Shown here: positions 1-54,087 of the stretch, piece after piece | Position numbering within the stretch: position 1 is the first letter of the stretch | How the letters are laid out: every line of letters starts with the position of its first letter | Origin: a bacterium | GTDB lineage: Bacteria > CLD3 > SB21 | Assembly (NCBI GenBank): GCA_008933615.1 | Contig: WBUR01000030.1 | Location: 1 to 54,087, forward strand | DNA: 54,087 bases | Direction: 5' to 3' | Notes under the pieces: generated by a model | The model's input: only the letters and a program-made list of their open reading frames with translations | Told to the model about the DNA's origin: nothing | Database searches by the model: none | Translations under genes and position numbers: made by a program

Positions 1-482
1 GGGGTTGCTGGTGCATGACCTGGCGATTAAAGAAATCCGAATTTGATAAGCAAAAAGGCGCCGGAAACAAAAAAGCGATGAAGAAAATGGTAAGCGGAGG
101 AAAAGAACCCGGCATCATGGCCTATTATAATGGCACACCGGTCGGCTGGTGCGCCGTGGCGCCGCGGACGGAGTTTATTCGCCTCGAAGGATCGCGCGTA
201 CTCGCGCCCATCGATGATCAGCCGGTGTGGTCGATCACGTGTTTTTTTATTACTAAAGAATTTCGCCGTAAAGGATTGTCAACCGAATTGCTCAAAGCGG
301 TCATTGCGTATTGCAAAAAGAAAAAAGTTAAAATTCTTGAAGCATATCCCGCCGAACCCTATGCCGATAATATTCCCGCGGCTTTTGCATGGACGGGTAT
401 TCCTTCCGCTTTTCTTAAAGCAGGTTTTACGGAAACCGCGCGAAGGTCGAAAACGCGGCCGATCATGCGCCATTATCTGTAG
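1..482 (+). CDS. GNAT-family N-acetyltransferase (5' end cut by window)
   Basis: Probable acetyl-CoA-dependent N-acetyltransferase of unknown substrate. The reading frame is open from base 3 and reads GCWC directly before the first Met, so the ATG at 15 is internal: a GCWCMTWR-like segment is characteristic of a GNAT subgroup whose members run longer at the N-terminus. Visible GNAT features are the strand leading to SITCFFITKEFRRKGLST, which matches the acetyl-CoA pyrophosphate-binding pattern (R/Q-x-x-G-x-G/S), followed by a helix (ELLKAVIAYCKKKKV) and a C-terminal strand ending IMRHYL. The SRPBCC gene follows 40 bases downstream in the same direction. The family call is firm; the substrate cannot be read. 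Confidence 0.8.
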   Translation, partial: GCWCMTWRLKKSEFDKQKGAGNKKAMKKMVSGGKEPGIMAYYNGTPVGWCAVAPRTEFIRLEGSRVLAPIDDQPVWSITCFFITKEFRRKGLSTELLKAVIAYCKKKKVKILEAYPAEPYADNIPAAFAWTGIPSAFLKAGFTETARRSKTRPIMRHYL

Positions 483-522
483 TTGATTCAAATTTATTTC
501 AATTTACTTAGAGAGAACAAAA

Positions 523-1047
523 ATGAAAACTTTTTTCTCAATAGCCGGCGTTATTTTAGGCGCGTGTATCATATCCTTTTTACTTATCGGCGTTTTTATG
601 CCGCGGTTGGATTACAAGATCACGTTTGAAGTGAATAAACCGGTTGATCAAACATTCAAGAGCTTCATGGACGTGACGCTGATGGGGGAGTGGATGACGG
701 GGTTCAAAAAAATGGAAACGCTGAGCGGAAAACCCGGTGAGGTGGGAAGCAAATACCGGCTTATTTTTGCCGAAGGAGACAAGGACGTCGTCGTTGACGA
801 AGAAGTGATCGCGATGAAAGAAAATGAAGTATTTGCCTTTAGCATGGAAAATGATTTTTTGAACGGAACCGGTGAATTTCGTTTTGCCGGGAAAGAAGGA
901 AAGACGCAAATTACGTACATTAACGATACAGCGGGAAAAAACATAGTTTATAAAACTATGTTGGCGCTATTCCGGTCCGGTATCATGGAAAGAAACACAA
1001 AAGACTTTGATAAACTAAAATCGCTCATTGAATCTGCAGAACAATAG
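523..1047 (+). CDS. Membrane-anchored SRPBCC-fold protein
   Basis: A 174-residue protein with one N-terminal hydrophobic helix (residues about 4-26) followed by a START/polyketide-cyclase-like (SRPBCC) domain: strand YKITFEVNKPVDQTF, a helix containing MGEWMTGFKKME, then alternating strands and a long C-terminal helix (FDKLKSLIESAEQ). The family binds hydrophobic ligands in a deep cavity; no ligand can be named here. Start chosen for the upstream AGAGAG-type ribosome site (gagagaacaaaaATG). The helix probably anchors the domain on the periplasmic face. Its last bases lie close to the next gene, suggesting co-transcription. Confidence 0.7.
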   Translation: MKTFFSIAGVILGACIISFLLIGVFMPRLDYKITFEVNKPVDQTFKSFMDVTLMGEWMTGFKKMETLSGKPGEVGSKYRLIFAEGDKDVVVDEEVIAMKENEVFAFSMENDFLNGTGEFRFAGKEGKTQITYINDTAGKNIVYKTMLALFRSGIMERNTKDFDKLKSLIESAEQ

Positions 1048-1060
1048 TCAGAAAGGCTTT

Positions 1061-2269
1061 ATGAAATCCGTCTTCACCGTCTCTTTTTTGTTTTTACAAA
1101 TTCTCACCGTCTCCTTAAGCCACTCTCAGGATACGCTGACTACGGCCAGCGGTTTAAAATACATCGTTACAAAAAAGGGGAGCGGGGAGCCCGCGAAAAT
1201 TGGTTTTGCAGCGGACGTATTGTACAAAGGCTTTTTCATTGACGGCAAAGTTTTTGATCAGACGCAAGACAGAGAAAAGCCGTTCAGCTTCGTTTTGGGC
1301 AGCGGTCAGGTGATTAAAGGCTGGGAGGAAGGCGTGGCGCTGATGCGCGTCGGCGACCAGTTTCAATTGATAATCCCGCCACAATTAGCCTACGGGAAAA
1401 AAGGCATTCCAGGTTTGATACCGCCAAATACGACATTGTTGTTTGACGTGGAATTACTCTCCGTGCGCGACGCGAATATTGTTGCCGCTAAAATACCTGC
1501 GAATACACTGCTTGATGCGAAGCAGCTTGCGGCGAGTCTTCAAGCGGCCAAACAAAAGCAGGGCGATACGATAACCGCTTCCAGCGGGCTAAAATATGTT
1601 GTCGGTAAAAGAGGCAGCGGCGAACCTGCGCAAGCCGGTAAGTCGGTCGAAGTGCATTATTCAGGATTTTTGATGAATGGAAAAATGTTTGACTCCTCTC
1701 GTGATCGCGGGGAACCTTTTGAGTTTATTCTCGGGCAGGGACTGGTCATCAAAGGGTGGGATGAGGGTATTGCCCTGATGCGGGTAGGCGATCAACTTCG
1801 CCTGATTATTCCGCCGCAACTGGCCTACGGCGAACGAGGCGCCGGCGGAGTCATTCCCCCCAACGCAACGCTCCTGTTTGACGTTGAACTCTTGGGCGTC
1901 AGCGAGCCGAAAACATCGATCTCGGAAATTCTGGCCGCAATTATTTTTGAAAAAGATATTCAGGCCGCGGTTGATGAATACCATCATTTAAAAAAGACTC
2001 AACCGGATACGTATAATTTCAAAGAAAGCCAACTGAATATGCTGGGATATCAATTGATGCAGGCAGGCAAAACGGCAGAGGCTATAGAAATATTTAAGCT
2101 GAATGTGGAATCATATCCGCAATCCGCAAACGTATATGACAGCCTTGGCGAGGCTTGTCTGATCGGCGGCAAGAAAGAACTCGCTAAGATCAATTACAAA
2201 AAAGCGGTGGAACTAAATCCAAAAAATGTGAATGCTATTGAAATATTAAAAACGCTTGAAAAAAATTAA
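1061..2269 (+). CDS. Secreted tandem FKBP-type peptidyl-prolyl isomerase with TPR tail
   Basis: Prolyl cis-trans isomerase and probable periplasmic folding factor. I chose the ATG at 1061 rather than 1028 because it follows an AGAAAGG site and opens directly into a signal peptide (MKSVFTVSFLFLQILTVSL, cleavage near SHSQ). Two complete FKBP domains follow (about residues 25-140 and 170-285), each with the hallmark run G-x-V-x-KGWEEG/DEG-ALMRVGDQ-LIIPPQLAYG-IPPN-LLFDVELL. The second domain keeps VHYSG while the first has VLYKG, so the first active site is slightly altered. The C-terminal ~120 residues form TPR-like helices (GKTAEAIEIFKLNVESYPQS, ELAKINYKKAVELNPKN). A double FKBP plus TPR layout in one secreted chain is uncommon. 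Confidence 0.85.
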   Translation: MKSVFTVSFLFLQILTVSLSHSQDTLTTASGLKYIVTKKGSGEPAKIGFAADVLYKGFFIDGKVFDQTQDREKPFSFVLGSGQVIKGWEEGVALMRVGDQFQLIIPPQLAYGKKGIPGLIPPNTTLLFDVELLSVRDANIVAAKIPANTLLDAKQLAASLQAAKQKQGDTITASSGLKYVVGKRGSGEPAQAGKSVEVHYSGFLMNGKMFDSSRDRGEPFEFILGQGLVIKGWDEGIALMRVGDQLRLIIPPQLAYGERGAGGVIPPNATLLFDVELLGVSEPKTSISEILAAIIFEKDIQAAVDEYHHLKKTQPDTYNFKESQLNMLGYQLMQAGKTAEAIEIFKLNVESYPQSANVYDSLGEACLIGGKKELAKINYKKAVELNPKNVNAIEILKTLEKN

Positions 2270-2282
2270 CCGGGTTATGGTC

Positions 2283-4310
2283 ATGAAATTACATTCCTTT
2301 ACTTTTGCCCTTGCGCTGTTTTTATTTGTTTCGGTTTCGATCCACTCTGCAGAACCAGAATCACAGGATCCGAAAGATTTTAATGCGGTGATTTCTGAAT
2401 TGGCTAAAAAAATGCAGGAATCCAATGCGACCGACAAGCCCAAACGATTAGCTGTGGTGACGTTTGTTCCGAGCCAAAATCGGAATGAAAATGCAAAGAA
2501 TGAATTTGGGGAGTATGTAACGGAATCTCTGATCAGCGCGCTCAGTTCGAACAAAAAGATCTTTAAACTATTTGAGCGCAAGCGTTTGGATGCGGTGCTA
2601 AAAGAAAATGACCTGATGCTGACAGATCTGATGCAGAAAGATGCGGCGATCAAGATCGGCGAACTTGTTCCTATCGACGCTTTATTTTCCGGGACCTATA
2701 CTAAATTGAAAAGTTATATTGACGTCAACGGCCGTCTGATCGACGTGGTTACGGGCGAGATCATGGTGAGCGTTTCCGGCAGGATCCAATTGACCGACGA
2801 TCTGATGAGCCTGTTTCCCGGCGCGAATAACAATGAAAATGCGCCGAACGAAAACAGAAAATCCGATTTGGACCTTTGTAAGGAAAAAGCGAAAGCCGTA
2901 AAAGCGCGCCTTAACGATCTGAGCAGCGACGATAAGATTCAAGCCTTGGTTCGTGACGGTATAAAATTTCCATTCGATACGGAATGCGGCGTCTTTCATT
3001 TTGATCTGATGTATGCGTTTAAGCGATATAACATAGAAAATACGGAGTACAAGAAATTTTTGACGGCCGCGTTGGATTCGATCCCGTATCCTGCCAATGA
3101 CCAACGGGCTATTGAGATCATTCGATATTTGGTGAAGGACAGTGTCATCGATTCGCAGGAATGGAAATTGGGTTTAAAAACTCTTCGGAAGGTCGGTAAT
3201 TACTCATTGTCCAGTTACATCAGCTATTTGTTAACTCATCAGAATATCTCAGCTTATCTCAACGAGTGCTATGACCGCATCGATGAATATTTTGAGCTGG
3301 CCCAAGCCGGTCGCATCGGACTACCGACGCCCGTCACTTTTACTGCCGCTTTTTTTGAAATGACCGAAGGCGTCAAGGTTCGACACGATAACCGCCTGCT
3401 GATTTACTGCTATGAAAAATATGCCGACCGCTTGGCCATGGATGCCAAGACGGCCAAGAGTATTTATTCTCTGTTGACGGCGATTTACAAAAGTGAAGAT
3501 GATTCGGAACGGAAAACGAAAACTCTGACATGGCTGGCCGACCTATTTAACCGTTCGGAAACGAATGAAAAATCGGCGGAACAATTATACGATTTTGCGC
3601 GTTCCTTTGAACCGAACCCGTACAACAAAGAGGCGAATAAGCAGATCATGCGGGAATTTCCGCAAAAAGACTTGGAATCATTGGTACAGGCCTGCCGGAG
3701 TAAATTCTCCGAATATGCGACGTTAACTGCATACAATAGTCAGTTGACCGACCGAATTAATTTCTGCGTGAAATACGATGTGCCGGTTCCTGGAACGATT
3801 CCCACCATGGCCGAGGCGCAAACGATTCTGGCAGGCGATGACTGGGAGGAACAATTACGCGTGATGAAGTTGCTTGTTCAAATGAATGAAAGGCCGAAAC
3901 CCATTGAAAAGGTACTTGTAAATATTTTGGACAAACGCAGTTTGGATCATAAAGGCGAACTTTCACAGATGCAGGAATCAGCATTAGTGGTTTTAGGTAA
4001 TGTGCGGACTAACGACTCAAAGGCAATAAGTTATATGATCGCGAGCCTCGAAAGCCGCGAGTATATGATACCCGATAAGGCGGTTGACGCATTAGTATCC
4101 ATAGGGAGAGGAGCCGTTCCGGCTCTGATCGCAAAATTGAACTCCTTAACAATTCACGACGGCGGGCTGCAATACAAGATTGCGGTAATCCTCGGACGCA
4201 TCGGAAAAGATGCGCAGGCGGCTAAACCTACCCTGCAGGCTCTGCTGGCAAAGTCGACGAATAAAGATATCAAATATGCGATCGAAGCGGCTTTGCAGGC
4301 GATGGAATAA
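2283..4310 (+). CDS. Secreted FlgO/CsgG-like domain protein with HEAT repeats
   Basis: Likely periplasmic protein of about 675 residues. An N-terminal signal peptide (MKLHSFTFALALFLFVSVSI) supports the ATG at 2283; an in-frame ATG at 2256 would overlap the previous gene by 14 bases and spoil the signal sequence. Residues about 50-175 carry the pattern of FlgO/CsgG-type domains: KRLAVVTFVPSQ, then VTESLISALSS, LFERKRLDAVLKEN, and IDALFSGTYTKL followed by VNGRLIDVVTGEI. The middle is helical and unrecognised. The last ~100 residues are HEAT-like pairs (YMIPDKAVDALVSIGRGAVP, AVILGRIGKDAQAAKPTLQA). The role is unknown; the architecture suggests assembly or scaffolding of envelope proteins. Confidence 0.7.
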   Translation: MKLHSFTFALALFLFVSVSIHSAEPESQDPKDFNAVISELAKKMQESNATDKPKRLAVVTFVPSQNRNENAKNEFGEYVTESLISALSSNKKIFKLFERKRLDAVLKENDLMLTDLMQKDAAIKIGELVPIDALFSGTYTKLKSYIDVNGRLIDVVTGEIMVSVSGRIQLTDDLMSLFPGANNNENAPNENRKSDLDLCKEKAKAVKARLNDLSSDDKIQALVRDGIKFPFDTECGVFHFDLMYAFKRYNIENTEYKKFLTAALDSIPYPANDQRAIEIIRYLVKDSVIDSQEWKLGLKTLRKVGNYSLSSYISYLLTHQNISAYLNECYDRIDEYFELAQAGRIGLPTPVTFTAAFFEMTEGVKVRHDNRLLIYCYEKYADRLAMDAKTAKSIYSLLTAIYKSEDDSERKTKTLTWLADLFNRSETNEKSAEQLYDFARSFEPNPYNKEANKQIMREFPQKDLESLVQACRSKFSEYATLTAYNSQLTDRINFCVKYDVPVPGTIPTMAEAQTILAGDDWEEQLRVMKLLVQMNERPKPIEKVLVNILDKRSLDHKGELSQMQESALVVLGNVRTNDSKAISYMIASLESREYMIPDKAVDALVSIGRGAVPALIAKLNSLTIHDGGLQYKIAVILGRIGKDAQAAKPTLQALLAKSTNKDIKYAIEAALQAME

Positions 4311-4313
4311 ATA

Positions 4314-4328
4314 AACGTCAATGACGTT
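4314..4328. promoter_or_regulatory. 15-bp palindrome upstream of msrB
   Basis: AACGTCA-A-TGACGTT is a perfect 7+1+7 palindrome in the 57-base gap between the HEAT-repeat gene and msrB. It has no T-tract, so it looks more like a protein-binding site than a terminator. No regulator can be assigned. Confidence 0.35.
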
Positions 4329-4367
4329 AGACCTTGCTACAAGCGCTTAACCAATAGAAGGATTTAT

Positions 4368-4859
4368 ATGCGTAAAACCCTCGCTGTATTTTTATTTGGG
4401 ATACTATTTCTGTCTTGTGCGAACAAGAGTGAGTTTGCCCAGAATGCCAAATCAAAAGACAAACCCATGAAGGATAAAATTATGAAAAGCGATGAAGAGT
4501 GGAAAAAAGAACTCACACCCGAACAGTATCGTGTACTGCGGGAAAAAGGTACGGAACGCGCATTTACAGGCAAGTATTATCAGAATCACGAAGACGGAAT
4601 ATATTATTGCGCGGCGTGCGATAACCCATTGTTTACTTCAAAGACGAAATTCGAATCAGGCAGCGGCTGGCCGAGTTTTTATGAACCCATTCCCGGCGGG
4701 ATAGAATCGGAGACAGATAACAGTTTGGGCATGGCACGAACCGAGATTCTATGTGCGCGATGCGGCGGACATTTGGGACACGTGTTTGACGACGGGCCGA
4801 AACCGACGGGATTGAGATATTGCATCAATTCCGTTTCATTGGACTTTAAGAAAGAATAA
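4368..4859 (+). CDS. msrB: Lipoprotein peptide-methionine (R)-S-oxide reductase
   Basis: Reduces the R-epimer of methionine sulfoxide in proteins. [17 protein letters not shown] is a lipoprotein signal with Cys17 as the acylated residue, so the enzyme acts in the envelope. The MsrB domain spans about residues 40-160: CAACDNPLF and [16 protein letters not shown] carry the two CxxC zinc pairs, [14 protein letters not shown] is the substrate loop, and RYCINSVSL supplies the catalytic Cys (about residue 152). Length is normal for a single MsrB domain plus signal. A gaagga ribosome site precedes the ATG, and a strong terminator follows. Reduction would need an envelope thiol donor, not seen in this window. 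Confidence 0.93.
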
Positions 4860-4890
4860 TTCGTTTTAAGTCCAATTACATGAACAAATG

Positions 4891-4928
4891 AATCCGTCTG
4901 GTTCCCGCCAGGCGGATTTTTTCTTTTT
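4891..4928 (+). terminator. Rho-independent terminator after msrB
   Basis: Stem aatccgtctgg / ccaggcggatt (11 bp with one G-T pair, loop ttcccg) followed by a T-rich run. It closes the msrB transcript before the transporter gene. Confidence 0.85.
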
Positions 4929-4998
4929 CTCTTTCGAGTCAAAAAAAAAATTCATAATGTCTCATCAGATTTTAAATAACTCCAAATAAGGAATATAT

Positions 4999-6480
4999 AT
5001 GTCGGAGCAAAAATCACAAAGTTTGATGAAATCGTTTCCGGGCGTGTTTTGGCTTGCCAACGTGATGGAACTTTTTGAACGCGCTGCCTATTACGGCCTT
5101 AATTCCGTGCTTGCCATTTATTTGACTAACTCCATCCACGAAGGCGGGTTGGGCTTTTCAGAACAATCGGTTGGGTTTCTGCAAGGATTGATCTATGCCT
5201 GCACGTATATCATACCGATATTGGGCGGAGCGCTGGCGGATCGCTACGGTTATCGCCGCATGCTGATAGTGGCGTTTTCATTTCTTGCGGCAGGTTATTT
5301 TATCAGCGGTCACATGAGCGCATACGGCGGCGTTTTTGTTGCGTTGCTCATTATGGCAACAGGATCGGGTTTGTTTAAGCCGATTATCAGCGGAACCATA
5401 GCGCGCACGACGACGGAAGAAAATTCAGGATTCGGTTTCGGCGTGTATTATTGGATGATCAATTTGGGCGCATTCTTGGCGCCGCTGGTTGTCAGCGTGT
5501 TAAAAGGGTTCGATTGGAGCTATGTTTTCACCGCTTCTGCGCTGTACTGCGCGCTGATGTTGATCCCAACCGTATTCCTGTTCAAAGATCCGGCGAAACC
5601 GGCCAATACAAAAAGTTTAAAAGACGTGTTAAGCGGAGCAGCAAGGGTACTCGGCGATGCACGGTTCATGTTGATGATATTTATCTACTCCGGATTTTGG
5701 ATTCTCTATTTCCAGAATTTTGGTTCCGTGTTATGGTTCCTGCGCGATTTTGTTGATACGGCACCGATCGATCAGGCGTTTGCTTCAATCGGTATCCCGC
5801 TGAAGTTCGATGCGGAACACGTCACGGTAGTAAATGCCGGAACAATCATTCTGCTGCAGGTTTTTGTCAGCAGAATTGTAAGAAATGCCAAACCGCTGTT
5901 GACCATGGTGGGCGGCATTGTGCTGGGTGTGCTCGGTTTTGTGTGTTTGGCTTATGCGGGCAATGTCTGGGTATTTGTACTCGGCATCGCAGTTTTTTCC
6001 ATTGGCGAAATGACCGCACATCCGAAATACTACAGTTATGTCGGGCTGGTAGCGCCCGTGGAAGGGAAAGCGGTTTACATGGGTTACGCCTTTCTGTACG
6101 GTGTGATAGGAAGCCTGATCGGTTCTAATCTTGGCGGCGCGATGTATGAAAATTTTTTGAAACCGCTGGTCGGGCAGACAGGGATTGAAAATGAACTTAG
6201 GAACTTCTGGCTCATCTTCGCCGGACTTGGCCTACTTGCAATGTCAGGCCTGCTCTGGTATAACAAATATTTCGCCGTTGATTCGCCGGATACAAATCGT
6301 AAAGCGCGTTTCGTCATGATCGGGATTTACGGAATGCTAATCGTGATTGGAGGATGGTTTTTCTATAATTCCGTTTTTGGCGCCGCTGAAGTGGCCTACA
6401 AAACGATGGTTCAGGCGTTGATCATGTTGCTGATCGGTGCGGGCGGGATGGCCATCAGTATGAAACCGAGAACGATGTAA
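4999..6480 (+). CDS. POT/PTR-type MFS transporter (probable proton-coupled peptide symporter)
   Basis: A 493-residue polytopic inner-membrane protein with 12 or more hydrophobic helices. The N-terminal helix carries MELFERAAYYGLNSVLAIYL, matching the FERxxYYG signature of proton-dependent oligopeptide transporters. The loop GGALADRYGYRRMLI is the MFS motif A, and GSGLFKPIISGTIA matches the helix-4 region of the POT family. The family imports di- and tripeptides using the proton gradient; the exact substrate here is not certain. Start supported by an aagga site. The gene stands alone after a terminator, and the next gene is convergent. Confidence 0.8.
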   Translation: MSEQKSQSLMKSFPGVFWLANVMELFERAAYYGLNSVLAIYLTNSIHEGGLGFSEQSVGFLQGLIYACTYIIPILGGALADRYGYRRMLIVAFSFLAAGYFISGHMSAYGGVFVALLIMATGSGLFKPIISGTIARTTTEENSGFGFGVYYWMINLGAFLAPLVVSVLKGFDWSYVFTASALYCALMLIPTVFLFKDPAKPANTKSLKDVLSGAARVLGDARFMLMIFIYSGFWILYFQNFGSVLWFLRDFVDTAPIDQAFASIGIPLKFDAEHVTVVNAGTIILLQVFVSRIVRNAKPLLTMVGGIVLGVLGFVCLAYAGNVWVFVLGIAVFSIGEMTAHPKYYSYVGLVAPVEGKAVYMGYAFLYGVIGSLIGSNLGGAMYENFLKPLVGQTGIENELRNFWLIFAGLGLLAMSGLLWYNKYFAVDSPDTNRKARFVMIGIYGMLIVIGGWFFYNSVFGAAEVAYKTMVQALIMLLIGAGGMAISMKPRTM

Positions 6481-6522
6481 TAGACGTTTCTCCCAAAGCG
6501 AATGAATACGAGGATAGGGACA

Positions 6523-6852
6523 TCAATCCACGATAAAAAGTTTCGCACCGTTTTTGGTACACGATCGGTGAGGATAATTTTCGTCTTCGACTTGGTAGGA
6601 CATACCCTGTCTTAATTCGATAAGCCGGCCATCTTCGAGTTCCGTCGTCATATCGCCTTCCAAACAATATATGATGTGTCCCTTTTTGCACCAGTGGTCG
6701 GCTTTATATCCGGGTGAGTAAGTGACGACTCTCACGCGAATGTCGCCAAACTGCCGGGTTTTCCAGTTAGCGTAACCCGTCTCACCGCCGTGTCTTTCTT
6801 CTTCAACTGCGATCCAATCCACGGTGTCGAATGGAATATTCTGAATGATCAT
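6523..6852 (-). CDS. Small single-domain cupin (DHCW-motif-like)
   Basis: A 109-residue protein that is essentially one cupin barrel. The segment YKADHWCKKGHIIYCLEGDM holds the metal-binding-type His pair and the conserved turn, with a second half ELRQGMSYQVEDENYPHRS. It resembles the family annotated as DHCW-motif cupin-fold proteins, whose function is unknown. There is no signal peptide, so it is cytoplasmic. The ATG is preceded by GGAG on the minus strand. It lies convergent to the POT transporter with 42 bases between. Confidence 0.7.
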   Translation of the reverse strand: MIIQNIPFDTVDWIAVEEERHGGETGYANWKTRQFGDIRVRVVTYSPGYKADHWCKKGHIIYCLEGDMTTELEDGRLIELRQGMSYQVEDENYPHRSCTKNGAKLFIVD

Positions 6853-6926
6853 ACGCTGACTCCGGGGATGCGCAAAAAAATGAGCTAATACACTTTGCGC
6901 ATCGAAAATAGCTAAATAAGATCTTT

Positions 6927-7430
6927 TTACTTCTCTACAAAGTCATATGTTCGCCGAACGCCTGTCAGGAAACCAATACCGGCTCCTACTCCTGCACCAA
7001 CTCCTGCGCCGAGGATGGGACCGGAAATATATTCCCAAAATCCTGACAGCGGAACAAGGGGCGTACTGCCGTCCTGCAGCGCAAGTCCGATACCGGTACC
7101 GAATCCGCCGATCGTTCCGAACGCTAAACCTCTGAATGATCCTTCGCCGCGATTAACCACACTGATGCGGGTAATGGTGTTGAGAGGTATGGATTTTGAT
7201 TCTTTTACTTTATTGTCGTACCAGGTAATGTTTTCGAATGTGATATCCACATGGCTGACGTTAAAAATATTTCCATCTTTGGCGGTGATTTTGAGTTCCT
7301 GGTCAAAAGCAAATTGTTTAAAACCAAAGAACTCTTCTGAAGTAGGTCCTTTGGACAAGGTCACCCGTTGAGGGGCACAACTTATACTCCAAAGCATTAC
7401 AGATAACATAACAAACAGGCTCGCTTTCAT
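6927..7430 (-). CDS. Putative lipoprotein with C-terminal glycine-zipper
   Basis: Unknown function. MKASLFVMLSVMLWSISC ends in a lipobox-like Cys, giving a lipid-anchored envelope protein. The body (about residues 30-105) is a beta-rich domain with a stretch SIPLNTITRISVV, followed by glycine-rich hydrophobic segments (FGTIGGFGTGIGLAL and GAGVGAGVGAGIGFL) that could insert in a membrane. The arrangement of signal, small beta domain with an L-x-x-I-x-x-I strand, then hydrophobic tail recurs in the genes at 20974 and 21418. An AAAGGA site supports the start. Confidence 0.55.
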   Translation of the reverse strand: MKASLFVMLSVMLWSISCAPQRVTLSKGPTSEEFFGFKQFAFDQELKITAKDGNIFNVSHVDITFENITWYDNKVKESKSIPLNTITRISVVNRGEGSFRGLAFGTIGGFGTGIGLALQDGSTPLVPLSGFWEYISGPILGAGVGAGVGAGIGFLTGVRRTYDFVEK

Positions 7431-7579
7431 AATATCCTTTCGTTAGATCATTAAATAGACATCAAAAATTAAAAATCTAAAAGTAAAACGACAAATTAGA
7501 AATTTTAGATTTTGAATAGTAAATTTTAATATTTGATTTGTCATTTTGACTTTTCCATTTTCCATTTTTGAATTTTGTT

Positions 7580-9490
7580 CTATTCTTCCAAAGTTGAAAT
7601 ATCTCCCTCGCTCAGCCCTTGCGCTCTGGCTTTGAGTAAACGCCGCATGATCTTGCCGCTGCGTGTTTTGGGTAGAACGTCCATAAAAGTAATTGCCTCC
7701 GGACGCGCGATCGGGCCGATCTCTTTTACAACCTGTTCCTTAAGTTCTTCTTCGAGTTCTTTACTAGGCGTAAATTTAGATCGTAAAATGACGTAGGCAT
7801 GAATCGCATTCCCTTTGACCTCGTGCGGAAGTCCGATGGCCGCGGCTTCCGACACTGCCGGATGACTTACCAATGCGCTTTCGATTTCCGCCGTGCCCAA
7901 CCGGTATCCGCTCACTTTGATCACATCGTCGATGCGGCCGATTACCCAAAGATATCCGTCCTCGTCTATACGCGCAGAATCGCCGGCCTTGTACCATCCT
8001 TGTTTTTCATATTCTTTCCAATACGTTTCTACGTAACGTTCCGCATCGCCGTAGATAGTTCTCGCCATCCCGGGCCACGGCGCTTTGATGACGAGTTTTC
8101 CTTCTTCGCCGCGTTTGACTTCTTTGCCGTGCTCATCCACAACCCCGATCTCTATCCCGAAAAACGGTTTGGTTGCAGAACCGGGTTTGAGAGGTGTAAT
8201 AGGCAGAGGCGTTACCATGAACCCGCCGGTTTCCGTCTGCCACCACGTATCCATAATGGGACAGCGTTCCTGCCCGATCACCCGATGATACCAGCGCCAG
8301 GCTTCCGGATTGATGGGTTCGCCGACGGAACCGAGCAGACGTAAACTGCTGAGGTCATGCCTTTTCGGCCATGCTTCTCCAAAGCGCATCAGGCCGCGAA
8401 TGGCGGTCGGCGACGTATACAAAATATTAATGCCGTACTTTTCTACGATCTGCCACCATCGGTTGGGATAAGGATGGTTCGGCGCGCCTTCATACATCAT
8501 CAGCGTGGCGCCGTTGATCAGCGGTGAATAAACCATGTAACTGTGTCCCGTGATCCAACCCGGGTCGGCTGCGCACCACCATCGGTCTTCATCCTTTATA
8601 TCAAAAACATATCGATGCGTCGTAGAAGTATACACGGCATAACCGCCATGCGTGTGAAGTAATCCTTTCGGCTTGCCCGTCGTGCCGGACGTGTAGAGTA
8701 TGAATAACATATCTTCGGAATCCATTACTTCTGTAGGACAATTCGGATTAGCGATCGGCAAGCCCATAAGATCATGATACCAGAAGTCGCGGTCATTCTC
8801 CATGTACGCGTCATGACCGGTGCGTTTCACGCAAATGCAAACTTCGACGGTTGGGGAGCGCTTAATGGCGTCATTGGCGATGGCTTTAAGATCGTTGATC
8901 TTGCCGCGCCGCCACCCGCCGTCGGCAGTAACGACCACGCGGCTTTTCGCGTCTTCGATCCGCGCCGCGAGCGCTTCCACGCTGAATCCGCCATAGACAA
9001 CACTGTGCGCCGCGCCGATCTTGGCGCACGCGAGCATGGCAAAAAGTAACTCCGGGATCTGAGGCATATAGATCGTTACGATCTCCCCTCTCCGTACGCC
9101 CATGCTTTTCAGTACGTTTGCAAATTTTGACACTTCGCGGTTAAGAGCATGGTATGAAAAAGTTTTTACATCGCCGGGTTCGCCTTCCCAAATAATGGCA
9201 AGTTTATTTCGGCGCCAGGTTTTTAAATGGCGGTCGATAGCATTCTGGATAATGTTGATCTTTCCGCCGGAGAACCATTTGAAAAAAGGTTTTTTGGAAT
9301 CGTCCAGGACTTTATCCCATTTCTGAAACCATTCGAGTTTCGCTGCCTCCTCCGCCCAAAAACCTTCACGATCGGTGATGGAGCGTCGATAGAGCGTCTC
9401 GTAATCCTTGATGAGCGCTGCATCCACGGTTTCTGCAGACGGGTGAAGCAGTTCTGAATTCATCGAAGAATTTTTTGTCGATTCGCTCAT
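7580..9490 (-). CDS. acsA: Acetyl-CoA synthetase (AMP-forming)
   Basis: Converts acetate, ATP and CoA to acetyl-CoA through acetyl-AMP. The 636 residues match the usual Acs length. Motifs in order: the ATP-binding loop [19 protein letters not shown] in the acetate/adenylate pocket, the [20 protein letters not shown] core and hinge, and near the C-terminus [11 protein letters not shown], whose Lys is the conserved catalytic and acetylation-regulated residue. The ATG follows GGGAG on the minus strand. It is monocistronic or leads into the lipoprotein gene 150 bases downstream, across an A/T-rich gap with no clear terminator. No acetyltransferase/deacetylase regulators are adjacent. Confidence 0.95.
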
Positions 9491-9707
9491 ACTATTTCTC
9501 CCGTTTGAACATAGTTAAATGGAAAGATGTTTTTGGACGCGTGGTTTTGAATGTTGATATTTTTGAACAAAAAATCAAAATGTATTTTAAAGAAATAATT
9601 GGTTGATCAGCGTGAACTTTGCTTGAATAAGGCAGGAATTCTTACTAATTTTTTGAGTCGTTTTTATGAATATTGATTTTGTGCTGTTTTATTGGTGAAA
9701 CGGACAT

Positions 9708-9740
9708 TTGACAGATAAAAAACGATCAACGGTTTATTAG
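9708..9740 (+). promoter_or_regulatory. Possible sigma-70 promoter for the PLP lyase gene
   Basis: TTGACA at 9708-9713 with an 18-base spacer to GTTTAT (9732-9737). The -35 is perfect but the -10 is poor, so this is tentative. No riboswitch-like structure was recognised in the 277-base gap. Confidence 0.35.
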
Positions 9741-9767
9741 TTAATTAAAATTTGAGAGGGCAAAGCC

Positions 9768-10970
9768 ATGATATACGATCCCAGCAGTAAATTGCAGGAC
9801 TATTTAGTCTTCGGCGAATTTGGCGACGTCAATCCGTCCATCACAGACTCATCGACGTTCACCTTTATGACGCCGGAAAAAATGAAAGAAGTATTTGATC
9901 ACGAAATTGAAGGATGTTTTCTGTATTCGAGGCACTGGAATCCGATCAATAAAGATCTCGCTCGGGCTCTTTCGTTTATCGAAGATTCCGAAGCCGCGCA
10001 AGTAACTGCATCGGGCATGGCGGCTATCAGCAGTACCGTTCTGCAAATTTGCCAATCCGGCGATGAAATCATCTCCAGCCGAACGGTGTACGGCGGCACG
10101 TACGCGTTATTCAAAAATGTGCTTCCGCGCTTCGGCATCAAAGTTCATTTTGTAAATATGCAGGATTTGAATGCGATCAAAAAAGTTGTTTCAGCAAAGA
10201 CGAAAATCCTTTATACGGAATCGGTCAGTAATCCGCTCCTCGAAGTTGCCGATCTGCCCGAACTTGCGAAACTGGCCAATGCGCATAATTTGAAACTGGT
10301 TGTTGACAATACCTTCAGCCCGATGACGATCTCTCCGATCCGGCTCGGTGCGCATGTCGTAGTGCACAGTTTGACCAAGTTTATTAATGGCACCAGCGAT
10401 TGCGTCGCCGGTTGCATCTGTTCAAGTTCTGAATTCATCCACCAGTTAACGGATATCAATTCCGGCACCTGCATGTTAATGGGTCCGGTTTTGGACAGTT
10501 ACCGCGCGGCAAGTATTCTGAAAAATCTTCACAGCCTGCACATTCGAATTCAGAAACACGGGGTCAACGCGCTTTACCTTGCGGAAAATCTTGAGAAGCT
10601 CGGCATAAAAATATTTTATCCCGGCCTCAATTCTCATCGTCAGCACGCGTTACTAAAAAAAATCATGAATTCAACGTATGGATTCGGCGGCATGCTTGCG
10701 ATCGACGCTGTAACGGAGGAAAATGCGAATAAACTGATGGAGATGATGCAGGAAGAAAAAGTCGGTTATCTCGCGGTAAGCCTGGGTTATTTCAAGACGC
10801 TTTTCAGTGCACCTGGAAGCAGCACATCGTCGGAAATTCCTTTGGAGGAACAGCAGGAGATGGGCCTGAGTAAAGGTTTAGTGAGAATGTCTGTCGGATT
10901 AGACAACGATATTCACCGCAGTTATGAGCGTATTAAAAATTGTCTTGAAAAACTTAAATTAATTAAATAA
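9768..10970 (+). CDS. Cys/Met-metabolism PLP-dependent enzyme (methionine gamma-lyase/cystathionine gamma-synthase family)
   Basis: A fold-type I PLP enzyme of trans-sulfuration or sulfur amino acid breakdown. The PLP Lys is K204 in VVHSLTKFINGTSD; Asp180 (VVDNTFSP) should contact the pyridine nitrogen, ASGMAAI (82-88) holds the phosphate, and FLYSRHWNP provides the Tyr/Arg of the neighbouring subunit. The 400-residue length is normal for the family. Methionine gamma-lyase, cystathionine gamma-lyase and O-acylhomoserine sulfhydrylase cannot be separated by eye. GAGAGG precedes the ATG. The last codons form part of a 24-base repeat that recurs 272 bases downstream. Confidence 0.85.
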   Translation: MIYDPSSKLQDYLVFGEFGDVNPSITDSSTFTFMTPEKMKEVFDHEIEGCFLYSRHWNPINKDLARALSFIEDSEAAQVTASGMAAISSTVLQICQSGDEIISSRTVYGGTYALFKNVLPRFGIKVHFVNMQDLNAIKKVVSAKTKILYTESVSNPLLEVADLPELAKLANAHNLKLVVDNTFSPMTISPIRLGAHVVVHSLTKFINGTSDCVAGCICSSSEFIHQLTDINSGTCMLMGPVLDSYRAASILKNLHSLHIRIQKHGVNALYLAENLEKLGIKIFYPGLNSHRQHALLKKIMNSTYGFGGMLAIDAVTEENANKLMEMMQEEKVGYLAVSLGYFKTLFSAPGSSTSSEIPLEEQQEMGLSKGLVRMSVGLDNDIHRSYERIKNCLEKLKLIK

Positions 10971-10984
10971 TGGCCTTTTGGGTT
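10961..10984 (+). repeat. 24-bp direct repeat, copy 1
   Basis: Twenty-three of 24 bases are identical to 11233-11256. The copy covers the last codons and stop of the PLP lyase gene. Confidence 0.7.
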
Positions 10985-11053
10985 TGCTTACTTTAGCCTT
11001 TTTTATAAACAGGTATGATCCTGTCTCGGGTACATTCATAAGCTTCTCAGTAT

Positions 11054-11125
11054 TGTCATTCTGAAAGAATCCTTTTTCAAGTATAATTACTGCATCATTC
11101 TAAAAAGATTCTTACGAGAATGACA
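11054..11125. repeat. Long imperfect palindrome (hairpin element)
   Basis: Arms at about 11054-11078 and 11102-11125: tgtcattctgaaagaatc against gattcttacgagaatgaca, extended by ctttttc/aaaaag, with a loop of about 23 bases. The layout is that of a dispersed palindromic repeat or a very small non-autonomous element. Other copies cannot be checked in this window. Confidence 0.6.
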
Positions 11126-11128
11126 TTT

Positions 11129-11250
11129 TTAACGCTGTGTGAGGCCGAAGGATAAGCCTGCGAATATTGTATTAAAAAACAATCCAAATGTTGGCTCATC
11201 AATTTCTGAAATGTGAGTAAACCCGATAAGCAAATTAAAGAATGGCCTTT
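11129..11250 (-). pseudogene. Possible 3' remnant of an outer-membrane barrel gene
   Basis: On the minus strand an open frame runs into this gap from the right and ends in a stop at 11129-11131. It reads strand-like alternating sequence (FFNLLIGFTHISEIDEPTF, then FFNTIFAGLSFGLTQR), similar to the last strands of an outer-membrane barrel. Upstream the frame becomes antisense to the next gene, so at most a 40-codon tail survives. The 308-base stretch 10971-11278 otherwise holds only the repeats listed here. Confidence 0.3.
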
Positions 11251-11256
11251 TGGGTT
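11233..11256 (+). repeat. 24-bp direct repeat, copy 2
   Basis: Matches 10961-10984 at 23 of 24 bases. Its 3' part also forms the left arm of a hairpin (cttttgggtt / aaaccaaaag, 11247-11271) just before the next start codon. Confidence 0.65.
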
Positions 11257-11278
11257 GAGTCAAACCAAAAGATTGCCC

Positions 11279-11725
11279 ATGCAAAAAATTGAAAAAGTAT
11301 ATTACGGATTGGCAATTGTTTTTTCGCTGATGCTGAGCGGTGTACTCTACCGTATTTTTTCCATTCTGGAAACGTTTGAAAGCATAGAAACGGCGCAGTT
11401 CGTCTATCATGAATCCGCTTCTATTCTGACGTACGCCGTACCAGCATGTTTCTTAGTATTAATGCTTTTTTCTAATGTGGTCTTTATGAAATCAGGCCAA
11501 GGCCGGTATTTCATATTTTCCTATTTGTTTTTTGCCGCTTTTACGATTCTGGACTACGTGTTGGCCGGAGAAACTTATTTTGATTTCACAAAGAGAACAG
11601 GATTGTGGACAGGAGGGTTTTCTATCATGGGGCTTGCGGGACTGTTTTTATGTTTTGTTGCGTTTATTCTTACCCTGGCCAATTATTTGATTCTCAGTAC
11701 GTTAAGAAAAACGAAGATAACTTAA
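11279..11725 (+). CDS. Four-helix integral membrane protein, unknown
   Basis: No family recognised. From the ATG at 11279 the protein is about 148 residues with four hydrophobic helices (roughly 6-25, 43-65, 73-92 and 112-137) and short loops. An in-frame GTG at 11213 would add 22 polar residues; neither start has a good ribosome site, so the start is uncertain. A small hairpin (11247-11271) lies directly upstream of the ATG. Eight bases separate it from the metallo-hydrolase gene, so the two are probably co-transcribed. Confidence 0.55.
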   Translation: MQKIEKVYYGLAIVFSLMLSGVLYRIFSILETFESIETAQFVYHESASILTYAVPACFLVLMLFSNVVFMKSGQGRYFIFSYLFFAAFTILDYVLAGETYFDFTKRTGLWTGGFSIMGLAGLFLCFVAFILTLANYLILSTLRKTKIT

Positions 11726-11733
11726 CATTAATT

Positions 11734-12819
11734 ATGTCCACAACGCGAAGAAAATTTTTGCAACTTATCGGACTGGAAAGTTTTTCTCTCTTGCTGATCG
11801 GAAAAGGAGCAATGCCTGCAACGACGTCTGAACCCGCCGTCAATTTTGTACGTAACGAAGCGTTACCGACAATTCTGGAAGGGTATAAAGGCAACCCGAT
11901 GATTGACGGGCGGTTTGTTAATACCAATTTGTCCGTATCCGGAGCGCCTTTTAGCAGTATCTTGAAGTGGTTTACCTCGTCCAATCCACAAAAAGAAGAA
12001 AAGGATAATGAAAAATACTCGATTCCACTTCATAATATATCCGATTTGAATTCCATCAAAGAAGACTGCATCATTTGGCTGGGGCACGCCGCTTTTTTGT
12101 TTCACTTGGGCGGGAAATTGCTGCTGACGGACCCGTGCCTGACCAGTCCCGCATTTCAAAAAAGATTCACACCGTTGCCCATTCCGATTAGCGAATTGTT
12201 AGTTGATTATTTGCTCATTTCGCACGGCCATTACGACCATCTTGATTCAACAACGATCTCCGAATTGCCTTCCAAAAATATGACTGCGCTTGTGCCGTTA
12301 AAAATGGGCGATTTGATCCGTTCGATGAACAAAAATATTCAGGTTCATGAAGCGGGATGGTACCAGGAATTTCCGTTACATAATGAGACCTTCCGGATTT
12401 ATTTTCTACCGGCGCAGCATTGGTATTTAAGGGTTCCGTGGGATCGTAATAAGATCTTGTGGGGCAGTTTTATGTTAGAATACAAAGGAAAGTATTTTTA
12501 TTTTGCCGGCGATACCGCATCGGCAGAACATTTTTCACAGATCACCGCATTATTCCCCTCCATCGATTATTGCATTTTACCGATTGGCGCGTACAAACCG
12601 GAATATGTAATGAAAACGAATCATACTAATCCGGAAGAGGCCGTTCGCGCCTTTCACGCTCTGCAGGGGAAAACACTCATTCCGATGCATTACGGAACGT
12701 TCGATCTTGCGGATGAACCGCGTAGCGAGCCAATTCGTCTTCTGAAGCAAATAGAATCTGAGGGTCGGATCAATGGGGTATTAAAAATACCGGAAATTGG
12801 TCAAGTAATTCTTATTTAG
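11734..12819 (+). CDS. Tat-exported metallo-beta-lactamase-fold hydrolase (NAPE-PLD/UlaG-like)
   Basis: A 361-residue enzyme that starts at ATG 11734, giving a twin-arginine leader TTRRKFLQLIGLESFSLLLIG; a longer in-frame reading from 11605 overlaps the previous gene and buries the leader. The metal site is clear: ISHGHYDHLDSTTI (about residues 162-175) is the HxHxDH motif, followed by a His in PAQHWYLRVPW, Asp in FAGDTASAEHF and His in PMHYGTFDLADEP. This set and WLGHAAFLFHLGGKLLLTDP near the front match the N-acyl-phosphatidylethanolamine phospholipase D-like branch. Periplasmic location is inferred from the leader; the substrate is unknown. Confidence 0.8.
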   Translation: MSTTRRKFLQLIGLESFSLLLIGKGAMPATTSEPAVNFVRNEALPTILEGYKGNPMIDGRFVNTNLSVSGAPFSSILKWFTSSNPQKEEKDNEKYSIPLHNISDLNSIKEDCIIWLGHAAFLFHLGGKLLLTDPCLTSPAFQKRFTPLPIPISELLVDYLLISHGHYDHLDSTTISELPSKNMTALVPLKMGDLIRSMNKNIQVHEAGWYQEFPLHNETFRIYFLPAQHWYLRVPWDRNKILWGSFMLEYKGKYFYFAGDTASAEHFSQITALFPSIDYCILPIGAYKPEYVMKTNHTNPEEAVRAFHALQGKTLIPMHYGTFDLADEPRSEPIRLLKQIESEGRINGVLKIPEIGQVILI

Positions 12820-12871
12820 AATATGTAAACACGCTAGAGTGTTTGTTCTATGACTTAAAGAGGAGGCTTAT

Positions 12872-13486
12872 ATGAAAATCACTATATTAATTGTTGCTTT
12901 AATTAGTTGGGTTCTCCCGCTTCAGGGGCAGGATCTACTCCGGCATGAATTATTTTTCGGGTTAGGTTGGGCGAAGTCATACGAGAAGAGTATATTCAAT
13001 TTGTCACCAGACGCAAAATCGTCGCCGGAACTTGCTATCAATATTTCGTATCTGTATCATCTGAAAGAACATATGGCGCTTGGTTTTCAGATCTATGGTT
13101 TTAGCGAAACGACACCAAAATATAATGTAGACGGTGACAACGTAACGTTTGATCTATCCGCCTTTAATTTAGGGGTACAAGCAAGATACATATTCATGCG
13201 CGGTTCTTTCGAACCTTACGGATACCTTGCGCTGAACTTAGCGAGCGGCTCGGCTGAAAATAAAAAGACCGGTACATTGAACTATAACGGATTCAGTTAT
13301 GGCGGCGGCGTTGGCCTGAATAAAAGAATAACCGAAAAAATCTATGCCTCGCTGGAAGCGTTGACATCGTTTGGCAGCGCTAATTGGAAAGAAAGGCCGT
13401 TTATTAATTCGTCGGGCAAGAAATTTAATCCGGCGATGACAGCGGTGGTTGTAAATATTTCTTATCGCTGGGGCTCGATTAAATAA
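12872..13486 (+). CDS. Outer-membrane beta-barrel protein (small porin-like fold)
   Basis: A 204-residue protein with signal peptide MKITILIVALISWVLPLQG and a body of alternating amphipathic strands (ELAINISYLYHL, MALGFQIYGF, SAFNLGVQARYIF, GFSYGGGVGLNKRI) ending TAVVVNISYRWGSIK, the layout of an eight-stranded OmpA/OmpW-like barrel. The AGGAGG ribosome site is perfect. A hairpin with tracts on both sides separates it from the convergent TonB receptor gene. Function unknown. Confidence 0.7.
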   Translation: MKITILIVALISWVLPLQGQDLLRHELFFGLGWAKSYEKSIFNLSPDAKSSPELAINISYLYHLKEHMALGFQIYGFSETTPKYNVDGDNVTFDLSAFNLGVQARYIFMRGSFEPYGYLALNLASGSAENKKTGTLNYNGFSYGGGVGLNKRITEKIYASLEALTSFGSANWKERPFINSSGKKFNPAMTAVVVNISYRWGSIK

Positions 13487-13511
13487 AATTTAAACAGAAG
13501 ACGATACTAGC

Positions 13512-13549
13512 AAAAAAAAGAGCCATGTCCTTCGACATGGCTCTTTACA
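13512..13549 (-). terminator. Shared terminator between convergent genes
   Basis: Perfect 13-bp stem aaagagccatgtc / gacatggctcttt around loop cttc (13517-13546). The A-run at 13512-13519 reads as a U-tract for leftward transcription, so it mainly ends the TonB-receptor transcript. The plus direction has only a short T-run and may also stop here. Confidence 0.9.
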
Positions 13550-13575
13550 CTAACAGAAGTTAAAGTGACGGTCAG

Positions 13576-16500
13576 TTAAAACATATACCGCACGCCTAAC
13601 TGAACTCGCCACCGCGAGAGAATACTCGGGTCGTTCACGAATGTTTTCTTCGGTCCCACGAACTGGAACACCGGTTCGCCGCCGCCATCAAAACGTGTGA
13701 GTTGCAGAGGGTTAGTCGCTGATGAGCTGGCAACTTTACGCACGCCTAAGTGCGAGTTAAGGAAATTACCCAAGTTTAAAATATCGAAGCTGACCTGCAT
13801 GGTATGAGCCCGCGTTTGGGATTTGAATTTGAACTCCTGCATTATTTTGAGGTCGATATTGCTATACCATGGATTAACTGCGCCAAATCGTTTTGCAATT
13901 TTCCCTCGATTCTTGCTCAAATAATCATCCTGCTCAATAAAAGCGTCGAAAGCCTCCCATTGCTGCGCAGCCGTCATTCCGCCCGGTATGTCATCGAAGG
14001 TGATTTCTGACTGATCGGATGGAATATATATCAGATCGTTAGTGCCCGAACCGTCGCCATTGACATCGCCCGCGTAGAGGAAAGAGTATCGGTTTCCGCC
14101 TGCACCAAGGAATGTATTGCCTTCGGCGACTTCAAAGAAGAGGCCGACACTGGTCGAGGTCATATTATTCCACTTGTACTGATACGCTCCGTAGCCCACA
14201 ATGCGATGTCTTTGGCCAAATTCGGAATTACTGAGTCCCGGCTTGTTGGGATCGCCTTGAACGGGATTCTCAGCCCACAACACGCTCGCTATTTCTGTGG
14301 ACTTCATGAGGCTTTTTGATTCCATAAAGGTATAGGCAAGGCCTGAGCTGAGGCCGAATGGAAATGCTTTCTTCAACTGTGCCGTGATATTGTAGCTGTA
14401 TCCCTTGCTCGAGTTGTCGATGATATAAATTCCGGCGCCGCCATCCGGATTAAGCTCGTTGGCTCCTCCTCCGCCATAATAAGGTCTTCCCCCGGCTCTT
14501 GCCAACGTGCGAACGGGTAAAGCGAGGTCAGCATTTCTCATATAAACCGCGTTGATGTCTTTGCTATAAATGAATTCCAATGTACCCAAAACGTCCCAGG
14601 GCAATTTGTGGTCAACGGCTATGTTTGTTGTCCAAACCTGTGGCCATTTAAAATCTTTAACCATTGCGTTAACATCGAACGACTGTGTGAGGATCTCGTC
14701 GCCGGAATCTTTTCCAGGTACTGCTGCGCCTTGTCCAGGGAGATTGGGGTTGGCGCCGGGATTAGAAATAACATTTCCAATCCAAACGAACGGGAGCCGT
14801 CCCGTGAAAATGCCTGTACCGCCGCGGAATTGCGTTGACCGGTCTCCCTTCAGATCATAGTTGAATCCAACACGAGGTGAAAACAGAGGCGATGCGCCCG
14901 GTAATCTGGCCTGGTCAACATCCTCTACTTTATCATTCTCGTCCCGGGCAACTATCGAATCCGTCGAAAACGGATTAGCTTTGGGCTCCGTGAAGTACAT
15001 TGGGATATCCGCTCTCAGGCCGGCTGTTAATTTCAGTTTGTCGGTTAGGCTGTACTCGTCCTGGATGTAGAAGGCAAGCTGACCCACATTGATATCTTCG
15101 CCTTTATAAGGTACGTCGCCCGCTACGAAAGAATTGAAATCTGCCTGGCTGGGATTACCAGGATCAGTTGCCGCGAGAAAATCTGCAACGGAGCTAAATC
15201 TCGCGGTACCCGGAAACCAACCATACGGCAAGAAGAAAACGCCGTGCCTGAAGATATTGAATGAATTGAAGAATCCGAAATATTCAAAATTAACTCCCGC
15301 AGTCATTACGTGTTTGCCTGTAAAATAGCTGAAGTTATTAGTAAACTGCCAAACATCCTGATCAAGAATATTGTGAATGGAAAATGGTTCATGGCCGACG
15401 GTCGTGTAGGTCACACCGTTTTCCGCAATATCAATGGTTGGAAATGGTTTGCTGAACGGATCACGAAAATCGCGGAAGCGGCTGTAGCTGGCAAAAAATC
15501 GATTGGTATATTTGGAGAAGTGGCTGTTGGCCTCTAGGGCAAAAGAGTTCAGTCCGTTATTCATCTCATAACCGGAGTTTTGAAATGGCAGACTGCTTTC
15601 ATTTGGTCCTCGGCCGCCGGGCGACAATACAAATGGATGAGGCGGTTTATCCTGACTTGCTCTCAGTCTGTTATAACGGAAACTCAGTTTGTGGTTTTCA
15701 TGAGCGTTCCAGTCTAATTTGAATAGAAGTTTTTCATTCCCGGTCTTATGATCAAATTTTTCGTATTTGCCCGTTTCGTAACCATATTCATCAGACAATC
15801 TTTGCGAGATTTGATCCATTATAGCTGCGTCTACGCGTGAAACTCCGAATCCGCTCGAGCCATTTCGGCTGGCGGTGAAATTCGATCCCGGATCCGTACG
15901 ACGTTCGATCTCGGCATTCAAGAAGAAAAATAATTTATCTTTGATCACAGGGCCGCCCAGGGTAAACCCCGACTGGATAAACGACAAGTCAGGGTTGGCA
16001 GTGGCCTGTTTGTCTTTGATCTCATTGCCGATAAAATTTTTGTCGCGATAATAGCTATAAAGCGATCCGGTAAAGACATTCGATCCGCTCTTAGTCACCG
16101 AGTTAATATTGGCTCCCGTAAATCCGCCTTCGCGAACATCGAAGGGCGCTATGGAAACCTGAACCTCCTCGATGGCGTCGAAAGAAACCGGTTCGGCATT
16201 GGTTTGCCCGCCCGGCGCCGGATTGTCGAGGCCGAAGGAATTGTTGAAGTACGACCCGTCCAGCGAATAATTGTTGAAGAGCCAGTTACGGCCGCCGAAA
16301 CTGAAACTGCCGTCGCTGCGCGGATCGAGACGTGTAAGATCGGTTGTTGAACGCTTAATTGACGGCATTTGGGCTAGATCTGCCGTGCTGATGTGGGTTG
16401 CTGCTCCCGTACGGTCTCGGTTCATGACTTCATCTTTTTCGGCAACTATTATGATGTCCTCACCCGCTATGGCTTCTTCGGTGAGTCGGAAAGAAAGTTT

Positions 16501-16839
16501 AACCGTCTGGCCGAGGCTGATGTGAATATCTTTTTCTTCACGCGGCTTGAAACCCATAAATGTGACTTTGACGGTATAGGGACCGCCAATACGCATATTC
16601 AAGATAGTAAAAGCGCCGCTCGCCGTCGTTACGGCTCCGTAATAAGATCCGCTGGCTTCATGCACGGCCGTCACGTTAGCGCCGTAAAGGGGATTATTTT
16701 TGTCGTCCATGACGGAACCGCTGACGCTTCCGGTCGTGACACCTTGAGCGAGTATTCTATTTCCGCTGCTAAGCAACAGAACGGATACGGCTAAGGTCAA
16801 CCATATCCATTCGCGAACTACTTGAAAGGGAATTCGCAT
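13576..16839 (-). CDS. TonB-dependent receptor with carboxypeptidase-regulatory-like domain
   Basis: A 1087-residue outer-membrane receptor. After the signal sequence (residues 1-32), VTTGSVSGSVMDDKNNPLYG opens a carboxypeptidase-regulatory-like beta sandwich (about 34-115), followed by a plug domain (about 140-260; FSFGGRNWLFNNYSLDG, EEVQVSIAPFDVREGGFTGA). A long barrel follows, with aromatic-rich strands and a terminal strand ending in Phe (WRVQLGVRYMF). This is the OAR/SusC-like type common in FCB bacteria; the imported ligand is not apparent and no SusD partner is adjacent. A strong GGAGGA precedes the ATG. No clear iron box was seen upstream. Confidence 0.85.
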   Translation of the reverse strand: MRIPFQVVREWIWLTLAVSVLLLSSGNRILAQGVTTGSVSGSVMDDKNNPLYGANVTAVHEASGSYYGAVTTASGAFTILNMRIGGPYTVKVTFMGFKPREEKDIHISLGQTVKLSFRLTEEAIAGEDIIIVAEKDEVMNRDRTGAATHISTADLAQMPSIKRSTTDLTRLDPRSDGSFSFGGRNWLFNNYSLDGSYFNNSFGLDNPAPGGQTNAEPVSFDAIEEVQVSIAPFDVREGGFTGANINSVTKSGSNVFTGSLYSYYRDKNFIGNEIKDKQATANPDLSFIQSGFTLGGPVIKDKLFFFLNAEIERRTDPGSNFTASRNGSSGFGVSRVDAAIMDQISQRLSDEYGYETGKYEKFDHKTGNEKLLFKLDWNAHENHKLSFRYNRLRASQDKPPHPFVLSPGGRGPNESSLPFQNSGYEMNNGLNSFALEANSHFSKYTNRFFASYSRFRDFRDPFSKPFPTIDIAENGVTYTTVGHEPFSIHNILDQDVWQFTNNFSYFTGKHVMTAGVNFEYFGFFNSFNIFRHGVFFLPYGWFPGTARFSSVADFLAATDPGNPSQADFNSFVAGDVPYKGEDINVGQLAFYIQDEYSLTDKLKLTAGLRADIPMYFTEPKANPFSTDSIVARDENDKVEDVDQARLPGASPLFSPRVGFNYDLKGDRSTQFRGGTGIFTGRLPFVWIGNVISNPGANPNLPGQGAAVPGKDSGDEILTQSFDVNAMVKDFKWPQVWTTNIAVDHKLPWDVLGTLEFIYSKDINAVYMRNADLALPVRTLARAGGRPYYGGGGANELNPDGGAGIYIIDNSSKGYSYNITAQLKKAFPFGLSSGLAYTFMESKSLMKSTEIASVLWAENPVQGDPNKPGLSNSEFGQRHRIVGYGAYQYKWNNMTSTSVGLFFEVAEGNTFLGAGGNRYSFLYAGDVNGDGSGTNDLIYIPSDQSEITFDDIPGGMTAAQQWEAFDAFIEQDDYLSKNRGKIAKRFGAVNPWYSNIDLKIMQEFKFKSQTRAHTMQVSFDILNLGNFLNSHLGVRKVASSSATNPLQLTRFDGGGEPVFQFVGPKKTFVNDPSILSRWRVQLGVRYMF

Positions 16840-16925
16840 AAGTTCCTCCGTTAGGTTAAGGGTTAGAAATTAAGATATTTTTGATAACTGGGAATTGCAT
16901 GGGATTAAATGGTTCAAAAGAACAG

Positions 16926-16941
16926 CCGTCATGGGTGACGG
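16926..16941 (-). terminator. Small perfect hairpin between the TonB gene and the Mo-enzyme operon
   Basis: ccgtca-tggg-tgacgg is a 6-bp GC-rich stem with a tetraloop. It could end leftward transcription from the small Cys/His gene, but the T-tract on that strand (tgttctttt) is weak. Confidence 0.4.
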
Positions 16942-17015
16942 TAGATGATATGATGTAACCAAGATAACATACCGATTTATGATTCTCAACAAAAAAATAC
17001 GTAAAAGATCATTGT

Positions 17016-17237
17016 TCACATCGGAAGGTCAACTGAAACAAAACAGCTTCGTGAACTGCCGCACGACTCCGGCGCTGCGAATTGATTATCCGGGCCGGCG
17101 GTGGTCATCGTGCACAAACACCAGTACTGCGCGGTGGCGGATTCGCCGCTTCGCCATGCATCCGGCCGATCCGCTTCAGGAATATAGGCGGTTTTGGTTC
17201 GCAAGTGACGGCATTGAGTTTGGTTTGTATTTTCCAT
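17016..17237 (-). CDS. Small Cys/His-rich protein, possibly metal-binding
   Basis: Not a family I can name with certainty. The 73-residue frame starts at ATG 17237 after a GAGG site five bases upstream; a longer frame from 17270 lacks such support. The Cys/His pattern is ordered (CRHLRTKTAY, then YWCLCTM, then ESCGSSRSC), as in small zinc-ribbon-like proteins. A short AYIPE segment and GESATAQYW look conserved rather than random. It lies 56 bases after the FAD subunit of the molybdenum enzyme on the same strand, so it may be the last gene of that operon. Confidence 0.55.
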   Translation of the reverse strand: MENTNQTQCRHLRTKTAYIPEADRPDAWRSGESATAQYWCLCTMTTAGPDNQFAAPESCGSSRSCFVSVDLPM

Positions 17238-17293
17238 AATAGCCTCTGTGTATTGGTAACTAAACAGCAAGAAAGAAAAACGAACTGAGATGT

Positions 17294-18286
17294 TTACTTT
17301 AACGGATCAATTCCCGCCGCCCAACAAATCGTACGCGCGATGACAGTTTTAAAAACCTGAACTTTATATTCGTTCTTCGAAAGCGGACCGGCGTCTTTCA
17401 TTGCCGCCTCGGCCGCTCGCTGCGCAAGTTCTTTCGTAACTATATTTCCTTTCAGCAGCGCCTCGGCTTTTTGGATACGCCACGGGATCGGGGCAGCAGC
17501 TCCCAAAACGATACGAGAATCCGTGCATTTTCCTTCATGTAGATGCATGACGACGGCAACTTCCGCGATCGGCCAGTCAAAACTCTGTTTTTCTTTTTGT
17601 TTATAATAATAACTTGTCCAGCCCGGCGTCAGTGGCGGAATAATGATCTCAGTGATCAATTCGCCTTGTTTCAAAATATGCTCGCTTGCCATATTTACCG
17701 AAGGCATAACATAAAATTCAGAGATCGGGATCTCACGTTCCGCCTTTTCAGAAGCTATTTTCAATTTCGCATCGAGGGCCATGAGCGCGACAGCCGTTGC
17801 GGAGGGATGAACGATCACGCATCCTTCATCATTACCGAAAATCGCGTGGTACTGGTTTTCTCCGTCGAATGCATAACAGATCTTGCCGTTTTTTCGTGAA
17901 CAATCGAAATCGGCGCTTCTAAAATACCAGCAGCGCGGACGCTGGCATAAATTACCGCCCAATGTGGCTACGTTTCTGATCTGCGGCGTTGCCGCCCCCA
18001 AGGCCGCCTGCGACAAGGCTTTGTAGGCATCCTGCAATTTATCGCTGCTTGAAATTTCGTCGAGTGTGGCGGTCGGCCCGATAACGATTCCGCGGCGTCC
18101 GTCCTGTGTGATGTAGTGCAGATCCTCTAAGGAACGGATATGCACCAGGCGTTGCGGCTGCGTGAGCCCTTCTTTCATGAGATCCAAAAGGTCGATACCG
18201 CCGGCTTTGATTTGGGAGCCGGGTTCTTTGAGAAAAGTAAAAACCTCGTCAATTTTTTTGGGAACGGCATACTCGAATTTATTCAT
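17294..18286 (-). CDS. FAD-binding subunit of a PaoABC-like molybdenum hydroxylase
   Basis: The electron-transfer subunit of a xanthine dehydrogenase-family enzyme (330 residues, the usual CoxM/PaoB size). The FAD-binding segments are IKAGGIDLLDLMKEG near the N-terminus and RNVATLGGNLCQ in the middle. Directly after comes an insert with four Cys (CQRPRCWYF, DCSRKNGKIC), matching the extra 4Fe-4S cluster known in PaoB and 4-hydroxybenzoyl-CoA reductase and absent from ordinary CoxM subunits. AGGAG precedes the ATG. The gene follows the cupin by nine bases, so translation is probably coupled. The subunit passes electrons from the 2Fe-2S subunit to an unidentified acceptor. Confidence 0.88.
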   Translation of the reverse strand: MNKFEYAVPKKIDEVFTFLKEPGSQIKAGGIDLLDLMKEGLTQPQRLVHIRSLEDLHYITQDGRRGIVIGPTATLDEISSSDKLQDAYKALSQAALGAATPQIRNVATLGGNLCQRPRCWYFRSADFDCSRKNGKICYAFDGENQYHAIFGNDEGCVIVHPSATAVALMALDAKLKIASEKAEREIPISEFYVMPSVNMASEHILKQGELITEIIIPPLTPGWTSYYYKQKEKQSFDWPIAEVAVVMHLHEGKCTDSRIVLGAAAPIPWRIQKAEALLKGNIVTKELAQRAAEAAMKDAGPLSKNEYKVQVFKTVIARTICWAAGIDPLK

Positions 18287-18295
18287 ATGATTCTC

Positions 18296-18664
18296 CTAAA
18301 TGTTTTCAAGCTGGCGGAGCGTCCGCTCTGACTCAATATTACCCGTATTCAATGTTGTCTTGGGTTCAAGCAGAAGCAGGTGCACTTCTTCTTCCGCAAC
18401 AGGCAAATGATCCACGCCTTTGGGAATAATGACAAATTCACCTTCATTTAACTGCAAATCACGGTCTCTCAATCTCATAAGTAATTTTCCTTTGATCACG
18501 AGAAACATTTCATCTTCGTTATCATGATGATGCCAGATAAATTCTCCTTTGAGCTTTGCTAATTTCACGTGCGTATCATTGATCTCACCCACGATTTTCG
18601 GGCTCCAATGATCTTGGAACATTGAAAATTTTTCGTTAATATTTACTTTTTCAATCACGATCAT
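18296..18664 (-). CDS. Cupin-domain protein inside the Mo-hydroxylase operon
   Basis: A 122-residue single cupin. WHHHDNEDEMFLVIKGKLLM carries the HxH...E metal motif and GEFVIIPKGVDHLPVAEEE the second motif with its His. No signal peptide is present. Its ATG overlaps the stop of the molybdopterin subunit by four bases (ATGA) and the FAD subunit starts nine bases after its stop, so it is translationally embedded in the enzyme operon. Cupins of this type often act as isomerases or sensors; a role in substrate handling or protection is only inference. Confidence 0.75.
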   Translation of the reverse strand: MIVIEKVNINEKFSMFQDHWSPKIVGEINDTHVKLAKLKGEFIWHHHDNEDEMFLVIKGKLLMRLRDRDLQLNEGEFVIIPKGVDHLPVAEEEVHLLLLEPKTTLNTGNIESERTLRQLENI

Positions 18665-20943
18665 GCTCCTTTTATCGCTTTAAAAACCACCGCCGGCGTC
18701 ATAGGGAGTTCACGCACACGCACCCCCGTTGCATGAAAGACCGCATTGGCAATAGCGGCGGCCGTTGGAATGGTTGCCGGTTCGCCGATGCCCATCGCGC
18801 CGGTGCTGGACTGCCCGCGATTGACATCGATGACGACCGATTCAATTTCCGGAATATCCATGGAGCCGGCTATCTTGTACTGTTCAAGGTTAGGATTAAC
18901 CATGATGCCCGTTTGGGCGTCAAGCAAACGGTTTTCAAATAGCGCATAGCTGACGCCCTGAATAATTCCGCCGTTAATCTGACTTTCTAACGTGAGACGA
19001 TTCATCGGACGCCCGCAGTCGTGCACCGCCACGATACGTTTCACTTTGACGACGCCGGTTTCCGTGTCGACTTCCACGTCGGCGAACTGAACGCCGGCGA
19101 TGAACGGTCCGGCCTGGAGGTGATCTTTAAAACGTTCGCCCGTTACGGTAAATTTTTCGCCGACTATTTTCGACGCCACTTGTTTCCACGTCAGACCCTT
19201 TGTCGTATCGGATTGAATGAATATCCTGCCGTCAGCTAACGCGAGTTGATCAACCGTAGTTTTCAGCAGCGGCGCGGCTATATCGAACATTTTCATTTTT
19301 GCTAAGTAAGCGGCATTGCGCACTGCGGGAGTAATGCCCGCCGTTGTCTGACTGCCGCCGCTGGCCGGCCCGAGCCCGTAATTCGAATCGCCGATCTTGA
19401 CAATAATATCGGTCGGTTTCAATCCGAGTTCTTCCGCAACCACCATGGCGACCACAGTCTTGATTCCACCGCCAATATCCTGCACGCCGTTGGTCAGTTC
19501 CACCGAGCCGTCACCGGTGACCTGAATAGAAGCTTGAAACCCGGTACCGTAAATATAATACCACACAGAATTCGCTATGCCGACGCCGCGTTTGATCGGC
19601 CCGGAATCCGCTCCGGGTTTGCTTTTACGCTTGTCCCAACCGAATTTTTTTGCGCCGATCGCATATTCGGCTTGGCGAACTTCATCATACAACGTATTTT
19701 TCTTTCGAAATTCCAGCGGATCGATATTGAGTTTGTAGGCCATTTCATCGATCGCCTGTTCCATCGCAAAAGCGCCTTGCGGATGTCCGGGCGCACGAAA
19801 TGCCGCGCCGGGTCCGGCATTGGTGAAGATGTCGGATTCTTCGGTATAGATATGTTCCGTTTTGAAATAAATATTTTTCGCAGGCCCTGACGTGCCGGCA
19901 CCCGTGCCCACGCCGGCCGTTCCGTATGAAACGAGTTTAATAGCCTTAAGCGATCCGTCTTGGGATGCCCCGAGTTTGACCGTTTGCGTAGAATCCGGCC
20001 GGTTGCCTACGGCAAGATGTTCCGACTTGCGGTCAAGCATAAAACGAACAGGCGCTTGGGTTTTTTTCGCTAACTTTGCCGCCATAATACCGTAAATGCC
20101 CGCGCCGAACTTAGCGCCGAAACCGCCGCCCATGTGTTCCGTCAGCACGCGTACCTGGGTTCGCGGAATTTGAAACACGCCTGCCAATTCGCTCTGCACG
20201 CTGAATACACCCTGAGTTGAAGCCCAAACAGTAAGCTGATCGCCTTCCCACTTCGCGACAACGCCGTGCGTCTCCATTGCAGAATGCGTCTGTACTTGCG
20301 TGCGGTAAGTTGCTTCGATCACAACATCGGATTGCCTTAGCGCGTTTTCGACTGCGGATAAATTTCCGCTAACTTTAGGTCCGCGAATATTTCCTTTTTG
20401 GGAAACATTTCCGCTATCCTCCGGTGCATCGCCTTCGGATGTTTTAGATTCTACACTGGAGTCAAAAACCACCGGCGATTTGGGCGACTTGGCTTGCTCG
20501 GCAGTTAAAACAAATTTACGTGTATCATATTCTATCGATATTAGTTTTGCCGCCTCGTGCGCCTGATGCGCTGTCTCCGCAGCGATGGCGCAGATCTCCT
20601 GTCCGGCGAAGCGAATGATCATCGGCAGTTTGTCCTGGATGAGTATCACCGATTTAACGCCCGGATAATTTTCCGCTTTGGATATATCGATCTTTCTGAT
20701 CACGCCCGCGGGGAAATGAGACCGCAAAAAATATCCGTGGAGCATGCCGGGCAACTGAATATCGAAAGTATATTTAGCTCGACCTGTTACCTTGTCCTTG
20801 CCCTCAGTGCGAGTAGAACGTCCTCCGATGAATTTAAGTTCATCTCCGCCATCCCATGGTTTCGGCGTGTTATCCGGTATGTCGGCTTTTAACTCTCTCA
20901 GATTTTTTTCGACGCCAACTTTGAGCGTTACGGATTTGGACAT
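18661..20943 (-). CDS. Molybdopterin-binding catalytic subunit, xanthine dehydrogenase/PaoC family
   Basis: A 760-residue catalytic subunit of a molybdenum hydroxylase. The N-terminal part (about 45-190) is the a/b hammerhead domain (RSTRTEGKDKVTGRAKYTFD). The Mo-binding region holds GGGFGAKFG, FRAPGHPQGAFAMEQAIDE, and near the C-terminus GAMGIGEPATIPTAAAIANA, whose Glu sits where the catalytic base lies in this family. Length and sequence style are closer to PaoC than to purine dehydrogenases, suggesting aldehydes or aromatic heterocycles as substrates. Residues about 160-200 form a polar insert (SVESKTSEGDAPEDSG). GGAG precedes the ATG. No XdhC/PaoD-type insertion chaperone is visible nearby. 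Confidence 0.9.
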   Translation of the reverse strand: MSKSVTLKVGVEKNLRELKADIPDNTPKPWDGGDELKFIGGRSTRTEGKDKVTGRAKYTFDIQLPGMLHGYFLRSHFPAGVIRKIDISKAENYPGVKSVILIQDKLPMIIRFAGQEICAIAAETAHQAHEAAKLISIEYDTRKFVLTAEQAKSPKSPVVFDSSVESKTSEGDAPEDSGNVSQKGNIRGPKVSGNLSAVENALRQSDVVIEATYRTQVQTHSAMETHGVVAKWEGDQLTVWASTQGVFSVQSELAGVFQIPRTQVRVLTEHMGGGFGAKFGAGIYGIMAAKLAKKTQAPVRFMLDRKSEHLAVGNRPDSTQTVKLGASQDGSLKAIKLVSYGTAGVGTGAGTSGPAKNIYFKTEHIYTEESDIFTNAGPGAAFRAPGHPQGAFAMEQAIDEMAYKLNIDPLEFRKKNTLYDEVRQAEYAIGAKKFGWDKRKSKPGADSGPIKRGVGIANSVWYYIYGTGFQASIQVTGDGSVELTNGVQDIGGGIKTVVAMVVAEELGLKPTDIIVKIGDSNYGLGPASGGSQTTAGITPAVRNAAYLAKMKMFDIAAPLLKTTVDQLALADGRIFIQSDTTKGLTWKQVASKIVGEKFTVTGERFKDHLQAGPFIAGVQFADVEVDTETGVVKVKRIVAVHDCGRPMNRLTLESQINGGIIQGVSYALFENRLLDAQTGIMVNPNLEQYKIAGSMDIPEIESVVIDVNRGQSSTGAMGIGEPATIPTAAAIANAVFHATGVRVRELPMTPAVVFKAIKGA

Positions 20944-20973
20944 GGCAACTCCTTTATAACTGTAAAACAGACA

Positions 20974-21399
20974 TTATAAATTATCATGAAAAATAATCAG
21001 CGCTAAACCTGCAGAGATTAGAACGATGCCGACCGCTTTCAAAAGGCTGCCTTTGGAAAACATCCTGGGTTTATCTGCGGCCGGTGTCTTTTGTGAATCG
21101 GAACGAACAATAGACTGAATGCTTGAGAGAGAAATTTCCACTAGGTCGTAATTTCTGTTAGTAGAATTAAATACATACACGATAATTTGATTGTCGTTGG
21201 CAGAAGCCCGGATATATCCGTCAATCCGTTGGGGCTTACCGGTTTCATTTCTGTATTGAATCGTGAAGATCTCATTTTTACCGATGTACTCTCTTTTAAG
21301 AAGCGCATAATCGTAAAGGACGGTGGACGATTCCTGAGCCAAAGCAGGAAATGAAAGACATCCAATCGCTATGACATATAAAAAAGTTATCGCTTTCAT
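20974..21399 (-). CDS. Small secreted protein with C-terminal membrane helix, unknown
   Basis: A 141-residue protein of unrecognised family. It has a signal peptide (MKAITFLYVIAIGCLSFPALA), a beta-rich centre (IFTIQYRNETGKPQRIDGYI, DLVEISLSSIQSIVRSD) and one C-terminal hydrophobic helix (VGIVLISAGLALIIF). The layout matches its neighbour at 21418 and the lipoprotein at 6927. It sits between the iron-sulfur and molybdopterin subunits on the same strand, with 30 bases to the latter, so it should be expressed with the enzyme. GAGGA precedes the start. Confidence 0.6.
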   Translation of the reverse strand: MKAITFLYVIAIGCLSFPALAQESSTVLYDYALLKREYIGKNEIFTIQYRNETGKPQRIDGYIRASANDNQIIVYVFNSTNRNYDLVEISLSSIQSIVRSDSQKTPAADKPRMFSKGSLLKAVGIVLISAGLALIIFHDNL

Positions 21400-21417
21400 A
21401 CAGTCCTCATCAGTTTG

Positions 21418-21822
21418 TTATTGCGTCCAAATGCCTATCGCGATGACTATGGAAACGGCAATCGCGACGGTTCCGGCAATTTTTGCGCTCCGATCAAATT
21501 CAAAAGCGCCCTTTTTAAATGAGATTTCGCTGATATTTTTTAATGGCAGATCCACATCAACAAATTTTCTCTGTTTATGTTCATAATATTGAAATGTGAT
21601 ATAGTTTTCTTTAGGGGAGGAAATGATGTATCCGGTTTCTTCATACATCAGATCCTTCTGAACAAAAAACCGAAGCTGCACGGCTCTTTTTTTTTCGATG
21701 AATTCTTTTTTAATTGAATCCATGTTCACCTCGTTATGGCGGTACACGGTTTTGCTGCCGGAACAGCCGGCAAAGAAAAAGGCGAAAACGATCAAGGCCA
21801 ACTGACTAAAATAAAAAAGCAT
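21418..21822 (-). CDS. Putative lipoprotein with C-terminal membrane helix, unknown
   Basis: A 134-residue protein. The leader MLFYFSQLALIVFAFFFAGC ends in a lipobox Cys (FAGCSGS). The centre is beta-rich (GYIISSPKENYITFQYYEH, FVDVDLPLKNISEISF) and the C-terminus is hydrophobic (IAGTVAIAVSIVIAIGIW). It resembles the downstream gene at 20974 in order of parts and in the L-x-x-I-x-x-I strand. It begins six bases after the iron-sulfur subunit stop, implying coupling. A role in anchoring or docking the enzyme at the membrane is possible but unproven. Confidence 0.6.
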   Translation of the reverse strand: MLFYFSQLALIVFAFFFAGCSGSKTVYRHNEVNMDSIKKEFIEKKRAVQLRFFVQKDLMYEETGYIISSPKENYITFQYYEHKQRKFVDVDLPLKNISEISFKKGAFEFDRSAKIAGTVAIAVSIVIAIGIWTQ

Positions 21823-21828
21823 CTGGGG

Positions 21829-22461
21829 TTAACCTTGCTTAACTGTTTTCATCACCGCATCAAATACGTTTTGATAAGTTCCGCACCGGCAAAGATTTCC
21901 GCTGGTGGCTAATTTTACATCATCTAATGTTGGTTTGGAATTATGATCCAAAAGGTTTTTGCAGCTCATCACCATGCCGGGCGTGCAGAATCCGCATTGC
22001 ATGGCGTCATGTTCGATGAATGCCTCCTGTAGAGCATGGTATTTGCCGCTATTTTCTAAACCTTCGATCGTCTCGATTTCTGCGCCAACGGCATCCATCG
22101 CCAGTGTCATACAGGACGTCTGTGTTTTGCCATCGAGAATTACGGTACATGCTCCGCACGCGCCGCGTTCACAGCCGGTTTTCGTTCCGGTCAGATGAAG
22201 TTGATCGCGCAAAACCTCAACCAGAGTGGTTCTGGGCTCGGCCAGCACCCGATGGTTCTTGCCGTTCACACGCAATGAAATTTGCTGCGCATCCGGGCCT
22301 GCGATGGTACCCTGTGCCGGTGCACAGGAAGCCTGAATTGTTCCAAGCAGTCCTTCGCTTCCCGCCGCTATACCAATAGACGTCATGCCGAAGCCTTTTA
22401 GAAATTTACGGCGTGTGATGCCGCCCGGATTTCCTGGACTGTTCTTTTTTGATTTTTTCAT
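21829..22461 (-). CDS. Tat-exported 2Fe-2S subunit of a PaoABC-like molybdenum hydroxylase
   Basis: The iron-sulfur subunit (210 residues). Its leader contains TRRKFLKGFG, so the folded complex would be exported by the Tat system, as for E. coli PaoA. The ferredoxin-like domain has GCERGACGACTVI plus a later Cys (QTSC) for the first 2Fe-2S cluster. The helical domain has QCGFCTPGMVMSC and GNLCRCGTY for the second. All eight ligands are present. AAGGA precedes the ATG. It is first in the minus-strand operon that runs to about 17016, separated from the catalytic subunit by two small envelope genes. Confidence 0.9.
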   Translation of the reverse strand: MKKSKKNSPGNPGGITRRKFLKGFGMTSIGIAAGSEGLLGTIQASCAPAQGTIAGPDAQQISLRVNGKNHRVLAEPRTTLVEVLRDQLHLTGTKTGCERGACGACTVILDGKTQTSCMTLAMDAVGAEIETIEGLENSGKYHALQEAFIEHDAMQCGFCTPGMVMSCKNLLDHNSKPTLDDVKLATSGNLCRCGTYQNVFDAVMKTVKQG

Positions 22462-22635
22462 GCGTTTATCCTTTTGACGGGTTCAAAATAATTGGGTCTG
22501 ACAAACAGCAAAATGCGCGAACAGGTATTCGCTATATTTAAGATGAGTTGTTTCTACGAAAATCGTAACGTAAAAGTTACTTTTTTTAACAGGGTATTAA
22601 GAAGAATATATGGCAAAAAAATCAAAACGCAAAAT

Positions 22636-23070
22636 TCATTTTTCAAAAAAATATTTGTATACAAGGCCGTTTATTGTACCGACCAATGCAAAAACGATCA
22701 ATCCGTCGGCGACGCTGTATAAATAGAAATCCTTCGGGTGGCTATAGTGATTCATGTAAATCGCGCTAACGCTGGCGAAAAACAGGAAGAGAATGCCGAA
22801 GATTTTCAGGCTTTTTATAACAGCGTGCCCCGCCATAGATGGGTGCGCGATGTGAAAAATCCAGACGCAGGCAAACCACATAACGAAATTATAAGAATAA
22901 CTTGTGACCCAATCGAAAAGAGTAAAGGATGAATTGAAATACGTTGCCGATCTCTCCATTGCGCTTCCCATACGGTCAAAGAGAAGCCATGCTTCTAAGG
23001 GGAATCCGGCAACGTAACGAATTACGTTGAGAAGTAAAACAAGCGCCATCAGTTTGAAAAAAGTTTTCAT
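22636..23070 (-). CDS. Four-helix integral membrane protein, unknown
   Basis: A 144-residue hydrophobic protein with predicted helices at about 5-24, 50-73, 86-106 and 116-138. His residues occur on the second and third segments (IFHIAHPSMAGHA) and MNHYSHPKDF. No family recognised. AAGGAG precedes the ATG. It is divergent from the EamA exporter with about 200 bases between, and separated from the Mo-enzyme operon by 174 bases in which no gene was seen. Confidence 0.6.
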   Translation of the reverse strand: MKTFFKLMALVLLLNVIRYVAGFPLEAWLLFDRMGSAMERSATYFNSSFTLFDWVTSYSYNFVMWFACVWIFHIAHPSMAGHAVIKSLKIFGILFLFFASVSAIYMNHYSHPKDFYLYSVADGLIVFALVGTINGLVYKYFFEK

Positions 23071-23177
23071 TTTTTCTCCTTGTTAAGAAATCATAAATAT
23101 GGATCTCAGCAAGTAACGGGTGGATTGTGACCGCGATTTTTCATTAATTAAGAAAAAAAGAGTAAATATTCAATTGT

Positions 23178-23252
23178 CCGAATGTTTTTTGAATAATGAA
23201 ACTTGACTCAATGGAAATATGGGATTATGTTCAATCTCTAGAAAACATTCGG
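23178..23252. promoter_or_regulatory. Promoter flanked by an 11-bp inverted repeat
   Basis: A sigma-70-like promoter TTGACT (23203-23208), 17-base spacer, TATGTT (23226-23231) serves the EamA gene. It is bracketed by CCGAATGTTTT at 23178-23188 and its exact complement AAAACATTCGG at 23242-23252. The arms could be paired operator halves for a repressor that loops or spans the promoter. Confidence 0.45.
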
Positions 23253-23271
23253 CTAAATTCCGAGGGCAAAC

Positions 23272-24225
23272 ATGGACCAATTAATGAGCCATCGCGTTAA
23301 AGTGGTTTTGGCATTTCTCTCGCTTTATCTTATATGGGGTTCGACGTATCTCGCCATTCGATGGGGCGTGGAAACAATTCCTCCTTTTTTTATGGCGGGA
23401 TCGCGCCATCTTGCCGCCGGAGTATTTCTTTTTTTTATCATGCGGCAGCGTGAGAAAACCGAAATAACAAAAACACACTGGCGTTCCGCATTCATTCTCG
23501 GCGGGCTGATGCTGCTCGGCGGCAATGGGGGCGTAACCTGGGCGGAACAACATGTCCCGTCAGGATTAGCGGCGCTCTTGGTGGCAACCGTTCCGCTATG
23601 GATCATGGTTTTAAGCTGGCTTCAAAAAGACAGTTTACGTCCCGGTTTTCGTGAATTCATTGGAATTATTCTCGGTTTGTTTGGATTGGCGATTCTTATT
23701 GGGCCGGAAGAACTGGCGGGCGGGGAACGAATCGACCCGATCGGCGCCATCGCATTACTAATAGCCGCGCTGTCATGGTCTTTCGGTTCGCTCTACTCGC
23801 GGAAAGCGATAGTTCCGTCGTCCGGATTTTTGAATACGTCTATGCAGATGATCGGCGGCGGAATTCTGCTGATTATTCTCGGCTTTGCAACGGGAGAATG
23901 GAACAGATTAAACGTAGGTGATATTTCTGCACGCTCTTTTTTTTCATTAGCGTATTTGGCCGCGTTCGGGTCATTGATCGGTTATTCCGCATACATTTGG
24001 CTGCTCAAAGTCAGTACTCCGTCGAAGGTGACAACATACGCTTACGTTAATCCGGTTGTAGCGGTTATTTTTGGGTGGCTTCTGGCGAACGAGGAACTTT
24101 CTATGCGAACAATCCTGGCCTCGGCAGTAATTATCGGCTCCGTGATTATCATTACTTTGCCTAAAAATTTTAATGGATGGAGAAAATCTTTTTTTGCTAC
24201 AAAAACACCTATTGAACCTACTTGA
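23272..24225 (+). CDS. EamA/DMT-superfamily exporter
   Basis: A 317-residue inner-membrane protein with ten hydrophobic segments arranged as two five-helix EamA repeats. The first has LSLYLIWGSTYLAIRWGVE, the typical RhaT/YedA-like opening; the second repeat begins near AIALLIAALSWSFGSLYSRKA. GLAALLVATVPLWIMVLSWL and YAYVNPVVAVIFGWLLANE are the conserved end-of-repeat segments. The family exports metabolites, amino acids or drugs; the substrate is not readable. It is probably a single gene driven by the promoter at 23203, with a weak spacing before the peptidase gene 38 bases later. Confidence 0.85.
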   Translation: MDQLMSHRVKVVLAFLSLYLIWGSTYLAIRWGVETIPPFFMAGSRHLAAGVFLFFIMRQREKTEITKTHWRSAFILGGLMLLGGNGGVTWAEQHVPSGLAALLVATVPLWIMVLSWLQKDSLRPGFREFIGIILGLFGLAILIGPEELAGGERIDPIGAIALLIAALSWSFGSLYSRKAIVPSSGFLNTSMQMIGGGILLIILGFATGEWNRLNVGDISARSFFSLAYLAAFGSLIGYSAYIWLLKVSTPSKVTTYAYVNPVVAVIFGWLLANEELSMRTILASAVIIGSVIIITLPKNFNGWRKSFFATKTPIEPT

Positions 24226-24263
24226 CTCTTGTGTAAATTATTTAGTAAAAAGGAAGGGTACCC

Positions 24264-25655
24264 ATGCGCCTGAAAAAATTAGTCGCTTTACTGGCGGTGA
24301 GCCTGCAATTATTTTCCTGTCAGAAAACCCATCACTATGCTGAAAGACCGCCCTACGATTCCCTGACTGTAAAAATGATCGCTGAAGGTATGAAGAACTA
24401 TCCGGCCTACGACATGTTATATGAACTGTCGGTTCAAATCGGGCCGCGCCTGAGCGGTTCACCCGAAGCGGCGCGGGCAGTTGAGTGGGGCAGGAAGAAG
24501 ATGGAAGAACTGGGATTTGACAATGTCCGGCTGGAGCCTGTGACAGTTCCGCATTGGGTTCGGGGGAAAACGGAAGAATTGGTGGTTGTGAAATTTGGCG
24601 GTATGCCAATTCGGTCGTTGACAATCTGCGCGCTGGGCGGAAGTATATGTACTTCAAAAGAAGGCATCACAGCAGAAGCGGTGGAGGTTCAATCGTTTGA
24701 GGAACTTCACGCACTCGGCGATAAGGTGAAAGGCAAGATCGTATTTTATAATCGTCCGATGGACCGGACAAAGTTTTTTCCTGGAGAAGCTTACGGCGGC
24801 GCGGTGGATCAGCGTTCCAAAGGGGCCATGGAAGCGGGAAAAATGGGCGCGGCGGCCGTGATTGTTCGATCTATGACAACGCGGTTGGACGATGTGCCGC
24901 ATACGGGCGCGATGAATTACGTTGATTCCATTCCGAAAATTCCGGCTGCCGCGATCTCGACCGTCGGCGCAGAGGCCTTGAGCGAAATACTAAAAAAAGA
25001 ACCGTTCGTAAAAGTCCGGATCAAAATGGATTGTGAGATTCTGCCGGATGTGGAATCGGCCAATGTGGTCGGGGAATTGCGCGGAAGCTCCTTACCAAAT
25101 GAGATCATACTTATCGGCGGGCATCTTGACAGTTGGGACAAAGGGCATGGCGCGCATGACGACGGTGCCGGCGTCGTGCAGTGTCTCGAAGCGATCCGTT
25201 TGCTCAAAGCGCAGGGATTGCGCCCGAAACGCACGATCCGCGTGGTGCTTTTTATGAACGAGGAGAACGGTCTACGCGGCGGCAAGGCGTATGCAAAAAT
25301 GGAACGGCCGAATGAAAAACACATTGCCGCGATCGAAACGGACGCAGGCGGATTTTCGCCGCGAGCTTTCACAGTGGACGCGGATTCCCTCGCGCTGCCG
25401 AAGATCGCAAAATGGGCGTACGTGTTGGCGCCACTGGAAGCCGACAAGATCGTCAAGGGTCACGGCGGTGCGGATATTTCAGAATTAAAAAAACTGGGCG
25501 TTCCGACCATAGGTTTGCGCCCTGACTGGCACCGCTACTTTGATTACCATCATTCTGATCTCGATACGATTGATAAAGTGAATGAAAGGGAACTTGAAGC
25601 AGGAGCAGTTGCAATGGCGATCATGAGCTATGTGTTGGCGGAAGAGGGGATTTAA
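24264..25655 (+). CDS. M28-family zinc aminopeptidase/carboxypeptidase, lipoprotein
   Basis: Secreted metallopeptidase of 463 residues. The leader MRLKKLVALLAVSLQLFSC ends with a lipobox-like Cys, so the enzyme is probably membrane-tethered outside the cytoplasm. A protease-associated domain lies at about 120-250. The M28 catalytic domain supplies both zinc sites: IGGHLDSWDKGHGAHDDGAG (His about 284, bridging Asp about 296), MNEENGLRGG (general base Glu and ligand Glu), IETDAGG (Asp) and FDYHHSDLDTID (His). The family includes glutamate carboxypeptidase-like and aminopeptidase enzymes; specificity cannot be read. It may be co-transcribed with the exporter upstream. Confidence 0.88.
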   Translation: MRLKKLVALLAVSLQLFSCQKTHHYAERPPYDSLTVKMIAEGMKNYPAYDMLYELSVQIGPRLSGSPEAARAVEWGRKKMEELGFDNVRLEPVTVPHWVRGKTEELVVVKFGGMPIRSLTICALGGSICTSKEGITAEAVEVQSFEELHALGDKVKGKIVFYNRPMDRTKFFPGEAYGGAVDQRSKGAMEAGKMGAAAVIVRSMTTRLDDVPHTGAMNYVDSIPKIPAAAISTVGAEALSEILKKEPFVKVRIKMDCEILPDVESANVVGELRGSSLPNEIILIGGHLDSWDKGHGAHDDGAGVVQCLEAIRLLKAQGLRPKRTIRVVLFMNEENGLRGGKAYAKMERPNEKHIAAIETDAGGFSPRAFTVDADSLALPKIAKWAYVLAPLEADKIVKGHGGADISELKKLGVPTIGLRPDWHRYFDYHHSDLDTIDKVNERELEAGAVAMAIMSYVLAEEGI

Positions 25656-25713
25656 GGGAATTGGAAATGTTAAATTTTTAATTTACGAGACTGCCAGTGG
25701 AAAAATTTTACAG

Positions 25714-25935
25714 TTAACGTTGTCGCATTTTTTCTTTCATGAGAGCTTTTAGCAATTTCCCTTTTGTATTCATGAAACCGACATTTGATTGTATCCATTC
25801 CTGAGTAATCGGAATTATTCTAATTTCTCCATCTATCTCTGAGAAATGTACGACGGTTCCCTTTTGAATTCCAAATTTTCTTCGTATTTTCATCGGGATA
25901 GTAACGTATCCCTGGTTTAAAACGATTGATTTCAT
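25714..25935 (-). CDS. AbrB/MazE/SpoVT-type DNA-binding protein, no partner seen
   Basis: A 73-residue protein whose first 45 residues are a swapped-hairpin AbrB domain: KSIVLNQGYVTIPMKIRRKF, then GIQKGTVVHFSEIDGEIRII. The C-terminal tail is helical and basic (KGKLLKALMKEKMRQR), as in antitoxins where it wraps a toxin. No PIN or MazF-like toxin lies next to it. The neighbours are the M28 peptidase (convergent) and the aldehyde dehydrogenase (divergent). It may be a solitary regulator or an antitoxin that lost its toxin. The ribosome site is weak. Confidence 0.75.
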   Translation of the reverse strand: MKSIVLNQGYVTIPMKIRRKFGIQKGTVVHFSEIDGEIRIIPITQEWIQSNVGFMNTKGKLLKALMKEKMRQR

Positions 25936-25990
25936 TGGTACTTCATTTTTTCATTGTTACTCATTACAAAACTAAAATTCAAGTTAATTT

Positions 25991-27376
25991 ATGGATGCCA
26001 TAGAATTCCAAAGCACCATTGAAAGGCAAAAAAACTTCTTTCTGAGCGGAGCCACACGTAATGTTGAACACCGCATTGAAATGCTCAAATGTTTGAAGGA
26101 TGCCATTCGCCAACATGAAAAAGATATTTTTGAGGCCTTGGATGCAGATATCAGAAAGCCGGCTTTCGAGACCTATGCCAGCGAGATCGGGTTTCTGTAT
26201 GACGAGATCAATTTTGCTCTCAAACGTATCCGCTCGTGGGTAAAACCGCAACGCGTCGGTACGCCGATCCTGCATTTTCCTTCTTCGAGTTATATTCAAT
26301 ATGAACCGAAAGGCGTGGTGCTGATCATCGGCGCGTGGAATTATCCCGTGCAGCTGAGCCTCAATCCGCTGATCGCGGCGGTCGCGGCCGGAAATTGTGC
26401 GATAGTAAAACCGTCGGAATTCTCCCCGGCAAGCGCGGCCGTGGTTGAGAAGATCGCCACGGCCTGTTTTTCGCCGGAACATGTTGCCGTAGTGCAGGGC
26501 GAAGGGCATACCGTAATTCCTATGATGATGTCTAAGTTCCGCTTTGATCACATTTTTTATACCGGCGGCGTGCCTGTAGCAAAAAAAATTGCGTCCGAAG
26601 CGGCAAAAGAACTCATTCCGGTCACACTGGAATTGGGCGGCAAGTCGCCGTGTATCGTGGATGAAGGTTGTGACCTCAAAGTGTCCGCGAAACGGATCGT
26701 TTGGGGCAAGTTCTTCAATGCCGGCCAAACCTGCATTTCACCGGATTATGTATTGGTTCACAAGAATGTAAAAACGGAATTCACCGGGCTTTTGCTAAAG
26801 ACGCTTAAAGAAACCTACGGCAACGATCCATCCAATGATATCGATATGGCCAGGATCATTGACGAGCGGCATTTTTTGAGGTTGGAGAAGCTTTTGGTCA
26901 CCGGAAAGATCCTGTATGGAGGGAAAAAGGAAAAAGAAAAACTGTTCATTCAGCCTACTCTGATGGAGATCTCCGATCCGGAACACCCTTTGATGGCCGA
27001 AGAGATATTCGGGCCGATCCTGCCGGTGATCGAATTCGATTCCATCGATCATGCGATTTCCATCGTAAGGCGTCACCCGTGCCCGCTTTCTCTGTATGTT
27101 TTTACCAAGAATAAAGATCACGAAAAACGGTTCGTGACGGTATTGCAATTCGGCAATGGCGCCGTCAATAATACGCTCGTTCACTATGCCAATCCGAATC
27201 TTCCATTCGGCGGGATCGAATACAGCGGGATGGGAGCCTATCACGGGAAGAACGGATTTGAAATTTTTTCACACCGGAAAAGCATCACCCGCAGCGGGAC
27301 ATGGCTTGATCTGCCGGTCAAGTATCCGCCTTACAAGGACAAGCTTAAGTGGCTTCGGCTTTTTTTAAAGCCTTAA
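25991..27376 (+). CDS. Aldehyde dehydrogenase (class 3/fatty-aldehyde type)
   Basis: A 461-residue NAD(P)-dependent aldehyde dehydrogenase lacking the long N-terminal tail, as in class 3/fatty and coniferyl aldehyde enzymes. Motifs: LIIGAWNYPVQLSLNPLIAA and KPSEFSPASAAV for the cofactor, VTLELGGKSPCIVDEGCD with the general-base Glu, FFNAGQTCISPDYVLV with the catalytic Cys, and EEIFGPILPVIEFD. The C-terminal stretch is hydrophobic/basic (YKDKLKWLRLFLKP), which could associate with membranes as in fatty aldehyde dehydrogenases. A hairpin terminator follows. Substrate unassigned. Confidence 0.9.
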   Translation: MDAIEFQSTIERQKNFFLSGATRNVEHRIEMLKCLKDAIRQHEKDIFEALDADIRKPAFETYASEIGFLYDEINFALKRIRSWVKPQRVGTPILHFPSSSYIQYEPKGVVLIIGAWNYPVQLSLNPLIAAVAAGNCAIVKPSEFSPASAAVVEKIATACFSPEHVAVVQGEGHTVIPMMMSKFRFDHIFYTGGVPVAKKIASEAAKELIPVTLELGGKSPCIVDEGCDLKVSAKRIVWGKFFNAGQTCISPDYVLVHKNVKTEFTGLLLKTLKETYGNDPSNDIDMARIIDERHFLRLEKLLVTGKILYGGKKEKEKLFIQPTLMEISDPEHPLMAEEIFGPILPVIEFDSIDHAISIVRRHPCPLSLYVFTKNKDHEKRFVTVLQFGNGAVNNTLVHYANPNLPFGGIEYSGMGAYHGKNGFEIFSHRKSITRSGTWLDLPVKYPPYKDKLKWLRLFLKP

Positions 27377-27386
27377 ATGCAATTAT

Positions 27387-27420
27387 TGCGATAACGGGTT
27401 ATGGATTTTCGCATTTTTTT
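27387..27420 (+). terminator. Terminator after aldehyde dehydrogenase
   Basis: tgcga / tcgca outer stem (27387-27391 with 27409-27413), an additional inner ataac/gttat pairing, then seven Ts. Confidence 0.7.
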
Positions 27421-27563
27421 CATTGCTTTTAAATTGGTTGGCGCTCGTAGAAATTCCAGCTTAGAGTGATCATAAACAGGCTTGCATGCTAATTGTCTTT
27501 GAGAAGTAAGCAGTTGCTTCTAACAAATTCCACGTTCAAATTAAACAAAAGAAATAAAACATC

Positions 27564-27592
27564 TTGACAAACGGGCATTTTTTGTTTATTAT
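27564..27592 (+). promoter_or_regulatory. Strong sigma-70 promoter for the porin/flavin gene set
   Basis: TTGACA (27564-27569), a 17-base spacer and TATTAT (27587-27592). Predicted start near 27599, just before the first palindrome, giving an untranslated leader of about 240 bases. Confidence 0.75.
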
Positions 27593-27607
27593 AGTGCCGT
27601 CAAATTT

Positions 27608-27626
27608 ATTGAGAATTAATCTCAAT
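27608..27626. promoter_or_regulatory. Fur-like palindrome 1
   Basis: ATTGAGA-ATTAA-TCTCAAT. The core TGAGAATTAATCTCA matches the Fur 7-1-7 consensus TGAGAATNATTCTCA at all but one position. It lies just downstream of the predicted start point, where a bound repressor would block transcription. Confidence 0.65.
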
Positions 27627-27627
27627 C

Positions 27628-27661
27628 AATAAAGCCATTGGATGTTAAGGGCTTTATTTTA
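27628..27661 (+). terminator. Leader hairpin 1 (terminator-like)
   Basis: Perfect 9-bp stem aataaagcc / ggctttatt with a 13-base loop and a short T-run (stem end plus tt). Weak to moderate as a terminator. Confidence 0.45.
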
Positions 27662-27664
27662 GGA

Positions 27665-27693
27665 TTATAATTGAGAATAAATCTCAATTATAA
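27665..27693. promoter_or_regulatory. Fur-like palindrome 2 (12-bp arms)
   Basis: TTATAATTGAGA-ATAAA-TCTCAATTATAA, a perfect 29-bp palindrome and the longest of the four. It contains the same TTGAGA-N5-TCTCAA core. Confidence 0.7.
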
Positions 27694-27701
27694 AAACAAA
27701 A

Positions 27702-27731
27702 ATGCTCCGAGCAATTCTGGGCATAATTTTT
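27702..27731 (+). terminator. Leader hairpin 2 (terminator-like)
   Basis: atgctc / gggcat stem (one G-T pair, 11-base loop) followed by aa and five Ts. Moderate. Confidence 0.45.
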
Positions 27732-27741
27732 AAACTTTGTA

Positions 27742-27758
27742 TTGAGAATAAATCTCAA
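27742..27758. promoter_or_regulatory. Fur-like palindrome 3
   Basis: TTGAGA-ATAAA-TCTCAA, identical in core and loop to palindrome 2. Confidence 0.65.
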
Positions 27759-27765
27759 ATGAATA

Positions 27766-27797
27766 AATGTTCAAGGCTTGTTGAACATTATTTTTTT
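27766..27797 (+). terminator. Leader hairpin 3 (strong terminator-like)
   Basis: Perfect 9-bp stem aatgttcaa / ttgaacatt, loop ggcttg, then a T-run of seven. It lies between the promoter and the porin start codon, 43 bases before the ATG. Confidence 0.7.
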
Positions 27798-27805
27798 AAT
27801 TGCCG

Positions 27806-27822
27806 TTGAGAATTTGTCTCAA
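27806..27822. promoter_or_regulatory. Fur-like palindrome 4
   Basis: TTGAGA-ATTTG-TCTCAA. It ends 17 bases before the porin ATG and just upstream of its AGGAG ribosome site. The centre deviates most from the other three. Confidence 0.6.
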
Positions 27823-27839
27823 TCATATTTAGGAGAACT

Positions 27840-29120
27840 ATGAGAGTTGTCACACCGTTATTATTACTTGCTCTAATCTCAGCACCGCTCAAAGCTCAAT
27901 CCATTCAAGATTCGCTAAAAGAAGTGAACAGAAAAATCGACATCTTGACTGAAGAGATCGAAAGGTTGAAGCTTGGAAAAGTTGCTGAGATCAAATACGC
28001 ATCGTCCCGCGGCCTCGGCCCTGCGGCGGCCAAAGTATACCAGGTTGACCAAGGCGTTTCCATTGCCGGTTACGGAGAATTGGTTTATGAAAATTATTCA
28101 AGAAAAAGAGACGATAAATCCATGTCGTCATCGCAGGATCAATTCGATTACCTGCGTAATATCCTGTATTTCGGATACCGCTTCAGTGATCGAATCCTTT
28201 TTAATTCCGAAATCGAGTTCGAACACGGCTATACCGGTAAGCAGCGCGGCGGAAAACCTATCGGAGAAGTTGGGATGGAATTCGGTTATATCGAACTGAT
28301 GTTTAACAAACACGCCAATCTGCGTGCGGGTATGGTGCTTATCCCGGTGGGTATTATCAATGAAAAACACGAACCCTCGACTTTTTTCGGGACCCTGCGT
28401 CCCCAGGTTGAACAGCGCATTATTCCTACCACCTGGCGTGGCAACGGAATCGGCTTATACGGAGAGATCTTTTCAGGCCTCGAATACCGGGCGTATGTGG
28501 TCGAAGGCCTTGATGCAACCAATTTTACCGCTAAAGACGGTATCCGAGACGGGCGACAATTGGGTTCAAAAGCCTATGTTGAGCATTTTGCCCTTACGGC
28601 AAAATTCGAATATTCGGGCGTTCGCGGACTGATTTTCGGAACAAGTTTCTATTCCGGCAATGCCAATCAAACCATCGTTGACTCCCTAAAAGGGTGGGAA
28701 CCGAACGTGACAATTTTGAGCGCTCACGCGGAATGGTCGTGGAAGGGCCTGGAAACGCGCGCTTTGTATGTACAAAACAACTTGACCGGCACTAAACTAT
28801 TCAATCAGGAGTTCGGAAAAACGATAGGCAAAACGATGAAAGGCTGGTACGTGGCTGCAGGTTATGATGTCATGCCGCTGATCAAAGCGGGGACGGCTCA
28901 CTATCTTGCGCCGTATATTCAATATGAATCGTTTGACACCCAAGCCGATGTTGCCAGCGGACTGTCGCGCGATCCTGAATCCGAACGCATGATCACGACG
29001 GTCGGCATTTCGTACAAACCGCATCCGAATGTGGCTTTTAAATTTGATTTCCGAAATAACGCTAATGAAAAGAAAACCGGGAATGATCAATGGAATTTGG
29101 CAATTAATTATCTTTTTTAA
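27840..29120 (+). CDS. Outer-membrane porin with N-terminal coiled coil
   Basis: A 426-residue barrel protein. Signal peptide MRVVTPLLLLALISAPLKAQ; a short coiled coil at about 22-48 (EVNRKIDILTEEIERLKL), typical of trimeric porins; then a barrel of about 16 strands beginning GVSIAGYGELVYENY and ending WNLAINYLF with terminal Phe. The segment LRAGMVLIPVGIINEKHEP resembles phosphate-selective porin O/P-like proteins. AGGAG lies five bases before the ATG. The promoter and four Fur-like palindromes upstream suggest iron-responsive control, so passage of an iron compound or flavin is plausible but unproven. Confidence 0.8.
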   Translation: MRVVTPLLLLALISAPLKAQSIQDSLKEVNRKIDILTEEIERLKLGKVAEIKYASSRGLGPAAAKVYQVDQGVSIAGYGELVYENYSRKRDDKSMSSSQDQFDYLRNILYFGYRFSDRILFNSEIEFEHGYTGKQRGGKPIGEVGMEFGYIELMFNKHANLRAGMVLIPVGIINEKHEPSTFFGTLRPQVEQRIIPTTWRGNGIGLYGEIFSGLEYRAYVVEGLDATNFTAKDGIRDGRQLGSKAYVEHFALTAKFEYSGVRGLIFGTSFYSGNANQTIVDSLKGWEPNVTILSAHAEWSWKGLETRALYVQNNLTGTKLFNQEFGKTIGKTMKGWYVAAGYDVMPLIKAGTAHYLAPYIQYESFDTQADVASGLSRDPESERMITTVGISYKPHPNVAFKFDFRNNANEKKTGNDQWNLAINYLF

Positions 29121-29230
29121 TGGAGGACTCACATTCAAGATTTTTAAAGCATGATGACACCAAGGCAGGAAGTAGCAAAATGAGGAATAATTTTTTGTCT
29201 TCGTATAACTTTCTTTTTTCGTGTCTCCGA

Positions 29231-29255
29231 GGTAATTCTTGAATTATCCTTTAAA
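29231..29255 (+). terminator. Hairpin downstream of the porin gene
   Basis: ggtaattc-tt-gaattatcc (one-base bulge) followed by ttt. A partial terminator or processing hairpin between the porin and the rest of the set. The 428-base gap 29121-29548 otherwise contains the small Cys-rich frame described next. Confidence 0.4.
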
Positions 29256-29266
29256 GAATAGATCAC

Positions 29267-29455
29267 GTGCATAACGATTGCTGCAAAAATTATAAAAAGA
29301 AAAAAGCCTGCAAACATTGTCCGGTGTGGGCCGAACTTCGTCGGATGGATCAAACGATTAAACGCAGGGAAGTGCGGTACTTTTTAAAAGCTGCAGCGCT
29401 TACTATGACACATGTATCTGACCAAACAGATTCTCGAAAACTTGACAGGTATTGA
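29267..29455 (+). CDS. Small Cys-rich protein, uncertain
   Basis: A 62-codon frame starting at GTG with only a weak ribosome site. The front half reads HNDCCKNYKKKKACKHCP, four Cys within a basic run, resembling small metal- or Fe-S-binding proteins. The rest has no recognisable domain. It lies in the gap between the porin and the second barrel gene. It could be a real small gene of the iron-linked set or chance; the ordered CC..C..CP pattern favours real. Confidence 0.4.
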   Translation: MHNDCCKNYKKKKACKHCPVWAELRRMDQTIKRREVRYFLKAAALTMTHVSDQTDSRKLDRY

Positions 29456-29548
29456 CCGCCGAAATATGCGCATGATTCGATTTTACTTTTTTTCAGCCAA
29501 ACAGGATAAACCAACAATATACAAAACAAAATCAAACTTGAAGGCCTT

Positions 29549-30328
29549 ATGAAACTAAATAAACTCATCGCATTTCTAATGATGTGCACGCTCCACCTCC
29601 AGGCTCAGGATGCGGTCATTTCTGATAATTCGTTTCTGATTGAAGAAGCTTACAATCAGGAACCGCGCGTAGTACAGCATATTTCAAACTTAAGTTATGC
29701 AAAAAAATTAAAAGAATGGGAATATGCTCTGACACAGGAATGGCCGCTTTTTACTCAAACCCACCAACTCAGTTATTCCATACCGTATACGTGGTTGAAC
29801 GGTAATTCAGTTGTGGGATTTGGCGACGTTGCCGTAAACTATCGTTACCAGTTATGGGATGATGCCCGGTGGGCGGCCATTTCCCCGCGCCTCACGGTCA
29901 TCTTGCCAACCGGCGACAAAAAGAAGGGGCTTGGTTCAGGCAAAACGGCATATCAAGTCAATCTGCCTCTAAGCAAACGCATCAGTCCTTCTTGGGTTCT
30001 TCATGTCAATGCCGGTGCGGCGATTATGCCCGGTGTATCTTCCGGAACAACAAAAGAGACACTGTGGAGCTATAATGCAGGCGCCAGTGTAATCTGGTTA
30101 GTAAAAAGCAATTTTAATGTATTGGTAGAATTTGTATCCACTTTTGATGACGAAATTATGGCCGGACAAGTAAAGAATTCGGCGAGTTATACAGTCATTC
30201 CCGGGTTTAGGTATGCTCACAATTTAGGTTCTTTACAGATTGTTCCGGGATTGGGCGTACCGATGGAACTCAGCGGAAAGAAAACAAAACGTGCGTTTTT
30301 TTACCTCTCACTTGAGCATCCATTTTAA
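29549..30328 (+). CDS. Outer-membrane beta-barrel (phenol-degradation meta-pathway-like family)
   Basis: A 259-residue protein with signal peptide MKLNKLIAFLMMCTLHLQAQ and a barrel of alternating strands: HQLSYSIPYTWL, GFGDVAVNYRYQLW, AISPRLTVILPTGDKKKGLG, then WVLHVNAGAAIM and a terminal FFYLSLEHPF ending in Phe. The GFGDVAVNYRY and ISPRLTVILPTGD segments match the transporter-like family annotated as the MetA pathway of phenol degradation. Its stop overlaps the start of the FMN-binding gene by one base (TAATG), so the two are co-translated. Probably an outer-membrane conduit of the flavin module. Confidence 0.7.
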   Translation: MKLNKLIAFLMMCTLHLQAQDAVISDNSFLIEEAYNQEPRVVQHISNLSYAKKLKEWEYALTQEWPLFTQTHQLSYSIPYTWLNGNSVVGFGDVAVNYRYQLWDDARWAAISPRLTVILPTGDKKKGLGSGKTAYQVNLPLSKRISPSWVLHVNAGAAIMPGVSSGTTKETLWSYNAGASVIWLVKSNFNVLVEFVSTFDDEIMAGQVKNSASYTVIPGFRYAHNLGSLQIVPGLGVPMELSGKKTKRAFFYLSLEHPF

Positions 30329-30897
30329 TGAGTTTGCCAAACCCATACGGAAAAGTTACCGGCAGTATCGGATCTGTTTTTTGCTTACTGCTGCTGCTGA
30401 CTTACACACCGGCTCACGCCCAAGTTTACATGACAAAAGATGAAGCGCTGCATTTGCATTTTCCGAACAAACAAAATGTATTCCGCAAAAACATATTTCT
30501 CACGGACGATCAGGTACGGCAAATTCAAGATAAAGCACGGGCTAAAGTTGATTCTAAAATTCTGACGTATTACGAATACCGTGAAGAAGGAAATATTCGA
30601 GGCGTTGCATTTTTTGAAACGCAAACTGTTCGAACGCATCCGGCAACATTCATGATCGTACTCAATTCGGACGGATCAGTGAAGGCGGTTGAAATGCTGG
30701 CATTTTATGAACCGGAAGATTATCTGCCGCCAAAAAAGTGGATGGATCAATTCAAGAACAAGACTCTGCAAAACGACATTTATCCTAAACGTGGAATCCC
30801 CAATGTGGCAGGTGCGACGCTTTCGGCACAAGCGATCACGGAGAGTGTAAGAAAGTATATGATTATTCATGAATTTCTAATTAATAAGGGAAAGTAA
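30328..30897 (+). CDS. Secreted FMN-binding-domain protein, ApbE substrate
   Basis: A 189-residue protein with signal peptide (about residues 1-31, ending PAHA-Q). Residues about 90-178 form an FMN_bind domain: GVAFFETQTVRTHPATFMIV and the flavinylation segment NVAGATLSAQAITESV, with Thr164 as the expected residue for phosphoester-linked FMN. The preceding residue is Ala where Ser or Thr is more common. The family carries electrons outside the cytoplasm. It starts within the stop of the barrel gene and is followed one base later by a four-helix membrane protein, with ApbE, the enzyme that attaches FMN, two genes down. Confidence 0.85.
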   Translation: MSLPNPYGKVTGSIGSVFCLLLLLTYTPAHAQVYMTKDEALHLHFPNKQNVFRKNIFLTDDQVRQIQDKARAKVDSKILTYYEYREEGNIRGVAFFETQTVRTHPATFMIVLNSDGSVKAVEMLAFYEPEDYLPPKKWMDQFKNKTLQNDIYPKRGIPNVAGATLSAQAITESVRKYMIIHEFLINKGK

Positions 30898-30898
30898 T

Positions 30899-31453
30899 AT
30901 GCAGTACCTGCAAAAAGGCGGTTTCCAGCAAAATCCTCTCATGCGGCTTACGCTGGGTTTTACCGTGCTATTTCTCGTCGGATTTGTTGTGACAAATTTT
31001 ATGATCTATTTTTCAAAGATGGGACTTACGCCGGATTCCGTTATCGCCTATTACAACGGATCAGAGGAGACGTTCCATCCGGCTCGGACCTACGGCTCTA
31101 TGCTGGAAGTGACGCACGGGCATTTACCCGTGATGGCAATCCTTATTCTCATGTTGACGCATCTCGTTCTTTTTTCTCCGTTTACAAAAAACCAAAAAAT
31201 TGCTTTTATTATTTTGTCATTTCTCTCCGCGTTTTTGGATGAAGGATCGGGCTGGCTGGTGCGGTTTGTACATCCTCAGTTTGCCTGGTTAAAAATAGGT
31301 TCGTTTCTGATTTTACAAGCGAGCCTGATCTTTTTATTGATTTCTTTGACGCTCTTCTTGTTTCATTCATGCGCGGAGTCAAAAGATAAAGAAATTCTCA
31401 CGTCCGGTTTGGATGATGCCAATGAGATTGCGGAGGATTCTCAAAAGCCGTAG
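30899..31453 (+). CDS. Four-helix inner-membrane protein of the flavin module
   Basis: A 184-residue protein with helices at about 16-36, 78-97, 103-124 and 134-158. His residues flank the second helix (EVTHGHLPVMAILILMLTH) and FVHPQF lies in a loop; paired His on helices can bind heme, but this is only a possibility. The C-terminal tail is acidic. No family recognised. It lies one base after the FMN-binding gene and 29 bases before ApbE, so it probably docks or reduces the flavoprotein from the membrane. Confidence 0.6.
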   Translation: MQYLQKGGFQQNPLMRLTLGFTVLFLVGFVVTNFMIYFSKMGLTPDSVIAYYNGSEETFHPARTYGSMLEVTHGHLPVMAILILMLTHLVLFSPFTKNQKIAFIILSFLSAFLDEGSGWLVRFVHPQFAWLKIGSFLILQASLIFLLISLTLFLFHSCAESKDKEILTSGLDDANEIAEDSQKP

Positions 31454-31482
31454 AATAATAAAAAGATATAGAAAGACATGAA

Positions 31483-32478
31483 ATGGATAACTCCCGGCGA
31501 AATTTTCTTAAACAAACGGCATGTTTTGTGTTCAGCGGTACAATCCTGAATAACATACCGTATCTTTCAGCTCAAACACGGCCTGCTTTAGTGGAGCGTG
31601 CATTTTATACCATGGGCACGATTGTCAAAATAAGCGCATATGGAGATTCTGTTCGCAATATCCATCAGGCTATAACGAAAGCGCAGGAAGAATTTCAGAG
31701 ATTGGATTCGGTGATGAGCGTGTATAGATCCGATAGCCATGTGAGTTTTATCAATAAAGCCGCAGGGAGGAACGAAGTGCCCGTAGATCGATCCGTCATT
31801 GACATTCTGCGTAGTGCCAAAATATTCTATGAAAAAACCGGCGGATCATTCAATATTTGTATCGAGCCGATGATGCGTTTGTGGGGATTTCGCAATGAGT
31901 CCAAAACGATATCCCGTATGCCTAGTGACAGGGAATTGTACCGCGCAATAGAGACTATTTCAATTAATCATTTAGTAATCAATGATCGGGGAAACACAGC
32001 AGGGCTTTCGAACGAGGGCTCAGCCATAGATTTGGGGGGAATTGCCGTCGGTTATTCTGTGGATCGTGCTGCGAAAATATTACAGTCAGAAGGAATTGAA
32101 AATTTTCTAATTAATCACAGCGGCGATATCTATGCTTCGGGAACGCCGCCGGAAAGCAGCGGTTGGGTAATAAGTATTCCAGATCCCCAAAAACCATCCG
32201 ACTTAATTAAAACTGTTTCAATTCGAGACCGCGCTGTATCCACGTCGGGAAATTATGAATCGTTTGTGGCGCACCTTGACAAAAAATTCGGGCATATTCT
32301 GGACCCGCAAACCGGTTATCCTTGTGATAGGCTCTTGAGTCTCACCACGGTTTGTTCGACTGCAATGGAGGCAGACGCTTACTCGACTGGATATTTTTGT
32401 AATGGAAATGTTCCTGCAGAGATGACTTACATTGCGGTCACGTCAGATGCAAAAGTTTTCGTCTCCAATAATATTTAG
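31483..32478 (+). CDS. apbE: FAD:protein FMN transferase
   Basis: Transfers FMN from FAD onto a Thr/Ser of target proteins outside the cytoplasm. The 331 residues match ApbE length. The leader has SRRNFLKQTACFVFSG, a Tat-like signal. Motifs: AFYTMGTIVKISAYG, the FQRLDSVMSVYRSDSHVSFIN region, GSAIDLGGIAVGYSVDRA (flavin- and metal-binding), LINHSGDIYASG, VSTSGNYESF and HILDPQTGYP, followed by TAMEADAYST, which contributes the Mg site. The FMN-binding protein two genes upstream is the obvious target. The gene is convergent with the histidine kinase, 16 bases apart, with no terminator between them. Confidence 0.92.
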   Translation: MDNSRRNFLKQTACFVFSGTILNNIPYLSAQTRPALVERAFYTMGTIVKISAYGDSVRNIHQAITKAQEEFQRLDSVMSVYRSDSHVSFINKAAGRNEVPVDRSVIDILRSAKIFYEKTGGSFNICIEPMMRLWGFRNESKTISRMPSDRELYRAIETISINHLVINDRGNTAGLSNEGSAIDLGGIAVGYSVDRAAKILQSEGIENFLINHSGDIYASGTPPESSGWVISIPDPQKPSDLIKTVSIRDRAVSTSGNYESFVAHLDKKFGHILDPQTGYPCDRLLSLTTVCSTAMEADAYSTGYFCNGNVPAEMTYIAVTSDAKVFVSNNI

Positions 32479-32494
32479 CTGATGGTTCCGAAAA

Positions 32495-33865
32495 TCAGAA
32501 TCGTAATGTAAATATCGTTTCCGTTTTTGGTTTTGATGTAACGCTGAGGGTGCCTTTATGTAGGCGCATGATCTGGCGAGACAGGCTTAATCCGATACCG
32601 GTGCCTTCTTGTTTCGTAGTGAAAAACGGAATAAAAATTTTATCAATAGCTTCTTCGGAAATTCCAGGGCCGTTATCGATCACTTTGATAACGACGCGCC
32701 CGTTTTCATCCAATCCTGCCGTTAGTTCAATTCGTGCCACCGTTTTATTTTCCAGGGCCTGCATCGCATTCAAAAGAAGATTGATGAGAATTTGTTCGAT
32801 CAACTCCGGGTCGGCAGTAACCTCAAGCGTTTCAGGGTCAATCGAAACCTGAAAATGAATTCCTTTTGAGATCACCTGTTGGTACATAAGTTTTTCAATT
32901 CGCGCAAACAATTCACTGATGAGTATTATTGTAAAATGGGGAGTTGGAATTCGCGTCAGGTTTCGGTAGGCATCAACGAAATGCATCAATCCTTTGCTTC
33001 GACTTTGAATAGTTTGTAATGCGCTTCGGATATCGTGAACGACGTCTGTTCGAACGGCAGTTGGCGAACTCTGAGATTCAAGACTATCCAGAAGTTCGTT
33101 TGCCGTGGATGCGAGTGATGTGACCGGCGTCATCGAATTCATGATCTCATGCGTGAGCACACGGATCAATTTCTGCCACGCTTCCATTTCCTTTTCTTCC
33201 AATTCGTTTTGAATATTCTGTAGGGACGCCAGCGTGAATTTCTGATCCCGCATACGAAAGTCCACCACGTACACCGCCAATTGCACCAATTCGTTGTTTA
33301 TCTGAATCTTTATAAGCGACCTTTGACCAGGCTTCAATTGCGTGAGCGTTGTAAATAATTCAGGCAATAGGGGCTCCAGCATTTGAATGTTTTTCAATTC
33401 TGTGAGATCATGCGGCGGGCCGATTTTCAGTAAGCGTTTTGCAGAAGCATTGATCATATCCACATTGCCGTCGGATTTGAATACGATAAGGCCGATGCCG
33501 ATGTGATGCACCACGGTCTGCAGATAACTATAATGTTCTTCTTTTTCAAAACGAATCTGGTGAAATTTATCAATAATTTCTTTGAACGCCGCTTTAAGTT
33601 CATCAAAGGACGTACCGAAACCCTGCGGCGTAAAAGTTTGCGAAAAATCGGCATGTTTCACCGATTCAAGAAAACGGGTAAGATCGCGGTTGGTTTTCTC
33701 GACGTATTGAACCAGCGTGACGATCTCAAATATTATGATCACGCCCAGAATGACGGACGTAACATACAGATGGGTTTGTGACAAAACATAAAAAAATCCG
33801 TACATGGTTAATCCAAGAAGGATTACGCGCAGAGTACATTGGAGTCTGAAGTTTTTATAAACCAT
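32495..33865 (-). CDS. Membrane histidine kinase, NtrY/PAS type
   Basis: Sensor kinase of 456 residues. Two closely spaced helices (about 10-30 and 35-54) leave almost no periplasmic loop, so the signal is probably sensed in the membrane or by the PAS domain (about 110-220; [20 protein letters not shown]). The dimerisation helix has His239 in [11 protein letters not shown]. The ATPase domain has the N-box [16 protein letters not shown]1 [10 protein letters not shown]-box FFTTK and G2 GTGIGLSLS. The start overlaps the response-regulator gene by 11 bases. It should phosphorylate that regulator and so control the ABC cluster on the other side. Confidence 0.9.
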
Positions 33866-35231
33866 ATTTTTCCAATCGCCGATAGAGCGAAGTTCGCGTC
33901 AATCCAAGTTCTTTTGCCGCCTGGCTGATATTACCGCCGTGTTTGCTTAGTGCTTTTCGGATCAATGCTTTTTCAATCTCTTCGAGATTATAATCGTCAA
34001 TGACAAGCCCTTCATTTTTTACGGGAGCAGACGTAAGTAGGAAATCGTCCGCTTCGAGGCATTCTGCGTCGGACATGATCATTGCGCGTTCGATCGTGTG
34101 CTGCAGTTCGCGTACGTTACCGGGCCAATTATATCTTTCGAGTTTTTTGATAGCATGGGGGTGAAAACGACCGGCCGTTCTTTGATATTTTTTCGAGTAT
34201 ACCGAAAGGAAATGTTCCGCGAGCAACGGGATATCCTCCGTACGTTCGCGTAATGGCGGCAACGGAATCTCGACGGTGTTAATCCGGTACAGCAGATCCT
34301 GCCGGAACGTTTTCTGATTAGCCATATTATGGATCGGCATATTAGTGGCGCTGATGAGGCGGATGTCGACATCGACAGACTTATTTGATCCGACGCGCGT
34401 AATACGTCTTTCCTGAAGGGCGTTAAGAAGTTTAGCCTGAAGCGACACGGAAAGATTTCCGATTTCGTCGAGAAATAAAGTTCCGCCTGACGCGATTTCA
34501 AATCGCCCTGCCCGGTCTTCTTTCGCATCGGTAAAAGCGCCTTTCACATGGCCGAAAAGTTCGCTTTCAAAAAGCGTTTCACTGATCACGCCCATATCCA
34601 CTGTAATAAACGACTCTTTTGCGCGAAGAGATTCCCGGTGTAAGGCGCGCGCAACCAATTCCTTTCCGGTACCGTTCTCGCCAAGAATCAGAACGTTGGC
34701 CTCCGTTTTGGCAACTTTCTGGATAAGCGCAAATACGGCTTGCATGGAAGACGAATGGCCAATGATTTCACCGAAGGGATGATCCAGATCCTCATTCAGC
34801 GCTTGTTGGCGGTCACGCAGATGCATGATCTCTAAACGCGACCGGCGCAAATTCATAGCCGAAGAAAGCGTCGCCAGGAGTTTTTCATTTTGCCACGGCT
34901 TTACAACAAAGTCGATTGCGCCTTCTTTGATCGCTCGAACGGCCATTTCCACATCGCCGTAGGCCGTAATCAAAATCACTACGGCGCCGGGATCCGTCTG
35001 CAAAATTTTATTAAGCCAGTAAAACCCTTCCGAACCGCTGCTAACGTCTCGCGTGAAATTCATATCCAGCAGGATTACGTCGTAGCTTTCATTTTTGAGC
35101 AGTGTCGGGATTGACTCCGGGTTCGTTTCGGTATGAATAAGTGCAACGTGCTGTTTTAAAAAAAGTTTTGCGGCCAGCAACACGTCCGTATCGTCGTCGA
35201 TGATCAGAATTTTTGTCTGTTTGGGCAGCAT
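33855..35231 (-). CDS. NtrC-family sigma-54-dependent response regulator
   Basis: Transcription activator of 458 residues. The receiver domain (1-125) has acidic residues IIDDDTD, phospho-acceptor Asp56 (VILLDMNF) and Lys111 (VVKPW). The AAA+ domain (about 153-385) has Walker A GENGTGKE (184-191), the sigma-54 contact loop [13 protein letters not shown], Walker B FLDEIGN and the arginine-bearing [10 protein letters not shown]. The loop reads GAFTDA instead of GAFTGA, a variant I recall as common in this subgroup. A Fis-type helix-turn-helix ([20 protein letters not shown]) ends the chain. Its targets are likely the -24/-12 sequences in the adjacent ABC cluster. Confidence 0.93.
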
Positions 35232-35267
35232 GTTAGGATTGAGTCAGTTTGTGATTGTTAATAGAGT

Positions 35268-35663
35268 TTACAGTTTCATTCTGCTTTCCACCATAATGCA
35301 TGCATTCGCAAGATAGTTAAATTTCTTTTCCTGGATAAACGTCATTACAGCCGGGCTTTCTGAACCGGGCTGCAGCCAGACATTCGTCAGACCTAATTTC
35401 AAACACTCTTCTAAGACTTTGAGCGTGACAGCTGGCGGAGTGACGAAATTAACAATGGCCGGTTTTTGCGGTAGTTGTGCCAGATTTGCAAACGCTTTAT
35501 CGCCGTCGATCTCGTCCGATGACGGATTCACAGGAAAAAGTTTGTAACCTTTTCGCTTCAAATCACGGTATATAACATTACCGAATTTTGACGGGTTATT
35601 GTTTGCACCGACAATGGCAATGGTTACATCCGGGTCTTTTAACAGTTCTTCTATTTCTTTCAT
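35268..35663 (-). CDS. CoA-binding domain protein (YccU-like)
   Basis: A 131-residue Rossmann-type CoA-binding protein: TIAIVGANNNPSKFGNVIYRDL holds the glycine-rich nucleotide loop, followed by GYKLFPVNPSSDEIDG, VTPPAVTLKVLEECLKLGL and VWLQPGSESP, ending with a Cys-Ile-Met-Val-Glu segment typical of the family. Function in the cell is not established. It precedes the response regulator gene on the same strand with a 36-base gap. GAGGAAGA precedes the ATG. Confidence 0.88.
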   Translation of the reverse strand: MKEIEELLKDPDVTIAIVGANNNPSKFGNVIYRDLKRKGYKLFPVNPSSDEIDGDKAFANLAQLPQKPAIVNFVTPPAVTLKVLEECLKLGLTNVWLQPGSESPAVMTFIQEKKFNYLANACIMVESRMKL

Positions 35664-35773
35664 AAATTCTTCCTCTTATTTGAGTGTTCGAAAACGGACA
35701 GTAGATGAACGATAACGAACATACTGTTGTATCAATTTCATATATAAATTTAAAAAAATCAATACATATCAAT

Positions 35774-35789
35774 GGGCATAGGTATTGTT
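35774..35789 (+). promoter_or_regulatory. Sigma-54-like promoter before the adaptor gene
   Basis: GGGCAT-AGGTA-TTGTT: GG and GT are separated by ten bases, as for -24/-12 elements, though the -12 has GT rather than GC. It predicts a start near 35800, upstream of the ATG at 35845 and downstream of the alternative TTG at 35785. Confidence 0.45.
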
Positions 35790-35844
35790 ATGGAATTATA
35801 TAAGAAAAAAGTATTCCAAAACTAAAACGGGCAGAAACAGAACA

Positions 35845-37098
35845 ATGGATAGACAGATTGAAAAAAAGAAATGGCCTCAAAAGAAAATCGCGTATGTCGG
35901 CGGCGGCGCGTTTTTAGTATTATTGCTGTTTTACAATTTTTTATTTGCAGATCGATCGGCAAAATTGAATGTAAAGACAGAGAAGATCACCATCTCGAAA
36001 GTTCAGCGCGGAACTTTTCAGGAATTCATTCCCGTAACAGGTACGATCATGCCCATCAAAACAATTTATCTCGATGCAATGGAAGGCGGCCGTGTAGATA
36101 AACTGTACCTTGAGCAAGGCGCTATGGTGAAACAGGGCGATCAGATACTTAAGCTTACCAACACCAATCTGCAAATGGATGTCATGTTCCGTGAAGCACA
36201 GCTATTTGAACAGATCAATAATCTTCGCAATACGAAATTGGCATTTGAACAAAACAAGCTAAAGGTTCGCGGCGATCTGATCGATTTGGATTATGAGATT
36301 ACAAAATTAAAACGCGCCTTCGAAATTAATGACGGTCTGATGAAACAAAACCTTGTTTCTCCTCAGGAGTACGAACAATCCAGGGATGCTTATCAGTATG
36401 CGCTTAAGCGTCGCGATTTATTGATTGATACGCAAAGGCAAGATTCCATTCTGCGTACCAGTCAAATGGAGCAACTTGAACTCTCCGTCTCACATATGCA
36501 GGATAATTTAGGCATCATCAAGGAAAACATGGCGAGCCTTACATTGAGGGCTCCGGTGTCGGGGCAGCTCACGTCGCGTAATGCAGAATTAGGCGAGTCA
36601 AAACGCGCGGGCGACCGGTTAGGCCAGATCGACGTTCTAGACGGATTTAAAGTTCGAGCGGGAATTGATGAACATTATATTGCGCGAATTCAGATCGGTC
36701 AATCAGGAGAATTTGATCTCTCCGGGAAAACGTACAAGCTGATCATCAAGAAAGTATATCCGGAAGTAACTGGTGGAAGATTTGACGTAGATATGGAGTT
36801 CGAAGGCGAAGCGCCCAAAGATATTCGGCGCGGGCAGACGCTGCAGATTCGTTTGGAATTAGGAGATCAGGCGGAAGCGCTGTTGCTGGCGCGCGGAGGA
36901 TTTTACCAGAAGACCGGCGGGCAATGGGTATTTGTGGTTGATCCTTCGGGCGATTTTGCCATCAAGCGGAGCGTTAAGTTGGGCCGTCAGAATCCGCAAA
37001 TGTTTGAGGTGATGGAAGGACTATATCCGGGTGAAGAAGTTATTACTTCATCCTATGATAGTTATGGTGATGTGGATAAGCTGATTTTGAGTAAGTAA
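35845..37098 (+). CDS. HlyD/MacA-like periplasmic adaptor of the ABC exporter
   Basis: Membrane-fusion protein of 417 residues linking an inner-membrane ABC exporter to an outer-membrane channel. A single N-terminal helix (about 15-31, AYVGGGAFLVLLLFYNFL) anchors it. The lipoyl/barrel-sandwich half-motifs occur at VDKLYLEQGAMVKQGDQILKL and, after an alpha-helical hairpin (about 110-215), at ASLTLRAPVSGQLTSRNAEL. A beta-barrel and membrane-proximal domain follow. A TTG at 35785 in frame would lie upstream of the predicted sigma-54 start point, so the ATG at 35845 is preferred. No TolC-type gene is visible in the window. Confidence 0.85.
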   Translation: MDRQIEKKKWPQKKIAYVGGGAFLVLLLFYNFLFADRSAKLNVKTEKITISKVQRGTFQEFIPVTGTIMPIKTIYLDAMEGGRVDKLYLEQGAMVKQGDQILKLTNTNLQMDVMFREAQLFEQINNLRNTKLAFEQNKLKVRGDLIDLDYEITKLKRAFEINDGLMKQNLVSPQEYEQSRDAYQYALKRRDLLIDTQRQDSILRTSQMEQLELSVSHMQDNLGIIKENMASLTLRAPVSGQLTSRNAELGESKRAGDRLGQIDVLDGFKVRAGIDEHYIARIQIGQSGEFDLSGKTYKLIIKKVYPEVTGGRFDVDMEFEGEAPKDIRRGQTLQIRLELGDQAEALLLARGGFYQKTGGQWVFVVDPSGDFAIKRSVKLGRQNPQMFEVMEGLYPGEEVITSSYDSYGDVDKLILSK

Positions 37099-37101
37099 AT
37101 A

Positions 37102-37130
37102 CGCGAAACGGCAGATGGCAAACGGCAAAC
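37102..37130 (+). repeat. Inverted repeat, left arm, flanking four-helix-bundle gene
   Basis: Pairs with 37515-37543 as an imperfect inverted repeat (about 22 of 29 positions), rich in the unit aaacggc. It lies four bases after the adaptor stop. Confidence 0.6.
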
Positions 37131-37148
37131 GGTAGAGAAAAGGTGAAT

Positions 37149-37507
37149 ATGCTAACATTGAATCACAGTTAGATGTTTGGAAAATAAGTTTGTTCCTGGT
37201 TGTGGATATTTATGGGCTGACAGAGAAATTTCCTAAGAGCGAAAAATATGGCATAACCAACCAGCTTCGGCGAGCATCAGTTTCTGTTACATCAAACATT
37301 GCTGAAGGCGCGGCGAGAAAATCCGCTGTGGAAAGAAGGAGATATTATGAAATATCCAGATCCTCACTTGTCGAAATTGACACGCAGTTAGAAATCAGTT
37401 TGCAATTAAAATTTTGCTCAGAGACAGAGAAAGAATTGGCTGTAATTCAGGAGAAAATGAATCACTTGTTTGCAAAAATGTCAAATCTAATTCAAAACAC
37501 TAAATAA
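37149..37507 (+). pseudogene. Four-helix-bundle protein (S23/IVP-like), frameshifted near its start
   Basis: The main frame encodes VVDIYGLTEKFPKSEKYGIT, then QLRRASVSVTSNIAEGAARK and YYEISRSSLVEIDTQLEI, the signature of the small four-helix-bundle family related to proteins encoded in 23S rRNA intervening sequences. The frame extends upstream to read QLDVWKISLFLVVDIY, the expected N-terminus, but no start codon lies in that frame. The ATG at 37149 behind AAAGGTGA reads MLTLNH and then hits a stop in another frame. A one- or two-base indel near 37163-37169 would join them. Without a base-level check this may be a true frameshift or a sequence error; TTG 37190 could give a shortened protein. 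Confidence 0.7.
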
Positions 37508-37514
37508 ACGCAAT

Positions 37515-37543
37515 GTTTGCCGTTTGACGTTTTACGTTTGGCG
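37515..37543 (-). repeat. Inverted repeat, right arm
   Basis: Reverse complement of 37102-37130 with about seven mismatches. It lies eight bases after the four-helix-bundle stop and partly overlaps a sigma-54-like sequence. Confidence 0.6.
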
Positions 37544-37554
37544 GTTAGGTTGTG
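37539..37554 (+). promoter_or_regulatory. Possible sigma-54-like promoter before ATPase 1
   Basis: TGGCGG-TTAGG-TTGTG has the right GG-N10-GT spacing. It overlaps the right arm of the inverted repeat, so it may be accidental. Confidence 0.3.
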
Positions 37555-37572
37555 TAAAAAAGGAGTCCTTAT

Positions 37573-38262
37573 ATGATTAAGTCAAAGAACCTAGTTAAAG
37601 TGTACACCACCGACGAAGTGGAAACCACCGCGTTGAACAATGTGAATTTTGAAATTAATGAAGGCGAATTTACCGCTATCATGGGGCCTTCAGGCTGCGG
37701 CAAATCGACTTTGCTCAATGTGATCGGTTTGCTGGATAATCCGTCCGGCGGCGAATATCATTTTATCGGGCATGAGGTGTCAAAATATACCGAGCGCCAA
37801 CGATCCAATTTACGCAAATCCAATATCGGATTTGTGTTTCAGAGTTTTAATCTGATCGACGAGTTGACCGTATTTGAAAACGTAGAATTGCCGCTGTTAT
37901 ACTTAGGCATGACGGAATCGGAAAGAAAAAAACGCGTCGACGCGGCGCTCGACCGGATGCAGATTACACACCGGCGGAATCACTTTCCTCAGCAATTATC
38001 CGGAGGGCAACAGCAGCGCGTTGCCGTATCGCGTGCAGTCGTGGCAAATCCTAAACTGATTTTGGCTGACGAACCTACGGGAAATCTCGATTCCGCAAAC
38101 GGCGAAGAAGTGATGAAAATACTTACCGACCTGAATAAAGCCGGTACGACGATCGTAATGGTCACGCACTCGCCTTCGCACGCAGAATACGCCAGCCGCA
38201 TGATCCACTTGTTCGACGGGCATATTGTCAGCGAGAATTATAAAGAGGCTATGAAGATATAG
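37573..38262 (+). CDS. ABC transporter ATPase 1 (LolD/MacB type)
   Basis: Cytoplasmic ATPase of 229 residues that powers MacB-type permeases. Walker A GPSGCGKST (38-46), Q-loop Gln90 (FVFQSFNLIDELTV), signature LSGGQQQRVAVSRAV (142-156), Walker B LILADE (162-167) and D-loop GNLDS (Asp173), with the switch His in VTHSPSH: every catalytic element is present. An AGGAG site is six bases before the ATG. The first permease gene begins 15 bases after its stop. It most likely drives several of the six permeases. Type MacB ATPases often work by mechanotransmission rather than direct transport. Confidence 0.93.
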   Translation: MIKSKNLVKVYTTDEVETTALNNVNFEINEGEFTAIMGPSGCGKSTLLNVIGLLDNPSGGEYHFIGHEVSKYTERQRSNLRKSNIGFVFQSFNLIDELTVFENVELPLLYLGMTESERKKRVDAALDRMQITHRRNHFPQQLSGGQQQRVAVSRAVVANPKLILADEPTGNLDSANGEEVMKILTDLNKAGTTIVMVTHSPSHAEYASRMIHLFDGHIVSENYKEAMKI

Positions 38263-38277
38263 AGGGGTTACCGACTC

Positions 38278-40674
38278 ATGATCAAGAATTATTTAAAAAC
38301 GGCATTTCGCAGGCTGGAGCGGAACAAAAGTTTTGCTCTGATAAATATCGCCGGATTATCGCTGGGCATAACCTGTGCGCTGATCATTTTCTTACTGGTA
38401 AAACATGAACTCAGCTTTGACGGCTTTCATTCGAAGAAAGACCGTATTTATCGTGTGAATACGGTTTGGACCCGCGATGGAGAGGTCGACCGAAGCGGTG
38501 CATCTCAATTTCCTGTTGCGGCTGCCATCCGTTCACAGTTCAGCGATTTAAAAGCCACCATGATCAATTACGTAAAAGAGGCTTTAATAGCCGTTCCGAA
38601 CGGAACAGACACGCCCTCCAAATTTCAAGAGAACGAAGGAGTGGTTTATATTGAACCCGATTTCTTCGATATCTTCGATCGGACATGGTTTCGCGGACAT
38701 CCGTCTCTTTTGAAGGAACCCTATACGGTTGCGCTCAGCGAAAGTACGGCAAAAAAATTTTTTCCAAATGAAAATCCGGTCGGGAAAACGATCCGCATGA
38801 ATTCGGAATGTGACCTGAAAGTGATCGGCGTCGTAACCGATCCGCCGGTTAATACGGACTTCCCTTTCACCGTACTCATTTCATATTCCACACAAAAAGC
38901 GTTGGGCTATTTTTCCAATATGGAGAATTGGGGCGCCACGATGAGTTTCATCAATACGTACATCTTCGTACCGGAAATATGGAGCGCTGCGTCCTTCAAC
39001 GAACGATTGACTGCGTTTGCAAAAACTCATCTGGATGAACGCAAGCGCAAGGAACGCTCCTATGAAGTTCAATCATTATCCGATGTGCATTTCGATCCCG
39101 ACGCGGGTAATTATACGCATGTTACCAGCCGTACCAGTATCTGGGCGCTTTCGATCATCGCTTTTTTCCTGATCGTGACGGCGTGTATTAATTTTATCAA
39201 TCTTGCAACGGCACAGGCGGTCACCCGCTCTAAAGAAATCGGCGTTAGAAAAGTTCTCGGTGCTTTTCGTGCTCAGTTGCTGATACAATTTCTGGGAGAG
39301 ACTTTTGTCATTACGTTTTTGGCCATCGTATTATCGATCGGTATGACAGAAATGATCCTGCCGTTAGTCAACGATGCGTTCAGCTTCAATATCCGCTTCA
39401 ATTTATTCAATGATCCGTTGATCCTTCTTTTTCTTGCCGGATTAGCGGTCGTGATCACGGCGGGTTCCGGGTTTTATCCGGCACTTATGATGGCGGGATA
39501 CAGCCCGGTGTCGGTTCTCAAAGGGGGGCAATCCTCGAAAGCGGGCGGGTTGCTGGTAAGGAAAGGGCTTGTCGTTCTGCAATTCATGATCGCTCAGGCG
39601 CTCGTCATCGGAACGATCGTCGTGTTTCGTCAGATGGATCTTTTTCAGACTACGGATATGGGGTTTATCAAAGATGCCATCATTACGACCAATATACCCG
39701 TTAAGGATAAATCCAAAATGCAGACTCTTCGCAACGAAATCATGAAAGAAACCGGAGTCCAGAATGTAACGTTTGGATTTGCTCAGGTTGCTTCGGGCAT
39801 GCGCTGGACTTCGATGATGATCTATCGCGGCCCGGCCGGTAAAACCTACGAAGCCCTTGCCGACGTTCGCTGCGGGGATGAGTTTTATATTCCAACCTAC
39901 GGTATTCAAATGCTTGCCGGACGCAATTTCACGGCCAGCGACAGCATCCATGAATTGGTGATCAACGAAACGATGGCCCAAAAAATAGGATTTACCAATC
40001 CCGCAGATGCCGTTGGAAAGATAGTGTATGTCTTTGGTTCCGAGCCCAAACCGATCGTTGGTGTTGTGAAAGATTTTAATACAGGATCGTTGCGGGCATC
40101 CATCTATCCGACCATATTGGCGCCGCGGAGCAAGGATTACCGGATCATGGGCGTCAAGATCGATATGAAACGGGCCAAAATATTGCTGCCGAAGATCGAA
40201 GCGGCGTGGGCGGCAACGTATCCTGAATTCCTCTACCGGTCCCAATTCCTGGACGAATCGATCGCCGGATTTTATGAGGACGAACAAAAGATTTCAAGGT
40301 TATTTACAATTTTCGCTTCCATTGCTATCGGTATCGGTTGTCTCGGATTATTCGGATTGGTCTCATTCATGGCCGTACAGCGTACGAAAGAGATCGGTGT
40401 TCGAAAAGTTCTGGGCGCATCTGTTTCCGATATTTTAATGATGTTCACTAAAGAATTTGCAGTTCTAATCCTGATCGCATTTCTCATTGCAGCACCGGCG
40501 GCGTATGTGGTCATGAACGGGTGGCTCGAAGATTTTGCGTATCGGATTTCTATTGGCGCCGAAGTGTTTTTTACAGCCGTCATGCTAACAATTATTATAT
40601 CCGGAGTAACGGTAGGATACCGTTCGATCAAAGCGGCTTCCGCGAATCCCGTTGATGTCCTAAAGTACGAATAG
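38278..40674 (+). CDS. MacB/FtsX-type permease A
   Basis: First of six paralogous permeases (798 residues). Each half has a large periplasmic domain and an FtsX transmembrane bundle: helix 1 at about 20-42 (ALINIAGLSLGITCALIIFL), a first periplasmic domain to about 280, FtsX helices (about 285-410) with the coupling segment EIGVRKVLGAFRAQ, a second periplasmic domain and a second bundle (about 665-798) with EIGVRKVLGASVSD. The C-terminus ANPVDVLKYE is shared by the whole set. The family exports peptides, lipoproteins or antibiotics, or transmits force across the membrane. It starts 15 bases after ATPase 1. Confidence 0.9.
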   Translation: MIKNYLKTAFRRLERNKSFALINIAGLSLGITCALIIFLLVKHELSFDGFHSKKDRIYRVNTVWTRDGEVDRSGASQFPVAAAIRSQFSDLKATMINYVKEALIAVPNGTDTPSKFQENEGVVYIEPDFFDIFDRTWFRGHPSLLKEPYTVALSESTAKKFFPNENPVGKTIRMNSECDLKVIGVVTDPPVNTDFPFTVLISYSTQKALGYFSNMENWGATMSFINTYIFVPEIWSAASFNERLTAFAKTHLDERKRKERSYEVQSLSDVHFDPDAGNYTHVTSRTSIWALSIIAFFLIVTACINFINLATAQAVTRSKEIGVRKVLGAFRAQLLIQFLGETFVITFLAIVLSIGMTEMILPLVNDAFSFNIRFNLFNDPLILLFLAGLAVVITAGSGFYPALMMAGYSPVSVLKGGQSSKAGGLLVRKGLVVLQFMIAQALVIGTIVVFRQMDLFQTTDMGFIKDAIITTNIPVKDKSKMQTLRNEIMKETGVQNVTFGFAQVASGMRWTSMMIYRGPAGKTYEALADVRCGDEFYIPTYGIQMLAGRNFTASDSIHELVINETMAQKIGFTNPADAVGKIVYVFGSEPKPIVGVVKDFNTGSLRASIYPTILAPRSKDYRIMGVKIDMKRAKILLPKIEAAWAATYPEFLYRSQFLDESIAGFYEDEQKISRLFTIFASIAIGIGCLGLFGLVSFMAVQRTKEIGVRKVLGASVSDILMMFTKEFAVLILIAFLIAAPAAYVVMNGWLEDFAYRISIGAEVFFTAVMLTIIISGVTVGYRSIKAASANPVDVLKYE

Positions 40675-40707
40675 ATGTGAGTCGAGTATAAAACAGGGAG
40701 TCGATTT

Positions 40708-43059
40708 ATGTTAAAAAATTATTTTAAAATTGCGTTGCGAAACATCTTGCGTCAGAAAGGCCATTCCTTCATAAATATTTCCGGCCTGGCGGTCGGATTG
40801 GCGTGTACCGTTTTGATCGTAATGTGGATTCAGGACGAACTCAGTTACGACCATTTTCATAAAAACGGCAATCGGATCTTCCGCGTGGTCGAAAATCAAT
40901 TCTACGGCGGCGGGGATGCATTCCAGACGCCACAGACGCCCGCGCCGTTGTCCGCCGTTTTAAAAAGCGAATTTCCAGAGATCGAAAAAACCACGCGCGT
41001 GCTGTTCACCCCCAACAAACTTCTTTTTGATTATAAAGATCAACGTTTCTACGAATCCAACGGTCTATACGTGGATCCGGAATTTCTGTCTATGTTTTCA
41101 TTTCCATTGACGGCCGGTCAGTCGGACGTAGCGCTAAAGGATCCCAACTCAATCATCCTTACAAAAGAGTTCGCACAGAAATACTTCGGCTCGGAAGATC
41201 CGATGGGTAAATCGATCCGGGTAGATAAATACAATTTAGTGGTGACCGGTATTTTTGAAAAGATACCGCGCCAATCGCATCTGCAGTTTGATTTTGTTTT
41301 ACCTGCGGAACGGCTGCGGATGGATGTTCCGGACCAATTTACGCCATGGGGTAATAACTGGCTCAGGACTTACGTCATGCTGAATCCGAACACGGATTAT
41401 CGTCAGTTCACGGAAAAGATTGCCGACGTGATTAAGAAACATAACGATCAGTCCAAAACCGAATTGTTCCTTCAACCGATGACCGACATTTATCTGCGCA
41501 CGGATTTTAATCATACACCCACGCGAATGAATTATGTGTACACCCTGGGCGTGATCGCTGCGCTGATTCTGCTTATCGCATGTATTAATTTTACGAATCT
41601 TTCCACGGCCCGTTCGCTGAAACGATCACGCGAAGTCGGTTTACGAAAAGTGGTCGGCGCAGACCGGTTTCAATTGATCAAACAATTTCTGGGTGAAGCG
41701 TTTTTTCTTTCTCTGATCAGCATGGGCATCGCACTGGTTCTGATTGAAATCATTCTGCCTTTTTTTAACGATTTAACGGCAAAAAGCATTGCCCTGAATT
41801 TCTTTGATTCCGGCATAGGCCTCATGTTGATTTCAATAGTGATCATCACCGGTATCCTGTCGGGAATCTATCCGGCTTTGGTACTGTCCGGATATAGGCC
41901 GGTACAGGTGCTGAAGGGAAGTTTTCAGAAAAGTACGCAGGGCGTACTTCTTCGTCGAATTCTCGTTACCGTTCAATTTACTTTGTCTATCGCGCTTATC
42001 ATTAGCGCCGCCTTCATCTATCAACAGTTGGAATTCATGCAACATAAGAGCCTGGGCTATGAAAAAGAGCAATTGATCCGTATTCCGCTTCGCGGTGAGA
42101 CAAGGAATACCTATTCTACTTTTAAGGAACGCCTGCTGCAGAACAGGCGTATACTCAGTGTTTCGGCCTCTAATCATTCCATTTCCAGTTTCGGAACCAA
42201 CACTTGGGATGTCAAATGGCCAGGGCAGAGGGAAGATGAAAAAGTATTGACCACAGTAACAGCTATCGATTACGACTATCTAAAGACCATGCGCATGGAG
42301 CTTGTTCATGGCCGGGAATTTTCAAAAGAATTTCCCACGGATTCCGTGAATGTAATTATTAATGAAAAAGCAATGCAGGCTATGAATTTAATGGATCCGT
42401 TGTCTGCCAGCCTTAAGTTCTGGGACGAGACGCATCCGATAGTCGGCGTAGTAAAGGATTTCCATTATCAATCCGTTCGATCAGAAATAATTCCTCTGGT
42501 ATTCATTTATAATTCCGGATCGGTGCGCAATGTTTTTGCGAAAATTCAATCCCATGACATGGCGGCAACGGTTAAATCCATCGAAAATGACTGGACGTCG
42601 GTCAATTTGGGCAGTCCTTTTGAGTTCAATTTTGTTGATGAAGAAATCGACCAATTATATCGCTCCGAACAACAGCTATCTAAGATCTACAACTCATTTG
42701 CCATTTTAGCGGTTTTCATTTCTTGTTTGGGGCTTTTTGGGTTAGCGTCCTTTGCCACAGAACAACGCACCAAGGAAATTGGTATTCGTAAAGTATTGGG
42801 AGCTTCAATCGCCAGGATCGTGTCGACGCTAACGACGGAATTTCTAAAGCTCGTATTACTGGCCAATATCATTGGTTGGCCGATTGCCTATCTTCTAATG
42901 TCTCGATGGCTGCAGGATTTTGCATACCGGATCGACATTAATATAGGGACATTCATTTTAACGGGCTTGGTTACCTTGATCATTGCAATAGCGACCGTGA
43001 GTTACCGGGCGATTCGCGCGGCTACGGCGAATCCGGTAGAAGCCTTGAAATATGAGTAA
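40708..43059 (+). CDS. MacB/FtsX-type permease B
   Basis: 783 residues, same layout as permease A, including opening NYFKIALRNILRQKGHSFIN, ELSYDHFHKNGNRIFRVVEN, the first coupling segment EVGLRKVVGADRFQ, second EIGIRKVLGASIAR and ending ANPVEALKYE. The first periplasmic domain (about 45-280) differs strongly from that of A, as expected if the copies bind different partners or substrates. A GGGAGT site precedes the ATG; 33 bases separate it from A, so it is in the same transcript. Confidence 0.9.
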   Translation: MLKNYFKIALRNILRQKGHSFINISGLAVGLACTVLIVMWIQDELSYDHFHKNGNRIFRVVENQFYGGGDAFQTPQTPAPLSAVLKSEFPEIEKTTRVLFTPNKLLFDYKDQRFYESNGLYVDPEFLSMFSFPLTAGQSDVALKDPNSIILTKEFAQKYFGSEDPMGKSIRVDKYNLVVTGIFEKIPRQSHLQFDFVLPAERLRMDVPDQFTPWGNNWLRTYVMLNPNTDYRQFTEKIADVIKKHNDQSKTELFLQPMTDIYLRTDFNHTPTRMNYVYTLGVIAALILLIACINFTNLSTARSLKRSREVGLRKVVGADRFQLIKQFLGEAFFLSLISMGIALVLIEIILPFFNDLTAKSIALNFFDSGIGLMLISIVIITGILSGIYPALVLSGYRPVQVLKGSFQKSTQGVLLRRILVTVQFTLSIALIISAAFIYQQLEFMQHKSLGYEKEQLIRIPLRGETRNTYSTFKERLLQNRRILSVSASNHSISSFGTNTWDVKWPGQREDEKVLTTVTAIDYDYLKTMRMELVHGREFSKEFPTDSVNVIINEKAMQAMNLMDPLSASLKFWDETHPIVGVVKDFHYQSVRSEIIPLVFIYNSGSVRNVFAKIQSHDMAATVKSIENDWTSVNLGSPFEFNFVDEEIDQLYRSEQQLSKIYNSFAILAVFISCLGLFGLASFATEQRTKEIGIRKVLGASIARIVSTLTTEFLKLVLLANIIGWPIAYLLMSRWLQDFAYRIDINIGTFILTGLVTLIIAIATVSYRAIRAATANPVEALKYE

Positions 43060-43090
43060 ACTGTGATCGCTATAAAGAACAGGAGATGAC

Positions 43091-45460
43091 ATGATCAAAA
43101 ACTATTTTATTGTCGCATTCCGGAATTTGTACCGGAAAAATTTGTATACGTTCATTAATCTTTTTGGCCTTAGCGTATCCCTCGGAGCGTGTATTGTCGG
43201 ATATCTTACGTGGGACTTTGGATACCATTTTGATCAGTTTCACCAAAAGGTGAATCAAATTTATCACGTTGGATCCACCAGGGCGATCAACGGACAAGAT
43301 CAATTATTCGGTATCTCTCCGTTACCTCTTGGGCCTGCGCTGGTCAGGGACTTTCCTGGTGTAACGCGCGCCGTACGGTTTGCAAGTCAGGTCTCTGTGG
43401 TGAAGTTTGAGGACAAAGTATTCAATGAAAGAGTGAACTATGCCGACGACGGATTCTTCGACATGTTCACATTCGAGTTTTTGCAAGGAGATAAATCGGC
43501 CTTGAAAGACCGAAACAGTATTATTATTACCCGCGATGTGGCGATCAAATATTTTGGCGATGAGCACGCTATGGGAAAAAGACTGACGCTGAGCCATGAC
43601 AACGACCGTAAGCGCGATCATGTGGTTGGCGCGATATTAAAACAAGTGCCTCGCAATTCGAGTCTCGATTTTGACATACTGATCTCGGGTGAGGTCCTTG
43701 TTGATCTTGGAATTGACGAGCCTAACAATTGGGCGCACGTTACGGGGTCGACGTTCATTGAAGTCACCGATGACAACGTGGCCGGCGCCATTGAGGCCGC
43801 CGAGAACAAATACGTAGATCTTGTAAAATCTGCCAACCCCAGATTTGCGATCAGTCATCTGGTCATGACGCCGCTCAAAGATCTGGCGTTGATCAGCGAG
43901 AATTTCCGCAGTCACGACTTACGGGATGCGCCGCCGCCATCGGCCAGAATCTCTATCTTCGTCATTTCTATCATGCTTTTGATCATGGCTTGTTTCAATT
44001 ATATGAATACATCACTGGCAATAGCTGCCGGGCGGTTGAAGGAAATCGGTATTCGAAAAGTTATGGGTAGTCCGCGCACTCAGTTGATTATACAGTTTCT
44101 AATGGAAAATATTTTGTTGTGCCTTCTTGCTCTTGGTGTGGCGTTCGGTATTGCTGAATTACTCGTTCCCGGTTGGAATTCGCTATTTCCTGACATACGT
44201 TTGTCGATGGACGAAGCATGGAATTTCAAGCTGGGAATTTTTCTCGCCGGTCTCCTGACATTAACGGCTCTCGGCGGTGGATTCTATCCCGCTTATGTTA
44301 TCAGCGCTTATAATCCGGCACAAATTCTTAGGGGCAATCAATCTAAAATGACCACAAGCCGCTTGATGAAGGTTATGTTAACGGTGCAGTTCGCATTGTC
44401 CATGATCGCGGTGGTAGGCAGTTTGGTGTTTTCGCAGAATGCTGAATTTCAAAAAAATCTAGATCAGGGGTACAATGAAGATAAGATTATAGGTGTGCCC
44501 TTGCAGAAAAGCTCTATGTACCCACTACTATCCAACACGCTTCGCCAAAACCCGCTCATAGAAAACGTTTCTGCCGGACGCAATCATATTTTTTTCTCAT
44601 CGTGGCGAAGAGTCATTCAGGGTTTAGGCCGAGATATAGAAGCAGATTTTCTATACGTAAGCCCCGGCTATGCTGAAACCGTCGGCTTTAAGTTGGTACA
44701 AGGCCGTTTTCTTAGCGAGTCCACACCTCTTGATTTTTCGGAATCGGTCGTGATTAACCGGATGATGGCCACGGAACAAGGATGGGACGATCCCATCGGG
44801 AGAACCTTAACGATAGATTCGGTTACCTGTCGCGTGGTTGGCGTCGTAGACGACTTTTATAATCGCGGGACGTTTCGGCCGATCTTGCCGACTGTCATCA
44901 AAATGGCCAAGGAAAACACGTATTCATTCGCCATAGTGCGGGTGGACAGTAAGAATCTTAAGGCGGCCATGACCTCCATTGAAAGCGATTGGAAAAGACT
45001 TTTTCCGGAAATGCCGTTTGAAGGATTCTACCAGGAAGAGGCAACTATCCGTGCTTCGACGATCAGCGACGGGATCAAATTGGTTTTTCTTTATGTCGCG
45101 TGTATGGCCATTGTTATTTCCGGTATGGGATTATTTGCCTTGGTCTCGCTCAACATAGTGCGTCGAACTAAAGAGATCGGCATACGAAAAGTTCTGGGTG
45201 CATCCGTCAGTCAGATTGTCGGAATGATGAATTCTGATTTTGTCTTTTTGTTAATTATTGCGTCGGTTATCGCTGACGTAGCCGGATATTTTGCGGTCAA
45301 AGCTCTTTTGGATAGTATTTATAAATATCATGTGAATGTAGAAGTGACCGCATTGATACTGGCGAATGTCGTGGTTCTTGGTATCGGTTTGGTGACCATC
45401 GGCGGGCGGGTATTGAGAGTAGCGCAGGCTAATCCGGTTGACTCCCTACGGTATGAATAA
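43091..45460 (+). CDS. MacB/FtsX-type permease C (most divergent copy)
   Basis: 789 residues with the same order of parts, including EIGIRKVMGSPRTQ and EIGIRKVLGASVSQ. It is the most divergent: the region after helix 1 reads DFGYHFDQFHQKVNQIYHVG rather than the ELSYD...RIYRV pattern of the others, and the C-terminus is ANPVDSLRYE. The hydrophobic segment after the first periplasmic domain has MACFNYMNTSLA where the others have IACINF-LSTARS-like sequence. It may form a heterodimer with a neighbour. AGGAGA precedes the ATG; 31 bases follow permease B. Confidence 0.88.
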   Translation: MIKNYFIVAFRNLYRKNLYTFINLFGLSVSLGACIVGYLTWDFGYHFDQFHQKVNQIYHVGSTRAINGQDQLFGISPLPLGPALVRDFPGVTRAVRFASQVSVVKFEDKVFNERVNYADDGFFDMFTFEFLQGDKSALKDRNSIIITRDVAIKYFGDEHAMGKRLTLSHDNDRKRDHVVGAILKQVPRNSSLDFDILISGEVLVDLGIDEPNNWAHVTGSTFIEVTDDNVAGAIEAAENKYVDLVKSANPRFAISHLVMTPLKDLALISENFRSHDLRDAPPPSARISIFVISIMLLIMACFNYMNTSLAIAAGRLKEIGIRKVMGSPRTQLIIQFLMENILLCLLALGVAFGIAELLVPGWNSLFPDIRLSMDEAWNFKLGIFLAGLLTLTALGGGFYPAYVISAYNPAQILRGNQSKMTTSRLMKVMLTVQFALSMIAVVGSLVFSQNAEFQKNLDQGYNEDKIIGVPLQKSSMYPLLSNTLRQNPLIENVSAGRNHIFFSSWRRVIQGLGRDIEADFLYVSPGYAETVGFKLVQGRFLSESTPLDFSESVVINRMMATEQGWDDPIGRTLTIDSVTCRVVGVVDDFYNRGTFRPILPTVIKMAKENTYSFAIVRVDSKNLKAAMTSIESDWKRLFPEMPFEGFYQEEATIRASTISDGIKLVFLYVACMAIVISGMGLFALVSLNIVRRTKEIGIRKVLGASVSQIVGMMNSDFVFLLIIASVIADVAGYFAVKALLDSIYKYHVNVEVTALILANVVVLGIGLVTIGGRVLRVAQANPVDSLRYE

Positions 45461-45510
45461 AGGATCAAATCATTTCGCTATAAATAGTATTAGAAGAAAC
45501 AGGTGAAAGC

Positions 45511-47910
45511 ATGTTCAAAAATTATTTAAAAATCGCAATCCGGAATTTACTAAAGCACCGAGCTTATTCCGCGATCAACGTACTCGGTCTCGCCGTGGGC
45601 ATTTCCGCATGTCTGTTGATCATGGCTTATGTGGTCGATGAATTGAACTATGATCAATATCATACAGGCGCCGATCGTATTTATCGCGGCAGCATTTCGG
45701 CCCGGATAAACGGAAAGAATCTCAACGCTGTGACGACCTGCGCACCTTTGGCTGATGCGCTCGCACGGGAAATTCCGGAAGTCGAAGCGAGCGCACGTCT
45801 CTATAGAGCAGGTAACTTTACGACCCGCCTGGGTGACAAGAGCTTTAATGAGGACAAATTCTTCCATGCCGACGCGTCGGTGTTCCGCGTTTTTACGATA
45901 CCCCTGGTGAAAGGCAACGCTGAAAATGCTTTGACAGAGCCGTACTCAATGATCCTCAGTGAGAGGATGGCGGAGAAGTATTTCGGTAATGAAGATCCGA
46001 TGGGTAAAGTTATCACAACGGACGGACGCTATGACTACAAGATCACGGGCGTTTTTAAGAATGTACCTGCTCAGTCCCATGTGCATTTCGACTTTCTTGC
46101 CTCATTCAATTCCCGTGACGAAAGCAAGGATGACCAATGGTTATCCAATAATATTATTACTTACGTCAGACTTAAAGATATCGGGATGTATAATGATTTT
46201 CAGTCCAAGATGCAGCCTTTGGTCATGAAATATGCAGGCCCGCAGCTTAAAAAGATCGTCGGTATTACCATGGAGGAGTGGTTCAAGAACGGCGGTGCCT
46301 ATAATTACGTTTTTCAGCCGATTACTTCGATCCATCTTCACTCGCAACTGAATAATGAGATAGAACCCAACGGAAATATTATTTATGTATACATCTTTTC
46401 TGTCATAGCGGTTTTTATACTTTTGATAGCCTGCATCAATTTCATGAATCTTGCAACGGCTCGTTCCTCTAATCGCGCAAAAGAAGTAGGCGTGAGGAAG
46501 GCGCTCGGTTCGATGAAGAGTCAGCTGATGCATATGTTCCTGACAGAATCGGTGTTTATTAGTCTGCTGGCAACGGCGATCGCCATAGGATTAGCGGAAC
46601 TCTTTCTGCCGGCGTTTAATGATCTCACGGGCAAGGGGCTTGAGGTCAATCTTGTGTCCAATCCGCTGGTGTTGTTGGCGCTCCTGCTTGTTGCTCTATT
46701 GGTCGGTCTCCTTGCGGGGAGTTATCCTGCCTTTTATTTGTCTGCTTTTGATCCGATCGCCGTACTCAAAGGCAAACTGGCCGGCGGAGCCAAAGGCCGG
46801 ATCCTGCGTAGTACGCTGGTGGTAATGCAGTTCTCCATTTCGGTGGCTCTGATCATAGGAACATTGGTCATTAGGGGCCAGATAGATTTTGTTCAGAATA
46901 AGAAAATGGGTTTTGACAAAGAACATGTACTCGTTGTGGACAACATTTGGCTGATGCGCGACCAGCGTCAGAGCTTCAAACAAGCCTTGATGACCGTGAA
47001 TGGCGTTGAACACGTGACTGTGGCCAACGGTGTACCCGGGCAGGACATCGGCAATTCCGCTTTTTATACCGAAGGACATCAGAACGATCCAAGGTTGCTG
47101 TGGACGCTGCGTTCCGATTTCGACATTGCTAAAACACTTAAGATGGAAATCTCCGAAGGACGTGATTTTTCCAATGAATTTGCCACGGATTCCACGTCCG
47201 TTATTCTCAACGAAGCCGCGGTGAAAGTTCTTGGTTTAACCAAGCCGCTCGCGCAGTTTATTTACCGTTTCAGCGAGGATAAGCCGCTCAAAGTGATCGG
47301 TGTGGTCAAAGACTTCAATTTCCAGTCTCTGCACCAGGAGATTCAGCCGCTGGTGATTCTGCCCGAAGGACGTGGATCTGTTGCTGCAATTCGGATTCGT
47401 CCGGACAATATTGCCGGTACGGTAGCTTCTGTGGAAAAGATCTGGAATCAGTTTCAGGCCGGACAGCCTTTTGTATATTCATTTCTTGATGAAGATTTTG
47501 ACGCACTCTATCGCGCAGAACAACGTGTTTCGAAAATAATAAGTATCTTCGCCGGCCTTGCCATTTTTATTGCGTGTTTAGGGCTGTTGGGGTTAGCGGC
47601 CTATACGGCAGAGCAACGAACAAAGGAAATCGGAATTAGAAAAGTTCTTGGCGCGTCAGCCGCAGGTATTGTCGCACTGTTGTCGAAAGAGTTTTTGAAA
47701 TGGGTTTTGATATCCAATTTGATCGCCTGGCCGTTGGCGTATTATTTTATGAACTCGTGGCTGGAAAATTTCGCATACCGCATCGACATTACGATGGGAG
47801 TATTTGTCATAGCTGGAGGAGCGGCACTTTGTATTGCGTTGTTAACGGTGAGTCTGCAGGCATTTAAAGCGGCTTCAGCCAATCCGGTCGAGGCGCTGAA
47901 GTATGAATAA
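45511..47910 (+). CDS. MacB/FtsX-type permease D
   Basis: 799 residues: opening NYLKIAIRNLLKHRAYSAIN, ELNYDQYHTGADRIYRG, first FtsX helices with IACINFMNLATARSSNRAKE and EVGVRKALGSMKSQ, second bundle with EIGIRKVLGASAAG, end ANPVEALKYE. Closest in these landmarks to copies E and F. Fifty bases follow permease C, and no terminator is seen between them. The start has an ACAGGTG ribosome site. Confidence 0.9.
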   Translation: MFKNYLKIAIRNLLKHRAYSAINVLGLAVGISACLLIMAYVVDELNYDQYHTGADRIYRGSISARINGKNLNAVTTCAPLADALAREIPEVEASARLYRAGNFTTRLGDKSFNEDKFFHADASVFRVFTIPLVKGNAENALTEPYSMILSERMAEKYFGNEDPMGKVITTDGRYDYKITGVFKNVPAQSHVHFDFLASFNSRDESKDDQWLSNNIITYVRLKDIGMYNDFQSKMQPLVMKYAGPQLKKIVGITMEEWFKNGGAYNYVFQPITSIHLHSQLNNEIEPNGNIIYVYIFSVIAVFILLIACINFMNLATARSSNRAKEVGVRKALGSMKSQLMHMFLTESVFISLLATAIAIGLAELFLPAFNDLTGKGLEVNLVSNPLVLLALLLVALLVGLLAGSYPAFYLSAFDPIAVLKGKLAGGAKGRILRSTLVVMQFSISVALIIGTLVIRGQIDFVQNKKMGFDKEHVLVVDNIWLMRDQRQSFKQALMTVNGVEHVTVANGVPGQDIGNSAFYTEGHQNDPRLLWTLRSDFDIAKTLKMEISEGRDFSNEFATDSTSVILNEAAVKVLGLTKPLAQFIYRFSEDKPLKVIGVVKDFNFQSLHQEIQPLVILPEGRGSVAAIRIRPDNIAGTVASVEKIWNQFQAGQPFVYSFLDEDFDALYRAEQRVSKIISIFAGLAIFIACLGLLGLAAYTAEQRTKEIGIRKVLGASAAGIVALLSKEFLKWVLISNLIAWPLAYYFMNSWLENFAYRIDITMGVFVIAGGAALCIALLTVSLQAFKAASANPVEALKYE

Positions 47911-47967
47911 ATATAAACGGATTATGTCTTTGGTAGCCAATTGTTGTAAGCAACAAAGGAGTCGTTG

Positions 47968-50376
47968 ATGTTCAAAAACTATTTTAAGATAGCTTTACGA
48001 AATTTATTCAAACACAAACTGTATTCTTCGATCAACATTATGGGCCTGGCTGTTGGGATGGCTTGTTGCATGCTCATAATCATGTACGTCATGTTTGAAT
48101 CAAGTTATGACGGGTATCATAAAAATGCGGGACGCATGTACCGTGTATGGCGGGAATTTATGAACCCCGATAGCGCGACGAGCCTTACATTGGGGCCTAT
48201 AGCGCCAAAATTTGCTCCGCTATTCCGTGAAAATTTTCCGGAATTTGAACATGTGACGCAAATAATACCGGATCGGGGAAGCCTAATCAGCCGGGATAAT
48301 CAGTTTTTCAATGAGCCCGGTTTCATGTGGGCGGATGAGCATTTCTTTGATGTGTTTACGGCCCAATGGATTGATGGCGATGCAGTGACGGCCTTGAAGG
48401 AACCGAATTCGGTCATAGTGACGAGGTCGATGGCTAATAAATATTTCGGTGATCAAAACCCAATGGGGCAGTCGATAACCTATGAGCGGGAAGTTGCGTT
48501 TAAGGTTACCGGAGTAATTGAAGACACGCCCTTGAATTCGCATTTTCATTTTGATTTTCTCGCCTCGTTTGTATCACTAAAAAATTTAGCTCCTTCAAAC
48601 TTTCTTGAAACATGGGGCAGCAATAATTTTTCCACCTATGTTGTTCTAAAAGACGGCGAGTCTCCGGATCGTATGGAGAGCAAATTTCCGGAATTCTTGG
48701 ACCGGCATATGCCCGAGCAACAAGGCCGTAAGCCAAGTCAATTTACGCGCCTGCATATGCAGCCTGTAACGGATATTCATTTATATTCGCATTTGAATTC
48801 AGAGATCGGGGAAAACAGTGACATTACATACATCTATATATTACTTGCTGTAGCATTATTTGTATTGCTGATCGCTTGCATTAATTATGTGAATTTAGCA
48901 ACGGCACGCTCCATGCGTCGGGCAAAAGAAGTGGGCATGAGAAAAGTGCTCGGAGCTCAGTATGCACAACTCATGCGTCAGTTTGTCGGCGAATCACTGA
49001 TCATGGCATTTATAGCCATGGCCGTCGCAATCCTGTTGGTAGAATTAACGTTACCTTTTTTCAATGGATTTGTGAACAGGTCACTCGAACTTGATTACTT
49101 AAATAATCTATGGAGTTTTCTGTCTCTAATAGGTATTACCGCCATCGTCGGAATTCTGACAGGCAGCTACCCTGCTTTTTTTCTCGCAAAGAGCAAAACA
49201 TTACTTGTATTAAAAAACGTCAAAGAAAATTCAAATCCAAAAAGTTGGCTTCGTTCGTCGTTGGTAATATTGCAATTCTCGATTTCTATAATTCTTATCA
49301 TCAGCATGGGTATTGTATATAATCAACTGAGTTATCTTCACGACAAGGATATGGGTTTTAATAAAGAGCAGATTGTTGTATTGCCCAGCGGCCAAAGCAT
49401 GTTGACCGACTTGGAAACTTTCAAAAATAAGTTGCTGCAAAATACCAACATAATCTGCGTTTCCGCAGCAAAACGAATTCCGTCGGACCGCTTGTTAGAT
49501 GCAGGAGGTGCCAGTATAATAAAAAACGGTAAAGTGCAAGCCGTTAATTTCCGAATCGCCAGTCTCAATGTGGATCATGACTATATTCCGACGTTTGAGA
49601 TGAAAATGGCCGCAGGTAGGAATTTTCAAAAACAATTGGCCAGCGATTCGATGAAAGCTTTCATCATCAATGAAAAGGCTGCGGCTATGCTGGGATGGAC
49701 ATCTCCGCAAGATGCCGTCGGGCAGCCCTTCAACTATTCCGATCGTGAAGGCTTCATTATCGGCGTTGTTAAAGATTTCCACTTTGAATCATTGCATCAG
49801 GAGATTGCCCCCATTGTCATGAGAATATCCACATCGTCATTGAACAAGATCTCGATTCGTATTCGTCCGCAAGACATTCCATCGACGATTGGTTTTTTAC
49901 AATCAATATGGCAGGAATATCGTGCGGACTATCCGTTTGAATATGCTTTTGTGGATGATCGTTTTGATCAACTTTACCGTAACGAGGAAAAATTAGGGCA
50001 GGTGTTCGGGTTTTTTGCGGGCTTATCTATTTTTATCGCATGTATGGGATTGCTTGGTTTGGCCGCATTTATGACAGAGTTGCGAACAAAAGAGATCGGT
50101 ATTCGTAAAGTGCATGGAGCATCTGTAGGTAATATTACTGTGATGATTTCCAAAGAGTTTATGAAATTTATTATTGTTGCGAGTCTTATTGCGTGGTGTA
50201 TTTCTTATTTCGCTATGCACCGATGGTTAAGTTTGTTCGCATATCATATTGAAATGAATTACTTCACATTTGTTTTGGCTTCAATGGTAGCGCTTGTAAT
50301 CGCATTGAGTACGGTAGGATTCCAAGCCGTCAAAGCCGCGACGGCAAATCCTGTAGAAGCTTTGAAATATGAGTAG
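47968..50376 (+). CDS. MacB/FtsX-type permease E
   Basis: 802 residues from ATG 47968; an in-frame TTG just before it (47965) is less likely. Landmarks: NYFKIALRNLFKHKLYSSIN, YDGYHKNAGRMYRVW, ATARSMRRAKEVGMRKVLGA, second bundle EIGIRKVHGASVGN, where His replaces the usual Leu in KVLGA, and end ANPVEALKYE. Its DNA is slightly more A/T-rich than its neighbours. AAAGGAG precedes the start; 57 bases follow permease D. Confidence 0.9.
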   Translation: MFKNYFKIALRNLFKHKLYSSINIMGLAVGMACCMLIIMYVMFESSYDGYHKNAGRMYRVWREFMNPDSATSLTLGPIAPKFAPLFRENFPEFEHVTQIIPDRGSLISRDNQFFNEPGFMWADEHFFDVFTAQWIDGDAVTALKEPNSVIVTRSMANKYFGDQNPMGQSITYEREVAFKVTGVIEDTPLNSHFHFDFLASFVSLKNLAPSNFLETWGSNNFSTYVVLKDGESPDRMESKFPEFLDRHMPEQQGRKPSQFTRLHMQPVTDIHLYSHLNSEIGENSDITYIYILLAVALFVLLIACINYVNLATARSMRRAKEVGMRKVLGAQYAQLMRQFVGESLIMAFIAMAVAILLVELTLPFFNGFVNRSLELDYLNNLWSFLSLIGITAIVGILTGSYPAFFLAKSKTLLVLKNVKENSNPKSWLRSSLVILQFSISIILIISMGIVYNQLSYLHDKDMGFNKEQIVVLPSGQSMLTDLETFKNKLLQNTNIICVSAAKRIPSDRLLDAGGASIIKNGKVQAVNFRIASLNVDHDYIPTFEMKMAAGRNFQKQLASDSMKAFIINEKAAAMLGWTSPQDAVGQPFNYSDREGFIIGVVKDFHFESLHQEIAPIVMRISTSSLNKISIRIRPQDIPSTIGFLQSIWQEYRADYPFEYAFVDDRFDQLYRNEEKLGQVFGFFAGLSIFIACMGLLGLAAFMTELRTKEIGIRKVHGASVGNITVMISKEFMKFIIVASLIAWCISYFAMHRWLSLFAYHIEMNYFTFVLASMVALVIALSTVGFQAVKAATANPVEALKYE

Positions 50377-50442
50377 ATAAAAAAAGTGCCCTTAAGAGCG
50401 AATGAATAGTTAGTCATTACCAATAACGATTCACGGAGGATT

Positions 50443-52845
50443 ATGTTAAAAAATTACCTGAAGATCGCTGTACGCAATTTGATCAAACACCGAACATACT
50501 CCCTAATTAATATTTTGGGATTGGCCGTCGGAATGACCGCTTGTCTGCTGATCGTGATGTATGTTTGGGACGAACTGAGTTATGAGGATCAGCATACCAA
50601 TGCAGACCGGATCTACCGGCTTAATTGTAAATATTTCCTTCCAAAGAATGGCGGTTCCGAATCGTATGCGGTGACAGGCCCGGGCGTCGCTCCGGCCATT
50701 GCTCCGGATTATCCAGAAATCCAATCGGTGGTACGAATACGCCCTGAGCATGACAACGTTATTCAGAAACCGAATAGTTCTGAAAACTTTTATGAGACCG
50801 TAGTATTTGCTGACTCCACTCTCTTGGAAGTATTTACACTTCCTTTGGCCTATGGCGAAGCCCACTCGGCGCTGAACGCTCCACACACCATGGTTGTATC
50901 CAAAGCAATGGCTTTGAAATATTTTGGCCGCGAAAATGTTGTTGGTGAGACGCTGGTACTTCCGAAAGATTCCATCCAATTTGCCATTATGGGCGTACTG
51001 AAAGATCCGGTAAGACCTTCCCATCTCCACTACGATTTCATCGCATCCTTTTCAACGTTACGGAGTTTGCACTTTCGCATGGATGGTTGGTGGAACTTCA
51101 ACACCTACACCTTCGTCCTGCTGAAGCCGAAGACCGATATTGGTTCTTTCGCTGAAAAAATGAAGGGGATTTCTCATCGTTATATTCCGAAGCAGGAAGA
51201 GATGTCGGGTTACACACAGGAATATTCGCTGATCAATCTAAGAAACATACATCTTGATTCTCATCTGAGAAATGAATTTTCGTCTAACGGCAAGCGCATT
51301 TATGTCTATACTTTTTTCGGAATCGGTGTGCTCATCCTGATGATCGCGTGTATTAATTTCATGAATCTTTCGACGGCGCGTTCGCTCATTCGCGCCAAGG
51401 AAGTAGGTGTTCGAAAAGTCGTTGGCGCTTTCAGATCCCAACTCATTCGGCAATTCCTAACCGAGTCGGTCGTGATCACTTTTTTTGCTTTGATTCTGTG
51501 CCTGATTTTTTCGGAACTGAGTTTACCGTGGTTAAACGATCTCACCGATAAAAAATTGACTCTGAATATAATCCAGAATCCAATGGCGATGACGACGATC
51601 CTGCTGATCGTGATTATTACTGGCGTGGGAGCCGGTATGTATCCCGCTCTGTTCCTTTCGTCATTTGCCCCGCTCTCCATACTCAAAAGCTTCCGCAGTT
51701 CATCCAAAGGCGCGCTTCTTCGAAAAAGCCTCGTCACGTTTCAGTTCGCCGTGTCGATCGGTTTGATTGCTGGAATATTGCTTGTTCACCGGCAGATCCA
51801 GTTCATGCGCCATGCAGAATTGGGGTTCGCGAAAGATCAGGTTGTAGTGATTCCGATGCACGACGACCGATCGGTTCTTTCATCCTATCAAACACTTCAA
51901 AACGAACTCGAAAAAATGCCCGAGGTGATAAAGACCAGTCTGGCCTCCAAGGTTCCCGGTAAAGAGATGGGCAACAACGTCGTTCGTTTGGGATGGGATG
52001 ACAAGGCGCCGTGGAACGACATGCGTTTTTTGTCGGTCGATTATGATTATTTGAAACTATACGATCTTAAGTTGACGGAAGGGCGATGGTTTGATAGGCA
52101 ATTTACCACGGACGAAAATGAGGCTTTTGTAATCAACGAATCGGCGGTATCGCGCCTCGGTTTTACATCACCGGCTCAAGCCATTGGCCAGCCTCTGCAA
52201 TGGCAAAGGAAGAAAGGAAGAATCATTGGCGTGCTGAAGGATTTTCATTTTATGTCGCTCCAGAATGAGATTGAATCGTTTATTGCTGTTATGGCCAATG
52301 GTCACAACGCTGAATATCTGTCGATCAAGGTCTCCACAGATAATTATCACAGTACGGTAGAACGGATCAAAACACTGTTTCAATCGGTTCTTCCGGGCAG
52401 GGTTTTTGAATATAATTTTTTAAACGAGGATTTTGATAAATTGTATCGTGCGGACGACCGATTCAACACGATATTGTTCGTTTTTACAGGCCTCGCCATC
52501 TTCGTCGCATGTTTGGGGTTATTAGGATTGATATCTTTTACTGCTCAGCAAAGAACAAAAGAAATTGGTATACGAAAAGTCACGGGGGCAACGGTTTCAA
52601 ATATCGTCGTTCTGATCTGTAAGGATTTTATTAAGCTTGTTGTACTTGCAATGATTATAGCGATGCCCCTGGCCTATTATGTACTCACCGTATGGTTACA
52701 GGACTTTCCATATCGAACGGACATGGCCATCTGGATTTTTCCATTAGCCGGACTTATTGCAGTTGTGCTGGCATTTTTCACAGTCAGTTTTCAGGCGACG
52801 AAAGCCGCTTCTGCCAATCCCGTGGAAGCGCTGAAGTATGAGTAA
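50443..52845 (+). CDS. MacB/FtsX-type permease F
   Basis: 800 residues: NYLKIAVRNLIKHRTYSLIN, ELSYEDQHTNADRIYRLN, LSTARSLIRAKEVGVRKVVG, second bundle EIGIRKVTGATVSN and end ANPVEALKYE. The strong GGAGG site precedes the ATG. It is the last permease; a small unknown gene and a second ATPase follow. Together with A-E it gives six permeases to two ATPases. Confidence 0.9.
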   Translation: MLKNYLKIAVRNLIKHRTYSLINILGLAVGMTACLLIVMYVWDELSYEDQHTNADRIYRLNCKYFLPKNGGSESYAVTGPGVAPAIAPDYPEIQSVVRIRPEHDNVIQKPNSSENFYETVVFADSTLLEVFTLPLAYGEAHSALNAPHTMVVSKAMALKYFGRENVVGETLVLPKDSIQFAIMGVLKDPVRPSHLHYDFIASFSTLRSLHFRMDGWWNFNTYTFVLLKPKTDIGSFAEKMKGISHRYIPKQEEMSGYTQEYSLINLRNIHLDSHLRNEFSSNGKRIYVYTFFGIGVLILMIACINFMNLSTARSLIRAKEVGVRKVVGAFRSQLIRQFLTESVVITFFALILCLIFSELSLPWLNDLTDKKLTLNIIQNPMAMTTILLIVIITGVGAGMYPALFLSSFAPLSILKSFRSSSKGALLRKSLVTFQFAVSIGLIAGILLVHRQIQFMRHAELGFAKDQVVVIPMHDDRSVLSSYQTLQNELEKMPEVIKTSLASKVPGKEMGNNVVRLGWDDKAPWNDMRFLSVDYDYLKLYDLKLTEGRWFDRQFTTDENEAFVINESAVSRLGFTSPAQAIGQPLQWQRKKGRIIGVLKDFHFMSLQNEIESFIAVMANGHNAEYLSIKVSTDNYHSTVERIKTLFQSVLPGRVFEYNFLNEDFDKLYRADDRFNTILFVFTGLAIFVACLGLLGLISFTAQQRTKEIGIRKVTGATVSNIVVLICKDFIKLVVLAMIIAMPLAYYVLTVWLQDFPYRTDMAIWIFPLAGLIAVVLAFFTVSFQATKAASANPVEALKYE

Positions 52846-52897
52846 TGATTGATTAGGAGTATAAAATAGAATCTAACTATTAACTGAAGGAGTCGTT

Positions 52898-53152
52898 ATG
52901 GCAGAGATCGTTATCAATATTCCGGATGTAAAGCCGCATGATCTGATAGAGATCGAGGCGAGAGTTAACGGCGAAACGCGCGTGTATCACTATCGTGTAG
53001 AAATGTTTGCTTGGGAGGATTGCGAACCGCATTACTCCGATCGGGCATTGTGTCTGAAAGAGCACCTTGCGCATTATGACGAGAATTGGAAGTTATCTCA
53101 AATTGGCGCGGCAACGGAAAAATCGGTGCAGGTAATTTTTAAACAAGAATAA
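52898..53152 (+). CDS. Small protein of the ABC cluster, unknown
   Basis: An 84-residue soluble protein with no recognised domain: VINIPDVKPHDLIEIEARVN, RVYHYRVEMFAWEDCEP, then a helix CLKEHLAHYDENWKLSQIG and a final strand SVQVIFKQE. It has two Cys and several acidic and aromatic residues. No signal peptide. GAAGGAG precedes the ATG. The position between permease F and ATPase 2 suggests a role in the exporter, but nothing in the sequence identifies it. Confidence 0.6.
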   Translation: MAEIVINIPDVKPHDLIEIEARVNGETRVYHYRVEMFAWEDCEPHYSDRALCLKEHLAHYDENWKLSQIGAATEKSVQVIFKQE

Positions 53153-53189
53153 GGCCTTTGTAAACAACACAAGCTATAATAATTTCTGT

Positions 53190-53205
53190 TGGAACGGCGC
53201 TTGTA
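53190..53205 (+). promoter_or_regulatory. Sigma-54-like promoter before ATPase 2
   Basis: TGGAAC-GGCGC-TTGTA matches TGGCAC-N5-TTGCA at all but two fixed positions with exact spacing. Expected start near 53217, 30 bases before the ATG. It is the best of the three -24/-12 candidates. Confidence 0.5.
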
Positions 53206-53246
53206 ATTGAATTGAAAACATTACAAAATTGATAAGGAATGTTTAC

Positions 53247-53909
53247 ATGATTCGACTTAACAAGATCGAAAAATCCTATTCAACCGGATTTGTGAAGACG
53301 TATGTTCTTCGAGGGATTACATTGGATATTAAACAAGGTGAGTTTGTTTCCATTATGGGGCCATCCGGTTCAGGTAAATCTACGCTGTTACATATTTTAG
53401 GAATGTTAGATGAGCCGACCAACGGAGAATACCATTTTCTCAATGAGCACGTACATAAATTATCAGAAAAACAAAAAACCGAGATTCACAAAGAATACAT
53501 CGGTTTCGTTTTTCAAAGCTACCATTTGATAGATGAATTAACGGTGTATGAAAACATTGAGACGCCGCTATTATACAAAAAAATCAGCGCGTCGGAGCGA
53601 AAAGGTATGGTTTCGGATATATTAGATCGTTTTAATATTGTCGGAAAAAAAGATCTGTTTCCCAATCAATTGTCCGGCGGACAGCAACAAGTTGTAGGTA
53701 TCGCGCGCGCCATCATTGGAAGGCCGAAGCTTATTCTTGCAGACGAACCGACGGGAAATTTGAATTCAGAACAAGGTGAGGAGATCATGAACCTATTCAA
53801 AAAACTTAACAACGAAGGAACAACCATTATTCAGGTCACGCATTCGGAAAAGAACGCTTCGTACGGCAACAAGATTGTTCATCTTTTAGATGGTTGGGTA
53901 CAGGCGTAA
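53247..53909 (+). CDS. ABC transporter ATPase 2 (LolD/MacB type, divergent signature)
   Basis: 220 residues from ATG 53247; the TTG at 53229 is less likely because AAGGAATG lies just before 53247. It aligns with ATPase 1 position by position: Walker A GPSGSGKST (38-46), Q-loop Gln90, Walker B LILADE with Glu167, and the switch His in VTHSEK. Two catalytic-region changes stand out: the signature is LSGGQQQVVGIARAI with Val149 in place of Arg, and the D-loop is GNLNS with Asn173 in place of Asp. It may be a weakened or regulatory partner of ATPase 1, or serve one specific permease. Confidence 0.88.
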   Translation: MIRLNKIEKSYSTGFVKTYVLRGITLDIKQGEFVSIMGPSGSGKSTLLHILGMLDEPTNGEYHFLNEHVHKLSEKQKTEIHKEYIGFVFQSYHLIDELTVYENIETPLLYKKISASERKGMVSDILDRFNIVGKKDLFPNQLSGGQQQVVGIARAIIGRPKLILADEPTGNLNSEQGEEIMNLFKKLNNEGTTIIQVTHSEKNASYGNKIVHLLDGWVQA

Positions 53910-53933
53910 TAAGTTATCCTTATTTTAACGTTG

Positions 53934-54041
53934 CTTATCGGGTTGGCTCACAAATGGAAAAGAACCCTTCAGTCTGAGACCTTATGTTAATGAGTCGGTG
54001 TTTTGATAAGTTTCTTCTAAATTTAAAATGGAGAACTTATC
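53934..54041 (+). ncRNA. Candidate IS110 left-end non-coding RNA (bridge RNA position)
   Basis: The 132 bases between ATPase 2 and the recombinase start can fold into several stem-loops: gggtt/aaccc (53940-53967), cttat/ataag (53981-54010) and the alternative gataagtt-ct/agaacttatc (54005-54041), which would cover the ribosome site. IS110-family elements encode a bridge RNA at this place. The left terminus of the element cannot be fixed here. Confidence 0.35.
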
Positions 54042-54087
54042 ATGGAAACACAAACCTCAAATTTAAGTTTTAAAGGACAACACTTTT
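54042..54087 (+). mobile_element. Start of a probable IS110-family recombinase (cut by window)
   Basis: Only 15 residues are visible. METQTSNLSFKGQHF has the NLxFxGQ layout that, in IS110-family proteins I know, precedes YVGIDVHKK with the first catalytic Asp. A GGAGA site precedes the ATG. It lies just beyond the ABC cluster, so the element probably inserted after ATPase 2. The call depends on a short match. Confidence 0.55.

Follow-up and report, generated by a model that had tools for sequence, protein, structure and literature searches.

The closest described systems are the flavinylation clusters for iron reduction that are linked to PepSY or MsrQ proteins (Meheust et al. 2021, PMC8238504) which, like the locus discussed here, combine an ApbE, an FMN-binding protein, and a membrane protein for electron entry. 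For the PepSY clusters, control by Fur has been reported and periplasmic reduction of iron has been proposed (PMC8238504). In outline, the locus also resembles FsrB-FeoAB of Bradyrhizobium japonicum where periplasmic reduction is likewise followed by import through FeoAB (PMC10760861); that system uses a different reductase and a siderophore route in place of a porin. The DUF4405, MsrQ, and FezC cytochromes b (PMC11334425) offer a further parallel: they too are small proteins of the membrane whose membrane-embedded histidines are conserved, and they are encoded near apbE; in FezC, the haem sites arise by homodimerisation.

The locus lies in a DNA stretch of 54,087 nucleotides (the window) from a 3.77 Mb genome of a small phylum, assembled in 97 contigs. 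Its membrane protein lies outside the five classes listed in PMC8238504 and has no Pfam family. The published clusters carry VIT1 and a TonB receptor, whereas here we find FeoB and a general porin; neither "porin" nor FeoB occurs in the text of PMC8238504. Models for DUF4405, PepSY, and MsrQ give no sequence match to the window protein, which carries an H-x-H motif and H88 on one helix. Because it differs in its membrane component, its porin, and its FeoB link, we regard the module as a variation on the described flavinylation clusters. The gene content, conservation, shared iron-regulon motif, and FeoB linkage reported below were established by computation, and we consider the operon quite probably to be an iron-starvation system for assimilatory ferric reduction.

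Five ORFs, all on the forward strand, occupy positions 27840-29120 (porin), 29549-30328 (second barrel), 30328-30897 (FMN-binding protein), 30899-31453 (four-helix membrane protein), and 31483-32478 (ApbE). Within the core, the second barrel and FMN-binding genes overlap by 1 base, 1 base separates the latter from the four-helix gene, and 29 bases lie before the ApbE gene, while the porin and second barrel genes are separated by 428 bp containing a sixth small ORF (29267-29455). The first-pass annotation had described a cluster of five genes, of which the ORFs, their coordinates, and the tight core hold; the porin gene is set apart by the gap with its conserved Cys-rich ORF. Between the genes in the window, sequences resembling promoters or terminators are as frequent as expected by chance. 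Tight junctions in several relatives support co-transcription, although the gap in the window is longer.

The porin (27840..29120, +) has 16 predicted strands and an N-terminal helix. Its AlphaFold model (pLDDT 75.7, pTM 0.74) is a 16-stranded barrel for which Foldseek returned OmpC, OmpF, PorB, and OprP (best E 1.3e-13); no Pfam family matched the protein, which is 42-93% identical to 13 relatives. As modelled, it is an open general pore, more in keeping with the passage of flavins or small ferric chelates than with electron export. The small Cys-rich ORF (29267..29455, +; GTG start uncertain) would encode 62 amino acids with the pattern CC-x8-C-x2-CP, and five other genomes of the same family carry relatives of it in their corresponding operons. 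The gap between porin and barrel holds this ORF, and no monooxygenase remnant was found there. The second outer-membrane barrel (29549..30328, +) is PF13557-like, scoring 19.7 bits against a cut-off of 22, and a protein at the homologous position in locus L114 passes PF13557. Among the fetched relatives it is found in the window genus and in L028 only, while in genome G005 (L064) its homologue is directly preceded by a box of its own. Thus, of the two outer-membrane barrels proposed earlier, the porin-like fold is upheld, and the second is facultative among relatives and falls just under the PF13557 cut-off.

The secreted FMN-binding protein (30328..30897, +) matches PF04205 at 2e-5, over the cut-off, to which NCBIfam adds only weak RnfG-type matches. 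Its N-terminus is hydrophobic by eye, and the protein combines this putative signal peptide with the S/T/A-GAT acceptor motif expected for flavinylation. The predicted FMN site is Thr164 (codon 30817-30819), the Thr of the VAGAT motif; this residue, to which FMN attachment had been assigned in the first-pass annotation, is indeed the Thr of GAT and is invariant in all 19 relatives. FMN is probably bound covalently at this position. The ApbE flavin transferase (31483..32478, +; PF02424, 244 bits, 2e-72) begins with a Tat-like N-terminus, RRNFLK, as befits an exported cognate ApbE. The earlier identification of both proteins is borne out by these Pfam matches.

The four-helix inner-membrane protein (30899..31453, +) was said to belong to no recognisable family and to carry paired histidines, and both statements are correct. 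Profile searches with the 18 members against Pfam, NCBIfam, and PDB placed them in no family, and the members gave no sequence match to NapH, MsrQ, PepSY, DsbD, NQR/RNF, or DUF4405. The single PDB profile match was due to chance, and PF00504 (chlorophyll a-b binding) appeared below threshold in 5 of the 18 members (best 8.6e-4), which we attribute to a chance match at motif level. The AlphaFold model, built from 18 sequences and of moderate quality (pLDDT 78, pTM 0.66), shows four long membrane helices. Foldseek found no solved structure under 1e-3, and a resemblance to LTC4 synthase reflects generic four-helix likeness. The paired histidines are H73 (31115-31117) and H75 (31121-31123); these, together with H88 (31160-31162), R63, E70, E115, R122, K100, and K132, are among the residues conserved in the 18 members of the core family. 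In a divergent set of 41, H73 and H75 are both present in 40, R122 in 35, and H88 in 25. Judging by hydrophobicity and charge, the HxH motif in TM2 would face the periplasm and H88 would lie close to the cytoplasm. We propose that these histidines may bind haem and that a homodimer could place one haem per level, as proposed for FezC; since 16 of the 41 members lack H88, a version with two haems would apply to the core family only. Since the protein has no Pfam, NCBIfam, or PDB family and travels with the FMN-binding protein, it is reasonable to consider it a new electron-entry component. Members turned up in 43 of the 386 genomes sampled; the reading offered here gives this unnamed, widespread family a testable role.

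Seventeen relatives of the four-helix gene were fetched with their surroundings, from contigs whose labels include Ignavibacteria, KSB1, Calditrichota, and Bacteroidetes. Most of these display the order porin, FMN-binding protein, four-helix protein, often followed by ApbE, and the first three genes occur together across several phyla. The porin, FMN-binding protein, HxH membrane protein, and ApbE can be regarded as a portable candidate set. In a wider sample of 40 loci around four-helix matches, genes no more than about 7 kb away included FMN-binding genes in 29, porin in 24, ApbE in 21, and FeoB in 5. The last of these compares with a chance expectation of about 0.5% per locus, a rough figure for a 14.5-kb stretch that takes FeoB to be present once or twice in 3.5 Mb.

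Altogether, FeoB is found beside the module in 12 loci (L026, L028-L031, L033, L036, L116, L124, L126, L127, and L131). In L026 and L028-L031 it immediately precedes the porin gene, and in L033 its 3′ part does; the L026 gene was checked by Pfam and those of L028-L031 and L033 were read by similarity. The module of L036 has a DtxR-like repressor, a PepSY_TM protein, and FeoB after it; downstream of the four-helix gene come a DtxR-like repressor and FeoB in L127, and a fused FMN_bind-ApbE protein and then FeoB in L126. In L114, the neighbours of the four-helix relative are FTR1-FtrD, FtsX, an ABC ATPase, and a PF13557 barrel, recalling the P19-FTR1 iron systems, whose transporters the window operon lacks. 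In the window, FeoB is not adjacent; it is encoded elsewhere in the genome under the same box. The earlier preference for iron uptake over ordinary respiration gains support from these neighbours of the module: FeoB in Ignavibacteria, KSB1, and five genomes besides, FTR1 in one, and DtxR-type repressors in two.

The motif TTGAGA-N5-TCTCAA was counted as exact pattern matches in seven same-family genomes, with the reversed pattern as control. There were 29 sites versus none for the control, and from this we conclude that the four palindromes upstream of the porin gene are not due to chance. The motif has the 15-bp geometry of Fur-type boxes, TGAGA-N5-TCTCA, and the genome encodes one Fur-family protein (PF01475), which we infer to be the binder. 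All seven genomes have a single site in the interval that separates feoAB from an erpA/iscA-type gene, each time 12-13 bp past the -10 hexamer of the promoter reading into feo. Ladders of sites precede the porin in G000, G001, G002, and G006, and haem-degrading-monooxygenase operons in G005 and G004; in G006 such a monooxygenase is found inside the porin operon. The iron control claimed in the first-pass annotation is consequently supported by the motif shared with the feoAB promoter and with the monooxygenase operons. The one exact match left over in the window genome falls inside a response-regulator gene and is probably there by chance.

Upstream of the porin, a sigma-70-type promoter (TTGACA-N17-TATTAT; 27564..27592, +) with 11 of 12 consensus matches precedes all four boxes. 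Box 1 (TTGAGAATTAATCTCAA, 27609..27625) lies over the probable transcription start and is followed by a terminator-like hairpin (27628..27658, +). Box 2 (TTGAGAATAAATCTCAA, 27671..27687) and box 3 (again TTGAGAATAAATCTCAA, 27742..27758) are followed by hairpins of the same type (27702..27724, + and 27766..27789, +, respectively), and box 4 (TTGAGAATTTGTCTCAA, 27806..27822) is situated directly before the ribosome-binding site. The boxes, to which no strand is assigned, had been recognised earlier as Fur-like sites, and they are indeed perfect palindromes; their location needed correction, as they lie downstream of the promoter, inside a probable leader, alternating with hairpins. The hairpins have T-rich tails and were delineated by folding and covariation. 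Rfam gave nothing over threshold for this leader and eight related loci.

An equivalent promoter is present in G001, G002, G006 and, by eye, in G005. The order promoter, three box/hairpin pairs, fourth box, and start codon is common to the orthologous leaders of G000, G001, G002, G006, and G005, with box starts spaced 62-64, 71-74, and 63-64 bp apart. An independent origin of the ladder at unrelated genes was ruled out for G005, where carB and SDR neighbours, shared with G006, identify an orthologous locus that has lost the module. A CRP/FNR-type site was likewise ruled out, by our own reasoning, from the odd-centred palindrome and the Fur-like 15-bp geometry. With respect to the promoter, box 1 occupies the same position as the single feoAB box, and ordinary promoter repression thus explains the basic control. 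For the leader as a whole two readings remain, cooperative binding of Fur on one face of the DNA (6 + 7 turns), or roadblocks that activate weak terminators. According to the latter, Fur at boxes 2-4 would stall RNA polymerase at the upstream hairpin and T-tract, causing premature termination in addition to the block on initiation at box 1. Hairpins with T-rich tails are present in 15 of 15 spacers of the five leaders, their bases lie about 15-17 nt upstream of the next box, and the stems vary yet stay paired (AATAAAGCC/GGCTTTATT; AATAAAGCTCG/CGGGCTTTATT; ACGCTCAT/ATGAGCGT) while the box half-sites are near-constant. Moreover, DNA-bound regulators are known to act as roadblocks to elongation (PMC6237814). 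The hairpins are weak, however, and fail a strict terminator rule; G004 has kept three boxes 74 and 63 bp apart without GC-rich hairpins, which argues for cooperativity at the DNA level (7 and 6 helical turns); and the five leaders share descent, so that the spacing may simply be inherited. On balance we put roadblocking forward as a tentative proposal, somewhat more doubtful than probable. We found no relevant paper when searching the literature on Fur in connection with roadblocks, terminators, and leaders. The layout could reveal Fur acting on elongating polymerase.

Assimilatory ferric reduction, the reading that we favour, might operate as follows. With ample iron, Fur would occupy box 1 at the start of the promoter, as at feoAB, together with boxes 2-4 of the leader, and the operon would be off. 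When iron is short, the porin and second barrel would admit ferric iron or small ferric chelates, and perhaps flavins, to the periplasm, and ApbE would attach FMN to Thr164 of the secreted protein. The four-helix protein, likely as a dimer, would take electrons from quinol and pass them, probably via haem b on the TM2 histidines, to this FMN, which would reduce Fe3+ to Fe2+ in the periplasm for import by FeoB. Against this explanation, FeoB does not adjoin the module in the window and is no further than 7 kb away in just 5 of the 40 loci sampled, and only H73 and H75 are near-universal, so that a two-haem path fails for the family as a whole. The four-helix model is moderate and without a solved relative, and general porins need not be iron-specific. 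The most far-reaching version has two parts: the HxH four-helix proteins would be membrane cytochromes of a new and widespread class, handing electrons from quinol to a flavinylated periplasmic ferric reductase that feeds FeoB or FTR1; and, in this phylum, a ladder of Fur boxes and weak terminators would let Fur act on both elongation and initiation. It seems to us unlikely.

A flavoprotein under Fur-type control would also be expected if the flavin protein replaced an iron-containing periplasmic carrier, the acceptor being a respiratory or detoxifying enzyme and not iron; the replacement of ferredoxin by flavodoxin offers a likeness, and iron sparing has been raised for flavinylation in general (PMC8238504). 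That the module recurs beside FeoB, FTR1, and iron-dependent repressors tells against such a role, no terminal reductase gene is found in the operon or its relatives, and the two pore proteins would be left without a function, making this substitution improbable. We give similarly little credence to the module importing or reducing haem-type compounds, or iron released from haem, in place of free ferric chelates. A haem-degrading monooxygenase is encoded in the G006 operon and behind the orthologous leader in G005, and genes for haem synthesis are found next to the module at three loci (L034, L036, and L038); but the window genome lacks the monooxygenase, and those three loci compare with twelve for FeoB. 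General porins rarely pass haem, which also counts against it. Flavinylated proteins serve extracellular electron transfer in other bacteria (PMC8238504, PMC9973259), but dissimilatory or extracellular electron transfer, by which the module would respire extracellular ferric iron or flavins, is very improbable here given the iron-starvation-type control common to the module and feoAB, the FeoB linkage, the lack of a multihaem cytochrome in the operon, and a porin that looks like an open diffusion pore. The extracellular reduction of iron suggested in the first-pass annotation is accordingly less likely than periplasmic reduction, since the redox components look inner-membrane or periplasmic and the outer-membrane components look like pores.

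The intergenic stretch between feoB and the porin gene in Ignavibacteria contains a minus-strand element (loci L026, 5850-6100; L029, 5822-6060; L030, 2900-3150; L031, 5840-6085; and L033, 1650-1885, from genomes other than that of the window), in which a hairpin (GAGTGCAT/ATGCACTC) and then a T-run lie downstream of a conserved promoter, TTGACA-N17-TATATTGA. From this arrangement the element is a candidate small RNA of approximately 100 nt, directed away from the porin. No Rfam family matches it.

The small Cys-rich protein encoded at 29267-29455 of the window, with counterparts in L056 (5397-5609), L057 (3878-4090) and L027 (7187-7471), carries the motif CC-x8-9-C-x2-CP and is found only in operons of the window genome's family that are putatively iron-controlled. 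It weakly resembles, below threshold, a nitrous-oxide-stimulated promoter family protein. Additional iron-type genes in L056 (1667-6334) and L057 (3878-5971), both bearing the ladder of Fur-type palindromes, encode imelysin (PF09375), a di-haem oxidoreductase (PF06537), and DUF6686 and DUF6662 proteins.

After the four-helix gene, where the FMN-binding protein is usually found, three genomes encode a protein of about 200 amino acids with the sequence AHITPPVVLxSDRDA... (L130, 7398-7991; L132, 4429-5034; L133, 7332-7940). Neither of the two members searched against Pfam gave a match.

Elsewhere in the window, three spaced minus-strand genes (17294-22461) resemble by eye a xanthine dehydrogenase-type molybdenum hydroxylase, with FAD, molybdopterin and 2Fe-2S subunits and a Tat-like signal on the last. 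Six consecutive large FtsX/MacB-type ABC permeases (38278-52845), also read by eye, have an ABC ATPase before them, along with an HlyD-like gene, and a second ATPase after.
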